Positions 1-64,000 of a stretch of 64,000 nucleotides of DNA are shown here, piece by piece. The notes under the pieces were generated by a model. That model was not told the DNA's origin, searched no databases, and worked only from the letters and a program-made list of their open reading frames with translations. This DNA is from Hyphomicrobium sp. CS1BSMeth3 (GTDB taxonomy: Bacteria; Pseudomonadota; Alphaproteobacteria; Rhizobiales; Hyphomicrobiaceae). The DNA lies in contig NZ_FPEI01000004.1 in the NCBI RefSeq assembly GCF_900117415.1, positions 372,001 to 436,000 of the forward strand, given 5' to 3'. Position numbers and translations under genes: made by a program. Each line of letters begins with the position of its first letter. Positions within the stretch are counted from its first letter, which is position 1.

Positions 1-874
1 CGTGGCGCATCCGGTCGATCTGCTCGTTCACCGAGGCTTCCTTCTCGATGTACGTGTCCGTTCGCGGCACGTACGCCTCGGGCTGGTAGTAGTCGTAGTA
101 CGAGACAAAGTACTCGACCGCATTCGACGGGAAGAAGCTCTTGAACTCGCCGTAGAGCTGCGCCGCGAGCGTCTTGTTCGGCGCGAGGATGAGCGCCGGT
201 CGCTGCGTCCGCGCGATCACGTGCGCCATCGTGAAGGTCTTGCCCGAACCGGTGACGCCGAGCAGCACCTGATTGCGCTCGTGCTGGGTCACACCTTCGA
301 CAAGCTCCGCGATCGCCTGCGGCTGGTCGCCGCGCGGCTCGAACTCGGATTCGAGCTTGAAGGCGACGCCGCCCTCGGATTTCTCCGGCCGCTCCGGGCG
401 GTGCGGCATGAACATCGGCATGTTGCCGGCGACCAGCGGATGCGCCGCGATCATCGGCTGCTGCGCGATCAGCGCCTTTGCGCGCTCGGATCGTTCCTCG
501 GGCCGCGCGAGGATCGCGTTCAGCGTCGCCGATGGCGAGAAGTCCTCCGGCCGCGGCTTCACCTGGCGAAGCGCAGGCAAGACCGCTTTTCCCCCTCCCC
601 CTTGTGGGGAGGGGTCAGGGGTGGGGGGAACCCCTACCGCTGATGTTCTGCCATCCCCCCCTCCCTGGCCCTCCCCCACCAGGGGGGAGGAAATAACCCA
701 CGGCGTGCTCGGCAAAAACGGCGCCTGTGGCGCTTCGCCGAAGCCGGGCGTCCCGGCGCCGGTCTCGACGGGCGGCCCGACAGGCTTGCCCGAACGGCCG
801 CGCGACGGGCGCGGGCGCGGCGTCGTATCGGCGTCCTTGGTCTTTTTCGGGGGTGACTTGGGGGATTTGGCCAT
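1..874 (-). CDS. uvrB: UvrABC system protein B, 5' part only (cut by window edge)
   Basis: UvrB is the DNA-loading helicase of nucleotide excision repair. The 291 visible codons run from ATG at 874 to the window edge without a stop. The conserved UvrB start ([17 protein letters not shown]) lies near residue 171, followed by Walker A ([10 protein letters not shown]) near residue 205, then the [15 protein letters not shown] and [12 protein letters not shown] blocks. The roughly 170 residues before the conserved core are a low-complexity basic/proline-rich extension of the kind seen in Rhizobiales UvrB. Two GC-rich palindromes are translated in frame inside it, at about residues 60-95. The rest of the protein lies outside the window. 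Identity is secure; the exact start is less so, because the extension is poorly conserved. Confidence 0.95.
592..690. repeat. Two GC-rich palindromic repeats inside the uvrB coding frame
   Basis: The first hairpin pairs 592-600 (CCCCTCCCC) with 606-614 (GGGGAGGGG) around a 5-nt loop. The second pairs 670-677 (CCTCCCCC) with 683-690 (GGGGGAGG), also with a 5-nt loop. They sit about 55 bp apart with related flanks. Elements of this look are common between genes in Rhizobiales genomes (from memory). Here both are read through in frame by uvrB. Confidence 0.75.
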
Positions 875-1053
875 CGCCCGGAATATGGCGCCGCGCGTCC
901 GGCGACACAATGGCGGCCTCCTGACAACAGGCGGTCAGGAACCTGATCAATCAACAGAAACGGGCGAGTCCGGGAGGGTGTCCCTCGTCGTGTCGAAGAC
1001 CCGCCTCCGGCACGGCGGAGTGCTGGGCAAAAGCCCTGCTCGCGAAGCGACCT

Positions 1054-1710
1054 CTAAAACTCCACCTCGAGCTCGATGATCTCGTCGGGCTCGGCGAGCG
1101 CCCCCTCGGTCCACTCCTGCAAGAGCGGCCAGGCAAAGATCGCCTCGCAGTACGCATTGAGCAGCGGATCAAGCTCGACGGCATAGGTGCGGAAACGCGT
1201 GCAGACCGGCGCATACATGGCGTCAGCCACTGTCACCTTGTCGCCGAAAAGATAGGGCCCGCCGTACTTTTCCAGGCACTCCGTCCAGATGGTGCGCACG
1301 CGCTCCACGTCCGGTCGCGCGCCGGAAAAAATCTTGAACTTCTTGTGCTGCGTCTTGAGATTCATCGGCAGCGCCGAGCGCAGATTGTGGAACCCCGAGT
1401 GCATCTCGCCGGAGACCGCCCGGCAGTGCGCCCGCGCCACCCGATCGGCCGGAAAAAGCCCCGCCAGCGGGGCCACCTCGTTGACGTACTCGGCAATGGC
1501 GAGCGTATCCCAGACCGTCACGCCGTCATGGACGAGCCGCGGCACCAGCACCGAGGGCGACAGCAGCAGCAGCTCCTGGCGGTTCTCCGGGGCATCGATG
1601 TCGACCCGCTCCTCAACGACGTCGAGGCCCCCCATGCGGCACAGCAGCCACCCCCGCAGGGACCAGGACGAGTAGTTCTTGGACGAAATCGTCAGTCTTG
1701 CCTGCGCCAT
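1054..1710 (-). CDS. Glutathione S-transferase family protein
   Basis: A 218-residue soluble GST. The N-terminus (ISSKNYSSWSLRGWLL) is the thioredoxin-fold domain with the serine-rich active-site loop, followed by the glutathione-binding VPRLVHDGVTVWDTLAIAEY stretch. The C-terminal half is the helical domain. It probably conjugates glutathione to electrophiles, but the substrate cannot be told from sequence. The frame stays open upstream to 1806. ATG at 1710 was chosen because it opens the conserved domain directly and the upstream codons cover a short tandem repeat. It runs in the same direction as uvrB with about 180 bp between them. Confidence 0.88.
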   Translation of the reverse strand: MAQARLTISSKNYSSWSLRGWLLCRMGGLDVVEERVDIDAPENRQELLLLSPSVLVPRLVHDGVTVWDTLAIAEYVNEVAPLAGLFPADRVARAHCRAVSGEMHSGFHNLRSALPMNLKTQHKKFKIFSGARPDVERVRTIWTECLEKYGGPYLFGDKVTVADAMYAPVCTRFRTYAVELDPLLNAYCEAIFAWPLLQEWTEGALAEPDEIIELEVEF

Positions 1711-1721
1711 CTCTGCAAACC

Positions 1722-1765
1722 TGTCCTGCTTGCCTGTGCTGCTTGCCTGTGCTGCTTGCCTGCCT
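1722..1765. repeat. Short tandem repeat upstream of the GST gene
   Basis: Three imperfect copies of a roughly 13-bp unit (TGCTTGCCTGTGC and variants) lie head to tail just upstream of the GST start, inside the likely 5' leader. Confidence 0.5.
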
Positions 1766-1864
1766 TGGGCCGTGCATTGCACAAATTTAATTCTCGCGCC
1801 GCACAATAGAGTGCAATAGTTTTAATCTGTCACGCAAGCCCAAGCGCTTAGGAGCCCGGCACCT

Positions 1865-3067
1865 ATGCTTTATCAGGCCTACCAGTTTCAGGATGACCTG
1901 GTGTCGGTATTCCGATCGAGCGCCCGCTGGACGCTGGGCTATGCCCCGAGCCTCCCCGGTCCGCTCGGCGGCCACCTCATGGCCGCCCTCGCGATGGTCT
2001 CGCGCTTTCAGCTCACCCACACGCGGCCGGCGTTCAACATCGACAGCGTCCGCGTCGGCAATCGCGACGTCCCTGTGACGGAGGAGGTCGCGCTCGACCT
2101 GCCCTTCGGCAAGCTCCTCCACTTCGCCAAGGATGTCGACACGCCACAGCCGCGCATCCTGATCGTGGCGCCGCTGTCGGGACACTTCTCGACGCTGCTC
2201 GCCGGCACGGTCCGCACCATGCTCGTCGATCACGACGTCTATCTCACCGACTGGGCGAACGCGCGCGACGTGCCGCTGGACGCGGGCACGTTCGGCGTTG
2301 ACGACTATCTCGACTATCTCATCAAGTTCTTCGACGTGATCGGCCCGCGCAGCCACGTCCTCGCCGTCTGCCAGCCGTGCGTGCAGACATTGGCTGCCGT
2401 CGCCGTCATGTCGCAGGCGAACCATCCTGCGACGCCGATCTCGATGACGCTGATGGCAGGACCGATCGATCCGCGCGAAAGCCCGACCGAGGTCAATGAG
2501 CTCGCCGTCGCCAAATCGCTCTCGTGGTTCGAGAACTCGGTCATTCACGCCGTTCCGCGCCGCTATGCGGGCGGCGGGCGGCGCGTCTACCCGGGCTTCA
2601 TCCAGCTCGTCGCCTTCATGGCCATGAACATGCCGCGCCACACGGCCGCGCACCGCAAGCTCTATCATCACCTCGCCAATGGCGAGGAGAAGGAAGCCGC
2701 GAAGATCAAGGACTTTTACGACGAGTACTTCGCCGTCCTCGACATGACGGAGGAGTTCTACATGGAGACCATCGACCGGGTCTTCCAGAGAGCCGAGCTG
2801 GCGCAGGGGCAGTTCACCTACCGCGGCCACAAAGTCGATCCGGGCGCCATCCGCAAGACCGCGCTGCTGACCGTCGAGGGCGGGCGCGACGACATCTGCG
2901 CGCTCGGACAAACCGCCGCAGCGCACGATCTGTGCAATTCACTGCGTCCACATCTGAAGCGCCATCACCTGCAGGCGAACGTCGGTCACTACGGCGTGTT
3001 CAACGGCAAGCGTTGGGAGAAGGAAATCTATCCCGTCGTCCGCAACATGATCCTGGCGATGGAGTAG
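1865..3067 (+). CDS. phaZ: Intracellular polyhydroxyalkanoate depolymerase
   Basis: Hydrolyses stored cytoplasmic PHA/PHB granules to 3-hydroxyalkanoates. The 400-residue product starts with the family-typical MLYQAYQFQDDL and is about the usual length. The nucleophile loop AVCQPC (Cys169, Cys172) replaces the serine of secreted depolymerases, as known for PhaZ1-type enzymes. The alpha/beta-hydrolase core spans about residues 95-390 and ends with the catalytic-His region (NVGHYGVFNGKRW). An AGGAG ribosome-binding site lies just before ATG 1865. A phasin-like gene at 57553 also fits PHA storage. It converges with the lipoprotein gene, only 5 bp separating the two stops. Confidence 0.93.
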   Translation: MLYQAYQFQDDLVSVFRSSARWTLGYAPSLPGPLGGHLMAALAMVSRFQLTHTRPAFNIDSVRVGNRDVPVTEEVALDLPFGKLLHFAKDVDTPQPRILIVAPLSGHFSTLLAGTVRTMLVDHDVYLTDWANARDVPLDAGTFGVDDYLDYLIKFFDVIGPRSHVLAVCQPCVQTLAAVAVMSQANHPATPISMTLMAGPIDPRESPTEVNELAVAKSLSWFENSVIHAVPRRYAGGGRRVYPGFIQLVAFMAMNMPRHTAAHRKLYHHLANGEEKEAAKIKDFYDEYFAVLDMTEEFYMETIDRVFQRAELAQGQFTYRGHKVDPGAIRKTALLTVEGGRDDICALGQTAAAHDLCNSLRPHLKRHHLQANVGHYGVFNGKRWEKEIYPVVRNMILAME

Positions 3068-3072
3068 CGCAC

Positions 3073-3414
3073 CTATCGCCGGCATCTCGTGTGTCCGGAA
3101 ACGCGCGTGCCGTCCTTGCGTGTGTACGGACGCACATAGGCGCAGCGCGAGCCAGCAGAGATTTTACGCGGCGCGCTATGCTTGGGGCCAGCGGCTGGTC
3201 TCGGAACCTTTGCGACAATGATGGGCCTCTCGACCGTCCGGGTCTCCACGATCACAGGCTTTTCAATAATCACCGGTTTCTCGATCACCACCTGCCTTTC
3301 GACGACGATGGGAGGCGGCGGAGTTGGAGGCAGAACGGCAGTCTGGATCGGGGGGTTCTGTGCGCAAGCCGCGCACAGCAGCACCGTCGCAATGAGGTAA
3401 AGGGCAGGCCACAT
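3073..3414 (-). CDS. Small proline-rich lipoprotein-like protein, unknown function
   Basis: A 113-residue exported protein. It has a hydrophobic signal segment ending in a lipobox-like LLCAAC (Cys17), then a Pro/Val/Ile/Glu repeat region (variants of VIEKPVI) at about residues 25-70. A basic tail carries the YVRPYTRKDGT pattern seen in small envelope proteins of this group. ATG 3414 is preferred because GAGG stands 5 bases upstream; the frame also runs to 3453. The repeat region looks like an extended spacer that could reach across the periplasm (inference). The lipobox has Cys rather than Leu at -3, so lipidation is uncertain. Confidence 0.65.
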   Translation of the reverse strand: MWPALYLIATVLLCAACAQNPPIQTAVLPPTPPPPIVVERQVVIEKPVIIEKPVIVETRTVERPIIVAKVPRPAAGPKHSAPRKISAGSRCAYVRPYTRKDGTRVSGHTRCRR

Positions 3415-3728
3415 ATCGCCTCGCAAATTGCTCAATAAAACGCAGGTCAACATGGCTGGCAGAGTAGCGACAGGCCGCGCGAGTCGCTGTGGCGGTCACA
3501 TCACAATTCACAGCACCGCGGCGCCGCATCGGTCGCCGCGGTCTCGCAGCCTTCCTGCGGCATCTGCATATCATCCCTGCACACGGCGGAGTTGTAGTAT
3601 GATCGCGCTAATCGCCACATGCGGCGGGAGCCGATACTCAATTTGACGCCGCGACACCACTGCTAGCCACCGGCCCTATTTGCGGCCTCCTACCAGCTCG
3701 GGCACCCCGCGCTCTGGAGACACAAACA

Positions 3729-4715
3729 ATGACAACGAGCCGCGTCCTCGTAATGACGGGGGGCAGCAGAGGCTTTGGCCGGCGCATGGTCGAGCGTCTG
3801 TTGTCCGAGCATGATGATTGGCGCGTGATCCTGCTCGCGCGCGCCTCCCCACATCTTTCTGAGCTCAAGGCCGCCATCGCCGATCCGAGCCGCATCAGTG
3901 TCGTCGAGACCGATCTCGCGAGCCTGGCCTCGGTCACGGAGAGCATCCACGATATCGAGCTGCTGCTGCAGGGCCAGCCGATCGATGCGGTCCTTCTGAA
4001 CGCGGGCGTGCAGATCGTCGAAGGTGACCGGACCTCGCCTGATGGCCTCGAGATGACGTTTGCCGTCAATCATCTCGCGCACTTCCTCCTCGCCGACAGC
4101 CTCGCGCCGCACATCAAGACCGGCGGTCGCCTGATCTTCACCTCGAGCGAGGTCCACGATCCCGATGCCTTCTGCCTCATCGGCATTGCGCGCGCGACGT
4201 GGCAATCGCCGGACACCCTGGCCGACAGCACACGATCTCAAATGGACCAGCCGGAAGGCGTCGAGCGCGGCGAGGCGCGCTACAGCGCGTCGAAGCTGCT
4301 CAACCTGATGTCGGCACGCCACTTCGCGGCGATCGAGCCGCGCTTCTCGACGTTCGCCTTCAATCCGAGCGTCGTGCCGGGGACAGACATCGCGCGCGAG
4401 CGCAACATCTTCCAGATCCTCGCCTGGAAGTATCTGCTGCCGGCTCTGGCGCCGATCCTGCCGGGCGCGAGGTCTCTGTCACGCACGGCCGGTGATCTGC
4501 TCTGGCTGGTGACAGAAGCGGATGCCGAGGCGTTGCGCGGCGCGTACGTCGATGGACGCACCGTGGAGCCGGGCTCGGAAGAGTCCCGCGACGCGGCCAA
4601 GATCGAGGCCGTCGTGTCGACGTCGCGCGGGTTGATTGCCAGGCATCGACCCGTACAGCCGCACGTGATCGCTGCGTCGCTGCAGGCGTCAGACCCGAGG
4701 CAAGCCTCGGCCTGA
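3729..4715 (+). CDS. Short-chain dehydrogenase/reductase (SDR) family protein
   Basis: A 328-residue NAD(P)-dependent oxidoreductase. The N-terminal cofactor motif is TGGSRGFG, followed by NAG (LLNAGVQ) and the catalytic YSASK. Length and motif spacing resemble the retinol-dehydrogenase/protochlorophyllide-reductase branch of SDRs. The substrate is not predictable. It stands alone on the plus strand with a GAGAC-like site before ATG 3729. No neighbour suggests a pathway. Confidence 0.88.
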   Translation: MTTSRVLVMTGGSRGFGRRMVERLLSEHDDWRVILLARASPHLSELKAAIADPSRISVVETDLASLASVTESIHDIELLLQGQPIDAVLLNAGVQIVEGDRTSPDGLEMTFAVNHLAHFLLADSLAPHIKTGGRLIFTSSEVHDPDAFCLIGIARATWQSPDTLADSTRSQMDQPEGVERGEARYSASKLLNLMSARHFAAIEPRFSTFAFNPSVVPGTDIARERNIFQILAWKYLLPALAPILPGARSLSRTAGDLLWLVTEADAEALRGAYVDGRTVEPGSEESRDAAKIEAVVSTSRGLIARHRPVQPHVIAASLQASDPRQASA

Positions 4716-4755
4716 CCACCACGCCCAGCCCTTGGTTATCCGGCCAACTGCCGGG

Positions 4756-4842
4756 CTATATGCGGTCGCGTGCTGCCCAGATGGTGCCGCAGAGGAAGCC
4801 ACAAGAGAACACGACCGAGATCAGTAGAGCAGTCCAAATCAT
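4756..4842 (-). CDS. Candidate 28-residue single-span membrane peptide
   Basis: An ATG-to-TAG reading frame of 28 codons encodes one hydrophobic helix with Cys and Gly residues (MIWTALLISVVFSCGFLCG) and ends in a short basic tail (AARDRI). This is the typical shape of very short membrane peptides. A purine-rich run (GGCGAGAAAAAAAGCG) precedes the ATG. There is no homology evidence in the window, so the call rests on the transmembrane pattern and the leader. It shares a 340-bp gap between the SDR gene and the propionate regulator with nothing else recognised. Confidence 0.4.
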   Translation of the reverse strand: MIWTALLISVVFSCGFLCGTIWAARDRI

Positions 4843-5055
4843 CGCTTTTTTTCTCGCCGCGTCCCTCCAGGGTCAGCGGCTGACTTCCGGTGAGCGTACC
4901 CCCCGCCCTCCGCGTCGGTGATCAGTGCACTGTCTCTATTACGCGCGCGCTGCGCAAGTGCCTGCCGGCAACAGGTTGCTGAACACGCGCATCAGGCCAT
5001 GTTTTCCACAGGCTATTCGCAAACCATCCGCCCTCAGCAGCATCGCCCGATGGCT

Positions 5056-6471
5056 TCAGGCAACGGAGTAAGGTGCAAAGCGGCTGCGGGTCTCGTCGAC
5101 CGCGAGCGGTCGTCCGATCGCCGGAAAGGCCCTCTGCGGACAGGCTTCGCGCTCGCACACCTTGCAGCCCACGCCGATAGGCGTACGCGCCTCCCGGCTC
5201 TTCAGGTCGAGGCCCTTGGCGTACACGAGCCGGTGCGCGTGCCGGATGTCGCAGCCGAGCGCCACGGCAAACGTCTTGTTCGGCGTGCCGTAGCCGCCCT
5301 GCCCCGTCGTCACGGTGCGGGCGATGCAAAGATAGGTCCGGCCGTCCGGCATCTCTGCGAGCTGAACCAGAATGCGTCCCGGATGGGCGAAGGCATCGTA
5401 CACGTTCCACAGCGGGCAGGTGCCGCCGATCCGCGAGAAATGAAAATCCGTCGCGGACTGACGCTTGCTCATGTTACCGGCGCGGTCGACACGCACGAAG
5501 AAGAAGGGCACGCCCCGAGCGCTCTGGCGCTGCAAAGTGCTGAGGCGATGACAGACCGTCTCGAACCCCACTCCGAACTGCCGTCCGAGCTGATCGATGT
5601 CATAGTGCAGGCTCTCGGCCGCGGAGAGGAACGGCCCATAGGGCAGGACCAGTGCGCCCGCAAAGTAGTTGGCAAGGCCGATGCGGGCGAGGGCAAGTGT
5701 CTCGGGGTGAGCGAAAGCGGCTTTCGCAGTCAGGCTATCGATCAACTCGCCGCACTCGATGAAGGCGAGCTGGGTCGCGAGCTGAAATGCCTGTTGGCCC
5801 GGTCGTAGATTGCGACCGATGGTGAGCGTACGCGTCCGCGCATCGTAGCGCCGTTGCAGCGGAGCACTTTCCCTATCCCCCGGTTCGACGATGACCTCGA
5901 TGCCATGCCTGTCACGAAGCCGGGCCACGAGCGCCGCACTCATCTCACCGATCGCACCGCCGGTCTCCTCGAAGATGCGCTCGGCTTTGCGGTCGAGCAC
6001 GTCGATGTGGTTGCGCCGTGCATAGAAGAAGTCACGAACCTCCTCGAACGGCATTTGCGCTGCGGTCACGCCGTCGCCTTCGCCAAGGCGGGCCGCGAGC
6101 TCATCCGTGCGCTCCACAGCTTCGCGATACCGTCGATGCAGGGTCAGGAACGCGCGCGCGACGACCGGCATGCCGGACACCAACTCGCGAACCTCGGCGA
6201 GCGCCACGTGTCCGTCCGTCGGCAGTTCCGACAGCACATCGCGCAACTCGGCGACAAGCCGGGCCTCCTCGTCCTCGGAGAAGAGTTGTACGTCGACGCC
6301 AAACGCCGCGTTGATCTTGAGCAGGATCGGCACCGTCAGCGGACGCTGGTTCTGCTCGAGCTGATTGACGTAGCTCGGCGAGAGCGAGAGCGCCTTGGCG
6401 AGCGCCGCCTGAGTGAGCCCCTTCTCTTCGCGCAGGCGCCGCAAGCGGACGCCCAGGAAAGCCTTTCGCAT
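5056..6471 (-). CDS. HTH/DUF2083 short-chain fatty acyl transcriptional regulator of the prp operon
   Basis: A 471-residue regulator of the RamB/ScfR-like type. The XRE helix-turn-helix is at about residues 8-62 (RLRRLREEKGLTQAALAKAL). It is followed by an IrrE/ImmA-like middle region and a C-terminal DUF2083-type domain with a Cys cluster, CKVCEREAC. It is divergent from the thioesterase-prpDCB operon, so it most likely senses propionyl- or methylcitrate-derived acyl-CoA and controls that operon and itself (inference from context and family). ATG 6471 is preferred: GAAGG precedes it, whereas the upstream in-frame codons to 6510 fall in the operator-like repeats. Confidence 0.85.
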   Translation of the reverse strand: MRKAFLGVRLRRLREEKGLTQAALAKALSLSPSYVNQLEQNQRPLTVPILLKINAAFGVDVQLFSEDEEARLVAELRDVLSELPTDGHVALAEVRELVSGMPVVARAFLTLHRRYREAVERTDELAARLGEGDGVTAAQMPFEEVRDFFYARRNHIDVLDRKAERIFEETGGAIGEMSAALVARLRDRHGIEVIVEPGDRESAPLQRRYDARTRTLTIGRNLRPGQQAFQLATQLAFIECGELIDSLTAKAAFAHPETLALARIGLANYFAGALVLPYGPFLSAAESLHYDIDQLGRQFGVGFETVCHRLSTLQRQSARGVPFFFVRVDRAGNMSKRQSATDFHFSRIGGTCPLWNVYDAFAHPGRILVQLAEMPDGRTYLCIARTVTTGQGGYGTPNKTFAVALGCDIRHAHRLVYAKGLDLKSREARTPIGVGCKVCEREACPQRAFPAIGRPLAVDETRSRFAPYSVA

Positions 6472-6567
6472 ATTCGCAACCTTCGCAAATTCGCTGCGAT
6501 TGCCTCGCAATTATCCGCTCATTCGCATGTTCTGCAACGAGCTCGTCTTGTGGATATTGCGAATTGC
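6472..6567. promoter_or_regulatory. Cluster of TTCGCAA-type half-sites in the divergent prp promoter region
   Basis: The 124-bp spacer between regulator and thioesterase holds repeated related boxes: ATTCGCAAC (6472-6480), TTCGCAAA (6482-6489), TCGCAATT (6505-6512), ATTCGCAT (6521-6528) and the inverted-looking ATTGCGAATTGC (6556-6567). RamB-type regulators bind AAAGTTTGCAAA-like sites, so these are probable operators of the adjacent regulator. The assignment is inference. Confidence 0.6.
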
Positions 6568-6595
6568 CAAGTCCTGCAACAGCCATGGGCTGAAA

Positions 6596-7012
6596 ATGAT
6601 CGCCACGCCCAATTCAGCCGCGACGCGCTTCATCGAGATGATCTTTCCCGAGCACGCCAACCACTACGGCACGCTGTTCGGCGGCAATGCGCTGAGCCTC
6701 ATGGGCAAGGCGGCCTTCGTCGCTGCCACGCGGCGCGCCCGCACGGCCGTGGTCATGGCCTCGTCGGACAAGATCGATTTCCACGTGCCTGTCCGTGTCG
6801 GCGAGCTCGTCGAGCTCGATGCGCGCGTGGCCCGCGTCGGCCGGGCCTCGATGACCGTCGAGGTCGAGGTGACGGCCGAGGCATTGCTCACGGGTGAGCG
6901 CCGCCTCGCCATGCGCGGCTCATTCGAAATGGTCGCCGTCGACGCCAGCGGCAAGCCGATCGCCATCCCATCACCTGAACTTCTGTCTGCAAACGAGGAA
7001 CGTCCGACGTGA
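6596..7012 (+). CDS. Acyl-CoA thioesterase (hotdog fold, YciA-like)
   Basis: A 138-residue hotdog-fold thioesterase hydrolysing short acyl-CoA to acid plus CoA. The family pattern [21 protein letters not shown] is present near the N-terminus, followed by the [16 protein letters not shown] strand-turn block. ATG 6596 was chosen because upstream in-frame codons cross the operator region and the protein then begins like other family members. Its stop overlaps the GTG start of prpD by 4 bp, so the two are translationally coupled. In this operon it may relieve propionyl-CoA or methylcitrate-pathway acyl-CoA build-up (inference). Confidence 0.85.
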
Positions 7013-8517
7013 AGCTGCATACTGTCCGCACCCACAAGTCCTCCGAGATGCTGCCGCGCGCCGCGCAGCTCGCCTGGAAGATCGCCAGCGTTGCCTCCGA
7101 TGACGTGCCGCTCGACGATGATGTCGTCGAGATGATCGGTAACCGCATTATCGACAATGCCGCGGTCGCCGCCGCGTCGCTGGCGCGCCATCCGATCGTC
7201 AGCGCGCGCGGACAGGCCACCGCGCACCGCATGCAGCCGGGCGCCACCATCTTCGGCCTCTCGCCGCAGCGTCGCTTCTCGCCGGAATGGGCGGCCTGGG
7301 CCAACGGCGTCGCCGTGCGCGAGCTGGACTTCCACGACACGTTCCTCGCCGCGGACTACTCGCATCCCGGCGACAACATCCCGCCGATCCTGGCCGTGGC
7401 TCAGCACTGCGGGCTCAATGGCGAAGATCTCCTGCGCGGCATTGCCGTCGGCTACGAGATTCACGTCAATCTCGTGAAGGGTATCTGCCTGCACGAGCAC
7501 AAGATCGACCACATCGCGCACCTCGGCCCTGCCGCCGCTGCCGGCATCGGCGCCGCCCTCAAGCTGCCGACGGAGGTCATCTATCAGGCCGTGCAGCAGG
7601 CGCTGCATGTGACGACGACCACGCGCCAGTCGCGCAAGGGCGAGATCTCGAGCTGGAAAGCCTATGCACCGGCCTTCGCCGGCAAGATGGCCGTGGAAGC
7701 CGTCGATCGCTGTATGCGCGGCGAAGGTGCACCCTCGCCGGCCTGGGAGGGTGAGGACGGTTTCATCGCGTGGCTGCTGAGCGGGCCCAAGGCCGAGTAT
7801 CAGGTGCCGCTGCCCGAGAAGGGCGAGCGCAAGCGCGCGATCATGGACACTTACACCAAGGAGCACTCCGCCGAGTATCAGAGCCAGGCGCTGATCGATC
7901 TCGCGCGACGCATGGGACCGAAGGTCGGCGACACGGCGCGCGTGAAGAGCATCGTCATCCACACGAGCCATCACACGCACTACGTGATCGGCACTGGCGC
8001 CAATGATCCGCAGAAGATGGACCCGAAGGCCAGCCGCGAGACGCTCGATCACTCCATCATGTACATCTTCGCGGTCGCCTTGCAGGACGGCGGCTGGCAT
8101 CACGAGCGTTCTTATGCTCCCGAACGCGCGCAGCGCCCGGACACGGTTGCTCTCTGGCGCAAGATCTCGACGGCGGAAGATCCGGCCTGGACGCGCCGCT
8201 ATCACAGCACTGATCCGGCCGAGAAAGCCTTCGGCGGCCGTGTGGCCGTGACGCTCGAAGACGGCACCGTCATCGAGGACGAGCTGGCCGTTGCCGACGC
8301 GCATCCGCTCGGCGCCGGGCCGTTCGCACGCCCAGACTACGTGAAGAAGTTCCGCACGCTCGCCGAGGGCATCGTCCCCGCCGCGGCACAGGACGCCTTC
8401 CTCGGCGCGGTGGAGCGTCTGCCGCGCCTGACGGCAGAAGGGCTCGCAGGTCTCACCTTCACCGTCGATCCGGCCCAACTCGGCACGGGCAGCAAGCCCG
8501 GCATCTTCAGGGAGTAA
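7009..8517 (+). CDS. prpD: 2-methylcitrate dehydratase
   Basis: A 502-residue MmgE/PrpD-family enzyme dehydrating 2-methylcitrate to 2-methyl-cis-aconitate in propionate catabolism. The N-terminal all-helical domain and the central [12 protein letters not shown] block match PrpD. Length is typical for PrpD proper rather than the shorter generic MmgE proteins. It starts at GTG 7009, inside the last codon of the thioesterase gene, with an ACGAGGAA site upstream. It is followed after 6 bp by prpC and then prpB, which fixes the function. Confidence 0.95.
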
Positions 8518-8523
8518 GCGACC

Positions 8524-9690
8524 ATGGCAGAGGCAACGCCCAACAAGGTCAAGAAGTCGGTCGCGCTTTCGGGCGTCACCGCGGGCAATACCGCACTGTG
8601 CACGGTCGGCCGCAGCGGCAATGACCTGCACTATCGCGGCTATGACATCCTCGACATTGCCGACAAGTGCGAATTCGAGGAGATCGCCCATCTGCTCGTC
8701 CATGGCGATCTGCCGACCAAAGCCGAGCTCGCCGCCTACAAAACCAAGCTGAAGTCGCTGCGTGGCCTGCCAGCAGCAGTGAAGGCAGCACTAGAGGCCA
8801 TCCCGGCGGCGGCCCATCCCATGGATGTCATGCGCAGCGGCGTCTCGGCCCTCGGCTGCGTGCTTCCCGAGGCCCACGACCACAATCATGCCGGCGCGCG
8901 CGATATTGCCGATCGGCTCATGGCCTCGCTCGGCTCCATGCTGCTCTATTGGCATCACTATTCTCAGAACGGCCGCCGCATCGAGGTCGAGACCGATGAT
9001 GACACCATCGGCGCGCACTTCCTGCATCTCCTGCATGGCCATCCGCCGTCAGAGAGCTGGACGCGCGCCATGCACACCTCGCTCAATCTCTACGCCGAGC
9101 ACGAGTTCAATGCCTCGACCTTCACCGCGCGCTCGATCGCGGGAACAGGTGCCGATATCTACTCGGCGGTAACGGGGGCCATCGGTGCCCTGCGTGGTCC
9201 CAAGCACGGTGGCGCCAACGAGGTCGCCTTCGAGATCCAGAAGCGCTATGCCTCGCCGGATGAAGCCGAGGAAGATATTCGCCGCCGCGTGACCGCCAAG
9301 GAGGTGATCATCGGTTTCGGCCATCCTGTGTACACGATCGCCGACCCGCGCAACGAGATCATCAAGAAGGTGGCGCGGGATCTGTCCGAGGAAGCGAGCT
9401 CCCTGCGCATGTTCGAGATTGCCGATCGCATCGAGGCGGTCATGGCCGAGACCAAGCGCATGTTCGCCAATCTCGACTGGTTCAGCGCCGTGTCCTATCA
9501 CATGATGGGCGTGCCGACGGCCATGTTCACGCCGCTGTTCGTCATCGCCCGCACTTCCGGGTGGTGCGCGCATATCATCGAGCAGCGCCAGGACAACCGC
9601 ATCATCCGCCCGTCGGCGAACTACATCGGCCCGGAGAACCGCACGTTCGTGCCGCTCGACGCGCGCAACGGGCCACCGCGGGCTGCTTAA
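8524..9690 (+). CDS. prpC: 2-methylcitrate synthase (citrate synthase family)
   Basis: Condenses propionyl-CoA with oxaloacetate to 2-methylcitrate. The 388-residue product has the short (type II) citrate-synthase layout, with the catalytic histidines in KHGGANE and GFGHPVY and the catalytic Asp in the FANLDWFS block. The length and the position between prpD and prpB favour methylcitrate over citrate synthase, although such enzymes usually retain some citrate synthase activity. Confidence 0.95.
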
Positions 9691-9704
9691 ATCAAGGAAG
9701 AGAA

Positions 9705-10625
9705 ATGCCCTATCTTGTTGCCGCCGATGTCGCCACTGATCCCGCGGGCGTGCGCTTCCGCAAGCTCCTCGCGCGTCCCGGCATTCTTTCGCTGCCGGGC
9801 GCGCACAACGGCATGGCGGCCATCCAAGCGCGCAATGCCGGCTTCGAGGGCCTGTATCTTTCGGGCGCGGCCATGACCGCTTCGATGGGGCTACCCGACC
9901 TCGGCATCATCACGGTCGATGAGGTCGCCTTCTTCATTCGTCAGCTCGCGCGGGCCAGCGGTCTGCCTGTCCTCGTCGATGGCGATACCGGCTACGGCGA
10001 AGCCCTCAACGTCATGCACATGGTGCGCACGTTCGAGGATGCCGGTGCGGCGGCCGTGCACGTCGAGGATCAGCTCCTGCCGAAGAAGTGCGGGCACCTC
10101 AATGACAAGAAGCTCGCCGACGCGCAGGACATGGCGGCCAAGGTCGCCGCTGCCGCCAAGGCGCGCCGCCATCTCTATCTGATCGCGCGCACGGATGCCG
10201 CGGCGAGCGAAGGGATCGACGGTGCCGTCGCGCGGGCGAGGCTCTATATCGAAGCCGGCGCCGATGCGATCTTCCCCGAAGCGCTCAACACGGCCGAGAT
10301 GTTCCGCGCCTTCGCCAAGGCTTTGCCCGGCGTGCCGCTGCTCGCCAACATGACCGAGTTCGGCAAGACGCCGTTCTTCACGGCCTCCGAGTTCGAGGCC
10401 ATGGGCTACAAGATGGTCATCTGGCCGGTGAGCTCGTTGCGCGTCGCCAACAAGGCGCAGGAGCGCCTTTATGCGGCCATGGCGCGCGACGGTGGCGCCC
10501 ACAATATGGTCGAGCGCATGCAGACCCGCGCCGAGCTCTATGCCGCCATCGGCCTGCACGACTACGAGGCGCTCGATGCCTCGATCGTCCAGACGATCAT
10601 TCCGACGGACATGCCGCAGGGGTAG
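9705..10625 (+). CDS. prpB: 2-methylisocitrate lyase
   Basis: Cleaves 2-methylisocitrate to pyruvate and succinate, the last step of the cycle. The 306-residue PEP-mutase/isocitrate-lyase fold protein shows the metal-binding loop DGDTGYGE and the active-site loop KKCGH with the catalytic Cys. ATG 9705 follows an AAGGAAGAG ribosome-binding site; the open frame further upstream only overlaps prpC. It is the last gene of the operon. No aconitase-like AcnD or PrpF is present, so a general aconitase probably hydrates the intermediate (inference). Confidence 0.95.
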   Translation: MPYLVAADVATDPAGVRFRKLLARPGILSLPGAHNGMAAIQARNAGFEGLYLSGAAMTASMGLPDLGIITVDEVAFFIRQLARASGLPVLVDGDTGYGEALNVMHMVRTFEDAGAAAVHVEDQLLPKKCGHLNDKKLADAQDMAAKVAAAAKARRHLYLIARTDAAASEGIDGAVARARLYIEAGADAIFPEALNTAEMFRAFAKALPGVPLLANMTEFGKTPFFTASEFEAMGYKMVIWPVSSLRVANKAQERLYAAMARDGGAHNMVERMQTRAELYAAIGLHDYEALDASIVQTIIPTDMPQG

Positions 10626-10650
10626 TCTGAGCTAGGGAGGCGAAGGATAC

Positions 10651-10673
10651 GCGATCGGCGACGATCCGATCGC
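10651..10673. terminator. Perfect 8-bp inverted repeat after prpB
   Basis: GCGATCGG (10651-10658) and CCGATCGC (10666-10673) form a perfect stem with a 7-nt loop, 25 bp past the prpB stop and 30 bp before the convergent molybdopterin gene ends. There is no T-run, so it may be a bidirectional or Rho-assisted terminator. Confidence 0.4.
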
Positions 10674-10704
10674 TGACCTCACGTCCGCTTGCTACGGTGG
10701 GGCC

Positions 10705-13026
10705 TCAAGAGCGAACAGCGTGGATCCAAGACCACACGCGGCCTGGCAGAGCCGGCATTTGAACCATGTCGCAGGGAACCAGATCAGAGAGCGCGTCGGC
10801 AATAGCGTTCATGACCGCGGGTGGCGCCGCACTCGCGCCGGCCTCGGCGCACCCCTTTATGCCGAGGGGATTGGTCGCGCACACCGTTCCAGCGTGGAGC
10901 CATTCGAGAAGCGGAATGTGAGCGCTCGTTGGCAGCGCATACTCCATGAATGAGCCCGCGAGCTGCCGGCCGCTGACAGCGTCATACATCACATGCTCGA
11001 GCAGTGCCTGGCCAATACCCTGTGCGACGCCGCCGATCACCTGCGCCTCGACCTCCGCCGCGTCGAGCAATACACCGAAGTCGTCGGCAGCGACGTAGCG
11101 CAGGATCTGCACGGCTCCGGTTTCCGGATCGATCTCGACTTCGCAGATATGACAACCGCTGCCGAAAGTGCCCGCAGTCACCTCGATCCTGGCCTCGCAA
11201 TCCAGAATACCCGAGAATTGCGCCGCAATCTCAGGGATCGTCATCGTCAGATTGCGTTCGGACAGGCGGAACATTCCATCCTCATAGACGATGTCTCCGG
11301 ACGAACAGCTCCAGAGCTCGGCAATCTTCCGGCGCGCGATATCGATGACTTTGTCGCCGAGCGCCAGGATCGCCAGACTGGACGTAAGCGTGGACTTGGA
11401 GCCGCCCGTGCCGCCGCCTTCCGCGACGTCGCTCGTATCGCCCTCCGCGAAAAGAATGCTCTCCAAATCCAGCCCGAGCTTTTCCGCGAACGGTTTCGCC
11501 ACGGCGCTGTGCCGCTGTCCGGTGGACTGCGTGCCGGTATGAAGAAAGACGTAGCCGTCGGAGGTAAAACGCGCCCGGGCCGATTCGACAGGACGCTTGC
11601 CTGGCTCGATCTGCCGGGCGGCGGCCAGGCCCCCATTGGCCTCCAGATAGTTCGCGATCCCCAATCCGCGCAGAAGACCGCGCGCGCTACTATCAGCGCG
11701 GCGCGCATCGAAACGAACGTAGTCGATGTGCTGGAGCGCACGTGACATGTTTGCCGGGAAATCACCGCTGTCCAGGGATAGGCCGCTCGCGGTCGTCGTC
11801 GGCTTATCGACGCGCGGGATGAGATTGCGGCGACGCAGCTCGGCGCGATCCATGCCCATTTCTCGAGCCGCCTTATCGATCAGGCGCTCGAGAATGTAGT
11901 TGGCTTCCGGCCTTCCTGCGCCGCGATACGCATCGACGGGCACGGTGTGCGTGAAGACCCCGCGCACACGATTGAAAATGTGACCAATCCCGTAGACACC
12001 TGAGAGCACCGGAGATCCGCACTCGGTCGGGACGAACGGCGCATACTGGGAGAGATAGGCGCCGACATTCGCCAGAGCATCGACGCGAATGGCCAGGATG
12101 TTGCCCTGCTTGTCCAGCGCAAGGGCGCCCGTGGAGATATTGTCGCGTGCTTGCGTGTCGCTGCGGAACCCTTCGCTGCGCGTCGCGATCCATCGCACGG
12201 GGACGCCAAGGCGGCGCGAGCTCCATAGTGCCAGCGCATACTCCGGATACGTGAAGATCTTCGTTCCGAAGCCGCCGCCGGTGCGTGGCGACTGCACGCG
12301 CAGACGATCTCGCGGTATTTGCAGCACGGAATCCGCCAGGATGCGCCGGACGAGATGGACGCCCTGCGTGCCCGCAATCAGCGTGAACGCGTCGTCCTCT
12401 CGGCTGTACATGCCGATCGCGCCGCGCGTCTCCATGGGCGTCGGCGCGACGCGGTTGTTGACGATCTCGAGTGTGACGTTGCGGTGCGCGCGCGCAAATA
12501 TGGCGTCGCTCTTCGCGCGATCCCCGAACTCCCAATCAAAAACGACGTTGTCTGGCGTCTGACCCCACACCAGTGGCGCGTTGCAGGTGGCCGATGCGAG
12601 ATCGACGGCGCACGGCAGCACCTCGTAGGTTACATCGATCCGGGCCGCGGCAGCGACGGCCTGCTCCGCAGTCTCCGCCACAATCCACGCCACGCCTTCT
12701 CCCTCATAGCGCACCCGGTCCGCGGCGAGTATCGACCATGGCGCATCCGCGCGCGGCGTGCCATCGGCGGAGTTCAGCTTGATCAGGCAGGGTATCGGCT
12801 GAAGATCGGCGATGTGGGAGGCGAGGAAGATGCCGGCAACGCCCGGCATACGCTCGGCCGCTGCGGTCGAGATACTGATGATGCGGGCGTGCGCGTGCGG
12901 TGAGCGCAGCATGACGGCATGGTGCATGCCGGCGATGGAAATATCAGCGAGATATCGCGCGTTTCCGACCAGAGGCGCGAGCTCTCCGTCGGCGCTCTCA
13001 AACGCCCTGTTCGATCGATCCTGCAT
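10705..13026 (-). CDS. Xanthine dehydrogenase/CoxL-family molybdopterin-binding large subunit, orphan
   Basis: A 773-residue molybdenum hydroxylase large subunit. Visible are GGGFG near residue 250 and the active-site loop AYRGAGR near residue 390. This is form II-like and not the Cys-containing VAYRCSFR of true aerobic CO dehydrogenase. The C-terminal GIKGCAEAGASAAPPAV block retains the catalytic Glu. It should hydroxylate an aldehyde or N-heterocycle. The 2Fe-2S and FAD subunits that normally complete the enzyme are absent nearby. It lies 6 bp downstream of a polyamine-type ABC ATPase gene and ends the same operon, suggesting it oxidises what the importer brings in (inference). Confidence 0.87.
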   Translation of the reverse strand: MQDRSNRAFESADGELAPLVGNARYLADISIAGMHHAVMLRSPHAHARIISISTAAAERMPGVAGIFLASHIADLQPIPCLIKLNSADGTPRADAPWSILAADRVRYEGEGVAWIVAETAEQAVAAAARIDVTYEVLPCAVDLASATCNAPLVWGQTPDNVVFDWEFGDRAKSDAIFARAHRNVTLEIVNNRVAPTPMETRGAIGMYSREDDAFTLIAGTQGVHLVRRILADSVLQIPRDRLRVQSPRTGGGFGTKIFTYPEYALALWSSRRLGVPVRWIATRSEGFRSDTQARDNISTGALALDKQGNILAIRVDALANVGAYLSQYAPFVPTECGSPVLSGVYGIGHIFNRVRGVFTHTVPVDAYRGAGRPEANYILERLIDKAAREMGMDRAELRRRNLIPRVDKPTTTASGLSLDSGDFPANMSRALQHIDYVRFDARRADSSARGLLRGLGIANYLEANGGLAAARQIEPGKRPVESARARFTSDGYVFLHTGTQSTGQRHSAVAKPFAEKLGLDLESILFAEGDTSDVAEGGGTGGSKSTLTSSLAILALGDKVIDIARRKIAELWSCSSGDIVYEDGMFRLSERNLTMTIPEIAAQFSGILDCEARIEVTAGTFGSGCHICEVEIDPETGAVQILRYVAADDFGVLLDAAEVEAQVIGGVAQGIGQALLEHVMYDAVSGRQLAGSFMEYALPTSAHIPLLEWLHAGTVCATNPLGIKGCAEAGASAAPPAVMNAIADALSDLVPCDMVQMPALPGRVWSWIHAVRS

Positions 13027-13032
13027 GTCGAG

Positions 13033-14109
13033 CTATTCGCTTGTGTCGCTGACGACGACTGTTGCTTCCGACGGCCACGTTATTGTCACGGCATGGCCCG
13101 GTGTCAGATCGCCGCGCCGCGCCTCGCTGTTTTGCCGGGTCACAATGATCGTTTCGCCCGATGCCAGCCGGACGCTGACCTCCGTCGAGGAGCCGGAGTA
13201 GAGCGTGTCGACGATATGCCCGGAGAGCGCATTGGCTGCCTCGCCTGCACTTCCATTTGGGGAGATCGTGACCTTCTCCGGGCGGAATGCCAGCAGCGCT
13301 TTCGTATTCGGCGCCTGCCATCCGCTGCGGAACGCGAGGCGCGTGCCATCCCGCGCAGTGAACACGCCTGCCTCGGTGACATCGCCCGCAAGAAAATTCG
13401 AGCGCCCGAGAAAATCGGCGACGAAGCGCGTCTGCGGACTTTCGTACACGTCCTCGGGCGTCCCGATCTGCTCCACCCTGCCGCGGTTCATCACGACCAG
13501 GCGGTCGGCCATGGTCAGTGCTTCGTCCTGGTCGTGCGTGACGAACAATGTCGTCACCTTCTGCTCCTGCTGGAGCTTGCGTATCTCCTTGCGCACGTCG
13601 AGGCGAAGCTTCGCATCGAGCGCCGACAGAGGCTCGTCGAGAAGAAGAACGTCGGGGCGAATGACCATCGCACGCGCCAGCGCGATGCGTTGCTGCTGGC
13701 CTCCAGAGAGCTGCCGAGGCAGGCGATCGCCGAACTCACCCATGTGCACCATCGCGAGGGCTTCACGCACACGGGCCTGCACTTCGGCACGCGCAACGCC
13801 GCGGCGCTCCAAACCGAAGGCGACGTTCTGCGCGACCGACATATGCGGGAAGAGGGCGTAGCCTTGAAAGACCATCCCGGTATTGCGACGGTACGATGGG
13901 AGCCGCGTGACATCGCGCTCGCCAAAGAAGATTTGGCCGGATGTGACATCCACGAAGCCGGCAAGCATTCGCAAGGTCGTCGTCTTGCCGCAGCCGCTCG
14001 GGCCGAGCAGGGCGAGGAGCTCGCCGTCATGAATGGTCAGATCGAGATCCTTGACGACCTGGACGTCGCCGTAGGCCTTGCTGACGGAATTGAAGTTGAT
14101 TGCGGACAT
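13033..14109 (-). CDS. ABC transporter ATP-binding protein, spermidine/putrescine (PotA-like) type
   Basis: A 358-residue cytoplasmic ATPase. Walker A is GPSGCGKTTT, the signature is LSGGQQQR and Walker B leads into DEPLSALD. A C-terminal TOBE-like regulatory domain occupies about residues 270-355, as in PotA/FbpC proteins. It works with the two permeases (14121-14948, 14950-15837) and the binding protein (15862-16932), all read leftward with minimal gaps. Substrate class (polyamine or similar small cation) is inferred from family only. Confidence 0.9.
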   Translation of the reverse strand: MSAINFNSVSKAYGDVQVVKDLDLTIHDGELLALLGPSGCGKTTTLRMLAGFVDVTSGQIFFGERDVTRLPSYRRNTGMVFQGYALFPHMSVAQNVAFGLERRGVARAEVQARVREALAMVHMGEFGDRLPRQLSGGQQQRIALARAMVIRPDVLLLDEPLSALDAKLRLDVRKEIRKLQQEQKVTTLFVTHDQDEALTMADRLVVMNRGRVEQIGTPEDVYESPQTRFVADFLGRSNFLAGDVTEAGVFTARDGTRLAFRSGWQAPNTKALLAFRPEKVTISPNGSAGEAANALSGHIVDTLYSGSSTEVSVRLASGETIIVTRQNSEARRGDLTPGHAVTITWPSEATVVVSDTSE

Positions 14110-14120
14110 CGAGTGGACCG

Positions 14121-14948
14121 TCAGAAGGAGCGACTGAGTTTGAAGTAGCGGTCGGAGACCAGCAGGGCGGCAGCGATTACGAGGATCTGCATGGTGGCGA
14201 CCGCAGCGATCGTCGAGTCAAGGTTCCACTCGAGATAGTTCACGATGGCGATCGGGAGCGTCACGCGGCCAGGACCGACGAGAAACAGCGACTTTTCGAG
14301 GTCGATGAACGAGACGATGAAGCTGAACATGGCGCCCGCCACGATCCCCGGACGGACGAGCGGCAGGGTCACCTTGAAGAAGGTGACAAGCGGGTTGGCG
14401 CCCAGGCTCAGGGCGGCTTCTTCGATCTGGCGATCGACGCCCACCATGGACGCCGTCACCAGGCGCACAGTCCAGGGCAATCCGATCAGTATGTGCGCGA
14501 TCGACAGCCCCGGCAGACTGCCCACGAGCGGGATCTCGGTTCGGATCTCCACTTCGATGAAGAAGATATAGACGGCGGCACCAGCGACGATGCCGGGCAC
14601 CATCATGGGCGCCATGAGGATGGCATTGATCGCTTCGCGGCCGGGGAAGCTATAGCGCGCCAGGGCAAGCGCGGCTGGCACGCCGAGCAGCAGGCTCCAC
14701 AGCGTCGCCATCACACCTAGCTGCAGACTGAGCAGGAAGCCCTGCCGGAAGACATCCTGCTGCCAGGCGCGAATGAACCAGTCGATCGTATAGCCCTGCG
14801 GTGGAAACGACAGGATCTTGTTCGAGAAGAAGCTCGCCCAGACAACGACCACAAGAGGTGCGAGAACGAATGCCAGGGTCGCCAGAGCGACGACGCGATA
14901 GAGCGTCCGTCCCAGCATGTCCTTCCAAAGGCGGCTGCTTTCGTTCAT
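14121..14948 (-). CDS. ABC transporter permease, PotC-like
   Basis: A 275-residue inner-membrane protein with about six hydrophobic spans. It has the permease coupling loop EEAALSLGANPLVTFFKVTLPLVRP (EAA motif) near residue 190. It pairs with the PotB-like permease whose gene ends 1 bp upstream. Part of the polyamine-type importer operon. Confidence 0.9.
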   Translation of the reverse strand: MNESSRLWKDMLGRTLYRVVALATLAFVLAPLVVVVWASFFSNKILSFPPQGYTIDWFIRAWQQDVFRQGFLLSLQLGVMATLWSLLLGVPAALALARYSFPGREAINAILMAPMMVPGIVAGAAVYIFFIEVEIRTEIPLVGSLPGLSIAHILIGLPWTVRLVTASMVGVDRQIEEAALSLGANPLVTFFKVTLPLVRPGIVAGAMFSFIVSFIDLEKSLFLVGPGRVTLPIAIVNYLEWNLDSTIAAVATMQILVIAAALLVSDRYFKLSRSF

Positions 14949-14949
14949 T

Positions 14950-15837
14950 TCACATCCGCCCGTAGCGACGCTGAACCGTGATGCTGGAAAGGATGGTCAG
15001 CACGGCGGTGACAGCGGTCAGGACGAAGGCGAGCGCCGAGCCGAAGGGCCAATTGCTGACCTTCGTAATCTGCTCGTAGACCTTGGGGCCCATCATGTGG
15101 AACTCGGGGCCACCGATGAGGACGGGGGTGGCATAGGCGTTCATCGCGAGGATGAAGCAGATGGCGCTGCCGACATATACGCCCGGCATCGCCATCGGCA
15201 CGATCACGAGCCGCATGACTTCACTCGGTCGCGCGCCGAGACTGGAAGCGGCCTCTTCGTAGACGCGGTCGATGCCCTCGATAATGCTGTAGAGCGTGAT
15301 GATCATATAGGGGAGGAGCACGGCGACGATGCCGATCAGGACGGCTGTCTCGGTATAGAGGATCTTGATCGGCTCAGTAGTGAGCGACACCATCTGCAGG
15401 AGCATGTTGACGACGCCGCGATCGCCGAGCAGGACCATCCAGCCGGCCGTGCGCACCGCATTGCCCATGAGCAGAGGGATCACGACGAGCAGGATCATAA
15501 TGTTTTTCGTTCGTGCGGACCGCGCCCGCGCGATCATGTAGGCGAGCGGGAAGCCGAAAATCAGCGACAGGATCGTCGATACGAGCGCCACGCGAATGGT
15601 TGTGTAGAGGACGCCGCGATAGAACTCGTCGCTGATGAACTTCTGGTAATTCTCGAGGACAAGAGCCTCGACCATGAACTGGCCCGGTACGAACTTGTTC
15701 AGGCTGAACCTGAACATGATCGCAAGCGGCAGGAACAGGAAGACGATCACCAGCAGCACAGCCGCCGTGAGCAATGGCGCAGCCCGGGCCGTATCCGAGC
15801 TGCGCCCCCCATGAGAAAGTGCCACGAACGACGTCAT
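14950..15837 (-). CDS. ABC transporter permease, PotB-like
   Basis: A 295-residue inner-membrane protein with about six spans and the EAA coupling loop YEEAASSLGARPSEVMRLV near residue 205. It is the PotB-like partner of the neighbouring permease, spaced 1 bp from it and 24 bp from the binding-protein gene. The N-terminal 30 residues include a short cytoplasmic tail before the first span. Confidence 0.9.
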   Translation of the reverse strand: MTSFVALSHGGRSSDTARAAPLLTAAVLLVIVFLFLPLAIMFRFSLNKFVPGQFMVEALVLENYQKFISDEFYRGVLYTTIRVALVSTILSLIFGFPLAYMIARARSARTKNIMILLVVIPLLMGNAVRTAGWMVLLGDRGVVNMLLQMVSLTTEPIKILYTETAVLIGIVAVLLPYMIITLYSIIEGIDRVYEEAASSLGARPSEVMRLVIVPMAMPGVYVGSAICFILAMNAYATPVLIGGPEFHMMGPKVYEQITKVSNWPFGSALAFVLTAVTAVLTILSSITVQRRYGRM

Positions 15838-15861
15838 CTCCTGTTCAATCGCGATGATGCG

Positions 15862-16932
15862 TCAAGTCGACTTGAACTCCTTGTTCCACCATTCGAGCCA
15901 CGCCGCTGAGTTCTTGGCTGCGTATGGATAGTCGACAAAGTGGAGCTTGCTCACCTGTTCGGGCGTGAAGTCGATACGCTTGCTGAGTTCCGGCGTGAGG
16001 GTCGCGTTGTCAACGGCGGGCGCATAGTAGGTGACCTTGGCCATCTCGGCCATCACGCCCGGATCCAGCATCGCATCCAGGTACGCATAGGCCGCATCCT
16101 TGTTGCGCGCCTTGCGCGGAATGCCGACGCCGAAGGTGATCGCAATCGCACCTTCCTTCGGATGCGCCAACTTCACCGGCAGGCCGTCATTCTCCCACTG
16201 GAGTGCGCGCGCCGTGTAGTTGGCCGAGATCCAGATCTCCTCCGAGGCGAATGCAGCCGCGAGCTGCTGATGCGCCGGATAGATGCGCGGCTTGCTGTCG
16301 ACCTTGAGCTGTTTCAACTTCTCGAGGCCAGGCTTCACGTCCTTGAGCGTGCCGCCGGCAGCGAGCGCCGCAAGATAGATGTAGTTGAAATAGATCTGGT
16401 CGATCACCCCGACCCGGCCGGCGTACTTGGGATTCCACAAATCGGCAAAAGAGGTCGGCGGCTCTGAAATCTTCTTCGGATTGTAAAGTATGACCACACC
16501 GCCGTAGACCCACGGCATGAAGTAGGGTGAGCGCAGGTTCTCGCGCACGTGCTTGAAGTTCGGCATCTTGGAGGTATCGAGTTTCTCGAGGACCTCCTGC
16601 TGATCCATCTCGTAGGCATCAGCGTCCGTGAGATGCGCGATATCGAGCGTGCCGCGCGGCAGGCGCTTTTCAGCAACGAGCTTGGTCTTCCGCTCTGGCG
16701 CCTGGCTCAGCTCGCGAACGATTTTATATCCCTTGTCCTCGAGCAGCGGCTTCTCGAAGGCGCGAACGACGCGATCGTTCCAATCTCCGCCCCAGTTTCC
16801 GACGACGAGGTCCTTGCTCTGCGCCAAGGCCGGGAGAGCCGGTAGTGCGGCTGCGGCAACGCCGGCTGCTGTCGTTCCCAGAAAGCGGCGTCTGCTGAGC
16901 TGCAAGGTATTGGAATCGCGTGATTTTGTCAT
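15862..16932 (-). CDS. Extracellular solute-binding protein, PotD/SBP_bac type, Tat-exported
   Basis: A 356-residue periplasmic binding protein. The N-terminus has a twin-arginine signal (SRRRFLGTTAAG) followed by an Ala-rich hydrophobic core ending near ALAQ. The mature protein starts VVGNWGGDWND, typical of PotD/iron-family binding proteins. It is the first gene of the importer operon and is divergent from the response-regulator gene across a 159-bp spacer, so its promoter is probably under that regulator (inference). The ligand is unknown. Confidence 0.9.
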   Translation of the reverse strand: MTKSRDSNTLQLSRRRFLGTTAAGVAAAALPALPALAQSKDLVVGNWGGDWNDRVVRAFEKPLLEDKGYKIVRELSQAPERKTKLVAEKRLPRGTLDIAHLTDADAYEMDQQEVLEKLDTSKMPNFKHVRENLRSPYFMPWVYGGVVILYNPKKISEPPTSFADLWNPKYAGRVGVIDQIYFNYIYLAALAAGGTLKDVKPGLEKLKQLKVDSKPRIYPAHQQLAAAFASEEIWISANYTARALQWENDGLPVKLAHPKEGAIAITFGVGIPRKARNKDAAYAYLDAMLDPGVMAEMAKVTYYAPAVDNATLTPELSKRIDFTPEQVSKLHFVDYPYAAKNSAAWLEWWNKEFKST

Positions 16933-17091
16933 TGGTTCCCCGGATGATTCGAGTTGTGCGCTTCAACCGGCGGCCATCGTCGGGCTCGTGTGCGGTCACG
17001 CAATACCCTCGGGCCTGGGTATTTCTTGATTGTTTCCACTATATTTCTATATTCGTTCGCATTCGCGCACGAGGGTCGAGATCCAGCCGCT

Positions 17092-17838
17092 ATGCAGTCT
17101 GCGTCGAGGAAGACCGTTGCGATCGTCGACGATGATGCCGCATTCGGCTCGATCCTCGACGGCTATCTGCAGACGGCGAAGTTCCGCACGCTTCGGCTCG
17201 GAACGGGGAGCGAGCTGTTCGCGCTGCTCGCGTCACGCCCTCCGGATGTCATCATCCTCGATCTCACGCTCCCGGATGAGGACGGCCTCGCCATCACGCG
17301 ACGCGTGCGCGCCCGTTCGAGCGTCCCGATCATCATCGTCACCGGACGCCAAAACTCCGACGATCGCCTGGCCGGCCTCGAGATGGGCGCCGATGACTAT
17401 CTGACCAAGCCCTTCAATCCCCGGGAACTGGTGCTCCGAGTGCGCCGCCTTCTCGAGCGAAGCGCGCGAAGCAAGACGCCCCCCGCGGACCGCTACCAGC
17501 TCGGAGACTGGATCATCGATCCGGAACGTCGCACGATCGAGCGGCGAGGGAAGGGCGCCGAGCTGACGCGCATGGAGTACGATGTCCTGCAAGTGCTGCT
17601 GCGCGCGCACGGACGCGTTCAGACCCGTGCCCAGCTTCTGGATGCGACGACGCGCCGGGATGGGCCCGAGTCGGAGCGCTCGATCGACATTCTCATCAGC
17701 AGGCTGCGCCGTAAGCTCGAGCCATCCAAAGGCAAGCCGACGCTCCTGCTCACGGTGGCTGGACACGGCTATCGCATCAATGATGCCGCGCTTTCGGTCG
17801 TGCGGCGGCCGGAGGGCTACGACAGGGACTTTACCTGA
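17092..17838 (+). CDS. OmpR-family two-component response regulator
   Basis: A 248-residue DNA-binding response regulator. The receiver domain (about 8-125) shows acidic DDD, phospho-acceptor Asp57 (IILDLTLPDEDG) and KPF. The OmpR winged helix (about 140-235) ends with VAGHGYRI. ATG 17092 starts directly at the receiver domain; the longer open frame upstream to 16954 looks non-coding. It is divergent from the polyamine-type importer and its 3' end overlaps the kinase gene by 22 bp on the other strand. The most likely target is the importer/hydroxylase operon. Confidence 0.9.
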   Translation: MQSASRKTVAIVDDDAAFGSILDGYLQTAKFRTLRLGTGSELFALLASRPPDVIILDLTLPDEDGLAITRRVRARSSVPIIIVTGRQNSDDRLAGLEMGADDYLTKPFNPRELVLRVRRLLERSARSKTPPADRYQLGDWIIDPERRTIERRGKGAELTRMEYDVLQVLLRAHGRVQTRAQLLDATTRRDGPESERSIDILISRLRRKLEPSKGKPTLLLTVAGHGYRINDAALSVVRRPEGYDRDFT

Positions 17839-19700
17839 CGCTCCAGCTCCACAAGCGCGTCGCTCAGCGCGACCATCGTGCCGCGACGGCCCTGCGCCGT
17901 GACCTCCCCCGCCGCTTCGGCCTTGGCAAGAAGTTCGGATAAGGCCCCCAAACCCAGCATCGCTGCCGTGGATCGCATCGAATGCACGGCGTGCATGGTC
18001 CGTTGATCCAGGGGAACACCGGGAAGGGCCTGCTCAAATCGCTGGCGCAGCTCGGCAATCGCCGCTGCGGCCTGCTCGATGATGCGCCTGGTCTGCACAG
18101 GGCCGAGGTCTGCCAAGATGTTTATCATTTCGATCTTGTCCGTCGATGGCGTGTGCTGCCGCAATATCTCGCCGAGGACGTCCAAGCTCAGAGGCTTCGG
18201 CAAGATGTGCTGGAAGCCGAGACATCGATACTCCGCTATCTGATCCGACATCAGATTGGCCGTCATGGCGACAATCGGCAGGCTCGCACCGTGTGTCGCG
18301 CGGATGTGCCGGAGAACGTCGATGCCGCCCATCCGCGGCATCGTGATATCGAGTAGAACCAGATCGAAACTTCGCTCCGAGAGCGTCGCCAATCCTTCTT
18401 CACCGCCAGGACATGTCGTCACCCGATGCCCGAGCTTCTCGATGAGCAGGCCCGCGACCAGACGATTGACGCCGTCATCATCGATCACGAGGACATTCAG
18501 ACAAGCCTCGCCACAAGGGTCCATCAGCGCGCGCAATTGGGTCGCGGCCGCCGCGGTCGGCGATACGCCGGCCCTCAACGGAAGATCGACCCAGAATGTC
18601 GCGCCGTGTCCCGGCACGCTGTCCACGCCGACGCGCCCGTTCATGGCTTCAGCCAGGTCGCGGCAGATCGAGAGGCCGAGCCCAAGGCCCTCAGGGACGT
18701 CCGACCAGCTACTTTCGGCACGTTCGAAGGGTCGAAACAAGCGCTCCGCGTCCTCGGCGGGAATGCCAGGCCCGTTGTCGCTTATCTCGATGCGCAGGAG
18801 GTCCCCATCCGCTCCGGCCTCCGTACGCTTCCTCGCGGCGAGCTGCACCTCGCCCGGCATGGAATAGCGGATGGCGTTGGATAGGAAGTTCAAGATGATC
18901 TGACGCAACCGCAGAAGATCGACGATCAGGCAATCGGGCAAGTCCGACGCCACACTCGACCGGATCACGATGCCGCTAAGCTCCGCCTGAGGGCAGACGA
19001 CGGTGGCAATCTCATCAATGAAGTCGCGCAGAATGATCGGTCCTGGCTTGATCTCGAGGCGTCCGGCTTCGATCCGGGAGATATCGAGCATGTCGTCCAG
19101 AAGGGCGGTCAGCACGCGCGCCGATCCGAGCACGATTTCAAGGCGCGTTCTCTGATCCGGCTTCATGTTTTCGAGCAGAAGCGATTGGACAATGCCGAGT
19201 ATGCCATTCATCGGCGTCCGCAGCTCGTGGCTCACCGCGCTCAGAAAGCGTGATTTGGCTATGGTGGAAGCCTCGAGCTGCCGATTGAGCGCGTTGAGCT
19301 CCTCCTCGCGGCGCTTGAGCAGAGTTATGTCGGCCCTGATACTGGTGGTTCCGCCCGAGGGCGTCGCGCGCTCGCTAACCTGAATCCAACGCCCGTCCGC
19401 AAGATGCTGCTCGAACAGCCCCTCGCGGCGGACATGAAACTCCATGCGCCTCCGCGTCCATTCCTCTGCGTCGTCCCCGGTCTGGAACTGGCCCCGTTCG
19501 ACGCTCTTCAGAAGGATCTCCTCGTAGGTCACGCCCGGCCGGACGATGTCCGCAATCGTGCCGTACAGTTCGGCATACGCGGAATTCGAGAGCATCAACC
19601 GGTCGTCTGCATCATAGAGAACGAACGCTTCCGGCAAGCTCTCGATGCCGTCGATGAAGGCCTGAAGCTGCTCTTCCGTATCCGAGCGGGCGTGGGCCAT
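17817..19700 (-). CDS. Hybrid sensor histidine kinase (PAS-HisKA-HATPase-REC-HPt)
   Basis: A 627-residue multidomain kinase, cytoplasmic as no membrane span is seen. Order: PAS (about 12-125), HisKA with phospho-His158 in SHELRTP, HATPase (about 255-375; NAIRYS, DNGPGIP, GLGLSI), receiver with Asp451, and C-terminal HPt with His573 (HSMRSTAAM). This is a complete phosphorelay able to feed the adjacent OmpR-type regulator, whose gene converges and overlaps. ATG 19700 was chosen because the PAS domain starts there. The frame stays open to 20045, but the extra 115 residues have no recognisable domain. Neither start has a clear ribosome-binding site. Confidence 0.85.
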   Translation of the reverse strand: MAHARSDTEEQLQAFIDGIESLPEAFVLYDADDRLMLSNSAYAELYGTIADIVRPGVTYEEILLKSVERGQFQTGDDAEEWTRRRMEFHVRREGLFEQHLADGRWIQVSERATPSGGTTSIRADITLLKRREEELNALNRQLEASTIAKSRFLSAVSHELRTPMNGILGIVQSLLLENMKPDQRTRLEIVLGSARVLTALLDDMLDISRIEAGRLEIKPGPIILRDFIDEIATVVCPQAELSGIVIRSSVASDLPDCLIVDLLRLRQIILNFLSNAIRYSMPGEVQLAARKRTEAGADGDLLRIEISDNGPGIPAEDAERLFRPFERAESSWSDVPEGLGLGLSICRDLAEAMNGRVGVDSVPGHGATFWVDLPLRAGVSPTAAAATQLRALMDPCGEACLNVLVIDDDGVNRLVAGLLIEKLGHRVTTCPGGEEGLATLSERSFDLVLLDITMPRMGGIDVLRHIRATHGASLPIVAMTANLMSDQIAEYRCLGFQHILPKPLSLDVLGEILRQHTPSTDKIEMINILADLGPVQTRRIIEQAAAAIAELRQRFEQALPGVPLDQRTMHAVHSMRSTAAMLGLGALSELLAKAEAAGEVTAQGRRGTMVALSDALVELERQVKSLS

Positions 19701-20572
19701 GTCAGGCCAGAGGAAGCCTGCAACTATGGTCCTGCTCTGCGCATGGCGCGAAGCCTGTCCTCGGATCCTTGCTCCGAGCATCCGATAACGCTGCGTGCTC
19801 TGTCGCGTCTCGAGATAGCCATCGATCTGGTGCGCGAACGGCGCCGCTGGAAAGCGGCGGAGCACGTCCCGAAAAGCAAGGGACGGATGGCGTGCTCCCA
19901 TGCTCGGACGATAGATGGACTGTCCGATCAGAAACTGAGTGCGACGACGCGGCAGCTTCTGGGGGAAAAGGGTGATCTTGTCCCCTCCCGACCACTGCCA
20001 GAAAGCTGGCTCACGCAGGAAACCGGCACCGAATAGCGGAGTCATCTTGGCCCACTGACGTGGTTTTCACTTTGCCGCACTATGTGATGCTCCCGGCTCT
20101 TTGGCCAAGAGAGAAGACGCGCGGAGCGAGATGACTGCTGCGGAGTGAGAACCCGGTGCGAGATGTCGCGGCACGGAGGATGGCACACTACCTGCCCCAT
20201 CCCCTGCGGCGGAGATCGTGGCAGCGCCGGCTTGGTGGACGGTGGCAGACATCAACGTGCGCGGCACTCTCTCCCATTTAAGCGGCGAGATCGGATGATT
20301 GCCTTCAGTCCCCCAATAATTGATATAACGCGCTGATATTATTATAATATTTTCCTCGACGCAAAAGCGAAAGTCTGACTGCCACAGCATCCGTTTGCAG
20401 ATGGCGAAGCAGATGAAGAGCAACCCTTTCGACAGAAAGCGAAGCCGAAACCCCAGGGGGCTTCCGCCTGTAGCGCTTTGCTTCACTCATGCGCGGATGT
20501 TGCTTTTGCAATATCGACCTCACTATGTTCGACCGCCCTGTCTTGACAGCGTCTGCGATGGAGATCGCGTCA
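19701..20572. other. Intergenic region between the hybrid kinase and the GNAT gene
   Basis: About 870 bp without a supported gene. The left third could code the N-terminal extension of the kinase. The centre (about 20318-20356) is strikingly AT-rich for this genome and carries a consensus-like promoter. Several open frames here have no protein-like composition and were not called. Confidence 0.5.
20320..20348 (+). promoter_or_regulatory. Consensus-like sigma-70 promoter (TTGATA, 17 bp, TATAAT)
   Basis: A -35-like TTGATA (20320-20325) and a perfect -10 TATAAT (20343-20348) are exactly 17 bp apart in a local AT-rich island, pointing to the GNAT gene. The implied 5' leader is about 220 nt. The TATAAT region is nearly symmetric, so leftward activity towards the kinase cannot be excluded. 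Confidence 0.5.
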
Positions 20573-21472
20573 ATGCCCATCATCATCCGGCCCGCACGCG
20601 CTGAAGAATTGCAGAGGGCGGAAGAGCTCGTCATTCGGAGCATCAACGACCTGACCGAGCGCCACGGATTTGGGCGCATGGCCACATCGCGCCCTCCCGA
20701 TTTTCAATTGTTTTGCCTGCAGGATGATGCCGATGGCTTGTGGTTGGCCGAGGCCGATGGAGAGATCGTTGGCTTCGCGCTGAGTTGGGTGTCCGGTGAT
20801 CTTTGGTTTCTGGCAGAGCTGTTTGTTGCCCCTGGTCTGCAAGGCCGCGGTGTCGGCCAGGAGCTGTTGGCGCGAACTTTCGAGCACGCCAGGAAGGCAG
20901 GCGCGACCAACAAAAGCCTCATCACCTTCACTTTCAATGTCGTGTCGCAAGGGCTGTACATTCGGCACGGCTTGTTGCCACGGTTGCCGCTCTATCTCCA
21001 CAGCGGCACGCGCGATGCATTGGTAGGCCGCCTCAATGGAGACAAGCTGCGCTGCACACCTATCGAACCGAGAGCTCCGCACTTCGAGCTTTTGGCAAAG
21101 CTCGATCTAGGCGCCCTCGGCATCTCTCGTGAAAAGCATCACCGCTATCTTCTCGGCGACGCTACGATCAAAGGCGTTTTCCTCCATGACGCCGACGATT
21201 GCGTGGGCTACGCGTACATCTCAGCGTCGGGTCACGTGGGCCCCCTGGCCGTCGCTCAAGCGCGACAGATGGGCCCCGCTTTCCGTACCGCGTTGGACCT
21301 GGCTTCAGCAGGCACAAGCGCGCAAGTGTCGGCGTTTCTTCCCGGAGTGAGCGAGGCCCTCGGCATCGCCGCCGAGCATAGCTTGCGCATCACATTTCCG
21401 ATGGTGCTGGTATCGACGCATGATTTCGGCGACTGGACGAGGTATCTCCCGCGAAATCCCGGCTTCATGTGA
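20573..21472 (+). CDS. GNAT family N-acetyltransferase, probably two-domain
   Basis: A 299-residue acetyltransferase. The first GNAT domain (about 1-150) has the acetyl-CoA-binding loop QGRGVGQELL. The second half (about 170-299) resembles a degenerate second GNAT domain without a clear CoA loop. ATG 20573 follows GGAG by 9-10 bases; in-frame ATGs at 20558 and further upstream are alternatives. The acceptor substrate is unknown. It stands alone behind a strong-looking promoter. Confidence 0.8.
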   Translation: MPIIIRPARAEELQRAEELVIRSINDLTERHGFGRMATSRPPDFQLFCLQDDADGLWLAEADGEIVGFALSWVSGDLWFLAELFVAPGLQGRGVGQELLARTFEHARKAGATNKSLITFTFNVVSQGLYIRHGLLPRLPLYLHSGTRDALVGRLNGDKLRCTPIEPRAPHFELLAKLDLGALGISREKHHRYLLGDATIKGVFLHDADDCVGYAYISASGHVGPLAVAQARQMGPAFRTALDLASAGTSAQVSAFLPGVSEALGIAAEHSLRITFPMVLVSTHDFGDWTRYLPRNPGFM

Positions 21473-21583
21473 TCACGCGTCGCTGATTGCAGTGTCTGCA
21501 GTTGCACCAACTGCAGATACTCGAGGCACGCAATCCGTAGCGGAAAGCTGCATGGAATGCGGCACCCCGCAAGTCGAGGGGGA

Positions 21584-22057
21584 TCAGCCGCGTCGCGCGG
21601 CCTCGATCTTGGCGACGTCGATCTTCTTCATGCCCATCATCGCCTCGAACGCGCGCTTGGCCTCAGCGCCACCGGCCGCCATCGCCTCGGTCAGCACGCG
21701 CGGTGTGATCTGCCAGGAGATGCCCCACTTGTCTTTGCACCAGCCGCACTGGCTCTCCTGACCGCCATTGCCGACGATGGCGTTCCAATAGCGGTCGGTC
21801 TCCTCCTGATCGTCCGTGGCGATCTGGAATGAGAAGGCTTCGTTGTGCTTGAACGCGGGACCGCCGTTGAGACCAAGGCAGGGGATGCCGGCCACTATAA
21901 ATTCGACCGTCAGCACGTCGCCTTCTTTGCCGGATGGATAGTCGCTGGGCGCACGGCGGACGGCACCCACTGAGCTGTCGGGAAAGGTTGCGGCATAGAA
22001 GCGGGCGGCAGCCTCGGCATCCCTGTCGTACCACACGCAGATCGTGTTCTTGGCCAT
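21584..22057 (-). CDS. VOC family protein (PhnB/3-demethylubiquinone methyltransferase-like)
   Basis: A 157-residue protein of the PhnB-like glyoxalase/bleomycin-resistance fold. It opens with ICVWYDRDAEAAARFYAATF and has the LNGGPAFKHNEAFSFQI and QCGWCKDKWGISWQI blocks typical of this subgroup. ATG 22057 has AAGGA just upstream. Members of this subgroup mostly lack a proven function. It is transcribed in the same direction as, and downstream of, the LysR gene. Confidence 0.85.
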   Translation of the reverse strand: MAKNTICVWYDRDAEAAARFYAATFPDSSVGAVRRAPSDYPSGKEGDVLTVEFIVAGIPCLGLNGGPAFKHNEAFSFQIATDDQEETDRYWNAIVGNGGQESQCGWCKDKWGISWQITPRVLTEAMAAGGAEAKRAFEAMMGMKKIDVAKIEAARRG

Positions 22058-22240
22058 GGCCTGTCCTTTCGTTTTCGAGAACCCCGATGATCTCTGCCAC
22101 AAGGACGGATCGGGCCGCCCCGATCCGACATCGCGGCATTCTTTTTTTTCCACTCCTTGGACAGGTGATTTCGGCAACAACCGGTCCGTGGAGAGTTTGA
22201 TCCCAATGCTGCCTCGATATCAGCGGGTTAGTGCGAGCGG

Positions 22241-23146
22241 CTAGAGGGACTTCAGATTGGCCCTCAGGCGCTCGGCCGCAAAATCCAGGAAGACGCGCAT
22301 CTTTGAGGGCAGTGCGCCACGCGCTGCGTGAAGCAGATGAACCGGGAGCGGCTCGACTTCGTATTTTGTCAGGATGATCCGCAGCAATCCCTCTCGTGCC
22401 GGGGCGGCACATTGATAGTGGAGGACGCGCGTCACCCCGATGCCCTGGAGCGCCGCCCAAACGGCAGCCTCGGCGGTCGTTACCGTGAGGCGCGCGCGGA
22501 CCGGCACTTGGAACGTGCGCTTGTCGGCCTTCGCTCGAAAGGACCACGTGGCGATGGGCGACATGGGCTCGAAGCTCACGCAGGGCATTTCGGCAAGGCC
22601 CTCCGGGGATCTCGGCTCGCGATGTCCCGCGAGCAGCTTCGGGCTGACACACACGACCGTGCGCATGGATCCGACGCGTGAGGCGACCATGGAGCTGTCC
22701 CGCAGCGAGCCTATGCGCACCGCCATGTCGACGTGATCCTCGACAAGATGGAGGTTCCTGTCGGAGAGCAGCAGCCGAATGTCGATCTCCGGATAGGCAG
22801 CAAGAAACTCTGCGACGATCGGGACGATGTGCAGGCGGCCGAATAGAACCGGGGCCGTGAGGACCAGCTCCCCGCGCGGGGCATGGAACTCCCCGGCCGC
22901 CGCACGCTCCGTCTCGCCGATCTCATCGAGAATGCGACGGGCTGACGTCACGTAGCTCGCGCCGACGTCCGTCAAGGCCACCTTCCGGGTCGTGCGGACG
23001 AGCAGCCGCGTGCCGAGGTGCCGCTCGAGCTCGCTGACCTTTCGGCTAACCGTGGCGAGCGGCATGTTGAGGTCGCGGCTCGCGGCCGAAAAGCTCCCGC
23101 GATCGACCACCCTCAGCAGGACAGCCATGGCTTCGAGGCGATCCAT
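22241..23146 (-). CDS. LysR family transcriptional regulator
   Basis: A 301-residue LTTR. The N-terminal winged helix (about 1-60; SFSAASRDLNMPLATVSRKVSELE) is followed by a type 2 periplasmic-binding-like effector domain (about 90-295). It belongs to the large AaeR/DmlR-like branch. It is divergent from the PNPOx-family gene at 23267 with a 120-bp AT-rich spacer, so that gene is its most likely target. The effector is unknown. Confidence 0.9.
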   Translation of the reverse strand: MDRLEAMAVLLRVVDRGSFSAASRDLNMPLATVSRKVSELERHLGTRLLVRTTRKVALTDVGASYVTSARRILDEIGETERAAAGEFHAPRGELVLTAPVLFGRLHIVPIVAEFLAAYPEIDIRLLLSDRNLHLVEDHVDMAVRIGSLRDSSMVASRVGSMRTVVCVSPKLLAGHREPRSPEGLAEMPCVSFEPMSPIATWSFRAKADKRTFQVPVRARLTVTTAEAAVWAALQGIGVTRVLHYQCAAPAREGLLRIILTKYEVEPLPVHLLHAARGALPSKMRVFLDFAAERLRANLKSL

Positions 23147-23266
23147 CGTTGTTCCAGATATTGAGATTATTATTCACGACAATAGCCGATTATCCTAATT
23201 TCCGAAACTGCCTAAATGCGCTGGTGAGAGGGCTGGTCTCCGGCTCTCGGTCGGAAGGAGAAAGCC

Positions 23267-23902
23267 ATGTCGTATGGGTTCCTCGATATCGCGATCACAC
23301 CCAGCGTGCGGGCCGCGCAAGCCAAGATGGGCGCGGATCACCTCTGGCAGGACTTCAAAGGCGACCGCACATTCGATCGCTTCAGGGAGAACGAGGCGGC
23401 GTTCATTGCCGAGCGCGACAGTTTCTACATGGCAAGCGTCTCAGAGACGGGCTGGCCTTATGTTCAGCACCGCGGTGGCCCGCGCGGCTTCCTCAAGCTG
23501 GTCGATGACCGAACCCTTGCCTTCGCGGACTATCGCGGCAACCGCCAGTACATCAGCACGGGCAACCTTGCGGCTGATGATCGGGCCTGCCTGTTCCTGA
23601 TGGACTACACACGCCCGGCCCGGCTCAAGATCTACGCTCGTGTCGAGATCCTGGCGCTTGACGATGCGCCTGACCTCACTGCGCTCGTCACCGTGCCGGA
23701 GTACAGGGCGAAGCTCGAGCGCATCTTTCGGCTGCGCCTGGAGGCGTTCGACTGGAATTGTCAGCAACACATCACGCCGCGCTTCAGCGAGCGCGAAGTC
23801 AGCGAGGCGATCCGTCCTCTGCGCGGCCGCTTGGCTGAGCTCGAAGCCGAGAACGCCCAGCTACGCGCTCGCCTTGCCGCAAACTCTGGTGCGACGGGAT
23901 AG
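23267..23902 (+). CDS. Pyridoxamine 5'-phosphate oxidase family protein
   Basis: A 211-residue split-barrel flavin-binding-type protein. It has the FYMASVSETGWPYVQHRGGPRGF core and DYRGNRQYISTGNL block of the PNPOx-like group, and a C-terminal coiled coil (about 185-208; LAELEAENAQLRARL). This is unlikely to be the biosynthetic PdxH, since its substrate residues are not recognisable. An AAGGAG ribosome-binding site precedes ATG 23267. It is divergent from the LysR gene. Confidence 0.85.
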   Translation: MSYGFLDIAITPSVRAAQAKMGADHLWQDFKGDRTFDRFRENEAAFIAERDSFYMASVSETGWPYVQHRGGPRGFLKLVDDRTLAFADYRGNRQYISTGNLAADDRACLFLMDYTRPARLKIYARVEILALDDAPDLTALVTVPEYRAKLERIFRLRLEAFDWNCQQHITPRFSEREVSEAIRPLRGRLAELEAENAQLRARLAANSGATG

Positions 23903-23953
23903 GCTCGACCGCCCGCGCGCTTCCCTTCGTCCCAAACGGGGGTGCTCTGCCGC

Positions 23954-24862
23954 CTAGCGGTCGAGGTTGACGACCACGAGGCCGGTGATGATGAGCACAA
24001 ACCCCAGCAGATGGAATATGTGCAGCGGCTCGCCGAGCAGAGCGACTGACAGGAGAGCAGCAAAAACCGGGCTCAGGTAGAGGAACGCGGCCGCGCGCTG
24101 CGGTCCCACCACGGAAACGCCGAACAGGTAGCACACATTGCCGAGCAGCGTCGGACCCAGGGCCACGTAGATGACACTCGCCCAGGCGTGCGCAGTGTCG
24201 GCATCGCGGAAGGCGATGGTTTCGCCTCCGAGCACAAGCCAGATCATGTAGACCGGCGCCATGATCGCCAGACAGCCGATCAAGGCCGTCACCGCGGTCA
24301 GGGAGAGCGAGCTTATCTCGCGGCTCCACGTGCGCACTCTCAGGGAGAACCAGGCGAACGCGATCGCGCCGAGGAGCGACCACAGATTTCCAATGCGGAT
24401 ATCGATGGTGGCGAGAACGGCGAGGCTGCCTTGTGCGACGATGACGACCGTCCCCAGGAACGCCAGCAGCAACCCCATCCAACCACGCGGGCCGAGCAGA
24501 CTTTGCCCGCCGAGCCACGCGATCACAGCCACCCACGCCGGGGTCGTCGCATTGATGATGCCGACCTCGATGGCGAGACTCTGATACGCGCCGCCGACCA
24601 GCAGGAACGAGAAGATGCCAACGCCGATGATGCCGCCGAGGGCGATCTCACGCAGGTTCCGACGCAGCGGCGCATGATCTCTGCGCATCTGCGGCAGCGC
24701 AATCGGCAGGAGGATCACCAGCGCCAAGGCCCACCGCCAGAACACCATGGCGGGCAGCGGCACCATGTCGTGCACGGCGCGCGCGACCACGTGGTTGCTG
24801 CCCCACAGCACGGCCGTCAGCAGAAGCGCGGCGATCCCGAGGCCGATACTGGCCGGCGTCAT
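23954..24862 (-). CDS. EamA/DMT family transporter
   Basis: A 302-residue inner-membrane protein with about ten spans arranged as two EamA repeats (about 8-140 and 155-295). The family exports metabolites such as amino acids. It lies 52 bp after the ABC permease on the same strand and is probably the last gene of the hyuAB operon, where it could export the product or a by-product (inference). Confidence 0.88.
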   Translation of the reverse strand: MTPASIGLGIAALLLTAVLWGSNHVVARAVHDMVPLPAMVFWRWALALVILLPIALPQMRRDHAPLRRNLREIALGGIIGVGIFSFLLVGGAYQSLAIEVGIINATTPAWVAVIAWLGGQSLLGPRGWMGLLLAFLGTVVIVAQGSLAVLATIDIRIGNLWSLLGAIAFAWFSLRVRTWSREISSLSLTAVTALIGCLAIMAPVYMIWLVLGGETIAFRDADTAHAWASVIYVALGPTLLGNVCYLFGVSVVGPQRAAAFLYLSPVFAALLSVALLGEPLHIFHLLGFVLIITGLVVVNLDR

Positions 24863-24914
24863 GTCGGCATCCTGCGCATCATCGAAGCGCGGCGCCCCTC
24901 ATGCTCTCGCGCGA

Positions 24915-25718
24915 TCAGCCGCCGGCCACGGCGACATGCGGCCTCTGCGAAACGTGCCACGGCAGGAAAATCCGCTCTGCGAAGTCGACGAGATAGAAGA
25001 GCACCGTGCCCATGAGGCTCAGGAGGAGCAGCGAGACGAAGACGCGCGGCGTATCGAACTGTCCCTGCGCGACGAGAATCTGAAAGCCGAGGCCCGTGCC
25101 GCCCGCCACGAACTCGCCGACAATGGCACCGACCAGGGCAAACGATATGGCCACCTTCATGCCAGCGAAGAGGCTCGGCAGTGCACAAGGAAAGCGGATC
25201 TTGAACAGCACCTGCCATGCGGAGGCCTTCGACACGCGGGCAAGGCTCAGCATGTCCGGATCAACGGAGCGCAGCCCCAGGACCGTGTCGATCACGATCG
25301 GGAAAATCGCCAGCATGACGGCGACGGAGACTTTCGGCTCCGTGCCCGTCCCGAGCCAGATCACGAAGAGCGGCGCCAGCGCGACCTTCGGAATGCTGTT
25401 GAGGGCAACGAGAAGCGTGTAGATCGTCCGCTCCAGGAAGCGGGAATAGACGATGGCGACCGCCAGAACGATGCCGAGCACGACAGCGATCCCGAAACCG
25501 AGCGCGGTGACGGCGAGCGTATAGCCCGAATGGCGGATGAAGACCCAGGGAGAGGACCAGAACTCCGCGAAGATCGCCGAGGGGGCCGGCAGAATCAGCG
25601 GCGACGGCGAGAAGATATGGACGCACACCTCCCAGATGATCAGAAGCGCAGCAACGATGGCGAAGGCGTCTCGCGTCCGGCTCTCGGCCAACAGGCGCTT
25701 GAAGATGCCGTGCTTCAT
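24915..25718 (-). CDS. ABC transporter permease, SsuC/TauC type
   Basis: A 267-residue inner-membrane permease with about six spans and the family coupling loop SLARVSKASAWQVLFKIRFPCALP near residue 160. It overlaps the upstream ATPase gene by 4 bp. It forms the nitrate/sulfonate/pyrimidine-precursor-type importer with the ATPase and the NMT1-like binding protein next door. Confidence 0.9.
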   Translation of the reverse strand: MKHGIFKRLLAESRTRDAFAIVAALLIIWEVCVHIFSPSPLILPAPSAIFAEFWSSPWVFIRHSGYTLAVTALGFGIAVVLGIVLAVAIVYSRFLERTIYTLLVALNSIPKVALAPLFVIWLGTGTEPKVSVAVMLAIFPIVIDTVLGLRSVDPDMLSLARVSKASAWQVLFKIRFPCALPSLFAGMKVAISFALVGAIVGEFVAGGTGLGFQILVAQGQFDTPRVFVSLLLLSLMGTVLFYLVDFAERIFLPWHVSQRPHVAVAGG

Positions 25719-26518
25719 TCCTTCAGAATCCCCAGCTCTGCAAAGTGGTGGCGGATCTTTCCGGTCAGTTCTCCGAAGCGCGGCGTCTCCCGCACGGAAA
25801 GCGGGCGCGGCCTCGGAATATCGATGTCGATAACGTCGACGATCCGCCCCGGCGCCCGGGACATCATGACGACGCGGTCGGAGAGATAGACGGCCTCGAC
25901 GATACTGTGCGTGATGAACAGCACGGTCTTGCGCTGGCCGTGGTTGCTATCCTGCCAGATGCGCGTGAGCTCCACGTTGAGATCATCGCGCGTCATGGCG
26001 TCGAGGGCGCCGAACGGCTCGTCCATGAGCAGAAGCTCGGGATCGCAAAGCAGCGCTCGGCAGATCGACGCGCGCTGGCGCATGCCGCCCGAGAGCTCCC
26101 AGGGATGACGGTTCTCGAAGCCGCCGAGACCGAAGCGCTTGAGGAGCTCCACGGCGCGCCCCTCGACTTGCGCGCGCTTCAGCCCGAGGAACTCGGCGGA
26201 GAGGAGGACATTGTCGAGGATCGTGCGCCAATCCAACAGCACATCACGCTGAAAGACGACGCCGAGGCGGTCGGGAGGCCCCTTGACCGGCGTGTTGCGT
26301 ACCGAGATCTGGCCGGAGCTCACGCCCTCCAGCCCGGCCACGCACTTCAGAAGCGTGCTCTTGCCGCATCCCGACGGCCCCACCACGCTCAGGAACTCGC
26401 CGTTGCGGATGTCGAGGTCGATATCGGCCAACGCCGTCACGTCCCCGCGCGGAGAAGGGTAGACCTTCCCCACGCGGGAGATCCTGACATAGGACTGAGC
26501 GTTGGCCCGAGCGTCCAT
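25715..26518 (-). CDS. ABC transporter ATP-binding protein, SsuB/TauB type
   Basis: A 267-residue ATPase with Walker A GPSGCGKSTLL, signature LSGGMRQR and Walker B LLLMDEPFGALD, the classic SsuB/TauB/NrtD pattern. ATG 26518 was chosen because the preceding in-frame codons overlap the binding-protein gene. It starts 5 bp after that gene and overlaps the permease gene by 4 bp. Confidence 0.9.
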   Translation of the reverse strand: MDARANAQSYVRISRVGKVYPSPRGDVTALADIDLDIRNGEFLSVVGPSGCGKSTLLKCVAGLEGVSSGQISVRNTPVKGPPDRLGVVFQRDVLLDWRTILDNVLLSAEFLGLKRAQVEGRAVELLKRFGLGGFENRHPWELSGGMRQRASICRALLCDPELLLMDEPFGALDAMTRDDLNVELTRIWQDSNHGQRKTVLFITHSIVEAVYLSDRVVMMSRAPGRIVDVIDIDIPRPRPLSVRETPRFGELTGKIRHHFAELGILKE

Positions 26519-26523
26519 CCACA

Positions 26524-27504
26524 CTAGTCCATCAGATTGTTGGTGTAGTAGTCGCTGGCCTTCCAGCCGGCTTTGACGACGCCGGCCTGCTCCATGGATT
26601 TCAGCGCCGCCTCCCAATCGGCCTCCGCCTGCCATCCAATGGGCTTGCCCGCGGTAGCCGGCGTCTCGAAGTACTCGATGGTCAGCTTGATCTGGCCCAG
26701 AAGCACATCAGGATTGAGCTTGGCATCGGGGCGCTGAGCCACGATCGCCTTCACGCCGTCGTCAGGATTCTTGGCGAGATGTTCCCAGGCGCGCTGCTGC
26801 ACCTTGACCAGCTTCTTCAAGGCCGCGGCGCGCGACGTGAGCGTATCATCACGCGCGACGAGGCCATAGGCCGGGAACGTGATGCCCGCATCGGAGGCCA
26901 GCAGACACTTCGACGGCCGCGGCTTCTCCGCAACCGGAAGTGCCGAGCCGACCGTCGACATCAGGCCATCGGCGCGCTTGGCCGTATATGTCCCCCAGAG
27001 TGCTGCCGGATCGACGAACTCGACCTTGACCTGCTCGCGGTCCATGCCGCCGGACTTCAGATAGAGGTCGATGAACGGCGCCCATGGGCTCGCGGCGAAG
27101 ACGACGACGGTCTTGCCTTTCAGGTCCGCGACCTTGCTGACGGGCGCGTCCCTGTCGACCAGAATGCACAGATCGGTTTTGCGCTGGAAGTTCATGAACG
27201 ACTTGATCTGGGCGCCCTGCGCGCGCGCACCGCCGATCAGTCCGACCTGAACCTGACCGATGTCGACCTGGCCGGCATTCACGAGCTGGATCGTATTGCC
27301 CGAGCCGCGGCCATCCTGGATATCGACATCGAGCCCTTCGGCGGCAAACCACCCCTTGTCCTTGGCGAGGTGCATGGCGGCCTGAACGCCCCACGGCGAG
27401 AAGTCCAGCCTGACTGTCAGCTTCTCCTGCGCCGCAGCGGATAGAGAGAGCGAAGCAGCGAGGACACCCGCCAGCCCCAATGCCAGAACCATGCGTCGTT
27501 TCAT
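26524..27504 (-). CDS. ABC transporter substrate-binding protein, NMT1/SsuA-like
   Basis: A 326-residue periplasmic protein. A Sec signal peptide (about 1-25, cleaved near SAAAQ) precedes the NMT1-like start VRLDFSPWGVQAAMHLAKDKGWF. GGGAGATG lies just before ATG 27504. Being encoded with hydantoinase/oxoprolinase subunits, it probably captures a hydantoin-like or N-heterocyclic compound (inference); family members otherwise bind sulfonates, nitrate or pyrimidine precursors. Confidence 0.88.
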   Translation of the reverse strand: MKRRMVLALGLAGVLAASLSLSAAAQEKLTVRLDFSPWGVQAAMHLAKDKGWFAAEGLDVDIQDGRGSGNTIQLVNAGQVDIGQVQVGLIGGARAQGAQIKSFMNFQRKTDLCILVDRDAPVSKVADLKGKTVVVFAASPWAPFIDLYLKSGGMDREQVKVEFVDPAALWGTYTAKRADGLMSTVGSALPVAEKPRPSKCLLASDAGITFPAYGLVARDDTLTSRAAALKKLVKVQQRAWEHLAKNPDDGVKAIVAQRPDAKLNPDVLLGQIKLTIEYFETPATAGKPIGWQAEADWEAALKSMEQAGVVKAGWKASDYYTNNLMD

Positions 27505-27552
27505 CGTCACATCTCCCTTGTTCAAAGCGGTACAGGACGGGGTGATTGGCAC

Positions 27553-28284
27553 CTATTCCAAACGTGATCGATCCTTTGGACGGCTGCTTCTTCGTGTTGT
27601 CTGCTTCGAGCCCGCCAAGGCAGCGCTATCTCCCTGCAAGTAGCCGAGGACCATCTCGACGACATGCGCGCGCCGCTCGGCGAGCCTCTTGGGGCTGTCG
27701 AGCTTCTGATTGAAGATCCAGGACAGCGTGTATCTGTTGGAAAGGTGGAAGTATGCGAGCGCCGAGATCGACAGGTAGAGATCCACGGGATCGACGTTAG
27801 CGCGAAACGATCCCTCCTGCTGGCCGCGCGCGAGGAGCGTCTTGAGCGTCTGCAGAAGCGGGATGTAGAGCGACTTCACGACCTTCGATTGCTTGAGATA
27901 GTGCGCGTAGTGGATGTTCTCGATGCTCATCAGGCGGATGAGCTCTGGCGTCGCCACGAAATGATCGAAGGTGTGGGCGACGAGCGCGCGCATGCCCTCG
28001 ATCGGCGGGAGATCGCGCACCTCGAGATCGCGCTGGTGCTCGCGCATATCGCTGTAGATGCCTTCGAGGATCCGAAGGTAGAGCTCTTCCTTGCTCTTGA
28101 AGTAGTGATAGATGAGGTTCTTGTTGACGCCCGCCTGATCCGCGATGCGGTCCACGCGCGCGCCGGTCAGCCCATGTGTGACGAATTCCGCGCGCGCAGC
28201 CTCGAGGATCTTGGCCTGACTCGCCTCCGAATTCCGTACCGGCTTGTGACGCGAGCCGCCCTGTGGCCGCGGGCTATGCTCCAT
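27553..28284 (-). CDS. TetR family transcriptional regulator of the hyu operon
   Basis: A 243-residue repressor-type protein. The N-terminal HTH (about 25-70) reads RVDRIADQAGVNKNLIYHYFKSKEEL and is followed by a helical ligand domain. Start ATG 28284 has AGGAG 7 bp upstream and lies inside the 3' end of hyuB (11-bp overlap), so it is coupled to that gene. The 14-bp palindrome before hyuA is the obvious candidate operator, giving feedback control of the whole operon (inference). Confidence 0.88.
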   Translation of the reverse strand: MEHSPRPQGGSRHKPVRNSEASQAKILEAARAEFVTHGLTGARVDRIADQAGVNKNLIYHYFKSKEELYLRILEGIYSDMREHQRDLEVRDLPPIEGMRALVAHTFDHFVATPELIRLMSIENIHYAHYLKQSKVVKSLYIPLLQTLKTLLARGQQEGSFRANVDPVDLYLSISALAYFHLSNRYTLSWIFNQKLDSPKRLAERRAHVVEMVLGYLQGDSAALAGSKQTTRRSSRPKDRSRLE

Positions 28285-30022
28285 GGCCCGCTCCTGTCCG
28301 AGCAGCGGCCGTCTTCGCACGCCGAAGGCTCTGGCTGCCGGCCTCATCGACAAGACCGTTTGCGCCGAGCACGATGCCGTGCCGCTCGCGCGCGTAGGAC
28401 GGCGTGATCTTGCCGTCGTGAATGTCTTCGAGAACGAGAGCCGCATCGCGCGTCAAGGGATCACCGAAGCCGCCGCCGCCGGCCTGGTCATGGACGATCA
28501 CCGTGTCTTCCTCGACGCTCATGGTGATCTTGCCCGGCAGCGGGCGCGTCTCGCCGTTCCGCACCATCGCGTTGCGCGAAGGACCGCCTGCTTCGCCGCC
28601 GGCGAGGCCATAGGGGCGGAAAAGCACGCGATCCGTGCGCATCTGCAGCAGCGCCTCCGGCGCGAGAATGCGATAGGCGCGCCGCACGCCAATGCCGCCG
28701 CGCCAGTGCCCGGCCCCGCAGCTATCGGGCACGAAAGCGTACTCCTCCACGCGGACGGGATGCTCCGCCTCCATGACCTCGACCGGCATGTTGGAGAGGT
28801 TCTGCGAGGCATTGGTGACGGCTTCCAAGCCGTCCTTGTCGGGCCGGCCGCCCCACGCGCCGCAGATCATGTCGACGATGATGAAAGGCTTGCGATTGGC
28901 CCTGAGCCCGCTGATGCAGATGACGCTGTTGCCGCCCTCGCCTGCGGCCGGGACGCGGTCCGGGACGATCTGTGCGAGCGCGCCGAGCATCGTATCGAAC
29001 ACGCGATATCCCGTGAGCGCCCGCGCCGCACATGGCCCCGGCATCACCGGGTTCAGCACGGATGCCTCCGGCGCCTTCACGTCGATGCAGCGAAATACGC
29101 CGACGTTGTTCGGGACGTCACGGCCGAGCACGCAACGAACGCTCAGGTAGGTGAGCGAGTGCGTGAAGCTCAGCGTCGAGTTCAGCGCTCCTTTCACTTG
29201 CGGCGATGAGCCGGTGTAGTCGACCAGCAGCGTGCCATCATCGCGAACCGTGATGGCAACGCAGATCGGGATCGGCTTGTCCGAGAACCCGTCGTTGTCG
29301 ATATGGTCGGTAAAGCGGTACGTACCCTTCGGCCACTGCCGGATCTCGGCTTTGGTCAGCCGCTCTGCGTAGTCGAGCAGCTCCTGCATGTAGGCTTCGA
29401 CCTCGTCGGCGCCGTACCGCTGGAGAAGCTTGATCAGGCCACGCTTGCCGACCTGAGCAGCGGCGAATTGGGCCGAGAGGTCTCCCCAGACACGGTCCGG
29501 CACCCGCACGTTGATCTTGATCAGGGCTTCGAGTGTCTCGTTGAGCTTGCCGCGATCGTAGAGCTTCAGCGGCGGGATGCGCAGGCCTTCCTGGTAGATC
29601 TCGGTCGAGTCGGAGGCATTGGAGCCGGGGACGCGGCCGCCAACGTCGGTATGATGACAGATGACGACGGCGAATGCCCGACGCTTTCCCTCGAAGAACA
29701 GCGGCACGAACATGAACACGTCCGGCAGATGCATGCCGCCGTGATAGGGATCGTTCATGATGACGACGTCGCCGTCGTGCAGATCGTCGCCGTACTTATC
29801 CAGCACGGCCTGCATGGCTTCGGGGATTGCGCCGAGATGCTGGGCGATGGTCTTGGCCTGCGCCACCATCTGCCCGTCGGCAGCGCACAAGGCTGCCGAA
29901 AAGTCCATGACGTCCTTGACGATCTCCGATCTTGCGATGCGCACGACGGTGTACGCCATGTCGTCGGCGATCGAGTCGAGCCCGCTCTTGATGACCGCGA
30001 ATGTGATCGGATCGACGTTCAT
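28274..30022 (-). CDS. hyuB: Hydantoinase B/oxoprolinase family protein
   Basis: A 582-residue B subunit of the ATP-dependent hydantoinase/5-oxoprolinase/acetone-carboxylase superfamily. It begins with the family-typical DPITFAVIKSGLDSIADDMA and contains NDPYHGGMHLPD and the FCGGGG-like tail VHDQAGGGGFGDP. It opens lactam or hydantoin rings together with HyuA. It overlaps hyuA by 4 bp upstream and tetR by 11 bp downstream. Substrate (N-methylhydantoin, 5-oxoproline or other) cannot be decided from sequence. Confidence 0.9.
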   Translation of the reverse strand: MNVDPITFAVIKSGLDSIADDMAYTVVRIARSEIVKDVMDFSAALCAADGQMVAQAKTIAQHLGAIPEAMQAVLDKYGDDLHDGDVVIMNDPYHGGMHLPDVFMFVPLFFEGKRRAFAVVICHHTDVGGRVPGSNASDSTEIYQEGLRIPPLKLYDRGKLNETLEALIKINVRVPDRVWGDLSAQFAAAQVGKRGLIKLLQRYGADEVEAYMQELLDYAERLTKAEIRQWPKGTYRFTDHIDNDGFSDKPIPICVAITVRDDGTLLVDYTGSSPQVKGALNSTLSFTHSLTYLSVRCVLGRDVPNNVGVFRCIDVKAPEASVLNPVMPGPCAARALTGYRVFDTMLGALAQIVPDRVPAAGEGGNSVICISGLRANRKPFIIVDMICGAWGGRPDKDGLEAVTNASQNLSNMPVEVMEAEHPVRVEEYAFVPDSCGAGHWRGGIGVRRAYRILAPEALLQMRTDRVLFRPYGLAGGEAGGPSRNAMVRNGETRPLPGKITMSVEEDTVIVHDQAGGGGFGDPLTRDAALVLEDIHDGKITPSYARERHGIVLGANGLVDEAGSQSLRRAKTAAARTGAGHGA

Positions 30023-32118
30023 GCGCTGCCTTCGATCTTGAGGACCAGATTGCCCATCCCGTCCCGGCTGATGGTCGCATCGGGCGGAACGACGATCGTC
30101 GCATCGAACTCTTCGATGATGAGAGGGCCCGATCGCTCGGCGGCGCCGATGGCGGCGCGCGATACGATCGCCGTCTCGACAGCCGGCACGCCGCGGGAGA
30201 AAGACACCAGGCGATAGCCGGCGCGCGCCGCGCCGGTTCGCGTCTCGATCTTCATGGCCTTGAAGTCCAGGCGACTCTCGCGCAAGCCCCGTCCCGTGAC
30301 CGTGACCTTGACCAGCTCGAGCGGAGTCTGGTCCCGGTAGCCGTAGGTCTTCAGGTATTCCTCGACGAAGCGCTCGCTGATCTGGGCAAGGACGTCGCCG
30401 TCCGCGTCGAACGGCACCGGCAGCTCCGTCGCTTGCCCTTCATGGCGAAGCTCGGCCTGCCAGACGAGCTCTGTCCGATCCGCGCCGTAGCCATCTGCCG
30501 CGAGCCGGCTGGCAACCTCTGCACTAAGACGCGCCATGATGGTGGAAAGGTCCTGGGCGCTCAGATCATCGAGCAGACGCATGACGGTGACGAGCGCCGT
30601 GTGCTCGATGTCGGCCGCCAGCATGCCGACGGCGCTGAATACGCCGGCGAGGGGCGGTATGATGATCGTGCGCACGCCGAGCTGGCGGGCTACATCGACA
30701 GAATGAATGCCGCCATTGCCGCCGAACGCCATGAGCGTCAGATCCCGCGGATCTCGACCGCGCTCGACCGTAACGGCGCGGATCGCCCGCGCCATCGCCG
30801 CATTCGCGACCGCACGGATGCCATGGGCTGCCTCTTCCACCGAGAGGCCCAGCGGTGTCGCGACATGCTCTTTGATGGCGCGCTCCGCGAGACCGCGATC
30901 GATGGTTAGTCTCCCGCCGGCAAGGGCGCTCGGATTGAGAATGCCCAGCACCACATTGGCATCCGTCACCGTCGGCCGCGTATTACCGAGGCCGTAACAG
31001 GCAGGGCCCGGCGCAGCTCCGGCCGACTCCGGCCCCACCTTCAGCAGGCCACCGGCATCGATGCCCGCGAGCGAGCCGCCCCCAGCACCAACCTCCGCGA
31101 TGTCGATCGCCGGCACCTTCAGCATATAGCCGCCGGCCTTGATGAACCGGCTGGACGTCGACATGCCATCGCGGAACTCGTACTCCGACGTCATGCTCGG
31201 TCGACCGTCTTCGATGATCACGGCCTTGGCTGTCGTTCCGCCCATGTCGAAGACGATCACATCGCGATCGCCGCGTGCCCTGCCCAAACCTGCCGCGCCG
31301 ATGACACCACCTGCCGGGCCCGAAGCGACAACCATCACGGGGAGGTCGCGCGCCGCACGCGCCGCGAGCATGCCGCCGTTCGACGTCATAACCAGAATCG
31401 GCGCCACGATGCCAACTTCCGCGAGCCGCCCTTCCAGCTTCCGCAGATAGCCGCGCATGGCCGTCAGCAGATAGGCGTTGACGACCGTCGTGCTGGTGCG
31501 CTCGTATTCCTTCATCTCCGGCAGCACAGCGTAGGACGCCGTAACCGGCAGATCGGGGAAGCGCGCGTTGATCAGCGCCTCGGCCTTCTTCTCGTGTGCG
31601 GCATTGCGATAGCTGTTGAGGAAGCAGATCGCGATGGCTTCGATGCCGTCGGCGATCAACTGCTCTGCGGCAGCAGTGACATCGGTCTCCGACAGCGGAT
31701 GGATCACCGTGCCGTCGGCGGCAATGCGCTCCGTCACTTCGAGCCGATGGCGGCGCGGCACGAGCGGCTTGGGCTTGTCCCAGGTGAGATCGAACATGTC
31801 GGGCATGCGTATGCGCCCGATCTCCAGCACATCACGGAAGCCGCGCGTCGTGATCAGGCCGGTCCGCGCGCCCGTCCGTTGCAGGATGGTGTTCGATCCG
31901 ACAGTCGTGCCGTGCAGGACTTCGGCAACGCTGCCAGGCGCGGCCCCCAACTCGGCGAGGAGCGAGGCGAGCCCCTCGACGACGCCGCGGCTCGGATCAT
32001 CCGGCGTGGTCGATACCTTGCTCTCGTGCAGGATGCCGTTGGCCGTCATGACGACGATGTCGGTGAAAGTACCGCCGACATCGACAGCAACGCGCACCGC
32101 GGGCTGATCTCGGGTCAT
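30019..32118 (-). CDS. hyuA: Hydantoinase A/oxoprolinase family protein
   Basis: A 699-residue A (ATP-binding) subunit. The N-terminal phosphate-binding loop VDVGGTFTDIV, the GTTVGSNTILQRTGARTGLITTRGFRD block (residues about 70-95) and the FDMGGTTAKA second motif near residue 290 are characteristic. It is the first gene of the operon. ATG 32118 follows the palindromic operator and promoter by 16-60 bp. It partners with HyuB for ATP-driven hydrolysis of a cyclic amide. Confidence 0.92.
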   Translation of the reverse strand: MTRDQPAVRVAVDVGGTFTDIVVMTANGILHESKVSTTPDDPSRGVVEGLASLLAELGAAPGSVAEVLHGTTVGSNTILQRTGARTGLITTRGFRDVLEIGRIRMPDMFDLTWDKPKPLVPRRHRLEVTERIAADGTVIHPLSETDVTAAAEQLIADGIEAIAICFLNSYRNAAHEKKAEALINARFPDLPVTASYAVLPEMKEYERTSTTVVNAYLLTAMRGYLRKLEGRLAEVGIVAPILVMTSNGGMLAARAARDLPVMVVASGPAGGVIGAAGLGRARGDRDVIVFDMGGTTAKAVIIEDGRPSMTSEYEFRDGMSTSSRFIKAGGYMLKVPAIDIAEVGAGGGSLAGIDAGGLLKVGPESAGAAPGPACYGLGNTRPTVTDANVVLGILNPSALAGGRLTIDRGLAERAIKEHVATPLGLSVEEAAHGIRAVANAAMARAIRAVTVERGRDPRDLTLMAFGGNGGIHSVDVARQLGVRTIIIPPLAGVFSAVGMLAADIEHTALVTVMRLLDDLSAQDLSTIMARLSAEVASRLAADGYGADRTELVWQAELRHEGQATELPVPFDADGDVLAQISERFVEEYLKTYGYRDQTPLELVKVTVTGRGLRESRLDFKAMKIETRTGAARAGYRLVSFSRGVPAVETAIVSRAAIGAAERSGPLIIEEFDATIVVPPDATISRDGMGNLVLKIEGSA

Positions 32119-32133
32119 GAGGCCTCGAGCAAG

Positions 32134-32180
32134 TAACCAACTGGTTAGTTAGTTAGCGCGCGTTTTCTGCTCGACGTCAA
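32134..32180 (-). promoter_or_regulatory. hyuA promoter with palindromic TetR-type operator
   Basis: A perfect palindrome TAACCA-AC-TGGTTA occupies 32134-32147, followed by extra TTAG repeats. Upstream on the coding (minus) strand a -35-like TTGACG stands at 32175-32180. GCTAAC at 32152-32157 (17-bp spacing) or the overlapping TAACTA could act as -10. The operator would sit just downstream of the -10, a classic repressor position for the operon-encoded TetR protein. Confidence 0.65.
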
Positions 32181-32340
32181 GTGGGATCGGTGGAAGGGGC
32201 CTTTTCCTTGATCAGCGCGCTGATCCCTTGTGCCAAGCGGCGGCTTGCTGTGATCGACTCCGGCGGCATCAAGCTGCAAGCTGCGTGGGACGGGAGCTGG
32301 CTGCGGCTTTCAGGAGAGCCGCGACGTCGAGGGTGTCGGC

Positions 32341-33165
32341 TCAGCCGATTGGCCCGTTGCCGTGCACTCGCACGCCACGCCGGACGAGAGACGCCCATCC
32401 TTCTTCTGCCGTCTCGGCGAACTCGAATAGTTTGAGGTCCACCGGCGAGATCATGCCTTCCTCCGCAAGAGCCTCGAAGTTGATGATCTTGCGCCAGTAG
32501 CTCTCGCCGAACAGCACGATCGGAGCGGGCGGCGCCTTCTGCGTCTGCTGCAAGGTCAACAGCTCGAACAGCTCGTCCATGGTGCCGAAGCCGCCGGGGA
32601 AGATCGCCAGCGCATTGGCGCGCATGGCCAAGTGCATCTTGCGCATGGCGAAGTAGTGAAAGCGGAAGCTCAGCTCCGGCGTGATGTAGGCATTGGGCGC
32701 CTGCTCGTGGGGCAGGGTGATGTTGAAGCCGATGCTCGGCGCACCGACATCCGCCGCACCGCGATTGGCCGCCTCCATGATGCCGGGTCCGCCGCCGGTC
32801 GCGATGACGTTGTCACGCCACCTGTTCCTGGGCGCGAAAGCGCCGCCACGCTCTGAAGCAATGCGGCCGAACTCGCGCGCGATACGATAGAACTCGGCGC
32901 GCTGCCGCAGCCCTTCCGCCCCCTGCTTTTCGGCGTCCGTGCGCGCGGTCTCGACTGCAGCCACGGCCTGCTCCGGCGAGGGGATGCGCGCTCCGCCAAA
33001 CACGATGATGGTCGAGCGTATTCCCCAGTCGCGCAGCGCAAGCTCGGCCTTCCCGTACTCGAGCGCAAAGCGGATGGCCCGCATCTCATCGCGCAGCAGG
33101 AATTCGGTATCCTCGACGGCCAGCAGCGTGCTTCGCGAACCGTTCCGGGTTGTCGGTTGGCTCAT
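32341..33165 (-). CDS. LOG-family (TIGR00730 / lysine decarboxylase-like) Rossmann protein
   Basis: A 274-residue cytoplasmic protein. The hallmark PGGFGTMDELFELLTLQQT (PGGxGTxxE) lies near residue 190, and GGGPGIMEAANRGA binds nucleotide. LOG proteins release cytokinin-type bases from nucleoside monophosphates. This longer version with an N-terminal extension (SRSTLLAVEDTEFLLRDEM) is common in Rhizobiales and its substrate is not proven. In-frame starts are ATG 33165, ATG 33180 and GTG 33201; 33165 was chosen for its GGATG leader. The 23S-proximal or plant-interaction roles proposed for relatives cannot be judged here. Confidence 0.85.
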   Translation of the reverse strand: MSQPTTRNGSRSTLLAVEDTEFLLRDEMRAIRFALEYGKAELALRDWGIRSTIIVFGGARIPSPEQAVAAVETARTDAEKQGAEGLRQRAEFYRIAREFGRIASERGGAFAPRNRWRDNVIATGGGPGIMEAANRGAADVGAPSIGFNITLPHEQAPNAYITPELSFRFHYFAMRKMHLAMRANALAIFPGGFGTMDELFELLTLQQTQKAPPAPIVLFGESYWRKIINFEALAEEGMISPVDLKLFEFAETAEEGWASLVRRGVRVHGNGPIG

Positions 33166-33437
33166 ATGAGTTTCATCCATTTCCGGCGCGGGATTATCCA
33201 CGCGGGTTGTATCTTCTCGCGCAACGCTCCGCGGAAACTACCGCAAGATCAGAGGCCGCGTGTCATCTCGCGGACTGTATACCTGGAGCCCTCTCTCCGT
33301 GCACCCGTTGGCGGGGGCGGCCCGCTTTCCCCGCGGAGACTACTCGCAGCCGCCGTTCCGGCCGGGACGCGCAGCACGCCCGCCAAGTCGCCCATTCCCC
33401 AGCTTGCGCCGGGCGTCACCTGTGAGCCTCTGCCCCT

Positions 33438-34058
33438 TCAGGCGTCATAGGAACCGCACCAGCCCGGCAAGTAGCGCGCCGCGAGCGTGCGGGCCACCAT
33501 TTGCGCCTGGGTGAGAGCCTTTTCCATATCCTTGTCGAGGAGCGCAGCGTCGATATGCCGGCGCAGGAAATCCGCCCACAGGAATTCCACGAACGGCGTC
33601 TCGACCTTGGCGAAGCCGCCGGTGCGGCGCAATTCCCCCGCCAGGGAGCGGAACGGATCGTCGGCCAGCCCCTCGAGGGATTTCGGGATATGCTTATAGG
33701 TCCTGCGCCGTCCGTCCGCGTCGAAAGGATGCAGCCAGCCCAGATTGTCCATGGCCGCCCAGAACGCGTCCTTCTCCAGATGATGGAGATCGGCCACCAT
33801 GCGGGTCAGGACATGCGGGACGCCTTCCAGATGGAGCGCGAGTGCCAGGTGATGGTTGTCGATGAGATAGGGTCTGCCGGAGGGGCCGGTCACGACAGGC
33901 AGCATATGGCGACCGAGAAAGGAAGCCTCCCGCTGTATATCCTCTTGGCGCCATTCCGCCCGCTTGCGCTCGACCTCCCGCATGCCGACCGTGATCTGGG
34001 TGGGACGCAAATCGGTTACCTGTATGGGCATGAGTAGCGGTGCGGGCGCGACGCTCAT
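33438..34058 (-). CDS. ParB-like nuclease-family protein (ParBc_2 type), coupled to SulP
   Basis: A 206-residue soluble protein. The N-terminal part (about 10-90) matches the putative ParB-like nuclease family, with the YLIDNHHLALALHLEGV core (DxHH). No helix-turn-helix or partition partner is visible, so it is not a chromosome-segregation ParB. The start overlaps the SulP gene by 4 bp (ATGA), a sign of translational coupling. Function is unknown; the pairing suggests a role connected with anion uptake or its signalling (inference). Confidence 0.8.
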   Translation of the reverse strand: MSVAPAPLLMPIQVTDLRPTQITVGMREVERKRAEWRQEDIQREASFLGRHMLPVVTGPSGRPYLIDNHHLALALHLEGVPHVLTRMVADLHHLEKDAFWAAMDNLGWLHPFDADGRRRTYKHIPKSLEGLADDPFRSLAGELRRTGGFAKVETPFVEFLWADFLRRHIDAALLDKDMEKALTQAQMVARTLAARYLPGWCGSYDA

Positions 34059-35710
34059 GGCTGGACTCCTCCCTGGCTGATCATGGCGCGGACGGCCTCC
34101 TCGACGCTGTCAGTACGGCCGGTCTCGCCGAGTAGCGCCAGCACGCCCTGCCGCTCGAGCGAGCTTGCCGCGCGCACCGACTGCAGGCGGGCGACGACAA
34201 ACCGGACATTTTCTGCCTGGCAATCGGCGATGACGCGCTGCAGCGTGTCGGCGGCAGTATAGTCGATATCGGCCACAGCGCTGGCCTCGAGGACGACCAG
34301 CTTCAGCCCGCTCCGCCGCTCGGCGATCATGGATTGCATCTGCCGCTCGAAGGTATCGGCATTGGAGAACAGCAAGGGCGCCTGAAAGGCGACGACCAGA
34401 ACTCCCGGAACATGCTCGGCCCGCCGCTCGGCCGCCATCGGCCACCAGATGGTGGTGCCGGGCAGGCGCGCCAGCTCGACGAGCCTGGTATGGGTCGTCA
34501 TCCAGACGCCGTGCAGCAGCGCCATGACGATACCGATGGCCATGCCGGACTGGATGGGCAGAGCCACGATGGCCAGCACCGTCAGCATGGACAACAGCGC
34601 TTCAGACGGGCTGCGACGCATGATGTTGGCCAGGGTGCGGAAACGGAAGATGCGCGCGGCGACAAACAGCAGTACGCCGGCAAGCGCCGCCTCCGGAATC
34701 GCCCCCAGCAGCGCGCCGCCCCACAGGACCAACGCGGTGACCAGCCCCGCGGCGACGAGCGGCCCCAATTGCGAAGTCACGCCGGCCTCGATCGCGACCG
34801 CCGTGCGGGGCGGGCTGGCATTAACCGGGAAGGCTCCCAGCACCGCCGCAGCCAAATTGCCGGCGCCGAGGCCGATGAAATCGGCATTGGTGTCGGCCGC
34901 ACTGTCCTTGGCGAAGCCGCGATCGACGGCGGAGACCTGCATCATGATGACGAGGACCAGCAGCAATGCCAGGGGAATGAGATGCGGCAGGACCGCAAGG
35001 GGCGGAAGCGCGATCGAGAGCGGCAGGCTGGAAACCGCTCCGAGGGTGGCGACGCCGAGGCGTTCGGGACCATACGCCCAGGCGATGGCCGTTGCTGCCG
35101 CGACCCCGATCAGCGCGCCGGGAATGCGGCCATCGATCCGCTCAGCCAGGAGGATGGCTCCGAGCGTGCCCAGACCGAGGAGGAGCGTATAGGGATTGAG
35201 GCTGGGAAGGGCCTCGACGATGGCGAGCAAGCGGGCCGGAATGTTGGTCGGCGTCACGTCCACCCCCAGCACCGCGGGGAGCTGCGAGGCGACGATATGA
35301 ACCGCGATGCCCGCCAGAAAGCCGGTGACCACAGGGGTCGACAGGAGGCTGGCGACGAAGCCGAGCCGGAGCAGGCCGGCCAGAAGGAGCAGAATGCCGA
35401 CGAGAACCGCGAGCACGACGGCGCTGCCGCCCGGATCGGCCTGATAGGCTGTGGCGAGACCGGCCAGCGTCAGCGCGAAGATCGGCGTGATGGTCGAATC
35501 CGCCCCGCCGGTCAGCACGCGGCTGCGTCCGAAGACGGCGAGGCCGATCGTGGCGCCGATAAAAGCATAGAAGCCGACCTGCGGCGCGAAGCCGCCCAGC
35601 TTTGCCGTCGCCATCTGCTCAGGAACAGTGATGGCGGCAAGCGTCGCCCCGCCCAGAATGTCGGGCCAGGCCTGCCGAAATGTCCACCCTTTCAGCCCAT
35701 CGAACAGCAT
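34055..35710 (-). CDS. SulP family inorganic anion transporter with STAS domain
   Basis: A 551-residue inner-membrane protein. It has about ten to twelve spans in residues 15-410, including the SulP motifs AAITVPEQMATAKLGG and GGADSTITPIFALTLAG, then a cytoplasmic STAS domain (about 435-545) with DIDYTAADTLQRV. The family moves sulfate, bicarbonate or other anions; the proline-rich variation does not reveal which. It is the first gene of a two-gene unit with the ParB-like protein. Confidence 0.9.
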   Translation of the reverse strand: MLFDGLKGWTFRQAWPDILGGATLAAITVPEQMATAKLGGFAPQVGFYAFIGATIGLAVFGRSRVLTGGADSTITPIFALTLAGLATAYQADPGGSAVVLAVLVGILLLLAGLLRLGFVASLLSTPVVTGFLAGIAVHIVASQLPAVLGVDVTPTNIPARLLAIVEALPSLNPYTLLLGLGTLGAILLAERIDGRIPGALIGVAAATAIAWAYGPERLGVATLGAVSSLPLSIALPPLAVLPHLIPLALLLVLVIMMQVSAVDRGFAKDSAADTNADFIGLGAGNLAAAVLGAFPVNASPPRTAVAIEAGVTSQLGPLVAAGLVTALVLWGGALLGAIPEAALAGVLLFVAARIFRFRTLANIMRRSPSEALLSMLTVLAIVALPIQSGMAIGIVMALLHGVWMTTHTRLVELARLPGTTIWWPMAAERRAEHVPGVLVVAFQAPLLFSNADTFERQMQSMIAERRSGLKLVVLEASAVADIDYTAADTLQRVIADCQAENVRFVVARLQSVRAASSLERQGVLALLGETGRTDSVEEAVRAMISQGGVQP

Positions 35711-36086
35711 CGTTCAGCTTTTTCGAGCGCGCAGCGACGGCCGCCAGGTGACCTGCCAATCTGCTCTCATACTCGCATTCTCGGAGACGCGCCTGCCGAT
35801 CAGCGCTGCAATCCAGCCCGCTCGGTCGGATGGTCCGGGTATCCGACATTGTAACTTTGGCCAGCGGCAGCAGGGTGAGATGACGCCAACACAATGGCGT
35901 GACCGACGTCCTACACGTAACCGTAGGTCGTTTGCCGCGCCGCGCGGCCGCTCCCGACAAAAGCTGTCGGCCGTTTCTCAGCCATCGGGCGCAATGTGAT
36001 TCTCGATGATGCCCCTCGCGGACAACAGCGCCCGACCTCAGGAGAACCCTCATACCCCAGCGAGCCTCGCTGTCGTCAGTGGCCCA
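35711..36086. other. Intergenic region upstream of the SulP gene
   Basis: 376 bp between the ABC permease stop and the SulP start, both on the minus strand. It should hold the SulP promoter and the end of the long catabolic operon. Only weak inverted repeats are seen, for example ACGCCA/TGGCGT around 35882-35899. No gene, RNA or clear terminator was recognised. Confidence 0.4.
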
Positions 36087-36902
36087 CTATGCCGTCTCGG
36101 TGCCCCATCGCTGAGTCGTGAGGCGCTGGAGCGCGATGAAAAGGCTTTCCGTCGCGAGACCGATGATGATGACCAGCATGATGCCGGCAAATCCGTCTGC
36201 CACGTTCATGAAAAGCCGACTGTTATTGATGAACCAGCCAATACCGCCGCCGCCGCCCGTCGCGCCAAATACCAGCTCCGCCGCCACAATGGTTCGCCAG
36301 CCAAAGCCCCAGCCGACTTTCAGGCCCGCGATCATCATGGGCAGCGCGGATGGAACCAGGACGGTCGTAACGAGGCTGATGCGGCTGAGCTCATAGTTCT
36401 GACCTAGCCGGACGAGCGTCGGAGAAACCGTTGCAAAGCCGACGGTCAGCGAGGAGGCGATGGGCCAAAGCATGGACATGACAACGACGAAGATCAGCGA
36501 CTCCTGCGAAAAGCCAAACCAAAGGATGGCCATCGGCAGAAGCGCGATCGACGGGAGGGGTTGAAATATGCCGGTCATCACGCTCAGAACTTCGCGCGCC
36601 CATCGGTTTCCAACCGCGAGGCCGGTCATGAAGATCGCGAGGGCGACACTGATGGCGTACGCCTGCAGGAGAACGCGCAGCGTGTCCCAGATATAGCCCC
36701 AAAGCTCGCCCGAGCCACCCAAGCCTAGCCCGGCCGCCAGATGCATCACGACATCGCTGAAGGCGGGAAACAGCAGAGGGTTCACCTGCATGCCGCGGAC
36801 GACGAGCTCCCAAGCCAGGCACAGCCCGGCAACGACGATGGGCTTGCGCAGCTTCTCGATGATCTCAGGAGATACGTTGTGGCCTTCGGCGAGCGCTTTC
36901 AT
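36087..36902 (-). CDS. ABC transporter permease, SsuC/TauC type
   Basis: A 271-residue inner-membrane permease with about six spans. The coupling loop is near residue 170 (LVRLGQNYELSRISLVTTVLVP). It is the last gene of the acyl-CoA carboxylase island and overlaps the ATPase gene by 4 bp. Confidence 0.9.
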   Translation of the reverse strand: MKALAEGHNVSPEIIEKLRKPIVVAGLCLAWELVVRGMQVNPLLFPAFSDVVMHLAAGLGLGGSGELWGYIWDTLRVLLQAYAISVALAIFMTGLAVGNRWAREVLSVMTGIFQPLPSIALLPMAILWFGFSQESLIFVVVMSMLWPIASSLTVGFATVSPTLVRLGQNYELSRISLVTTVLVPSALPMMIAGLKVGWGFGWRTIVAAELVFGATGGGGGIGWFINNSRLFMNVADGFAGIMLVIIIGLATESLFIALQRLTTQRWGTETA

Positions 36903-37726
36903 GACACAGTATTCTCCGTATCCTTGAGCAGCTCGCGCAGCTCAGCCGCAAGAGGCATCGCGTCAGTGTGGAAGAGTGGAGAGCCGACATGCGGATTGTC
37001 GATCAGTGCGCGCACGCGCCCCGGCCCTCGCGACATCACCATGATGCGATCGCCGAGATGAACGGCCTCGTTGACGTCATGAGTGACGAAGATCACGGTC
37101 ATGTCCCGCGCACCTTCCATGAGCATGCGGTTCAGCTCCGCCTGCATGCGCTCCCGATTGATCGCGTCGAGCGCACCGAACGGCTCGTCCATGAGAAGAA
37201 GTGCTGGCGCCACGGCAAACGCGCGCGCAAGGGCGCAGCGCTGCTTCTGTCCGCCCGAGAGCGTGTTCGGATACTGCGGCGACTGCCGATCGAGGCCAAC
37301 GAGCGCGATGCACTCTCGTGCCCTTGCTTGAGCCTCGCTGCGGGACATCTTCGGGAAGCGGCGGCGAATGCCCCACGTCACGTTGCCGAGCACCGTGCGC
37401 CAGGGTAGGAGCTGCCCAAAATCCTGGAACACCATGATGCGGTCCATGGATGGAGAGCCCACAGGCTCCCCATCGATCTTTATGCTCCCCGAGGTCAGGG
37501 GGATGAAGCCCCCGATCGCCGTGAGAAGGGTGGACTTTCCGCAGCCCGAAGGGCCGAGAATGACGAACTTCTCACCCTTTCGGATATCGATCGAAACGCT
37601 ATCCACCGCCAGCGTGGCCGCACGCCCGCGAGTGCTGTAAGCAATCGAGGCATCACGGATCGTCACCAGGGGCTCGCCTGGTGACAGTTGTTCGAAGCGA
37701 GCCGCCCGGTTCGCGGCGGTTGCCAT
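36899..37726 (-). CDS. ABC transporter ATP-binding protein, SsuB/TauB type
   Basis: A 275-residue ATPase with Walker A GPSGCGKSTLL, signature LSGGQKQR and LLLMDEPFGALD. The binding-protein gene ends in TGATG here, so ATG 37726 reuses its stop codon; an ATG two codons earlier (37732) is equally possible. Energises the importer of the island. Confidence 0.9.
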   Translation of the reverse strand: MATAANRAARFEQLSPGEPLVTIRDASIAYSTRGRAATLAVDSVSIDIRKGEKFVILGPSGCGKSTLLTAIGGFIPLTSGSIKIDGEPVGSPSMDRIMVFQDFGQLLPWRTVLGNVTWGIRRRFPKMSRSEAQARARECIALVGLDRQSPQYPNTLSGGQKQRCALARAFAVAPALLLMDEPFGALDAINRERMQAELNRMLMEGARDMTVIFVTHDVNEAVHLGDRIMVMSRGPGRVRALIDNPHVGSPLFHTDAMPLAAELRELLKDTENTVS

Positions 37727-38742
37727 CACCATTTCGTGCCAGCCGTATCCGGGAAAGCGTAGAAGTCAGCAGGCCCCGAGGGTTTACGCTTGATGACGCC
37801 AAGCGCCAGCATGGACTTCGCCTGACCCTGCAGATCCGCATCGGCGACGTACGTATCGTAGATGTCCGACTTCATGTACTTGAGGAAGTCGGCACTCGAC
37901 ACTTTGTTGTCGACCGATTTGCTCATCGCCTCGGCAGCGAGCTGCGGATTGGCCTTCATCCAGGCCGCTGTCTGGCGGAGCGCCTCGGCGTAGCCGCGCG
38001 TTATGGCAGCGTGCTCGTTGATGGTCTTGGTCAGTGCGCAAGCTCCGACCGCATACAGGGCATTGAAAATCTTACGGAACGATGCGATCTGGCGCATGCC
38101 CTGATCGGTGAGGCGCATTGCGAAGTCCGCCGTCGCCCAGTGACCATCGAGCTGCCCTGCAATGAGTGCCTGCATGGCATCGGGATGCGGCAGGTTCACG
38201 AAGTTGCGATCCAGTGCCTTAACGTCCTTGCCGGCGCGGTGCAGCAGTTCCTGCGCGGCAAAGTATTGGGCCGTATTGGGGCCCGGCGACAGCTTCTTGC
38301 TCGTGCCGATGAATTCGAGGATGTCCTTTGGGCCATCCGGCCGCACCATGAGATAGCCGTCGAATCCCGAGGTGACCTGGACCCACTTCCAGTCGACGCC
38401 TTTGTCCCACGACTGGAGATAAGGCCCTGGAGTGCACGACCCGAAGTGGAGGCGACCAGCGAGCATGGCATCACGCTGCTGCGCCGTGGTGAAGATGTTC
38501 TGCCACTCGATCTTGGCATTCGGAAATTTCTTTTCCATGACGCCAAGGACACGCGTGATCGGCATCGGCGCGTATATCAGGCCAAAGCCATGGGCGAACT
38601 TGTAGTCGCCAGTGACGGATGGGTCGGGGGTGACGCTGTAGCCTTCGGCGATGGTCACCTGCTGCGCGCTCACACTGCCGAGCGCGGCGCTGAGCGCCAA
38701 AGCCTGCATGGTCAGACCAATGGTCCTGACTATCCTACGCAT
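37726..38742 (-). CDS. ABC transporter substrate-binding protein, NMT1-like
   Basis: A 338-residue periplasmic protein with a Sec signal peptide (about 1-26, cleaved after SVSA). The mature part contains the NMT1-like IEWQNIFTTAQQRDAMLAG and GSCTPGPYLQSWDKG blocks. It lies in one operon with a biotin-dependent carboxylase and CoA-transferases, so the ligand is probably an organic acid or a sulfonated or nitrogenous precursor of one (inference). Confidence 0.88.
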   Translation of the reverse strand: MRRIVRTIGLTMQALALSAALGSVSAQQVTIAEGYSVTPDPSVTGDYKFAHGFGLIYAPMPITRVLGVMEKKFPNAKIEWQNIFTTAQQRDAMLAGRLHFGSCTPGPYLQSWDKGVDWKWVQVTSGFDGYLMVRPDGPKDILEFIGTSKKLSPGPNTAQYFAAQELLHRAGKDVKALDRNFVNLPHPDAMQALIAGQLDGHWATADFAMRLTDQGMRQIASFRKIFNALYAVGACALTKTINEHAAITRGYAEALRQTAAWMKANPQLAAEAMSKSVDNKVSSADFLKYMKSDIYDTYVADADLQGQAKSMLALGVIKRKPSGPADFYAFPDTAGTKW

Positions 38743-38783
38743 GTTTCCTCCTTTTATGACTCTGTTTGTTATAGTCCCCGCTG

Positions 38784-40202
38784 TCAGCGTCGTAGCTTCG
38801 CTTCCTTCAGAGCGCTCCAGAGGCCATCGGTCGGCTTTCCGGGCTGCATATTCTTGATCGCCGCATCGAGCCGATCAGCGCTCGACTCGCTGATGGCGAA
38901 GATCACGTTGTCACGGAACTTGGCGTTTACTCCCGCCTCTCCCATCGGGAGTTTGGCCGAGCCAAGATTGTGCGGCACCGATGCTTCGTGCACGCTTCCG
39001 TCTGTCAGACGGACGCGCACCAGCGCCGGAAATGTTTCCGGAAACTCGGCGAAGGGGCGCGCGCGATAACTGACCTTACCTGCAATGCGGGCGACCTCGG
39101 GATCGGTGATGTTCTCCGGGAGGAAGCTCTTGACTCCGAGCTTGCCATCCAAGGCCGCGCGCGCGACGCAGAACTGCGCACTGAAGCGCCCCTCATAGGC
39201 ATTTCGGGCCGCGACCTTCTGCACCGACGGCTCGAAAACGAGGTCGACGTACCACTGCGGCACCTCGCAGTGGATGTCCTCCACCATATCGAGGCGATCG
39301 AATACGCCGCGCGCGCGCAGATTGATCGTGCCCTGAACCATGGGGTGCACGCACAGACATGCGGGATACGGCTTAGGTGCCATCTCCTCGACCTCGAAGC
39401 GCGAACCGTCGAAGGAGAGGACCGCCTCTGGATCTATGTCGAGACGCGCATAGGCCTTGAAGACGCCGAACCTTCCTTCGAGCACTGTTGCCGGGCCGCT
39501 CAATCCGGCGCGCGCGAGTTGGACCGCGCGAATGCCAGCCTGTGCGGCCCAGCCAGGATGCATCTGCTTCACGTCAGTGCCGTCGGAGAGATACTCCATG
39601 AGGCCAGAGGCCATGCTTCCGGCAATGCCCATCGCATTGCGCGCGACGGAGGCATTCACCTTGAGAAGGCGGGCAGCAATAAAAGTCGACGCGAACACGC
39701 CGAGCACGGCCGTTGACTGGAAGCCGTGATCCTGGAATGGACCAGCGCCGAGACGGCCAAGGCGGGCCGATACCTCGTAGCCGAGAATGGCAGCCGAGAG
39801 GATCTCGCTCGCGGGAGCCTTGATGGCCTCGCCGATGGCCAGGGCAACCGGAATATTGACCGTGCTCGAATGCATGATCGCCGCGGGATGCGTATCATCG
39901 AAGTCGAGTGCGTGAGCCAGCATGCCGTTGGCGAGCGCGGCGTCGACACGGCTGGCACTGAAGCCGCCGCCCCACACGGTGGATTCGGCAGGGCCACCGG
40001 CCTCTGCGGCGACGCGCAGGCCGGACGTGCCGACGCCGAACGCTCCGCCAGCCAGCGCAACACCAATCGTGTCCTTCATGCAAAGCTGGACGGCGCGGAC
40101 TGCCGACTGCGGAATTCGCTCTGCCGGATAGTCCAGGAATAGTGCGAGCAACCGCTCGGAAAAAGACGCCTCGCGCGTGGCAGCCGTTTTGATCTCGCTC
40201 AT
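38784..40202 (-). CDS. MmgE/PrpD family protein (hydro-lyase or isomerase), not the prp-operon PrpD
   Basis: A 472-residue MmgE/PrpD-fold protein. The helical N-terminal domain carries DFDDTHPAAIMHSSTVNIPVAL near residue 100. It is shorter than and clearly different from the 502-residue PrpD at 7009. The fold includes 2-methylcitrate dehydratase, iminodisuccinate epimerase and itaconate-related enzymes, so the reaction is open. The gene lies between the carboxyltransferase and the importer genes on the same strand, with 35- and 41-bp gaps, suggesting it acts on the carboxylated or imported acid. Confidence 0.87.
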   Translation of the reverse strand: MSEIKTAATREASFSERLLALFLDYPAERIPQSAVRAVQLCMKDTIGVALAGGAFGVGTSGLRVAAEAGGPAESTVWGGGFSASRVDAALANGMLAHALDFDDTHPAAIMHSSTVNIPVALAIGEAIKAPASEILSAAILGYEVSARLGRLGAGPFQDHGFQSTAVLGVFASTFIAARLLKVNASVARNAMGIAGSMASGLMEYLSDGTDVKQMHPGWAAQAGIRAVQLARAGLSGPATVLEGRFGVFKAYARLDIDPEAVLSFDGSRFEVEEMAPKPYPACLCVHPMVQGTINLRARGVFDRLDMVEDIHCEVPQWYVDLVFEPSVQKVAARNAYEGRFSAQFCVARAALDGKLGVKSFLPENITDPEVARIAGKVSYRARPFAEFPETFPALVRVRLTDGSVHEASVPHNLGSAKLPMGEAGVNAKFRDNVIFAISESSADRLDAAIKNMQPGKPTDGLWSALKEAKLRR

Positions 40203-40237
40203 CGTAGGACTCCAAAATCGAAGTCGGCCCTACCCGC

Positions 40238-41806
40238 TCATGGGCGCACGCCTGATTGGAACTTCGGACCGAGTGTCGTCTTGAGGCGGCTCTCGGCGGC
40301 CGCCAATACGCGGCAGAGATAAGCGCGGGTCTCGCGCGGATCGATCATGTCCTCGACGGCAAATGCCTCGGCCATGCGGAAAGGCGACGCCAAGGCGCGC
40401 AACTCGTCCTCGATCTCGACTTGCCGTGCTGCGGGATCTTCCGCAGATTCGATCTCGCGCCGGAATGCGGCTCGCACGCCGCCTTCAACGGGAAGATTGC
40501 CGATCTCCGCCGAAGGCCAGGCGACCTTGAAATTGAGGCCGGCTTTGTCGCAGGCGGCCATGCCTGCCATGCCGTAGCACTTGCGAATGACGACCGTGAC
40601 GATGGGAACGGTGGCCTTGGCGCCGACGTACACGGCGCGCATGCCTTCCCGGAGTGTGCCTGCCATCTCGGCCTGCGGCCCGACCATGAATCCAGGCTGG
40701 TCCACGAGGAACACGATCGGGATATGGAACGTGTCGCACAGCTCAGTGAAATGGATCTGCTTGCGTGCTGCCTTGTGATCCATGGCGCCGCCATAGATCA
40801 TCGGATTGTTGGCGATCACGCCAACGGGCCGGCCATCGAGACGCGCGAGCGATGTGATGACCGACTTGCCGAAGGTGGGCTGCAGTTCGAACGCGGAGCC
40901 GCGATCGACGATCAGCTCGATGACGCGCCGCATGTTGTAGGGCGTGCGCCGATGCTTCGGCACGATGCCGAGAAGCTCCTCGTCGCCCCGCTCCACCGGA
41001 TCGTCGCACGCGTGCCTCGGTGGCAGCTCCCAAACATTCTGCGGCATGAAGCTGAGGAAGCGGCGCACCATCTCGAGCGCTTCCTGCTCGCTCTCGGCGA
41101 CATTGTCGATCGTGCCGCCGCCGTCGACGGCGATCTTGGCCCCACCAAGTTCCTCGCGGGAAAGCTTGATCCCCATCGACCGCTCGACGACCGGCGGCCC
41201 AGCAGCGAAGATCTGGCTTGTTCCCTTCACCATGACGGAGAAGTGCGAAAGCACGGCGCGCCCCGCGGGACCTCCGGCAGCAACGCCCATCACGGCGCTG
41301 GCAACCGGGACGATGCCGAGCAGCTCGACAGAACGCTCGAAGCCGTGAACGCCCGGAAACACAGCATGACCGCGCCGCTTGATCGAGGCCACGCTCCCGC
41401 CGGCGCCATCGATGAGATTGACGAGCGGAATGCGATAGTTGAAGGCCAGGTCCTCGATGAACCCGCCCTGCCCTCCTTTTCGCCGCTCGGAGCCCCAACT
41501 CGCGCCGCCGCGAATTGTGAAGTCCTCGCCGCCGAGAGCGACGTCGCGCCCGTCGATCCGCGCAAGTCCCATGATGTAGGGTGCCGGCTGTACGCGCTGC
41601 ACCTTCCCGCTGTCATAACGCCCTTGGCCGGTGAGCGCCGAAATCTCCTGGAAGCTTCCCTCGTCGACGAGCGTCGAAATGCGCTCGCGAATGGTCGAGC
41701 GGCCAGCCGCGTGATGGGCCGCAACGGCTTCGGGGCCGCCATGCTCCTCCGCCCAGCGGCGGCGCTGGTGGATCTCTTCCGTTTCGGAGCGCCAGCTATC
41801 GGACAT
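40238..41806 (-). CDS. Acyl-CoA carboxylase carboxyltransferase (beta) subunit, first paralogue
   Basis: A 522-residue PccB/MccB-type carboxyltransferase with both crotonase-like halves: an N-terminal acyl-CoA half (GGEDFTIRGGASWGS, NLIDGAGGSVAS) and a C-terminal carboxybiotin half (IANNPMIYGGAMDHKAARKQ, VDQPGFMVGPQAE, GMAGMAAC). It transfers CO2 from carboxybiotin to an acyl-CoA. A second, divergent carboxyltransferase is encoded four genes upstream (43396-44937), unusual in one operon. The acyl substrate is not predictable. Confidence 0.9.
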   Translation of the reverse strand: MSDSWRSETEEIHQRRRWAEEHGGPEAVAAHHAAGRSTIRERISTLVDEGSFQEISALTGQGRYDSGKVQRVQPAPYIMGLARIDGRDVALGGEDFTIRGGASWGSERRKGGQGGFIEDLAFNYRIPLVNLIDGAGGSVASIKRRGHAVFPGVHGFERSVELLGIVPVASAVMGVAAGGPAGRAVLSHFSVMVKGTSQIFAAGPPVVERSMGIKLSREELGGAKIAVDGGGTIDNVAESEQEALEMVRRFLSFMPQNVWELPPRHACDDPVERGDEELLGIVPKHRRTPYNMRRVIELIVDRGSAFELQPTFGKSVITSLARLDGRPVGVIANNPMIYGGAMDHKAARKQIHFTELCDTFHIPIVFLVDQPGFMVGPQAEMAGTLREGMRAVYVGAKATVPIVTVVIRKCYGMAGMAACDKAGLNFKVAWPSAEIGNLPVEGGVRAAFRREIESAEDPAARQVEIEDELRALASPFRMAEAFAVEDMIDPRETRAYLCRVLAAAESRLKTTLGPKFQSGVRP

Positions 41807-41811
41807 GAGGC

Positions 41812-42033
41812 CTACACCTCCACGATGGCGACGGTCTGCCCCTCGTTGACCGCCTCGCCTTCCTTGACCAGGATCTCGGTGACCTTCCCGCCGTCGATCG
41901 CAAGGACGGGAATCTCCATCTTCATCGACTCGAGAATGATCACCGGCTCGTCGACGCCGACTACGTCACCCGGCTTGACCAGGATCTTCCACACTGCGCC
42001 GGTGATCTCGGATTTGACTTCGGTCTTTGCCAT
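41812..42033 (-). CDS. Biotin carboxyl carrier protein, minimal biotinyl domain
   Basis: A 73-residue protein that is only a biotinyl/lipoyl domain. Biotin attaches to Lys38 in ESMKMEIP. This free-standing minimal carrier lacks the N-terminal extension of the housekeeping AccB. It lies 5 bp before the carboxyltransferase gene and 9 bp after the biotin carboxylase gene and shuttles CO2 between them. Confidence 0.92.
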   Translation of the reverse strand: MAKTEVKSEITGAVWKILVKPGDVVGVDEPVIILESMKMEIPVLAIDGGKVTEILVKEGEAVNEGQTVAIVEV

Positions 42034-42042
42034 GATGCTTCC

Positions 42043-43386
42043 TCAAGTGGCCTGTGCTTCGGCAAGGAGGCCGGTGTGTACGGCACCTGCGCGGAATGGC
42101 TCGTGACGCAGAATTCGGAGCAACGCGGGAATGTTCGATTTCAGTCCTTCGACCGTGAACGCTTCCAGCGCTGCTTCGAGGCGGGCTATGGCTTCGTTGC
42201 GGGTCGCACCGCGCGCGATCACCTTCGCGAGGAGCGGATCGTAGTTGGGTGTTACGGTTCCACCTTCGGCATAGCCGGTCTCGACGCGAATGCCTTCTCC
42301 TCGGGGCGGGCGGAATGTCTTTAGCGGCCCGGGCGAAGGAAAGAAGCGGACCGGATCCTCCGCATATACGCGCGCCTGAATGGCGTGCCCCGACGGCTCG
42401 ATGGCTGCAGGCAGGAAAGTATCGAGCGCTTCGCCTGCAGCCGAACGGATCTGAGCCTCGACGAGATCGATGCCTGTCACTTCCTCCGTCACGCCATGCT
42501 CGACCTGCAGGCGTGTGTTCATCTCCAGGAAGCTGAACGACCCGTCGTCGCCCATCAGCATCTCGATGGTGCCGATGTTGTCGTAGCCTATAGCCGCCAT
42601 CATCTCGGCGACGCGCTCGCAGAGGGCAGTGACCTTCTCGCGCGGCATGCCGGGAGCCGTGGCCTCCTCGATGACTTTCTGATGGCGTCGCTGGACGGAG
42701 CAGTCGCGCTCGAAGATATGGCGAACGCGTCCGTGGCGATCACCGAGCACCTGGATTTCGATATGGCGCGGCCGCTCGATCAGGCGCTCGAGATAGACCT
42801 CGCCATTGCCGAAACCGCGCATGGCCATGGACTGTGCCTGCGTAACGGCAGCAGCAAGCTGCTTGGCATCCCGCGCCGCAATCATGCCGATGCCACCGCC
42901 GCCCGCGGCGGGCTTGACGAGCACCGGATAACCAATCCGTTCCGCTGCGGCAGCAACGGCAGCCTCATCGGCAGGGAGCACGCCGGAGCCGGCGTTCATG
43001 GGCATACCGTGGCCCATCATGAGCTCCCGGGCCCGCGTCTTATGCCCCATCGCATCGATAAGACCCGCATTCGGCCCAATGAACGCAATGCCGGCTTCGT
43101 GGACCTGCCGCGCGAATGCGGCATTCTCGGAAAGAAAGCCATAGCCGGGGTGTATTGCGTCGACGCCGAGCTTGCGTGCGAGTTCGACGATCTTCTTGCC
43201 GTCGAGATAGCTCTCGCGTGCTGGGCCGGGCCCGATGCAGTGCGCTTCGCCTGCGCGTGCAAGGTAGGGCGCGCCGGCGTCCGCCTCAGAGTAGACCGCG
43301 ATGGACGCAACGCCCATCTTGTCCAGCGTGCGAAGCACCCTGGCGGCAACGGCACTGCGATTGGCAACGAGTACCTTCTTGAACAT
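42043..43386 (-). CDS. Biotin carboxylase subunit of acyl-CoA carboxylase
   Basis: A 447-residue AccC-like ATP-grasp enzyme that makes carboxybiotin. It has MFKKVLVANRSAVAARVLR at the start, the glycine-rich KPAAGGGGIGM, the active-site ERDCSVQRRHQKVIEEA and FLEMNTRLQVEHGVTE. Length fits a biotin carboxylase without the fused carrier found in PccA/MccA alpha subunits, which agrees with the separate 73-residue carrier. Confidence 0.92.
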   Translation of the reverse strand: MFKKVLVANRSAVAARVLRTLDKMGVASIAVYSEADAGAPYLARAGEAHCIGPGPARESYLDGKKIVELARKLGVDAIHPGYGFLSENAAFARQVHEAGIAFIGPNAGLIDAMGHKTRARELMMGHGMPMNAGSGVLPADEAAVAAAAERIGYPVLVKPAAGGGGIGMIAARDAKQLAAAVTQAQSMAMRGFGNGEVYLERLIERPRHIEIQVLGDRHGRVRHIFERDCSVQRRHQKVIEEATAPGMPREKVTALCERVAEMMAAIGYDNIGTIEMLMGDDGSFSFLEMNTRLQVEHGVTEEVTGIDLVEAQIRSAAGEALDTFLPAAIEPSGHAIQARVYAEDPVRFFPSPGPLKTFRPPRGEGIRVETGYAEGGTVTPNYDPLLAKVIARGATRNEAIARLEAALEAFTVEGLKSNIPALLRILRHEPFRAGAVHTGLLAEAQAT

Positions 43387-43395
43387 GCTTCCCGC

Positions 43396-44937
43396 CTAGC
43401 TGCTCGTCGGCCAGGCCCGCATGAGATGCTGGCCAATTCCATTGCTGAGGCGGAGCTGATGCACGTCCAGCAGACGAATGAGGTGATCGCGCGTCTCCTG
43501 CGGCTGGATCACGTGCTGCACGCCATACATCGAGGCAATGCCCCAGACCTCGTTCTCCTTCTCCATCTCCGCCAGCTTCTCTTCGAAGCCCGGATCGCCG
43601 CGCCGCAAGCCATGAACCACAGTTACGGCGAACGCGGGTGTCATGAAGCTGACCTCCGCCGTCGGCCACGCAGCAACCTCGTCGGAGTTTCGACCGCCGC
43701 CCATATTCAGATACGCTTGGCCGTAGGTCTTCCGGATGATCACGGAGATCTTCGGTACCGTCACGAGCTGCAGGGCATTCATGAAGTTGACGATCTTGCC
43801 GGTGGCCCGGCGCTTCTCCGCCTCGGCGCCGATCAGGAAGCCTGGTGTGTCGACCAGCATCACGATGGGGATGTTGAACGAGTCACAAAGGACCAGGAAA
43901 TCGATGATCTTGTCGCAAGCATCCGTATCGAGCGTGCCGCCCTTGACCATCGGATTGTTGGCGATGATGCCGACCACGCGCCCTGCAAGGCGACCGAGCG
44001 CTGTCACGGCGACGCGGCCGAAGCGCGCCTTCATCTCGAAATAGCTGTCGTTGTCTACGATGCGCTGGATGATCTTGCGCATGTCGTAGACCTGAGTCCG
44101 GCTCGCCGGCAGGAGATCCTGGATGGTGCGCATCCCCTCGCCCGAACCTGCCGGCGTCGGCCTTACGGGTGGCATTTCCTTATGATGGGTCGGCATGTAG
44201 CTCAGGAATTTGCGTAGCGCATCGAGCGCTTCCTCATCCGTATCGACGACCATGTCGACCATGCCGGTCGTCTCGGCGTGGATGCGCCAGCCACCAAGGT
44301 CCTCAGGACTGAGCTTCTCTCCCGTGGCCAGCTCGATCAGCCCGGGACTGGAGACCGCCATCACCGCGCCCTTGCGTATGACGCTGAAGTCCGAGCAGCA
44401 GTTGTAAAGAAACGACGAGCCGTAGCAGTATCCGAGAATTGCGGAGACCCATGGCGTCTCTCGCATTCGCTGATACTGCGTCGGATCATTGCCGAGCATG
44501 GTACCCATGCCGCGCGAGCCCTGATTGTCCGGCAGGCGGGCCCCCGAAGATTCGCCGAGCCAGACCATCGGCAGGCCGCGCATCGCGGCGATGCGGCGCA
44601 TCTGCCCGATCTTGCGCATATTCGTGAGGCTGCTCGATGCGCCCTTCACCGTAAAGTCGTTCGAGATCACCGCAACTTCGCGGCCATCAATGCGCGCATA
44701 GCCGGCGATCTTTCCGTCGGCAGGTGTGGTGGCTTCGTCACCAGGCATGATCGATCGCCCGAACAAACCGGACTCGTAGAAGCTGCCGGGATCGATCAAT
44801 CGATCGATGCGGCTGCGCGCATCGAGGACGCCCTTCTCGGCGCGCGCGCGAAGTTTCGCCTCTCCGCCCATGGCGAGAGCGGCGCGGCGGCGCTCCTCGA
44901 AATCGTTCAGAGGCTGCTCTTTCTTTTCCGTGGTCAT
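43396..44937 (-). CDS. Acyl-CoA carboxylase carboxyltransferase (beta) subunit, second paralogue
   Basis: A 513-residue full-length carboxyltransferase, clearly diverged from the one at 40238. It has YGSSFLYNCCSDFSVI, the carboxybiotin half with IANNPMVKGGTLDTDACDKI and VDTPGFLIGAEAEKR, and a C-terminal KENEVWGIASMYGVQHVIQP tail. The 4-bp overlap with the CaiB gene upstream and the 9-bp gap to the carboxylase put it inside the operon. Either the two paralogues form a heteromeric carboxyltransferase or they serve two acyl-CoAs (both inference). Confidence 0.9.
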   Translation of the reverse strand: MTTEKKEQPLNDFEERRRAALAMGGEAKLRARAEKGVLDARSRIDRLIDPGSFYESGLFGRSIMPGDEATTPADGKIAGYARIDGREVAVISNDFTVKGASSSLTNMRKIGQMRRIAAMRGLPMVWLGESSGARLPDNQGSRGMGTMLGNDPTQYQRMRETPWVSAILGYCYGSSFLYNCCSDFSVIRKGAVMAVSSPGLIELATGEKLSPEDLGGWRIHAETTGMVDMVVDTDEEALDALRKFLSYMPTHHKEMPPVRPTPAGSGEGMRTIQDLLPASRTQVYDMRKIIQRIVDNDSYFEMKARFGRVAVTALGRLAGRVVGIIANNPMVKGGTLDTDACDKIIDFLVLCDSFNIPIVMLVDTPGFLIGAEAEKRRATGKIVNFMNALQLVTVPKISVIIRKTYGQAYLNMGGGRNSDEVAAWPTAEVSFMTPAFAVTVVHGLRRGDPGFEEKLAEMEKENEVWGIASMYGVQHVIQPQETRDHLIRLLDVHQLRLSNGIGQHLMRAWPTSS

Positions 44938-46178
44938 GCGTGTCTTCTCGCCTCGGAGCTGGAGTCTGCGTGGCTGCAGCGGACGATGCCCTGCTGCTCG
45001 AGTTTCGCAATGTCAGCCTCGGAGAGACCGCATCTCTGCTGCAAAATTTCGCGCGTGCTTGAACCAACGCGGCCGCCGGCGTGCGCTATGCGGCCGGGCG
45101 TCTCAGAAAGCTTAGGCGTGACGCCCATCAGCGTGACTGCGCCAAGCTCCGCGTCCGGCACGTCGACCAGCATTTCCCGTGCGCGGAAATGTGGATCCTT
45201 GAAGATATCGGAAACGTCATAGATCCGCGAAGCAGGCACCGAGGCACCGCGCAGCGTTGCCTCCACGGTGTCGAGATCATTCGCCTCCGTCCACGCGGAT
45301 ATTATCGCGTCGAGCTCGGCTTCGTTCTCGTTCCGGTGAATTGTCTTGTCGAAGCGCTTGTCGGCGGCCAGCTCCGGCCGGCCCATCGCCTGTGCAAGGC
45401 GCGCAAACACACTATCGGCCATCGCGGTGATGTGGATGTGCCGCCCGTCCCTGGTCGCATAGAGATTGTTCGGCGCCGAACCCGGCAGCCGTGATCCTTC
45501 GCGCTGCGCGACGATACCGAGCGCACCAAACACGGGCACATGCGGCTCGATCATGCTGAAGGCGGAATCGCAGAGCGCCGCATCAATGCATTGCCCGCGT
45601 CCAGTCGCCGCGCGCGCCTGCAAAGCCAACACTGCACCGAAGGCTGCGTACAGCCCCGTAATCTCATCGGTCAGCGAAGTATTGATGCGGCCCGGCGGAC
45701 GATCGGGATCACCCGTCAGGTGGCGCAACCCGCTCATAGCCTCGGCGACGACACCGTACCCAGCGCGTGCGCGATGGGGGCCTGTTTGGCCGAAGCCCGT
45801 GATGCGCACCATGATCAAGCGCGGATTGAGCGCGCTCAACACATCGTAGCCGAGACCCCAATCCTCGAGCGTGCCGGGCTTGAAGTTCTCGATCAGGATG
45901 TCGCTTCCAGCAGCTAGCTGCTTGACAAGCTGACGACCGGTCTCCTGACGCAGATCGAGAGCCAGCAGACGCTTGTTGCGAAAGATGCTCGCTGCATAGA
46001 GCGAGCGATCGCCAACGCGGCGGCTCATCGAACGAACGACATCACCTTCTGGCGGTTCGATCTTGATGACTTCGGCGCCGAAGTCGGCGAGCAGGCGACC
46101 GCAAAATGGACCGGCAACGCTGGAACCAACCTCAAGCACGCGCAGACCCGCGAGCGGACCTCGTCCCAAATCCACCAT
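44934..46178 (-). CDS. CaiB/BaiF (family III) CoA-transferase, first gene of the carboxylase operon
   Basis: A 414-residue family III CoA-transferase. The N-terminus has VGSSVAGPFCGRLLADFGAEVIKIEPP and the probable catalytic Asp lies in SLTDEITGLYAAF. ATG 46178 was chosen because GAGGAA lies 5 bp upstream. It would transfer CoA from an acyl-CoA donor to the imported acid, preparing it for carboxylation (inference). The long palindrome-bearing leader upstream suggests the operon promoter is here. It overlaps the following carboxyltransferase gene by 4 bp. Confidence 0.9.
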   Translation of the reverse strand: MVDLGRGPLAGLRVLEVGSSVAGPFCGRLLADFGAEVIKIEPPEGDVVRSMSRRVGDRSLYAASIFRNKRLLALDLRQETGRQLVKQLAAGSDILIENFKPGTLEDWGLGYDVLSALNPRLIMVRITGFGQTGPHRARAGYGVVAEAMSGLRHLTGDPDRPPGRINTSLTDEITGLYAAFGAVLALQARAATGRGQCIDAALCDSAFSMIEPHVPVFGALGIVAQREGSRLPGSAPNNLYATRDGRHIHITAMADSVFARLAQAMGRPELAADKRFDKTIHRNENEAELDAIISAWTEANDLDTVEATLRGASVPASRIYDVSDIFKDPHFRAREMLVDVPDAELGAVTLMGVTPKLSETPGRIAHAGGRVGSSTREILQQRCGLSEADIAKLEQQGIVRCSHADSSSEARRHA

Positions 46179-46243
46179 GGCGTTCCTCAAAAGGCTCATC
46201 GGCCTCGTTCTTGTTGAGGGCAATGTTCCGTCTTGGCGATAAT

Positions 46244-46288
46244 ATTGTCAACAATCTTCGCGCCTCTTCTGTTGCGCGTTGTGCAACA
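46244..46288. promoter_or_regulatory. Palindromes upstream of the CoA-transferase/carboxylase operon
   Basis: ATTGT-CA-ACAAT (46244-46255) is a perfect 12-bp palindrome with a 2-bp centre, 66 bp before ATG 46178. A second inverted repeat, TGTTGC (46270-46275) and GCAACA (46283-46288), follows. FCD-type GntR regulators often bind ATTGTnnACAAT-like sites, so the upstream GntR protein is the natural candidate (inference). Confidence 0.5.
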
Positions 46289-46437
46289 TGAGATCCGAGC
46301 GCAGTACGGGATTGATAGGCAAGCGAGTTTTCGCGAGCGCTCGGCCGATCGAGAGCAGCTCTCGGCCAAAGATGGTCCGATCGCCGTTCCGCTAGCCGGA
46401 ACGGCGGTCTTGGTGGATCGCAACGGATCTTGTTGGA

Positions 46438-47583
46438 CTAGACGACGTCTCTCTCGCGCAGTCTCGCGATCTCGTCGTCGTTGAGACCGAATTCGGCTAG
46501 GATCTCATTCGTATCCTGACCGGGCGCTGGTGCCGCGCGCTCGACGCGACACGTGAAGTCGCTCATCTTCACCGGAAATGCAAAGCTCGTCGCGCCGGCA
46601 TCGTCCTTCATTACTGTGCCGCGAGCAACGAACTGCGGATGTTCCAGGGCCTCGGCGAGCGTGAGGACCGGCTCGGCACATGCCTCGCTTGCCGCGAGGC
46701 GCTTTTGCCAATAGGCGAACGGTTGGCGAGCGAATGCTGCTTCCAGAGCCAAGCGGACAGGGGCACCCGGTGTGCCCACGGCAGCGTGCTGATCCTTGAG
46801 GTCGGGGCGCTCGATGATGTCGCACAGAGCATCCCAGAATGGCTTTTCCTGCGTAGCCACCGAGATGAAGCGGCCGTCAGAGGTGGCATAGAGGCCGTAG
46901 CGCGCATTGCCACCTGTGTGTGTTCCGCAGCCGCGACCGCGCGGCGTTGCGCCTTCATTGTATGACGCGAGCGCAAGAACGTTATGCGCCAGGACACCAT
47001 CCGACATGGAGACATCGACAAAACGGCCCTGCCCGGTGCGCTGCGCGTCGACGATGGCCGCCAGAATTCCCACGGTAGCTGTCAATGTGCCGCCCAGAAT
47101 ATCTCCGAGCAAAAAGCTCGACAGCGCCGGGGGCGCATCCGGATTGCCGGTCTCATCGACGATGCCGGCAAGACTGCAGTAGTTGAGGTCGTGGCCGGGC
47201 ACGTCGCGATAGGGACCATCCTGGCCGTAACCGGTGATGGCGCAGTAGACCAGTCGAGCATTCTCGGATGCCAGCGCGTCATAGCCCACGCCAAGCCTCG
47301 CCATGACGCCAGGACGAAATCCTTCGACGACAACGTCGGCCGCGCGAGCCATCCGCTTGAAAAGCTCAACACCTTCGGGTTTTTTTAGATCCAAGCAGAG
47401 CGCGCGCTTGTTCCGATTCACCAGATTGCGGATCGCCGGACGAACGTAATCGCCGCGTCCTTGGTCCTCAATCTTGATGACGTCCGCACCGAGATCCCCG
47501 AGATGCTGGGCACAGAGAGGGCCCGGCAGCAGACGCGTCAAATCAAGAACGCGAAGTCCCGACAACGGCTTGGGTCGCGCCAT
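46438..47583 (-). CDS. CaiB/BaiF CoA-transferase (alpha-methylacyl-CoA racemase-like)
   Basis: A 381-residue family III protein. It opens GLRVLDLTRLLPGPLCAQHLG, the pattern of the alpha-methylacyl-CoA racemase (AMACR)-like branch, with probable catalytic Asp in FLLGDILGGTL and DVSMSDGVLAHN. It might racemise or CoA-transfer a 2-methyl acyl-CoA. It lies 12 bp after the GntR gene and forms a two-gene unit with it, separated from the main carboxylase operon by 260 bp. Confidence 0.9.
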   Translation of the reverse strand: MARPKPLSGLRVLDLTRLLPGPLCAQHLGDLGADVIKIEDQGRGDYVRPAIRNLVNRNKRALCLDLKKPEGVELFKRMARAADVVVEGFRPGVMARLGVGYDALASENARLVYCAITGYGQDGPYRDVPGHDLNYCSLAGIVDETGNPDAPPALSSFLLGDILGGTLTATVGILAAIVDAQRTGQGRFVDVSMSDGVLAHNVLALASYNEGATPRGRGCGTHTGGNARYGLYATSDGRFISVATQEKPFWDALCDIIERPDLKDQHAAVGTPGAPVRLALEAAFARQPFAYWQKRLAASEACAEPVLTLAEALEHPQFVARGTVMKDDAGATSFAFPVKMSDFTCRVERAAPAPGQDTNEILAEFGLNDDEIARLRERDVV

Positions 47584-47595
47584 GGCAACAGCGTC

Positions 47596-48315
47596 CTAAA
47601 ATACGAAGTGCTTGTAGCGCTGAAGATCCTGAATAGCGCTGCGTATGTTCGCGCGCTTGAGGCGCTCGGCTTCGGCGGCATCTCCTCGGCGCATTGCTGC
47701 CAGGACCTGACGGTGCTCCTTCAGTCCTTTTTCCGCGCGGCCGGGAAGTATCATGACGCGGCGCATGATCACGCGCGTCTTCTCGTAGATACTGTCCAGC
47801 ATTCCACTCAGGACTTGGTTTTGTGCGGCATCGATAATGCGCCTGCGCATCTCGGCATATGCCTGTGCGTAAGTCTCGATATCGCGCTTCTGAAGCAGAT
47901 CGTCCATCGGCTTGCCGAAGGAGCGGACCAGATCCTCCCAGCTCTCGGGCGGTGAATTCTCGGTCGCAAGCCTTACGCAAAGTCCTTCAAGAACTTCGCG
48001 GACATCATAAATTGCAAAGACTTGCGCAATGTCGAAGCGAGTGACGATGGCGCCGCGATTGGGAATCCGTTCGACCAGTCCGCGCATCTCGAGCGCGCCG
48101 AGTACTTCGCGGATGCGGGCCCGCGAAACGCCAAACTCGCTGCTCAGCTCCTGTTCGAGCAGCTTCGCGCCCGGGGGAATCGAATGCGAAGCGATCCGCT
48201 CTCGCAGCGCCTCTTCGACCCCATCACCATTCCGGCGCCCGCGGCCCTGCAACTGTGCAGGCTCGGAGGTCTTGGAGCGCCGGGCGCCCGTCGCCGCTCG
48301 ACTGGACTTTGCCAT
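47596..48315 (-). CDS. GntR family transcriptional regulator (FCD domain)
   Basis: A 239-residue FadR/FCD-type regulator. The N-terminal winged helix (about 30-95) has FGVSRARIREVLGALEMRGLVERI and the helical FCD effector domain follows (about 100-235). ATG 48315 was chosen over the earlier in-frame methionine at 48462, whose upstream codons look non-coding. As the first gene of the island it probably controls the CaiB and carboxylase units; palindromes of GntR type lie before both. Confidence 0.87.
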   Translation of the reverse strand: MAKSSRAATGARRSKTSEPAQLQGRGRRNGDGVEEALRERIASHSIPPGAKLLEQELSSEFGVSRARIREVLGALEMRGLVERIPNRGAIVTRFDIAQVFAIYDVREVLEGLCVRLATENSPPESWEDLVRSFGKPMDDLLQKRDIETYAQAYAEMRRRIIDAAQNQVLSGMLDSIYEKTRVIMRRVMILPGRAEKGLKEHRQVLAAMRRGDAAEAERLKRANIRSAIQDLQRYKHFVF

Positions 48316-48519
48316 AGCGTGTAACTGCCGTTCTCTGCTCAACACTGCGCAATATACAAACTCAACGAGATTGGCGACACAATTGTTGAGCCGCCAATGC
48401 GGAAGGTCGCTGAAAATAGCGCTAGGGACGTTAACGGCTGCTATCGGGCGCCATCTGCGCATTGTTGGGCGCGTCGATACAGCTAACGCATAGCAACTTC
48501 CGCTTCATCTCTCTGAGGC

Positions 48520-48533
48520 GGTTGCCAGCAACC
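48520..48533. promoter_or_regulatory. Palindrome GGTTGC-CA-GCAACC between GntR and Lrp genes
   Basis: A perfect 14-bp palindrome with a 2-bp centre in the 296-bp spacer, 205 bp upstream of the GntR start and 80 bp past the Lrp stop. It shares the TTGC/GCAA core with the repeat at 46270-46288. Candidate binding site or terminator stem; no T-run follows. Confidence 0.35.
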
Positions 48534-48611
48534 AGCATCATGGGGAAAGGGCTACTTCGAGGCATTCCGGCCAGCGGTGAATTTAGCTGAAGTCGGGGTA
48601 CCAGCCGACAT

Positions 48612-49103
48612 TCACTTGCCGTCCGAACCGAAGTGTCCGAGTGGAAGTGGTGCGTCCGCCTTCAGCGATTGTATGGCGATGCTGCTGCGCACGTCGCGCA
48701 CGATGGGCAATTCCAGAAGTTTGCCGACAAGAAATTGCTGATAGCACTCCATGTCGGGCACCACGACCTCAAGAAAATAGTCCGCCTCTCCAGCCACGAG
48801 ATGGCATCCGACCACTTCGGGCATGGCGGTCACGGCGTGCTCGAAATCGAGCGCTCGCTCGTTGGCGTGCCGATCGATCTTCACCGCAAGGAAAACTGTG
48901 AGGCCGAGGCCAACACGGTTGCGATGGAGAACCGCGCGGTATCCAGCAATGACCCCTTCATCGGACAGCCGTCGCACCCGCCGCAGGCAGGGAGATGCGG
49001 AAAGTCCTACGCGGTCAGCCAACTCAATGTTGGATAGTCGCGCGTCCGCCTGCAATTCGGCGACGATGCGGCGATCTATATCGTCCAATGCAGGATTTGG
49101 CAT
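48612..49103 (-). CDS. Lrp/AsnC family transcriptional regulator
   Basis: A 163-residue Lrp-type protein. The N-terminal HTH (about 5-60; NIELADRVGLSASPCLRRVRRL) is followed by the RAM/ACT-like effector domain (about 70-150; EVVVPDMECYQQFL). ATG 49103 is used; a GTG one codon upstream is the alternative. It is divergent from the RidA-family gene, suggesting joint amino-acid-linked control (inference). Confidence 0.9.
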   Translation of the reverse strand: MPNPALDDIDRRIVAELQADARLSNIELADRVGLSASPCLRRVRRLSDEGVIAGYRAVLHRNRVGLGLTVFLAVKIDRHANERALDFEHAVTAMPEVVGCHLVAGEADYFLEVVVPDMECYQQFLVGKLLELPIVRDVRSSIAIQSLKADAPLPLGHFGSDGK

Positions 49104-49231
49104 CACTGCTCACATTTTCGGCCATCGGCGGCGACTTATTGCGTCAGAGCGCCCTACTATAGCGTAGTTCGCAAAGATCTGCCCGTAGATCATGAGGCAT
49201 AGTTCGTGCCGCCAAACCATGGAGCCGTCTC

Positions 49232-49645
49232 ATGCCAACCGATACCGCCATCGTCCGCTACCTGAATCCGTCCGCCCTCGAACGGCCGCCCGGCTACTCC
49301 CACGTCGTCGACGTGCGCGGCAACCGACTGGTCTTCATTGCCGGACAGGCCGGTGTTGATGCCACCGGTACGATCGTTGGCGCGGACAACGTGGAGGCGC
49401 AAGCCGAGCAGGCATTCCACAATCTGTCGGCGGCGTTGGAAAGCGTGGGATGCACTCCTGCAAATTTAGTGAAGCTGACCGTCTTCGTTCGCGACATGGG
49501 CCGGTTGGCGGACTACCGCCGTGCGCGCGACCGCTTCTTCAATTCGGTGACGCCGGCCGTCGCACCAGCGGTGACCTTGGTTGAGGTTTCGCGCCTCTAT
49601 TCGGAGCGCCTGCTCATCGAGATCGAGGCCGTGGCAGCGGCATAG
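49232..49645 (+). CDS. RidA family protein (enamine/imine deaminase)
   Basis: A 137-residue RidA/YjgF/YER057c-type protein that hydrolyses reactive enamine or imine intermediates of amino-acid metabolism. The family core LVFIAGQAGVDATG and VKLTVFVRDM are present, with the C-terminal LLIEIEAVA strand. It is divergent from the Lrp gene, with which it probably shares control. Confidence 0.9.
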   Translation: MPTDTAIVRYLNPSALERPPGYSHVVDVRGNRLVFIAGQAGVDATGTIVGADNVEAQAEQAFHNLSAALESVGCTPANLVKLTVFVRDMGRLADYRRARDRFFNSVTPAVAPAVTLVEVSRLYSERLLIEIEAVAAA

Positions 49646-49794
49646 CCAGTCGCGAACGGCGCAACGGCGGACAACATTGTTGCGACCGGTGCACATGGCG
49701 GCACCTTAGCCGGCTTCCTCATCGAACTATCGAATGAAGCCTCTCCCAGAAGTGCGATAGGCAAAAACGGTGCGCTACCATGCACAGCCCATCT

Positions 49795-50724
49795 TCAGTT
49801 CTTGGGCAGAGTCGCCGACGGGGCCACGGGCGCGGGGTTAACCACGCCATAGCGATCGGCCGTAAGATTGCCTGGATGGACGTAATTCGCCGGCCGCGCC
49901 CGTTCTGGCAGCATGGTGGCGTTCCAAGCCTCCCAATCGGCCTTCAGTCGATCGAAGACATCCTTCTCCCGATCCTTGAGATTGGCGCGCTCGCGTGGGT
50001 CTTTGACCACATCGAAGAGGAATTCGTTTCCGGCAATGCGCAGGTATTTCCAGTTGCCGTCGCGAGCGGCGCGTTGCGATCCGGCCTTGTAGCGCCAATA
50101 GAGCTTTCGTGGATAAGACGTGGCACCGCCAGTCAGAACCGGTCCCAGGTCTTCCCCGTCGGATGGATAAGCCGCGTCCGAAGAGGCACCAGCGGCGGCC
50201 AGCAGGGTCGGCAGCCAGTCGATCGTGGCCATCGCCTGATCGGAGACCGATCCCGCTGCGATCCGGCCGGGCCAGCGCACGATCGCCGGAATCCGAAGCC
50301 CTCCTTCCAGCAGCTCGTGCTTCATGCCCGAGAACGGCCAGGTATCTGAGAAGCGCTCGCCGCCATTGTCGCTGGTGAAGACCACGATGGTATTGCTTGC
50401 AAGGCCCGTCGCGTCGAGCGCCTGTAGCACTCGGCCGACATTGGCATCCAGGCTCTGCACCATGGCGGCATAAGTCCTCCGCGTGCCGCCGTCGCGGTGC
50501 AGGATGTTTCGGATGCGCCGCGACTCGGCCTCATCGTCCGGGCCCTCCCACGGCCAGTGCGGAGCCGTGAAGTGCAGGCTCAGGAGAGCCACGCAGCCGG
50601 GGCAGAGCGTCTGGAAGGCATGGATCAACACCGGTCGTCCGCGCAAGTCGGAGGGCAGCGTCGGCGTGTCAGTGTCGAACCAGTGGCCAACGACGATCTC
50701 CGGTGCGACAGACGACGACACCAT
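49795..50724 (-). pseudogene. Chimeric ORF: redoxin N-terminus joined to sulfatase C-terminal half
   Basis: A 309-codon open frame made of two unrelated families. Residues about 1-45 (EIVVGHWFDTDTP, LRGRPVLIHAFQTLCPGCV) are the start of a peroxiredoxin/thioredoxin-like redoxin with its CPGC pair. From about residue 46 (ALLSLHFTAPHWPWEGPDDE) to the end it is the C-terminal half of a type I sulfatase (FTSDNGGERFSDTWPFSGMKHELLEGG). The sulfatase N-terminus, including the C/S-x-P-x-R formylglycine site, is missing, as is the rest of the redoxin. The junction is near 50590. It looks like a deletion fusion; a functional product is unlikely for sulfatase chemistry. It follows a frameshifted glutaredoxin-like gene on the same strand. 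Confidence 0.75.
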
Positions 50725-50781
50725 AACTCTCTACCCCTGGGATGCAGCGGGGGGCACTTCCAGCTCCGCGGAGCGAGATCA

Positions 50782-51016
50782 TCACAGCTGGGCGAGTTCG
50801 GCGCCGAAGTTGATGTGATAGGGGTGGCCGTCGATCACCAGGGGCCGGGACGGATTTCACGCCGGCCGCCTCGGCCTCTGCGATACGGCTCTTGTCGGTG
50901 CCGAGATGGACGATCTCGACCTCATAAGCCGCCGGATCGAGGGCGCCGGCCAGACGCTGCTCGGCGTCGACGCAGACGCTGCAGCCGGCATGGTAGAAGA
51001 TCGCTTTCTGCTTCAT
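50782..51016 (-). pseudogene. Glutaredoxin/thioredoxin-like protein, frameshifted
   Basis: ATG 51016 begins MKQKAIFYHAGCSVCVDAEQ, a thioredoxin-fold start with the redox pair CSVC. The frame is good to VKSVPA. One extra base in the G-run at 50841-50844 then shifts it; in the next frame the protein would finish LVIDGHPYHINFGAELAQL and stop at 50782. A length of about 77 residues and the ending fit an intact small redox protein, so this is either a recent single-base lesion or a sequencing error in a homopolymer. Confidence 0.7.
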
Positions 51017-51048
51017 GGCTAGTTTCCTTTCGATGAGATGCGGGAGGG

Positions 51049-51774
51049 TCATTTCTTGGTGATGACGCCCGGCAACGAGAGAGTGCCTGAGGCGACCTTG
51101 TAGGTTCCGGTGACGCACAAGAGTGGCACCTTGCCCTGCTCATGCACCTGCAGCTTGGCGGCAACCGCATCGAAATTGACGTTCTCGGCACCCTGCACAG
51201 GGACAGTGATCCTGATCGTCGCGCCCTTGATGAGCGGGCTCATGCCGGGGCTGTCGAGTGCGAGCGGCAGGCCCGGTGCGGTCGCCGGGAGCACGTCCTG
51301 GCCCGGCGAGACGTCGCGCACCTTGAGGCCACCACCGCACGCCTTGTCCTCGACCAGCACGACCCAATGCGAATGCCAATCGGCGCCGTCATTGTTCGGA
51401 TCGCCATCGCCGTTCTCATCGAACAGTGGCGTGTCGTCGAAATCCGGGTGGGCGGTGATCGCTAGTGCCAGAATGCCGGAACTTTTCTCGAAGCCAACAG
51501 CCGACGGATCGAGCTTGGTCGGCCAGACGTAGGCATCGACCTTGGAGCCCTGCAGCTTGCCGACCTTCTTAGGCTTCTGCGTGCCGGCGTTGCCGGCAAC
51601 CTCCATGATGAAGGTGGCGAGCCGCCCATCCGTGCTGGCCGACGCCTGCAGGATATCGAATGCTGCCGGAACGTTCGCATCGCGCTTGGCCCTGATGTCA
51701 TGCGCGAGAGCCAATTGAGAGGTGAGCGCCAGGCCGGCGGCAAGCGTCAGCGGAAGAGAGGTAGATTTCGACAT
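51049..51774 (-). CDS. Periplasmic protein with EF-hand-like loop, unknown function
   Basis: A 241-residue exported protein with a Sec signal peptide (about 1-25, cleaved after ALAHD or LAL-A). The mature part contains an acidic Ca-binding-like loop DENGDGDPNNDG followed by WHSHWVVLVEDK, and a likely disulfide pair (Cys near residues 158 and 224). GGGAG lies 8 bp before ATG 51774. It leads a gene run with the glutaredoxin-like and redoxin-like remnants and is divergent from the MarR gene. No known function. Confidence 0.75.
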   Translation of the reverse strand: MSKSTSLPLTLAAGLALTSQLALAHDIRAKRDANVPAAFDILQASASTDGRLATFIMEVAGNAGTQKPKKVGKLQGSKVDAYVWPTKLDPSAVGFEKSSGILALAITAHPDFDDTPLFDENGDGDPNNDGADWHSHWVVLVEDKACGGGLKVRDVSPGQDVLPATAPGLPLALDSPGMSPLIKGATIRITVPVQGAENVNFDAVAAKLQVHEQGKVPLLCVTGTYKVASGTLSLPGVITKK

Positions 51775-51806
51775 AACGGAATCTCCCGTGGATCGGTTGC
51801 AGAAAT

Positions 51807-51873
51807 GGTATCGACTAGCTATTAGTATGCGCGACCTAAGATCGCCGTCAACAGATAATATCGAGTCGCTACC
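51807..51873. promoter_or_regulatory. Inverted 12-bp boxes in the MarR divergent spacer
   Basis: GGTATCGACTAG at 51807-51818 and the inverted copy of GGTAGCGACTCG at 51862-51873 match at 10 of 12 bases. One lies 33 bp before the periplasmic-protein start, the other abuts the MarR ATG. A short ACTA/TAGT dyad (51814-51826) overlaps the first. Probable MarR operators. Confidence 0.5.
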
Positions 51874-52452
51874 ATGAATGCTTCGAGCCTTGCCCTCGAC
51901 GCCGCACACCTCATCGACCGGCTGGATCGGCTGGCGCGCAGCGGCGAGGCGACGGGGGACCTCAATCCAGCGCAATGGGAAGCTCTGCGCTTCATCGCGC
52001 GGGCCAACCGCTTCTCGCGGACGCCGGCGGCGCTGGCGGAGTACCTCGGCTCAACCCGCGGGACGGTTTCGCAGACGCTGATAGCGCTCGAGCAGAAGGG
52101 GCAGATCACGCGTCAGCCAAGTGCTCGTGATCGACGCTCGGTGATGCTTGCCCTGACGGCGGTTGGTGAACGGAGCTTGAAGGATGATCCGATCCTTGCT
52201 CTCGCCGCCGATCTTGCCGGGGCTGATCCGGAGAAGCTTTGCATCGTAGCCGAGACCCTGCGCCGGGCCCTCCAGGCCATGATCACGCGCAATGGCGGTC
52301 GCGCGTTCGGTGCCTGCTACGCTTGCCGCCACTTCAGTAAAGGCGGCAGCGCGCGTTGGCCGCACCACTGCCTGCTGCTCGACGAGCCTCTGTCGGAGGC
52401 CGACAGCCGTGCCATTTGTGTCGAACAAGAGCCGGCACTGCCTACCCTCTGA
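51874..52452 (+). CDS. MarR family regulator with Cys-rich C-terminal tail
   Basis: A 192-residue winged-helix regulator. The MarR domain occupies about residues 8-140 (STRGTVSQTLIALEQKGQI is the recognition helix region). The tail has four cysteines (GACYACRHF, HHCLLL and AICVEQ) with two His, not found in ordinary MarR proteins and suited to a metal or thiol sensor (inference). It is divergent from the periplasmic/redox gene run, its likely target. It starts at ATG 51874 with almost no ribosome-binding site, as an inverted box abuts the start. Confidence 0.85.
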   Translation: MNASSLALDAAHLIDRLDRLARSGEATGDLNPAQWEALRFIARANRFSRTPAALAEYLGSTRGTVSQTLIALEQKGQITRQPSARDRRSVMLALTAVGERSLKDDPILALAADLAGADPEKLCIVAETLRRALQAMITRNGGRAFGACYACRHFSKGGSARWPHHCLLLDEPLSEADSRAICVEQEPALPTL

Positions 52453-52731
52453 TGCTGTTGGCGAACGACATTGACCATCAATAGCACGTGCGAGCGCGGC
52501 CCGGGCAATCTGAGAGGATGCTCGTCAGCTAGTTCACTAGGCGTATGCGTTGAAGAAAGCGGAGATGCGTGGCTTCAGGAGCCGCTTGCGTGCCGACTGG
52601 CATCGCGCATCGATCGAGTATGCGATGCAGAACGTTGCCCTGGTGACGAAGGTCGACGCGGTGATTGCCGGCTTGGGCTGAGACGCGTTAGGGCTCGGGC
52701 GTCCAGCGGTACCGCCGGATGCGTGGCTGTC

Positions 52732-54030
52732 TCATTCGAGCACGGCCGGGATCGAGAGATAGCCGCGGAAGCGGGCGCGGCGACCGCGCAAGGGGAGACC
52801 GGCAAGACGGTAGCGCGGATAGCGGGCGAGGAACCGGCCGAGAGCGATCCGACCCTCGAGCCGCGCCACATTCATGCCGACGCACTGATGCGGACCGGAC
52901 GCGAAGGCGAGATGCCGGTTCGGATTGCGGCCGACATCGAGCCGGTCGGGATCGGGAAAGCGTTCGGGATCACGGTTGGCCGCCCCGATCAGCAGCGTGA
53001 TCGAGGTCCCGGCGGACAGCTCGATGCCGCCGATGGTAACCGGAGCCGTCGTCCTTCTGTTGCCGAGCTGGTTCGAGCTCTCGAAGCGTAAGAGCTCCTC
53101 GACGCAGGTGCGCAGGAGCGATGCATCCGCGGCGAGGCGCGCGCGCTCGTCCGGCCACTCCGTCAGCGCGACCAAGCCATTGCCTATGAGGTTCGTCGTC
53201 GTCTCGTGTCCGGCATTGAGAATGAAAATGCAATTTTGCAGGAGCTCGGCCTCGCTGAGCCTCACGCCATCGGCCTCGCCGAGAACAAGGCGCGTGAGGA
53301 CGTCCTTGTCCGGGTCCCCGGGTCGCAGCCTGCGTTGGCCGATCAGGCGCTCGAGATAGGAGAGGAACTCGCGCACCGCCCGATTGCCGCGCTCGAGCTG
53401 GTCCTTGCCCGGCGCCGGCTCCAGCGCTCCGAGAATGGCAAGCGACCAGTCGCGCAATGGGTCGCGCTCGTCGCGCGGCACATCGAGCATGTTGCCGATG
53501 ACTTCAATGGGAATGGCGGCAGCGAAGTCCCCGATCAGATCCACGCGGCCTTCTCGCGCCATCCGCGCTTGCATCGCATCGAGCAGGCGATCAACAAGCG
53601 CGACCACAGGCCCCTCCATATTGGCGATGGCGCGTGGCGTCAGGGCGCCGGCCATGATGCGACGGACCCGGGTGTGACGGGCGCCATCGTTGAAAACGAG
53701 GCTCGTGGTATGGTGATCGTAGAGCGGACTCTCTCCGAATTTCGGCCGGAACTCGACAGTCTTGTCCGACGAGTAGAGGGCAGTGTCCTTGTAGATCGCC
53801 TCGAGATCGACGTGCCGCGATATGAGCACGCTGCCTGAGGCCATCGCGCGCACCGGCGCGTACATGCGGAGCGCGTGGTAGACCGGATAGGGGTCATCAT
53901 GAAAGCCCGCGGGCAGATCGACAAGATCGAAGCTCGCGGCGATGTCGCGCGCTCGATCCTCGGGAAGGAGCCGCATCCCTTGCGGATTCAGAGGCCGGCT
54001 CCCGGGAAACGGCTGCATCGGCTGGCCCAT
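52732..54030 (-). CDS. Cytochrome P450
   Basis: A 432-residue soluble bacterial P450. The I-helix oxygen-binding motif AGHETTT lies near residue 265, ExxR is in EELLRFES, and the heme loop FASGPHQCVG has Cys383 as thiolate ligand. It hydroxylates an unknown organic substrate using external redox partners; none is encoded next door. ATG 54030 has CGAGGTG before it and is preferred over the GTG two codons upstream. Confidence 0.92.
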   Translation of the reverse strand: MGQPMQPFPGSRPLNPQGMRLLPEDRARDIAASFDLVDLPAGFHDDPYPVYHALRMYAPVRAMASGSVLISRHVDLEAIYKDTALYSSDKTVEFRPKFGESPLYDHHTTSLVFNDGARHTRVRRIMAGALTPRAIANMEGPVVALVDRLLDAMQARMAREGRVDLIGDFAAAIPIEVIGNMLDVPRDERDPLRDWSLAILGALEPAPGKDQLERGNRAVREFLSYLERLIGQRRLRPGDPDKDVLTRLVLGEADGVRLSEAELLQNCIFILNAGHETTTNLIGNGLVALTEWPDERARLAADASLLRTCVEELLRFESSNQLGNRRTTAPVTIGGIELSAGTSITLLIGAANRDPERFPDPDRLDVGRNPNRHLAFASGPHQCVGMNVARLEGRIALGRFLARYPRYRLAGLPLRGRRARFRGYLSIPAVLE

Positions 54031-54190
54031 CTTCACACCTCGACGACCTCGTCCGAACCCAATCAGCGAAAGCCCCCGCTCGGGGTGCGCAACATCCGCT
54101 CCTCACACGAAGGCAGAAACTAGCCGGGTGCAGCCGGCGTGTCGAACGGCTCACGATCTGTTTGGGCGCTCTTGGAAAGCGCCGGCGCGA

Positions 54191-55432
54191 CTACCAACTA
54201 CCGAACTGTGCGACGAGACCGCGCCAAAGCGCGTCCCGCTCGCTCGCAAGGCTTTCCTTTCCAACCGAGGCGTTTCGGGCGACCGCCGTGATGACGAGCA
54301 CGAGCTTCAATTCCGGGTCGACGAAGATCGATTGTCCATAGACACCAAGCAGAGCGAAGCGCCGCTTGCTGCCCGGATAGGTCCAGAACTGATAGCCGTA
54401 CCCAAAATAGGACGTCGCCTTGCGAGGCTGAAACGCTTCAGGATGCCGGCGCCAACTGGTCGCCTCGAGCAGGTAGTCCTTCGGGACGATCTGCTTGCCG
54501 TTCGCTGCACCATCCGCAGCCAGCAGGATGCCTAGGCGAGCATAGTCCCGAAGAACGGCATTGAAGCGGCCGCCGCCATTCTCGTAGCCGTCCGACCGCG
54601 TTGTGATCCAAGTGGCGTCGGCTTCCGCACCCATCGGCTGCCAGAGGCGCTCACTCAAATAGTCGCTGACCGAGCCACCGATAGCCGCCCGCAGCACCGC
54701 GACGAGCGCGACCGTCTCGGCGGATGAATACCTGAAGCGCGTCCCTTCCTTGGCCTCACGTTCATTGAACATGCGAAGAGCGGGAATAGTGCCTTCTTTG
54801 ACGCGCTTCACCCCAAGGCGCGTCAGATCGTCCTTGCCGTCATAGACCTCCCGGAACCTCACACCGGACGCCATGCGAAGAAGGTTCCGTATGGATGTCT
54901 CGCCGTACGCGGAACCCGCGAGCTGCGGTACGTACGTTGCAGCGTTGTCGTCCAGCGAGCGGATCTTCTTCTCTGCCAGAGCCATCCCGATAGCGAGGCT
55001 CACGATCGACTTCGCCATGGAATGAGAGACCAGACGGTGTTGAGGGGCGCGATCATACTGGTAGCGCTCGGCCAGGATCTCGCCGTCCTTGATGATCATA
55101 AGACCGGTGATGCGCTGGCGATCGAGAAAATCCTCGAGCGTCAGTGTCCGATCGTCGAATTTGTAGGTGATACGCGGGGGCTTCGCCGCCGATTTGAGAA
55201 TCGATGGAGCTGGCGACCTCTTCAACGTGTTGTGGGGAAATATCCGATCGAGATTGCTGAACGAGCCGACACGTACGCTTTCGTCCAGCGACCAGTTGCT
55301 GGCCTTGCCGATCGGATATCCTTTCTTCTTTCCGAGCAGCTCTTCATCCGGAGCCGCGCATAGCATCTGCGGCCAGAGAGCCACCAAAACCGCAACGGCC
55401 AGGAGCCGCCGCACGTGCAATGTCACCAGCAT
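54191..55432 (-). CDS. Serine hydrolase, beta-lactamase/penicillin-binding-like, secreted
   Basis: A 413-residue exported protein with a signal peptide (about 1-27, cleaved near CAA). The beta-lactamase family 6-type core has the SxxK catalytic pair Ser138-Lys141 (HSMAKS) and a YSS motif as the second catalytic element. Such proteins act as esterases or peptidases on periplasmic substrates. GGGGGG lies just before ATG 55432; longer in-frame extension upstream was rejected for lack of a signal peptide. Confidence 0.88.
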   Translation of the reverse strand: MLVTLHVRRLLAVAVLVALWPQMLCAAPDEELLGKKKGYPIGKASNWSLDESVRVGSFSNLDRIFPHNTLKRSPAPSILKSAAKPPRITYKFDDRTLTLEDFLDRQRITGLMIIKDGEILAERYQYDRAPQHRLVSHSMAKSIVSLAIGMALAEKKIRSLDDNAATYVPQLAGSAYGETSIRNLLRMASGVRFREVYDGKDDLTRLGVKRVKEGTIPALRMFNEREAKEGTRFRYSSAETVALVAVLRAAIGGSVSDYLSERLWQPMGAEADATWITTRSDGYENGGGRFNAVLRDYARLGILLAADGAANGKQIVPKDYLLEATSWRRHPEAFQPRKATSYFGYGYQFWTYPGSKRRFALLGVYGQSIFVDPELKLVLVITAVARNASVGKESLASERDALWRGLVAQFGSW

Positions 55433-55632
55433 GTGTCGCCCCCCAGATCGTGCCGCTCGGCAGGGCATGGCGGCATCCAGTGCCGTGGAGGATATGCGGT
55501 TGCCGGGCCGTCCGCAATTTGCGGACGTGGTGCTGCATCGGCTCTTCGCGTCACGTGACCGCCCTGCCGGGCATGAGGATCTCCGGATAGCGCTTGACAA
55601 CGACGCCGCCGGAGACTGTCTCGCCGGCGGGC

Positions 55633-56172
55633 TTAGATGCCCGGCGGAAGCTTGGAAGCCATCATCTTCCTGCGGTCGAACTTGCGGCCATCGACGATGA
55701 AGGTTCCGTCGCCAACAGCGTGAATCGTGCGCTTCTCCTTACGCGCGGGATCCACATATGCCGCGACCGCCTCGAGCACAACGATGTTGTACTTGGCGAT
55801 CATGTCGATGACCTTGCACTCGATGTTGGCCAGACATTCCTTGATCAAAGGCGCATTGACAAGCTTGCCGGGCACAGCCGTGAGATTGAACTTGGCGAAC
55901 TTGTCGGTGTCGGCACCCGAGCACGTTCCGATCCCGACCACCGTGTCCAATAGATCGATGGTCGGTACGGCGATCACGCATTCCCTTTTTTGCAAGGCCG
56001 CGAAGGAGTAATTCCAGGCGCCCGTCGTGATAGCGAGCATCGGGGCAAAGTCCAGCACCATGGTCCACGAGATCGTCATGACGTTGTTCTTGCTTCCGTC
56101 GCGAGTCGTGACGAGGATCACGGGCCCCGGTTCTATGAGGGTGAAGGCTCGGCTCAATTTCAATGCGCGCAT
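55633..56172 (-). CDS. Flavin reductase family protein
   Basis: A 179-residue FMN-binding split-barrel protein of the flavin reductase-like group. Starting MRALKLSRAFTLIEPGPVILVTT, it has the FMN-binding NVMTISWTMVLDFAPML region. Family members supply reduced flavin to monooxygenases or act on small thiols or aldehydes. ATG 56172 follows AGGTGG; a longer frame to 56352 lacks support. Neighbouring P450 and SDR genes make a redox role plausible. Confidence 0.85.
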   Translation of the reverse strand: MRALKLSRAFTLIEPGPVILVTTRDGSKNNVMTISWTMVLDFAPMLAITTGAWNYSFAALQKRECVIAVPTIDLLDTVVGIGTCSGADTDKFAKFNLTAVPGKLVNAPLIKECLANIECKVIDMIAKYNIVVLEAVAAYVDPARKEKRTIHAVGDGTFIVDGRKFDRRKMMASKLPPGI

Positions 56173-56356
56173 CACGGCCACCTGCGGTTCTATCCAGTAT
56201 TGAAACGGCCTAAACGGCGACGAGCCCGAAATGACACGGTGCATCCGAGTGCCCCGGGTGTCCCGAAAGCCGCCGGCTGTCGAACGGCCTCGAATCCCGC
56301 AGCGACATGGCCATGGCACTGGTACTGCCGCCGCGCCAACATGGCGTGTCATCCCC

Positions 56357-57190
56357 TTACGAAGGCGGTGTGTGCCCCGTCGAGCCGCTAGATGGCGGCT
56401 GGTGCGACATCAGATAGTTGCCTATGGCCAATGACAGGGAGTGAGGCGCGACCCGCCCGGACATCGCCATCAGGGCGTTGAGCCTGCCGGCAACGACAAC
56501 GGAACGGTTCGCTTTCAGGCCCTGGTAGCCCAGATGCGCAACTTCGGCGGCCGTCATCACATGCGCCGGCCCATTGAAAAGCGGCACGTCCTCGATGCCT
56601 GCGATGCGCGCGAACCCGGTGGCTGTCGGGCCGGGACACAGCGTGGTGACATGCACGCCTGTGTCCCTGAGCTCATACGTAATGGCCTCGCCAAAACTCA
56701 AGACATAAGCCTTGCTTGCGCTGTAGACGGCCATCTGCGGCCCCGGTTGAAACGCGGCGGTTGACGCGACCAGCAAGATTTTTCCGCGCCCCCTGCTTAC
56801 CATGCCCGGAAGCAGCAGCCGCGTAAGTTCTGTCAAGGCGACCACATTGACCTGCAGCATTTCGGCGAGGCGAACCGGATCTGATTGATCAAAGCGGCCA
56901 TTGCCGCCGAGGCCGGCGGCATTGACGAGAACGTCGATCGCAACAAGACCCTGCGCCTCGATCTCGCCGATCAGCGTCTGCGCTGCTCCGGCCTTGCTCA
57001 GGTCGCACGCAAGCACCGTGGCGCTCGCTCCGCTAGCCTTGATCTCATCCGCGAGCGCCTGCATGGGCGCGGTTCGCCGTGCGACAAGCACAAGATCATA
57101 GCCATCTTTCGCCAACTCTCTCGCCAGATCAGCGCCAATACCGCTCGACGCTCCCGTGACGACCGCGAGGGGACGGTCCAAACTTGCCAT
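56357..57190 (-). CDS. Short-chain dehydrogenase/reductase (SDR) family protein
   Basis: A 277-residue classical SDR: TGASSGIG cofactor motif at the N-terminus, NAAG (VNAAGLGGNG) and the catalytic YSASK with a Ser in LVASTAAF. Length and the long C-terminal helices resemble the DltE/YqjQ-type branch. The substrate is unknown. It lies 184 bp upstream of the flavin reductase on the same strand. Confidence 0.9.
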   Translation of the reverse strand: MASLDRPLAVVTGASSGIGADLARELAKDGYDLVLVARRTAPMQALADEIKASGASATVLACDLSKAGAAQTLIGEIEAQGLVAIDVLVNAAGLGGNGRFDQSDPVRLAEMLQVNVVALTELTRLLLPGMVSRGRGKILLVASTAAFQPGPQMAVYSASKAYVLSFGEAITYELRDTGVHVTTLCPGPTATGFARIAGIEDVPLFNGPAHVMTAAEVAHLGYQGLKANRSVVVAGRLNALMAMSGRVAPHSLSLAIGNYLMSHQPPSSGSTGHTPPS

Positions 57191-57552
57191 GACGGATGCC
57201 TCCTCGTCTTCAACACAGATGCCGGGTAGCTTTGGTCAGATGGGTGCACTGGCGCATTGACGTGCCTCAATGTGAGGTGCCGCGAGCGCCGAGGAGTTTA
57301 ATTTGGTACCTATGCGGCGCTGAGAACGCCTGTCGCTTGAATCGAACCTGGCCAGCGGTGTGAAATTCGCCCGCGCACGACGAGTCGGGTGTGCGCATTG
57401 TCCAGCGGCACGAGCAGGAACTCCCAACTGACCTGGTTGGCGCCTATGCCGCTGATCGGCCTATCGTGTTGAGCTGCATCAAAGCGCATGAATGTTCCGG
57501 ACCGCTAAACTAATAAATATGGCCGATGCGCTTAGCTTATGGGAGCCAAGTC
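57191..57552. other. Intergenic region between SDR and phasin genes
   Basis: 362 bp between two divergently read genes, so both promoters should lie here. A local AT-rich stretch (about 57505-57530) precedes the phasin gene. No gene or clear regulatory motif was recognised. Confidence 0.4.
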
Positions 57553-57936
57553 ATGCGTGAACCAAAGTCGAGCACCCGAAGACTGGATGATGAAAGTCGG
57601 GATACAGCTCCTCTGCCATTCGATTTGTGGAATCCCGTCGTGGCATTCGGCGCCGAGTGGAATTCCCGGTTCGTCGAGCAATGGGCCTCGATGAGCGGCG
57701 AATGGCAGGCCTTTGTAAAGCGCAGGCTCAAAGAGGATCTCAAGCTCGGCCAGCATCTCGCCGCTGCAAAAGGTGCGGAAGAGATGTGGAAGATCTACAT
57801 CGACTTTTGGCAAAAGGCGCTACGGGAGTACGCGCATGAATTTGCCTTGCTTTCGAAGAAGGCCGGAAGTGTTCTTGAAACCGGCATCGAAGCTGGGCAG
57901 CGTTCGGCGGAGCAATCGGCGATGCCGCACCACTGA
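57553..57936 (+). CDS. Phasin-like protein
   Basis: A 127-residue helical protein. The PFDLWNPVVAFGAEWNSRFVEQW core and the later IYIDFWQKALREYAHEFALL helix match short phasin-type granule-coat proteins. It probably binds PHA granules and fits with phaZ at 1865. GGGAG before ATG 57553 supports the start. It lies 51 bp before the universal stress protein gene. Confidence 0.75.
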   Translation: MREPKSSTRRLDDESRDTAPLPFDLWNPVVAFGAEWNSRFVEQWASMSGEWQAFVKRRLKEDLKLGQHLAAAKGAEEMWKIYIDFWQKALREYAHEFALLSKKAGSVLETGIEAGQRSAEQSAMPHH

Positions 57937-57987
57937 AGCGTTTCTTTTTTCGGCGTACGCTCCAACTCTCGTCTTGGTGCCAAACCT

Positions 57988-58425
57988 ATGTACAAGCACA
58001 TTCTGATTGCGACCGACGGCTCGGAGCTGGCAGCCAAGGCCGTAGACGCGGGACTGAAGCTGGCAAAGGCATTGAATGCCAGCGCCACGGCTGTGACAGT
58101 CACCGAGCCGTGGGTAGCATACGTAACGCCTGAGGCCGCAATCGCATTTCCGTTCGATGAGTATGAGAAATCAGCCGCGGAAAGTGCCAGACGCACGCTT
58201 GCTGCCGTCGACGATGCCGCGAAGAAAATTGCCGTCAATTGCGGGACGATCCACGTGAAGGATCAATATCCAGCCGATGGCATCCTCGATACCGCCAAGT
58301 CGCAGGGATGCGATTTGATCGTCATGGCATCCCACGGCCGGCGAGGTCTGGGGCGGCTGCTCCTCGGCAGCGCTGCCGCCAACGTTGTGACCCACAGTAC
58401 GGTGCCGGTGCTTATCTGCCGGTGA
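57988..58425 (+). CDS. Universal stress protein (UspA family)
   Basis: A 145-residue single Usp domain. It starts MYKHILIATDGSELAAKAV and has the ATP-binding tail SHGRRGLGRLLLGSAA (GxxGx9GS pattern), indicating the nucleotide-binding subgroup. It acts in stress tolerance in the cytoplasm. It follows the phasin-like gene on the same strand. Confidence 0.93.
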   Translation: MYKHILIATDGSELAAKAVDAGLKLAKALNASATAVTVTEPWVAYVTPEAAIAFPFDEYEKSAAESARRTLAAVDDAAKKIAVNCGTIHVKDQYPADGILDTAKSQGCDLIVMASHGRRGLGRLLLGSAAANVVTHSTVPVLICR

Positions 58426-58435
58426 GCAAGACCAT

Positions 58436-58501
58436 CACGTGGCTGGTTCATCGCCGAGCCCGTCGTTGCCACGTGTCTAGAACGGCCGGCCTTTTCTTTT
58501 G
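58436..58501 (+). terminator. Inverted repeat and T-rich run after the universal stress gene
   Basis: CACGTGGC (58436-58443) and GCCACGTG (58468-58475) form a perfect 8-bp stem around a 24-nt loop. After them comes a GC-rich GGCCGGCC then CTTTTCTTTT (58491-58500). This is a plausible terminator for the phasin-usp unit, though the stem and the T-run are not adjacent. Confidence 0.4.
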
Positions 58502-58545
58502 CAAACAGAGTTCATGGCGCCGCCTCAGTGAATAGGCCGTACGGA

Positions 58546-58758
58546 CTAGCGCTCCTCCCATTGACCGGCCTCCTTGCGATAGCGCTGTTTTACGGCTGCC
58601 CAAGCGATCCGATGCGCCGTCACCTCGCGTTCGTCAGGCGGTTGGTTGTCATAGCTCAGCCACGCACCGTTGAAAGCGCCGCGATAAATCTCCTGCGCGT
58701 GTATTGGGAGATGGGATTTGACCGATATGGGAAGATCATCAATCGATGCGTACGGCAT
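58546..58758 (-). CDS. ChaB family protein
   Basis: A 70-residue complete ChaB-domain protein. It opens MPYASIDDLP, followed by SHLPIHAQEIYRGAFNGAW and the C-terminal IAWAAVKQRYRK, which are the family core. ChaB was first named for cation transport regulation in E. coli, but its biochemical role is unclear. It reads opposite to the universal stress gene; the gap holds the terminator-like structure. Confidence 0.88.
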   Translation of the reverse strand: MPYASIDDLPISVKSHLPIHAQEIYRGAFNGAWLSYDNQPPDEREVTAHRIAWAAVKQRYRKEAGQWEER

Positions 58759-58953
58759 CTTGCTACCTTCTACGCTGAGGTCCGCCTATCAGTTAGTGTC
58801 TCGCCGACAGCGATCTACGATGCCTCCTGGACAAGTTGGCATTGTTTGCGACCACCTCCCTCATAGGTATCGTGGCACTCACTGAGTTTGAACTGTCGGC
58901 GTTCTGGTTGCTCGAACGCTCATGCGATCACACATAGCTATGAGGTATGCGGT

Positions 58954-59577
58954 ATGAGCGATCACGAAGCGCGAAGCTCGGTAAACCATCTGATGGATCG
59001 GATCGCAGCACTCGAAGCAGAACTCGCGGCCGAAATCGCCAAAGAACGGGCAGGACTACGCGAGGGCCTGGAACGCGGGCGGATCGCTTTCGAGCAGGAG
59101 GTGCTTCGGAGGCATCAAGAACTCAAGACCAGCTTGTCGCACTACGTTTTGAATGCGCGTCCGCTCGTGATCCTGACCGCCCCCGTGATCTACAGCCTGA
59201 TCGTGCCTCTTGTGATCCTCGATATCGCAGTCAGCATCTATCAAGCCATCTGCTTTCCGATATACGGCATAGAAAAGGTGCGCCGCCGAGACCATTTTGT
59301 TTTCGATCGCGCTCACTTGGCATATCTGAATGCATTGGAGAAGTTGAACTGCGCCTACTGCTCCTATGCCAATTGTCTGATTGCCTACGTGAGGGAGATT
59401 GCCGGGCGGACGGAGGAATACTGGTGCCCCATCAAGCACGCGCGACGCATGATCGCTGCACACGATCACTACCGGCAGTTCGTCGACTATGGCGACGCTG
59501 AAGCCTACCATGAGCGGGTTGCAGAGCTCTCCAAGTCACATCGCGCCCAGCCGCCGCCCGGGTCGCCTGCCACGTGA
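58954..59577 (+). CDS. Conserved hypothetical membrane-associated protein with Cys motif
   Basis: A 207-residue protein of unknown function. It has an N-terminal coiled coil (about 10-65; DRIAALEAELAAEIAKERAG), a long hydrophobic helix pair (about 78-112; LVILTAPVIYSLIVPLVIL) and a conserved-looking block with NCAYCSYANC (Cys at 131, 134, 139) and YWCPIKHARR. The pattern suggests a membrane-tethered metal or redox site (inference). GAGG lies 8 bp before ATG 58954. Confidence 0.7.
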   Translation: MSDHEARSSVNHLMDRIAALEAELAAEIAKERAGLREGLERGRIAFEQEVLRRHQELKTSLSHYVLNARPLVILTAPVIYSLIVPLVILDIAVSIYQAICFPIYGIEKVRRRDHFVFDRAHLAYLNALEKLNCAYCSYANCLIAYVREIAGRTEEYWCPIKHARRMIAAHDHYRQFVDYGDAEAYHERVAELSKSHRAQPPPGSPAT

Positions 59578-59991
59578 CTCTCTTTAGTGATCAACGCCAT
59601 GCATGAGAGATGGCAAACTGGCTTTGGTGGTGGCATTCGCAATGGTCACCGAAACACCCTTCTCGTCGACACCGACGGCATCGGCGGCCTTGAAGCATCA
59701 GTGTTGAGGTGCGGCAAGCTAGTAAGCCCGCTTCGGGTCAACAGCATCGATACCGCTGACGGATAGTGACGGCTCCCCCACAGCGAACCGAAATTGCCTA
59801 TGGTTGTTTCCGTCGCGATGGGCCCGAAACGGCCATTTAATCGCCGCCAAGTTCAATCACCTCCATCACGGGATGTCCGCTTTCTACGGCCGACCGCATG
59901 ATCTCTAGCTCGCAGGCCGAGGGCGCTGTTCCCCAACGATGTGCTGCACTCTCCGCAACATCGGATCGCGCGGTGATGGGAGGAAGTCGCG
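59578..59991. other. Intergenic region before the MFS gene
   Basis: 414 bp without a supported gene. It carries a CCCGCTTCGGGTCA motif (about 59729-59742) reminiscent of short dispersed repeats of Bradyrhizobium-like genomes. A minus-strand frame here has no protein-like features. Confidence 0.35.
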
Positions 59992-61239
59992 TTGAACCCA
60001 AAGCCGAAGTCCACGAGATCCGCGTCGGGCCAGGACGATGAGTCGTCATGGCGCTATCCCGGTTGGCGGGTTGTCGCGATATGTTTTCTGGTGGAACTCT
60101 TCATCTTTGGTTTTGGGCTCTATGGCCACGGCGTCTTTCTCACCGAGCTACAGCATCTGCAGGGCTGGCCCACTGCTCTCATTTCGAGCGCCAGCACACT
60201 CTCCTTCTTGCTCGGCAATCTTCTGGCCCCTTTCACCAGTGACGCCCTGCATTGGGTCGGGCCGCGGCGCCTCATGTTGTTTGGCATATCTGCGCTTGGC
60301 ACCTCGACGACGTTATTGGCGTTCACCGCTACACCCTGGCAGCTCTATACGGCCTACATCCTGATGGCCTTCGGCTGGGCTGGCATGGGTACTGTTGTCG
60401 TCGCGACCATCCTCCGGTCCTGGTTTGATCGTCGCAGCGGGCTGGCGATTAGCTTGGCGTTCAACGGTGCGACCTGCGGCGGGATCATTGTGGCGCCAGC
60501 GCTCGTTCTCCTCATCGGGGAAGTCGGATTCAAGTTGGCGATGCTGGCGATGACAGTCATCATGATCGCCATCCTTGTGCCGGCGGTGATGTCTCTGCCT
60601 CTCGCGGACAGCGCGTCAGAGCGCAGGGCAGAGAATGCTCCGCCACGCGGCAATCCCATGTCGCCAAGTCTATCGCGATGGCCCCTTCTGCAAAGCTTCG
60701 GATTTTGGACGATCACGGCCCCGTTCGCGCTCGCCTTGTCGGCGCAGGTCGGATTCATCGTTCACCAGATCGCGTTTCTCGAGCCGACGATGGGCCGCTC
60801 GGATGCCGCGATTGCCGTGTCCGTCACGACGACCATGGCCGTGATCGGGCGCCTCTGCCTCGGCATGATCGTCGATCGTCTCGAGCCGCGCCGGACGACC
60901 GCGATATCTCTTGCGACCCAGGCTGGCGCCCTCCTCGTCATTGTGCTGGCGCCGGACAGTAGAACCCTTTTTCTTGCTTGTGCTGTCTATGGCTTTTCGA
61001 TTGGCAATCTCATCACGCTCCCCGCGCTGATCATTCAGCGGGAGTTCGATGCGGCCACATTCGGTATGGTGTTGGGACTATCTACGGCGATTGGTGGCAT
61101 GGTCAGCGCCCTTGGGCCTGGGCTCATGGGCCTGATGCAGAGCGCAACTGGCGGCTACGATGCGGCACTCGTGTTGTGCCTGATCCTCAAGCTTGTTGCA
61201 GCAGCGATCGTACTGCTGCGCCCGCGACGGCGGCGTTAG
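59992..61239 (+). CDS. MFS transporter, monocarboxylate/oxalate-formate-like
   Basis: A 415-residue inner-membrane protein with about twelve spans and a long N-terminal cytoplasmic tail. The first span starts near residue 27 after YPGWRVVAICF, and RSWFDRRSGLAISLAFNGATCGG is the typical loop 4-5 motif of the OFA/monocarboxylate-type branch. It starts at TTG 59992, supported by GGGAGG 8 bp upstream. It likely moves an organic acid; the VOC dioxygenase gene downstream may process aromatic substrate related to it (weak inference). Confidence 0.85.
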   Translation: MNPKPKSTRSASGQDDESSWRYPGWRVVAICFLVELFIFGFGLYGHGVFLTELQHLQGWPTALISSASTLSFLLGNLLAPFTSDALHWVGPRRLMLFGISALGTSTTLLAFTATPWQLYTAYILMAFGWAGMGTVVVATILRSWFDRRSGLAISLAFNGATCGGIIVAPALVLLIGEVGFKLAMLAMTVIMIAILVPAVMSLPLADSASERRAENAPPRGNPMSPSLSRWPLLQSFGFWTITAPFALALSAQVGFIVHQIAFLEPTMGRSDAAIAVSVTTTMAVIGRLCLGMIVDRLEPRRTTAISLATQAGALLVIVLAPDSRTLFLACAVYGFSIGNLITLPALIIQREFDAATFGMVLGLSTAIGGMVSALGPGLMGLMQSATGGYDAALVLCLILKLVAAAIVLLRPRRRR

Positions 61240-61343
61240 GTCCTCGACACATGCCGGCGTCGGGGCATCAGCGTCGATGCTACTGGTGGATGGCGGCTTC
61301 CGTTCAACCTCTACGAGCCGACATCGCCGACAATTGATGCCAT

Positions 61344-61367
61344 CGTCGCGATGGGCCAGAAGCAGAC
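61344..61367 (+). repeat. Possible degenerate copy of a short dispersed repeat
   Basis: The 24 bases at 61344-61367 (core ATGGGCCAGAAGCAGAC) resemble a near-palindromic element that is scattered between genes in Bradyrhizobium-like genomes and is often miscalled as short proteins with MGQKQT. The resemblance is from memory and could not be searched. Confidence 0.35.
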
Positions 61368-61510
61368 ATTGGGCACGAACATCCCCATCCGTACGGCGAT
61401 CAAGCTTGTGCCTCAGCTGCATCAGCCGGCGTGCAAGTGGACACGACGTCGTCGGCCGGCTAGGATTGGCGAATTCAACCAGTTGGCGCTCTGGATTGAG
61501 GTTTTGAGTG

Positions 61511-62470
61511 ATGCTGAGCGAGGCGTGCCACGACGTCGCCCACCTCGGCCACGTCGAAGTGCTAACCGACAAATTCGACGAGAGCCTCGACTTCTTCACG
61601 CGCGTGCTTGGACTGAAGCTTGCCGGGCGCGACTCGACCAGCGCCTACTTGCGCGCTTGGGACGACTACGAATTTCACACTCTCAAGCTCAGCGCTCATC
61701 ACACCACTGGCGTCGGTCACATCGGCTATCGAGTGTCGTCGCCGGAGGCGCTGGAGCGGCGCATTGCGGCCATCGAGGCGAGTGGTTTCAAATCGCTGGG
61801 CTGGGTTGAGGGTGACATGGGGCATGGCCGCGCCTATCGTGTTGAAGATCCTTTTGGGCACGTCTTCGAGCTCTACTGGGATACAGTGAAGTACAGGCCA
61901 CCCGCATCAGACGCGCCTGCGCTCAAAAACAACGCGAGCCGCTTTCATGCCACTGGCGCCTCCCCGCGCCGCCTCGATCATCTCAATCTGCTTGCCGAGG
62001 ACGTGACTGAGTTCCGACGCTTCATGGAAACTTGCCTAGCCTCCCGCGTAACTGAGCTTATCCGGCTGGACAATGGTCGAATCGGCGGGTGCTGGTTCAC
62101 CGTCAACAACAAGACCTATGACCTCGCCTGCGCCGAGGAGCACGGTCGAGGCCGCGGCCGGCTGCACCATGTGACCTATGCGACAGACCAGCGCGAGGAC
62201 ATCCTACGTGCCGCGGACATCTTCCTCGAGAACGGCGTGCACATTGAACAGGGGCCGCACAAACACGCGATCCAGGGCACGTTCTTCCTCTATGTGTGGG
62301 AGCCGGCGGGCAATCGCATCGAGCTCGCCAACGCGGGCGCACGGTTGATACTCCAACCGGACTGGGAGCCGGTGATATGGACCGAGACCGATCGGAAAAA
62401 AGGCCAGGCTTGGGGCCTCAAGCTTGTTGAGACTTTCCACACGCACGCAACGCCACCGGTCAAGCCCTGA
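61511..62470 (+). CDS. VOC family extradiol-type dioxygenase (catechol 2,3-dioxygenase-like)
   Basis: A 319-residue two-module vicinal-oxygen-chelate protein. The first module opens HLGHVEVLTDKFDESLDFFTRVLGL; the second holds the metal ligands expected for type I extradiol enzymes, RLDHLNLLAEDV, GRLHHVTYAT and FLYVWEPAGNRIEL. It probably cleaves a catecholic ring. ATG 61511 (or GTG 61508) follows GAGG. No other ring-cleavage genes are near, so it is an isolated member of a pathway. Confidence 0.87.
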   Translation: MLSEACHDVAHLGHVEVLTDKFDESLDFFTRVLGLKLAGRDSTSAYLRAWDDYEFHTLKLSAHHTTGVGHIGYRVSSPEALERRIAAIEASGFKSLGWVEGDMGHGRAYRVEDPFGHVFELYWDTVKYRPPASDAPALKNNASRFHATGASPRRLDHLNLLAEDVTEFRRFMETCLASRVTELIRLDNGRIGGCWFTVNNKTYDLACAEEHGRGRGRLHHVTYATDQREDILRAADIFLENGVHIEQGPHKHAIQGTFFLYVWEPAGNRIELANAGARLILQPDWEPVIWTETDRKKGQAWGLKLVETFHTHATPPVKP

Positions 62471-62914
62471 ACAGGTCCTTGTCATGCGCGCGCCTAAGCT
62501 GAACGCTCTGTTGGCGATGATGCGATCATGCTGCCCCGGAAACGTAGCCGGATCTCCTCGCCGTTCGTCGCTCGAGGGCGGCTCGGGGTCATCAGCGTCG
62601 AATTTACGATGTCGGCGATAGGTCCGCTCTTACCCCAGCTGCAGACACTTCCGCTCGCCCACCGCAATTACTACTCTGGGCCCACGAGCGGACACCATCA
62701 GCCATCACGCGCCCGCGCCGACGCGGCGCCCCGTAGGGGAATCGAACCCGTCTTTTCAGATTGAAAGCGGCTATATACGCCAATGATTTCAAGGTCCATG
62801 TCGACTCTTCTTGAGGGTCCGGAATTTAGAGAGAAAAAATCAAATGTATTAGAGACGAGTAGTGCGGCGGCAAAACAGCCATATCGGCGTAGCGACCCAA
62901 CGAACGTTGCAGCG
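62471..62914. other. Intergenic region with a tRNA-end-like fragment
   Basis: 444 bp between the VOC and GntR genes. It holds a tRNA-3'-end-like stretch (62727-62760) and an AT-rich part (about 62815-62870). No complete gene was recognised. Confidence 0.45.
62727..62760 (-). other. tRNA 3'-end-like fragment (T-loop and acceptor strand)
   Basis: On the minus strand the sequence reads as an anticodon-loop-like CTGAAAA, then the T-loop GGGTTCGATTCCCC and an acceptor-like ACGGGGC. No matching 5' half is present, the T-stem has a mismatch and there is no CCA. Anticodon-loop similarity would be Phe-like. A decayed tRNA or an attachment-site leftover are both possible. Confidence 0.35.
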
Positions 62915-63616
62915 CTAGATCTGATGGATCCGGAACGCCGTCATCACGTCGATCTGCTCCCTTAGCCCGCGTTCACGGTGGCGACGGTAAAGTCGGCGTG
63001 CCGCACTGGCATCGCCCCGGCGGATAGCCTCGATGATCTCGTAGTGCTCCTCGATCGACTTCGAGGGCCGCGGATGCTGACGGAGCCGCAATGTGAAATA
63101 GCGGGCGCGATGAACCTGGTCCCAGCAGTTGAGTACGATATCGACGAGACGCCGGTTGTTGCTGAGCTGCACGATGTCCAGGTGGAATTCTTCGTCGGCG
63201 AGCGCCCATTTCTCCATCTCACCACGCGCGAGGGTGTCGGCCATCCTCTCGCAGGAAGCCTCGAGCTTGCGTAGCTCCTTCGGCGATGCTCCGCGCGCCG
63301 CCAGCAGCTCGGCGGCGCGCGGCTCCAGACTGATGAGAACGTCGTAGATCTCACGCATGTCGGATACGGCGATGGGAACGATGCGTACGCCATGCCGTGG
63401 AACGATCTCCAGCAGCCCCTCATTCTGGAGTCGTATTACGGCCTCGCGAACGGGTGTCCGGCTCACGCCGAGCATGACGGCGAGCTCCTGCTCAAGGATC
63501 TGCGACCCCGGCGCAAGCTCGCTATCGAGGATCTTCTTGCGGATGCGCTCATAGATGCTGTCGATCGGGGTGCGGCGCGGCAACTTCAGCTCCGACTTCT
63601 GATTGGCATCAGCCAT
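62915..63616 (-). CDS. GntR family transcriptional regulator (FCD domain)
   Basis: A 233-residue FadR/FCD-type regulator. The winged helix (about 15-80) reads LGVSRTPVREAVIRLQNEGLLEI, followed by the helical FCD domain with the probable metal-binding HLDIV and HYEIIEAIRRGD histidines. It lies 21 bp downstream of the HMG-CoA lyase-like gene, on the same strand, so it probably regulates that pathway. Confidence 0.9.
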   Translation of the reverse strand: MADANQKSELKLPRRTPIDSIYERIRKKILDSELAPGSQILEQELAVMLGVSRTPVREAVIRLQNEGLLEIVPRHGVRIVPIAVSDMREIYDVLISLEPRAAELLAARGASPKELRKLEASCERMADTLARGEMEKWALADEEFHLDIVQLSNNRRLVDIVLNCWDQVHRARYFTLRLRQHPRPSKSIEEHYEIIEAIRRGDASAARRLYRRHRERGLREQIDVMTAFRIHQI

Positions 63617-63637
63617 GGCTCAGCACCTCTCTAGACC

Positions 63638-64000
63638 CTAAACGGGATGGGACCGGGCGCTGTTCTTGGCGCTCTTCAGGACCTCCGCGCGCGTTCCCGC
63701 CGCTGTCACGTAGCTCTGTGGTTTGATATCGAGCATGGCCGCGACATCTCGGGCCGCGGCAACGACGTCTTCCGTCTTGATACCCGTCTCAACGCCCGTC
63801 TCGTTCAGCAGGTGGACAACATCCTCGCTGGCGAGGTTGCCAACCGCACCCATGGTGGTCGGCGTCATGATGCCGCCGCCAATGCCGCAGATGGCGCCCT
63901 CGATGAAGGACGCGCCGGCATCCAGCGCGGCTATGATGTTGGCGGGACCGTTGCCGGAGAGATTGTGGACGTGGAAGCCGACCTCGATGTCGGGGAAGCG
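63638..64000 (-). CDS. HMG-CoA lyase-like (HMGL/pyruvate carboxyltransferase family) protein, 3' part
   Basis: Only the last 120 codons are in the window; the start lies beyond 64000. The segment VGFHVHNLSGNGPANIIAAL followed by DAGASFIEGAICGIGGG is the metal-binding HxH and glycine-rich stretch of the HMGL-like TIM barrel. HMG-CoA lyase, citramalate synthase and related aldolases share this domain; AAIDAG and GAICGIGGGIM favour an HMG-CoA lyase or homocitrate-type relative, but the exact reaction is open. The GntR gene follows after 21 bp. Confidence 0.75.
   Translation of the reverse strand, partial: RFPDIEVGFHVHNLSGNGPANIIAALDAGASFIEGAICGIGGGIMTPTTMGAVGNLASEDVVHLLNETGVETGIKTEDVVAAARDVAAMLDIKPQSYVTAAGTRAEVLKSAKNSARSHPV

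Follow-up and report, generated by a model that had tools for sequence, protein, structure and literature searches.

What do the genes of a locus that encodes an ABC importer, two CaiB/BaiF-family proteins, a biotin-dependent carboxylase with two carboxyltransferases and an MmgE/PrpD-family protein do together, and on what acid? We addressed this question for Hyphomicrobium sp. CS1BSMeth3, in a stretch of 64,000 nucleotides (the window). An earlier note on this DNA had named these genes and stated that their combination matched no recognised pathway. The named genes were all found, on the minus strand, and no title or abstract in our literature search described the gene set; the parts of PMC5158114 and PMC7238569 available to us held nothing bearing on it.

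Gene content of the locus

Nine genes on the minus strand, from 46223 to 36087, probably form one operon. The order is CoA-transferase, carboxyltransferase CT1, biotin carboxylase (BC), biotin carboxyl carrier protein (BCCP), carboxyltransferase CT2, MmgE/PrpD-family protein and ABC importer (binding protein, ATPase, permease). From the CoA-transferase gene through the permease gene, three adjacent gene pairs overlap and the remaining gaps are at most 41 bp. A gene for an AMACR-like protein and a GntR gene lie upstream. The gap between the AMACR-like gene and gntR is 12 bp, whereas ~215 bp separate the former from the CoA-transferase gene; because of this spacing gntR and the AMACR-like gene may be a separate transcription unit. 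The features are:

47596-48462, minus strand: GntR/FCD-family regulator (PF00392, 56.1 bits; PF07729, 81.6 bits)
46438-47583, minus strand: AMACR-like (2-methylacyl-CoA racemase-like) CaiB/BaiF protein, accessory (PF02515, 339 bits)
46245-46254, minus strand: candidate GntR operator TTGTTGACAA; the likely CoA-transferase ATG (46199) is 45 bp downstream
44934-46223, minus strand: family III CoA-transferase, core (PF02515, 401 bits)
43396-44937, minus strand: carboxyltransferase CT1, core (PF01039, 319 bits)
42043-43386, minus strand: BC (three biotin-carboxylase Pfam domains)
41812-42033, minus strand: BCCP, a separate 73-residue protein (ESMKME motif)
40238-41806, minus strand: carboxyltransferase CT2, core, query for the locus search (PF01039, 342 bits)
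38784-40202, minus strand: MmgE/PrpD-family protein, accessory (PF03972, 205 bits; PF19305, 101 bits)
37726-38742, minus strand: importer periplasmic binding protein, predicted SsuA/TauA/NMT1 fold (profile match below cut-off and predicted fold)
36899-37732, minus strand: ABC importer ATPase (PF00005, 102 bits)
36087-36902, minus strand: ABC importer permease (PF00528, 56.9 bits)

The regulator gene had been omitted from the island of the earlier note. The first codon of the CoA-transferase open reading frame is TTG at 46223; the ATG at 46199 is the likelier start.

The carboxylase is split, as had been described, with BC and BCCP as separate proteins, and CT1 and CT2 are full-length paralogues that are 35% identical. 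That is, a carboxyltransferase, a BC and a biotin carrier with an MKM motif are encoded together, as in a biotin-dependent acyl-CoA carboxylase in the broad sense. None of the core proteins reached an NCBIfam equivalog cut-off, so the substrate cannot be named from profiles.

The two PF02515 proteins are different from each other (30% identical). The CoA-transferase is of family III: in addition to its Pfam match, it has an LTDEITG loop whose Asp, presumably catalytic, was invariant in a 60-row alignment. Its PDB neighbours were 4ed9, YfdE, SUGCT and benzylsuccinate CoA-transferase. The best PDB match of the AMACR-like protein was MCR/AMACR (205 bits; CoA-transferases, at most 168 bits). Its loops GHDLNY and GDILGG align with GHDINY and GDFGGG of MCR and retain the His and Asp that we take to be the catalytic His126 and Asp156, which agrees with the name it had been given.

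The importer had been called NMT1-type, and we keep this assignment on the basis of a sub-cut-off profile match and a predicted fold. The binding protein fell below every Pfam cut-off (PF12974, 25.4 bits with 27 needed), gave no match in a sequence search of the PDB, and scored 57.5 bits against SsuA_fam, under the cut-off of 163.5. The top Foldseek matches of its AlphaFold model (mean pLDDT 85.7) were SsuA and TauA, at 14-16% identity.

A conserved core with accessory genes

We compared the operon with 80 CT2-related loci, the best 80 of 193 CT2 relatives, many of them on MAG contigs. Because the loci were picked via CT2, every one of them contains it, and the sample leans towards closer relatives. 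Forty-five loci were well flanked. CT1 was present in 41 of these, the CoA-transferase in 40, BCCP in 38 and a GntR homologue (at least 40% identity) in 35. BC was found in 26 of the 45 at 40% identity or more and in 19 at 50% or more; 19 had no BC match of at least 40%, and BCCP was absent from seven. L033, one of the two loci closest in gene content, was counted with those missing BC and BCCP, and L080, the other of the two, showed neither. The conserved unit is thus GntR, CoA-transferase, CT1, BCCP and CT2, often with BC. In contrast, orthologues of the MmgE/PrpD protein (at least 45%) and of the AMACR-like protein (at least 50%) were each present in 1 of the 45 loci and in 2 of the 80. These two genes are accessory and not core. 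The search in other species that the earlier note had proposed therefore found the core kept together without its accessory genes, and one conserved pathway of the whole gene set is not supported.

The core stays together across Beta-, Alpha- and Gammaproteobacteria (by record title), with gene order and transporter varying; the importer type differs between loci that share the core, and in three loci CT1 and CT2 are encoded on opposite strands. Of 199 genomes sampled evenly across the order, four (host included) had CT2 at 64% identity or more, all with CT1 0.3-1.6 kb away. CT1 occurred without a CT2 match in two of six genomes, a count for which only seven candidates were scored in many-candidate genomes. 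The core is also on Cupriavidus and Variovorax plasmids: six plasmid records had CT2 at 60% or more, and five of them also had CT1. Plasmid pMTS3 of Cupriavidus sp. P-10 has the rest of the core, with bioA-F-D-B beside it, but no CT1 was found there.

Of 65 loci, the window among them, 15 had the motif TTGTYRACAA (at most one mismatch) upstream of gntR or the CoA-transferase gene, compared to 1.9 in shuffles. In the control regions upstream of CT1 or CT2 it was found in 4 of 79, compared to 2.1 (single-base shuffles, 20 per region; two of the loci are near-copies). The motif is a candidate for a shared GntR operator. It includes TTGACA, which resembles a -35 hexamer, and promoter sequence may account for some of the signal. 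Within the window, the GntR pattern TNGTNNNACNA occurred 9 times with 5.2 expected, and 6 of 100 shuffles reached 9, so enrichment is not clear; a promoter and terminator scan gave sites no more numerous than in shuffles.

The accessory MmgE/PrpD protein is not a PrpD, as had been noted: it scored 40.3 of 950 and 22.5 of 575 bits against the PrpD equivalogs. Its nearest PDB relative was iminodisuccinate (IDS) epimerase (148 bits), and proteins of this family encoded in itaconate clusters are methylsuccinate isomerases according to the part of PMC12290011 available to us. The hydro-lyase role first suggested for this protein is thus unestablished. The same part of that paper gives known MmgE/PrpD substrates a common 1,4-dicarboxylate backbone, and from its family the protein is probably an enzyme of a 1,4-dicarboxylate. 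Among the 80 loci, only L033 and L080 have orthologues at 50-53% identity, and orthology here refers to these two loci. All three proteins retain the equivalents of H85, D88, H99, K198 and K266, with Phe where the second-base Tyr would be and Gln at the H150 position, so the residue set of the two-base isomerases is incomplete in them (residues from the available part of PMC12290011; Tyr position placed by alignment).

Accessory genes in other loci were counted over 97 loci by similarity to one query each, with some queries scanned against Pfam or NCBIfam; an MFS assignment in two loci and a few neighbour names were read by eye. In two loci an aconitase gene lies between CT1 and CT2. Its products are AcnA (1201 and 1214 bits, equivalog cut-off 945) and not AcnD (801 and 818 of 1420 bits), and with six AcnA matches in each genome the cluster AcnA is not the sole copy. 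A FAS1_DH-type hydratase was present in 10 of the 97 loci, a BioB-like protein in five (the one scanned matched BATS and Radical_SAM), and a CitE-like lyase in a Sulfitobacter locus. AcnA, a PrpB-like lyase or a FAS1_DH-type hydratase was within the cluster in a minority of loci, hinting at di- or tricarboxylate chemistry; these hydratases and lyases may also mark different substrates.

A sulfonate substrate was weighed on the basis of TauE/SafE-like (9 of 97 loci), UxaA-type (4 of 97) and Xsc-like ThDP (4 of 97) neighbours, of dehydrogenases of the Ldh and hydroxyacid types encoded on Variovorax plasmids, and of the predicted SsuA/TauA-like fold of the binding protein. We set it aside but did not exclude it: each clue was found in a minority, the ThDP enzyme reached 428 of 620 bits against the sulfoacetaldehyde acetyltransferase model, and the SsuA/TauA-like fold is common to carriers of thiamine and PQQ.

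The two carboxyltransferases

CT1 and CT2 are distinct from the PCC-type (propionyl-CoA carboxylase) carboxyltransferases of the host order. In a quick ML tree of 74 rows (long branches flagged, no named PCC among the rows), CT1 formed one clade (SH-aLRT 100) and CT2 another (98), both apart from 20 rows that grouped with a different full-length carboxyltransferase of the host genome. The latter keeps the PCC-type loop GGAYDVM. At this position CT1 has GQAYLNM and CT2 has GMAGMAA, both without the Asp of the C-domain loop that we take, from work on PccB, to be the specificity residue of PCC beta. The host genome also encodes a full-length carboxyltransferase with loops like those of methylcrotonyl-CoA carboxylase (MCC). 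The names PCC and MCC for these other host proteins are our assumption from sequence motifs, and both proteins score below the equivalog cut-offs for such naming.

Could CT1 and CT2 nonetheless serve ordinary short acids, as a propionyl-CoA or 3-methylcrotonyl-CoA carboxylase that is redundant or has been repurposed? PCC beta subunits were their nearest solved relatives by sequence (CT1, 288 bits; CT2, 310 bits). MCC and geranyl-CoA carboxylase (GCC) beta subunits were closest to neither (CT1, at most 174 and 154 bits; CT2, at most 196 and 168 bits). However, the host already has the two other carboxyltransferases, and CT1 and CT2 lack the PCC Asp and fall in separate clades, which makes this explanation very unlikely.

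A different use of the two proteins would be decarboxylation and transcarboxylation, since families of biotin-dependent carboxylases can also run as decarboxylases. An imported malonate-type acid would be made into a CoA ester, and one carboxyltransferase would load its carboxyl group onto biotin for the other to deliver to an acceptor, much as transcarboxylase does. A set of two carboxyltransferases and a single small BCCP is similar to the 12S/5S/1.3S plan of that enzyme, and loci without BC are more frequent than loci without BCCP. On the other hand, BC sits between CT1 and BCCP here and is retained at 50% or more in 19 of 45 loci, and a housekeeping BC could serve the loci that lack their own. 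The host genome (to which this observation applies) has no OAD_beta (PF03977) membrane decarboxylase subunit, and membrane proteins adjoining some of the relatives' loci, two of that type scanned, matched no Pfam family. We consider this explanation unlikely.

The two carboxyltransferases belong together, as the earlier note had it: 41 of the 45 well-flanked loci have both. Their distance correlation (0.86-0.89) was the highest, by a slight lead, among core pairs compared in common locus sets. This slightly stronger co-variation suits a mixed complex like that of mycobacterial AccD4/AccD5, without proving one, and the heteromer that had been suggested is plausible. It is possible instead, though in our judgement less probable, that each of the two proteins forms a homomeric carboxylase of its own, with BC and BCCP in common, and that their acyl-CoA substrates are successive or alternative. 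CT1 without a nearby CT2 adjoins Succ_CoA_lig/ATP-grasp acyl-CoA ligases in two loci and an acetate--CoA ligase family protein in the Sulfitobacter locus, CT2-like relatives (41-49%) are without a nearby CT1 in six, and the loci with the two genes on opposite strands fit as well. In addition, no active-site loop of CT1 or CT2 is obviously broken (these loops are below 50 in the predicted CT2 model, mean pLDDT 73.5). Against separate enzymes are the co-occurrence and co-variation of the pair and the precedent of a reciprocal AccD4-AccD5 interaction, reported in the part of PMC4347857 available to us.

Proposed function and known systems

On balance, and with modest confidence, we favour an acid-catabolic operon with a widespread core that combines import, CoA activation and biotin-dependent carboxylation, with a short branched or unsaturated dicarboxylate as the likeliest substrate class. 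These three activities had been suggested before and are supported by protein family and gene context. The importer would take up an organic acid, and the CoA-transferase would form its CoA ester from a donor such as succinyl-CoA. BC would attach a carboxyl group to the biotin of the small BCCP, from which CT1 and CT2, probably as a mixed complex, would pass it to the acyl-CoA. The product would then enter central metabolism with lineage-specific enzymes, here the MmgE/PrpD enzyme and the AMACR-like epimerase, and elsewhere AcnA, a PrpB-like lyase or a FAS1_DH-type hydratase.

A more specific version, which we regard as a long shot, is that CT1 and CT2 carboxylate a C5 branched dicarboxylyl-CoA of the mesaconyl or itaconyl type at its methyl group. 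The product would be aconityl-CoA, and C5 branched dicarboxylates would reach the TCA cycle in the form of C6 tricarboxylates. Such a reaction would account for the AcnA, PrpB-like, PrpD-type and FAS1_DH-type genes across versions of the cluster, and also Arg183 of CT2 (in GGPAGRA), which was invariant in an 81-row alignment and is taken to be in the acyl pocket. Both carboxyltransferases are nearer to the alpha-carboxylating PCC than to the vinylogous MCC and GCC, and itaconate has a known route without carboxylation; both observations speak against aconityl-CoA. A full-text literature search gave no paper on aconityl-CoA or on a mesaconyl-, itaconyl- or glutaconyl-CoA carboxylase.

Our results define a widespread cassette of a CoA-transferase and two carboxyltransferases with exchangeable importers, on chromosomes and on Cupriavidus and Variovorax plasmids. 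Its substrate would assign a function to many entries named "carboxyl transferase domain-containing protein" and "CoA transferase".

The favoured operon resembles several known systems in part. It shares a CoA-transferase and an MmgE/PrpD protein with the itaconate/methylsuccinate cluster of Cupriavidus necator and pseudomonads. The MmgE/PrpD protein of that cluster has a branched dicarboxylate with a C4 backbone as its substrate, and C. necator also encodes a TTT binding protein close by. That cluster, as far as the available part of PMC12290011 describes it, has an acyl-CoA dehydrogenase, an itaconyl-CoA hydratase and a citramalyl-CoA lyase, none of which is among the nine genes here; the operon carries a biotin carboxylase in their place. 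With the 2-methylcitrate cycle (PrpD/AcnD/PrpB) it shares the MmgE/PrpD protein, and some relatives have AcnA and PrpB-like lyases, but the PrpD score is 40 of 950 bits, the relatives' enzyme is AcnA and not AcnD, and there is no PrpC among the operon genes. Propionyl-CoA carboxylase has the PF01039 carboxyltransferase, BC and biotin carrier in common with the operon and provides the nearest solved structures, whereas the operon has two carboxyltransferases in separate clades, a split BCCP, no specificity Asp and a CoA-transferase partner.

The mycobacterial AccD4/AccD5/AccA3/AccE system is, like the operon, an acyl-CoA carboxylase with two different carboxyltransferase paralogues. Chains D4a and D5a of PDB 9t97, which we take from the chain names to be AccD4 and AccD5, gave 255 and 250 bits with CT1 and 232 and 277 bits with CT2, a modest similarity. 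No AccE-like ACC_epsilon (PF13822) match was found in the host genome, a weak test as just one of 14 control genomes gave a match above the cut-off of the model. Unlike the mycobacterial system, the operon has BC and BCCP as separate proteins in a CoA-transferase-linked context. If CT1 and CT2 are one enzyme, the range of carboxylases with mixed carboxyltransferases would extend beyond the lipid synthesis of mycobacteria into the acid catabolism of proteobacteria.

Gene layout and a candidate operator

The genes of the island all lie on the minus strand. They were placed with an ORF list and Pfam/NCBIfam scans, except the BCCP (biotin carboxyl carrier protein) gene, which was placed from intergenic sequence. 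CT1 and CT2 are the two carboxyltransferase paralogues and BC is the biotin carboxylase.

48462-47596, minus strand: gntR/FCD
47583-46438, minus strand: AMACR-like CaiB protein
46223-44934 (likely ATG at 46199), minus strand: CoA-transferase
44937-43396, minus strand: CT1
43386-42043, minus strand: BC
42033-41812, minus strand: BCCP
41806-40238, minus strand: CT2
40202-38784, minus strand: MmgE/PrpD
38742-37726, minus strand: importer binding protein
37732-36899, minus strand: importer ATPase
36902-36087, minus strand: importer permease

The nine genes from the CoA-transferase through the permease overlap (three pairs) or are at most 41 bp apart, and on this spacing they probably form one operon. 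A gap of ~215 bp in the intergenic sequence separates the CoA-transferase gene from that of the AMACR-like protein. Ten of the proteins (all but BCCP) were scanned against NCBIfam, and in the matches listed none reached an equivalog cut-off. On the same strand, ~380 bp downstream of the probable operon, is a SulP-family permease with a STAS domain (34055-35710, minus). A sulfatase-family ORF (49795-50724, minus) matches the sulfatase profile over its second half only and is possibly a truncated gene.

We found a candidate GntR operator, TTGTYRACAA. Allowing at most one mismatch, it was present upstream of gntR or the CoA-transferase gene in 15 of 65 loci, compared to 1.9 in shuffles; exact sites numbered 6, compared to 0.1, and the window copy is exact. 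The control regions, upstream of CT1 or CT2, had the motif in 4 of 79 cases, compared to 2.1 in shuffles. The searched upstream stretch had no site with at most one mismatch in 50 of the 65 loci. A -35-like TTGACA lies inside the motif, so promoter sequence could account for some of the signal.

Recurrence of the core in other genomes

A CT2 scan of genome contigs yielded 193 relatives, of which the best 80 were kept as loci; 45 of these were well flanked (more than 5 kb on each side of CT2). We sought the island's gene set in other species, as the earlier note had proposed. The core recurs: the well-flanked loci contained CT1 in 41 of 45, the CoA-transferase in 40, BCCP in 38, GntR in 35 and BC (at least 40% identity) in 26. 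Four (L057, L066, L070 and L106) had no CT1 nearby. The MmgE/PrpD enzyme (at least 45%) and the AMACR-like protein (at least 50%) rarely recur with it; each was found in 1 of 45 well-flanked loci and in 2 of 80 overall (L033 and L080). Looser MmgE/PrpD relatives (at least 20%, these two included) were in 4 of 80.

Gene order and strand vary among loci; L083, L090 and L099 have CT1 and CT2 on opposite strands. That gene content is preserved while order changes argues for a shared function of the module. The importer type varies too: some loci have an SsuA/NMT1-type ABC system, others a TTT receptor (TctC, 242 bits) or a TRAP-like permease together with a receptor of TAXI type (PF16868, 146 bits), and some have an MFS-like carrier, assigned by eye, in place of the ABC importer. 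Membrane proteins of 433-465 residues with no Pfam match at E 0.001 adjoin the module in L095 (15645-17042), L109 (14252-15604) and L033 (15723-17024); the L095 protein as query labelled proteins in 9 of 97 loci. Four loci (L046, L052, L055 and L077) are on contigs titled MAG: Bordetella parapertussis, a label that looks doubtful.

We sampled 199 genomes of the host's order, drawn evenly. CT1 (E <= 1e-110, 53-100% identity) was in six and CT2 (at least 64%) in four. In all four CT2 genomes, the host included, CT1 and CT2 share contig and strand and are separated by 0.3-1.6 kb. Genomes G066 and G160 had CT1 and no CT2 match at this identity, and 15 further genomes had only CT2-like proteins (43-48%). 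Among the 60 nearest relatives, host included, seven had CT1 at 58% or more, one match being partial. The host genome (6.02 Mb, six contigs) has a second CT2-like gene (G000:C1:504162-505706; L115, L118). It shares 47% identity with CT2, and the surrounding 19 kb shows no CT1 match.

Six plasmid records had CT2 at 60% or more, five of them also with CT1; pMTS3 of Cupriavidus sp. P-10 had no CT1 at E <= 1e-100. On plasmid 4 of Variovorax sp. SRS16, CT2 and a CT1 are ~98 kb apart, and that CT1 adjoins a CT2-like partner. Related modules are repeated on one plasmid in Variovorax SRS16 and PBL-E5 (L131, L132, L140); in one of them CT1 is paired with a CT2-like protein, and another has UxaA, Ldh-type and hydroxyacid dehydrogenase genes as neighbours. 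Biotin genes are near the module in several records: bioA-F-D-B on pMTS3 (L138, 17460-21939), bioF on the EM10 plasmid (L134, 22888-24114) and a BioY transporter in Sulfitobacter (L133, 15059-15613).

Accessory enzymes

The closest solved structure to the window MmgE/PrpD protein was iminodisuccinate (IDS) epimerase (148 bits), followed by Irg1-type proteins. When aligned, the window protein and two orthologues retain the equivalents of IDS-epimerase H85, D88, H99, K198 and K266, but carry Phe where IDS-epimerase has its second catalytic base, a Tyr, and Gln where it has H150. Taken with the known substrates of the family, this makes a dicarboxylate a likely substrate, and a two-base isomerase activity is not supported; a one-base reaction is possible. 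A 2025 paper (PMC12290011) reports methylsuccinate isomerisation by MmgE/PrpD family members from C. necator, P. aeruginosa and Pa. xenovorans, use of the free acid and not the CoA ester by the C. necator protein, and a 1,4-dicarboxylate C4 backbone common to known substrates of the family. The host genome has 12 MmgE/PrpD-family matches, including the window's own.

Other loci carry other enzymes. An AcnA-type aconitase adjoins the core in 4 of 80 loci (L035, L052, L084, L094); those of L084 and L052 scored 1201 and 1214 bits (AcnA cut-off 945), and are far under the AcnD cut-off. The corresponding genomes have several AcnA-model matches each (L084, 6; L035, 2; L052, 6; L094, 5, three of them under the cut-off), so these genomes have aconitases besides the operon copy. 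Given the many copies, its substrate may differ from citrate. The genomes of L084 and L052 (G230 and G232) each have six AcnA-type genes over the cut-off, which would seem to exceed housekeeping need. PrpB-like lyases immediately precede CT2 in L035 (288 of 354 bits), L063 and L094. FAS1_DH-type hydratases were found in 10 of 97 loci (one protein scanned), and UxaA-type, Ldh-type and ThDP enzymes each in a few. In Sulfitobacter L133, CT1 occurs with an acetate--CoA ligase family protein, a biotin transporter, a MaoC-type hydratase and a CitE-like lyase (175 of 443 bits). Several of these families act on hydroxy- or unsaturated di- and tricarboxylates.

The paired carboxyltransferases and their possible role

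CT1 and CT2 are 35% identical. Alignments gave the motifs GESSGAR and GQAYLNMGG in CT1, and DGAGGSV, GGPAGRA and RKCYGMAGM in CT2. Both proteins retain loops that we take to be oxyanion-type, so neither looks dead. Neither protein has the PCC aspartate. In CT2, all 81 rows of the alignment keep Arg183, which would point into the acyl pocket; this placement is by loop position, since the predicted CT2 structure is poor in the active-site loops. Pairwise-distance correlations were highest for CT1-CT2 (0.86 over 56 loci, 0.89 over 47), a small difference from those of either with the CoA-transferase (0.80-0.84), and hint at a physical pair.

We lean slightly towards a route in which an acid would be imported, receive CoA by transfer, and undergo biotin-dependent carboxylation by CT1 plus CT2. 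Overlapping with this, CT1 and CT2 could be two homomeric enzymes with a common BC and BCCP, a tentative alternative for which clusters with CT1 only and with CT2-like genes only speak. Clusters that lack BC would fit decarboxylation or transcarboxylation, but OAD_beta is missing from the host genome and we regard this role as doubtful. That the module is a redundant PCC or MCC is quite unlikely. A quick maximum-likelihood tree covered 74 of the collected rows; long branches are flagged in it and it contains no named reference, so its deeper joins are untrusted. A single branch sets off CT1 (SH-aLRT 100) and another sets off CT2 (98), both distinct from the 20 rows in the host's PCC-type group and from one MCC-like row.

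The gene set brings together parts of known kinds in a combination that is new. The earlier note had recognised no pathway matching this combination, and this held up: we found no published description of the gene set in the open paper literature. There are precedents for pieces of it. The mycobacterial AccD4-AccD5 interaction, as described in PMC4347857, is one for paired carboxyltransferases, and the itaconate/methylsuccinate cluster is a second precedent.
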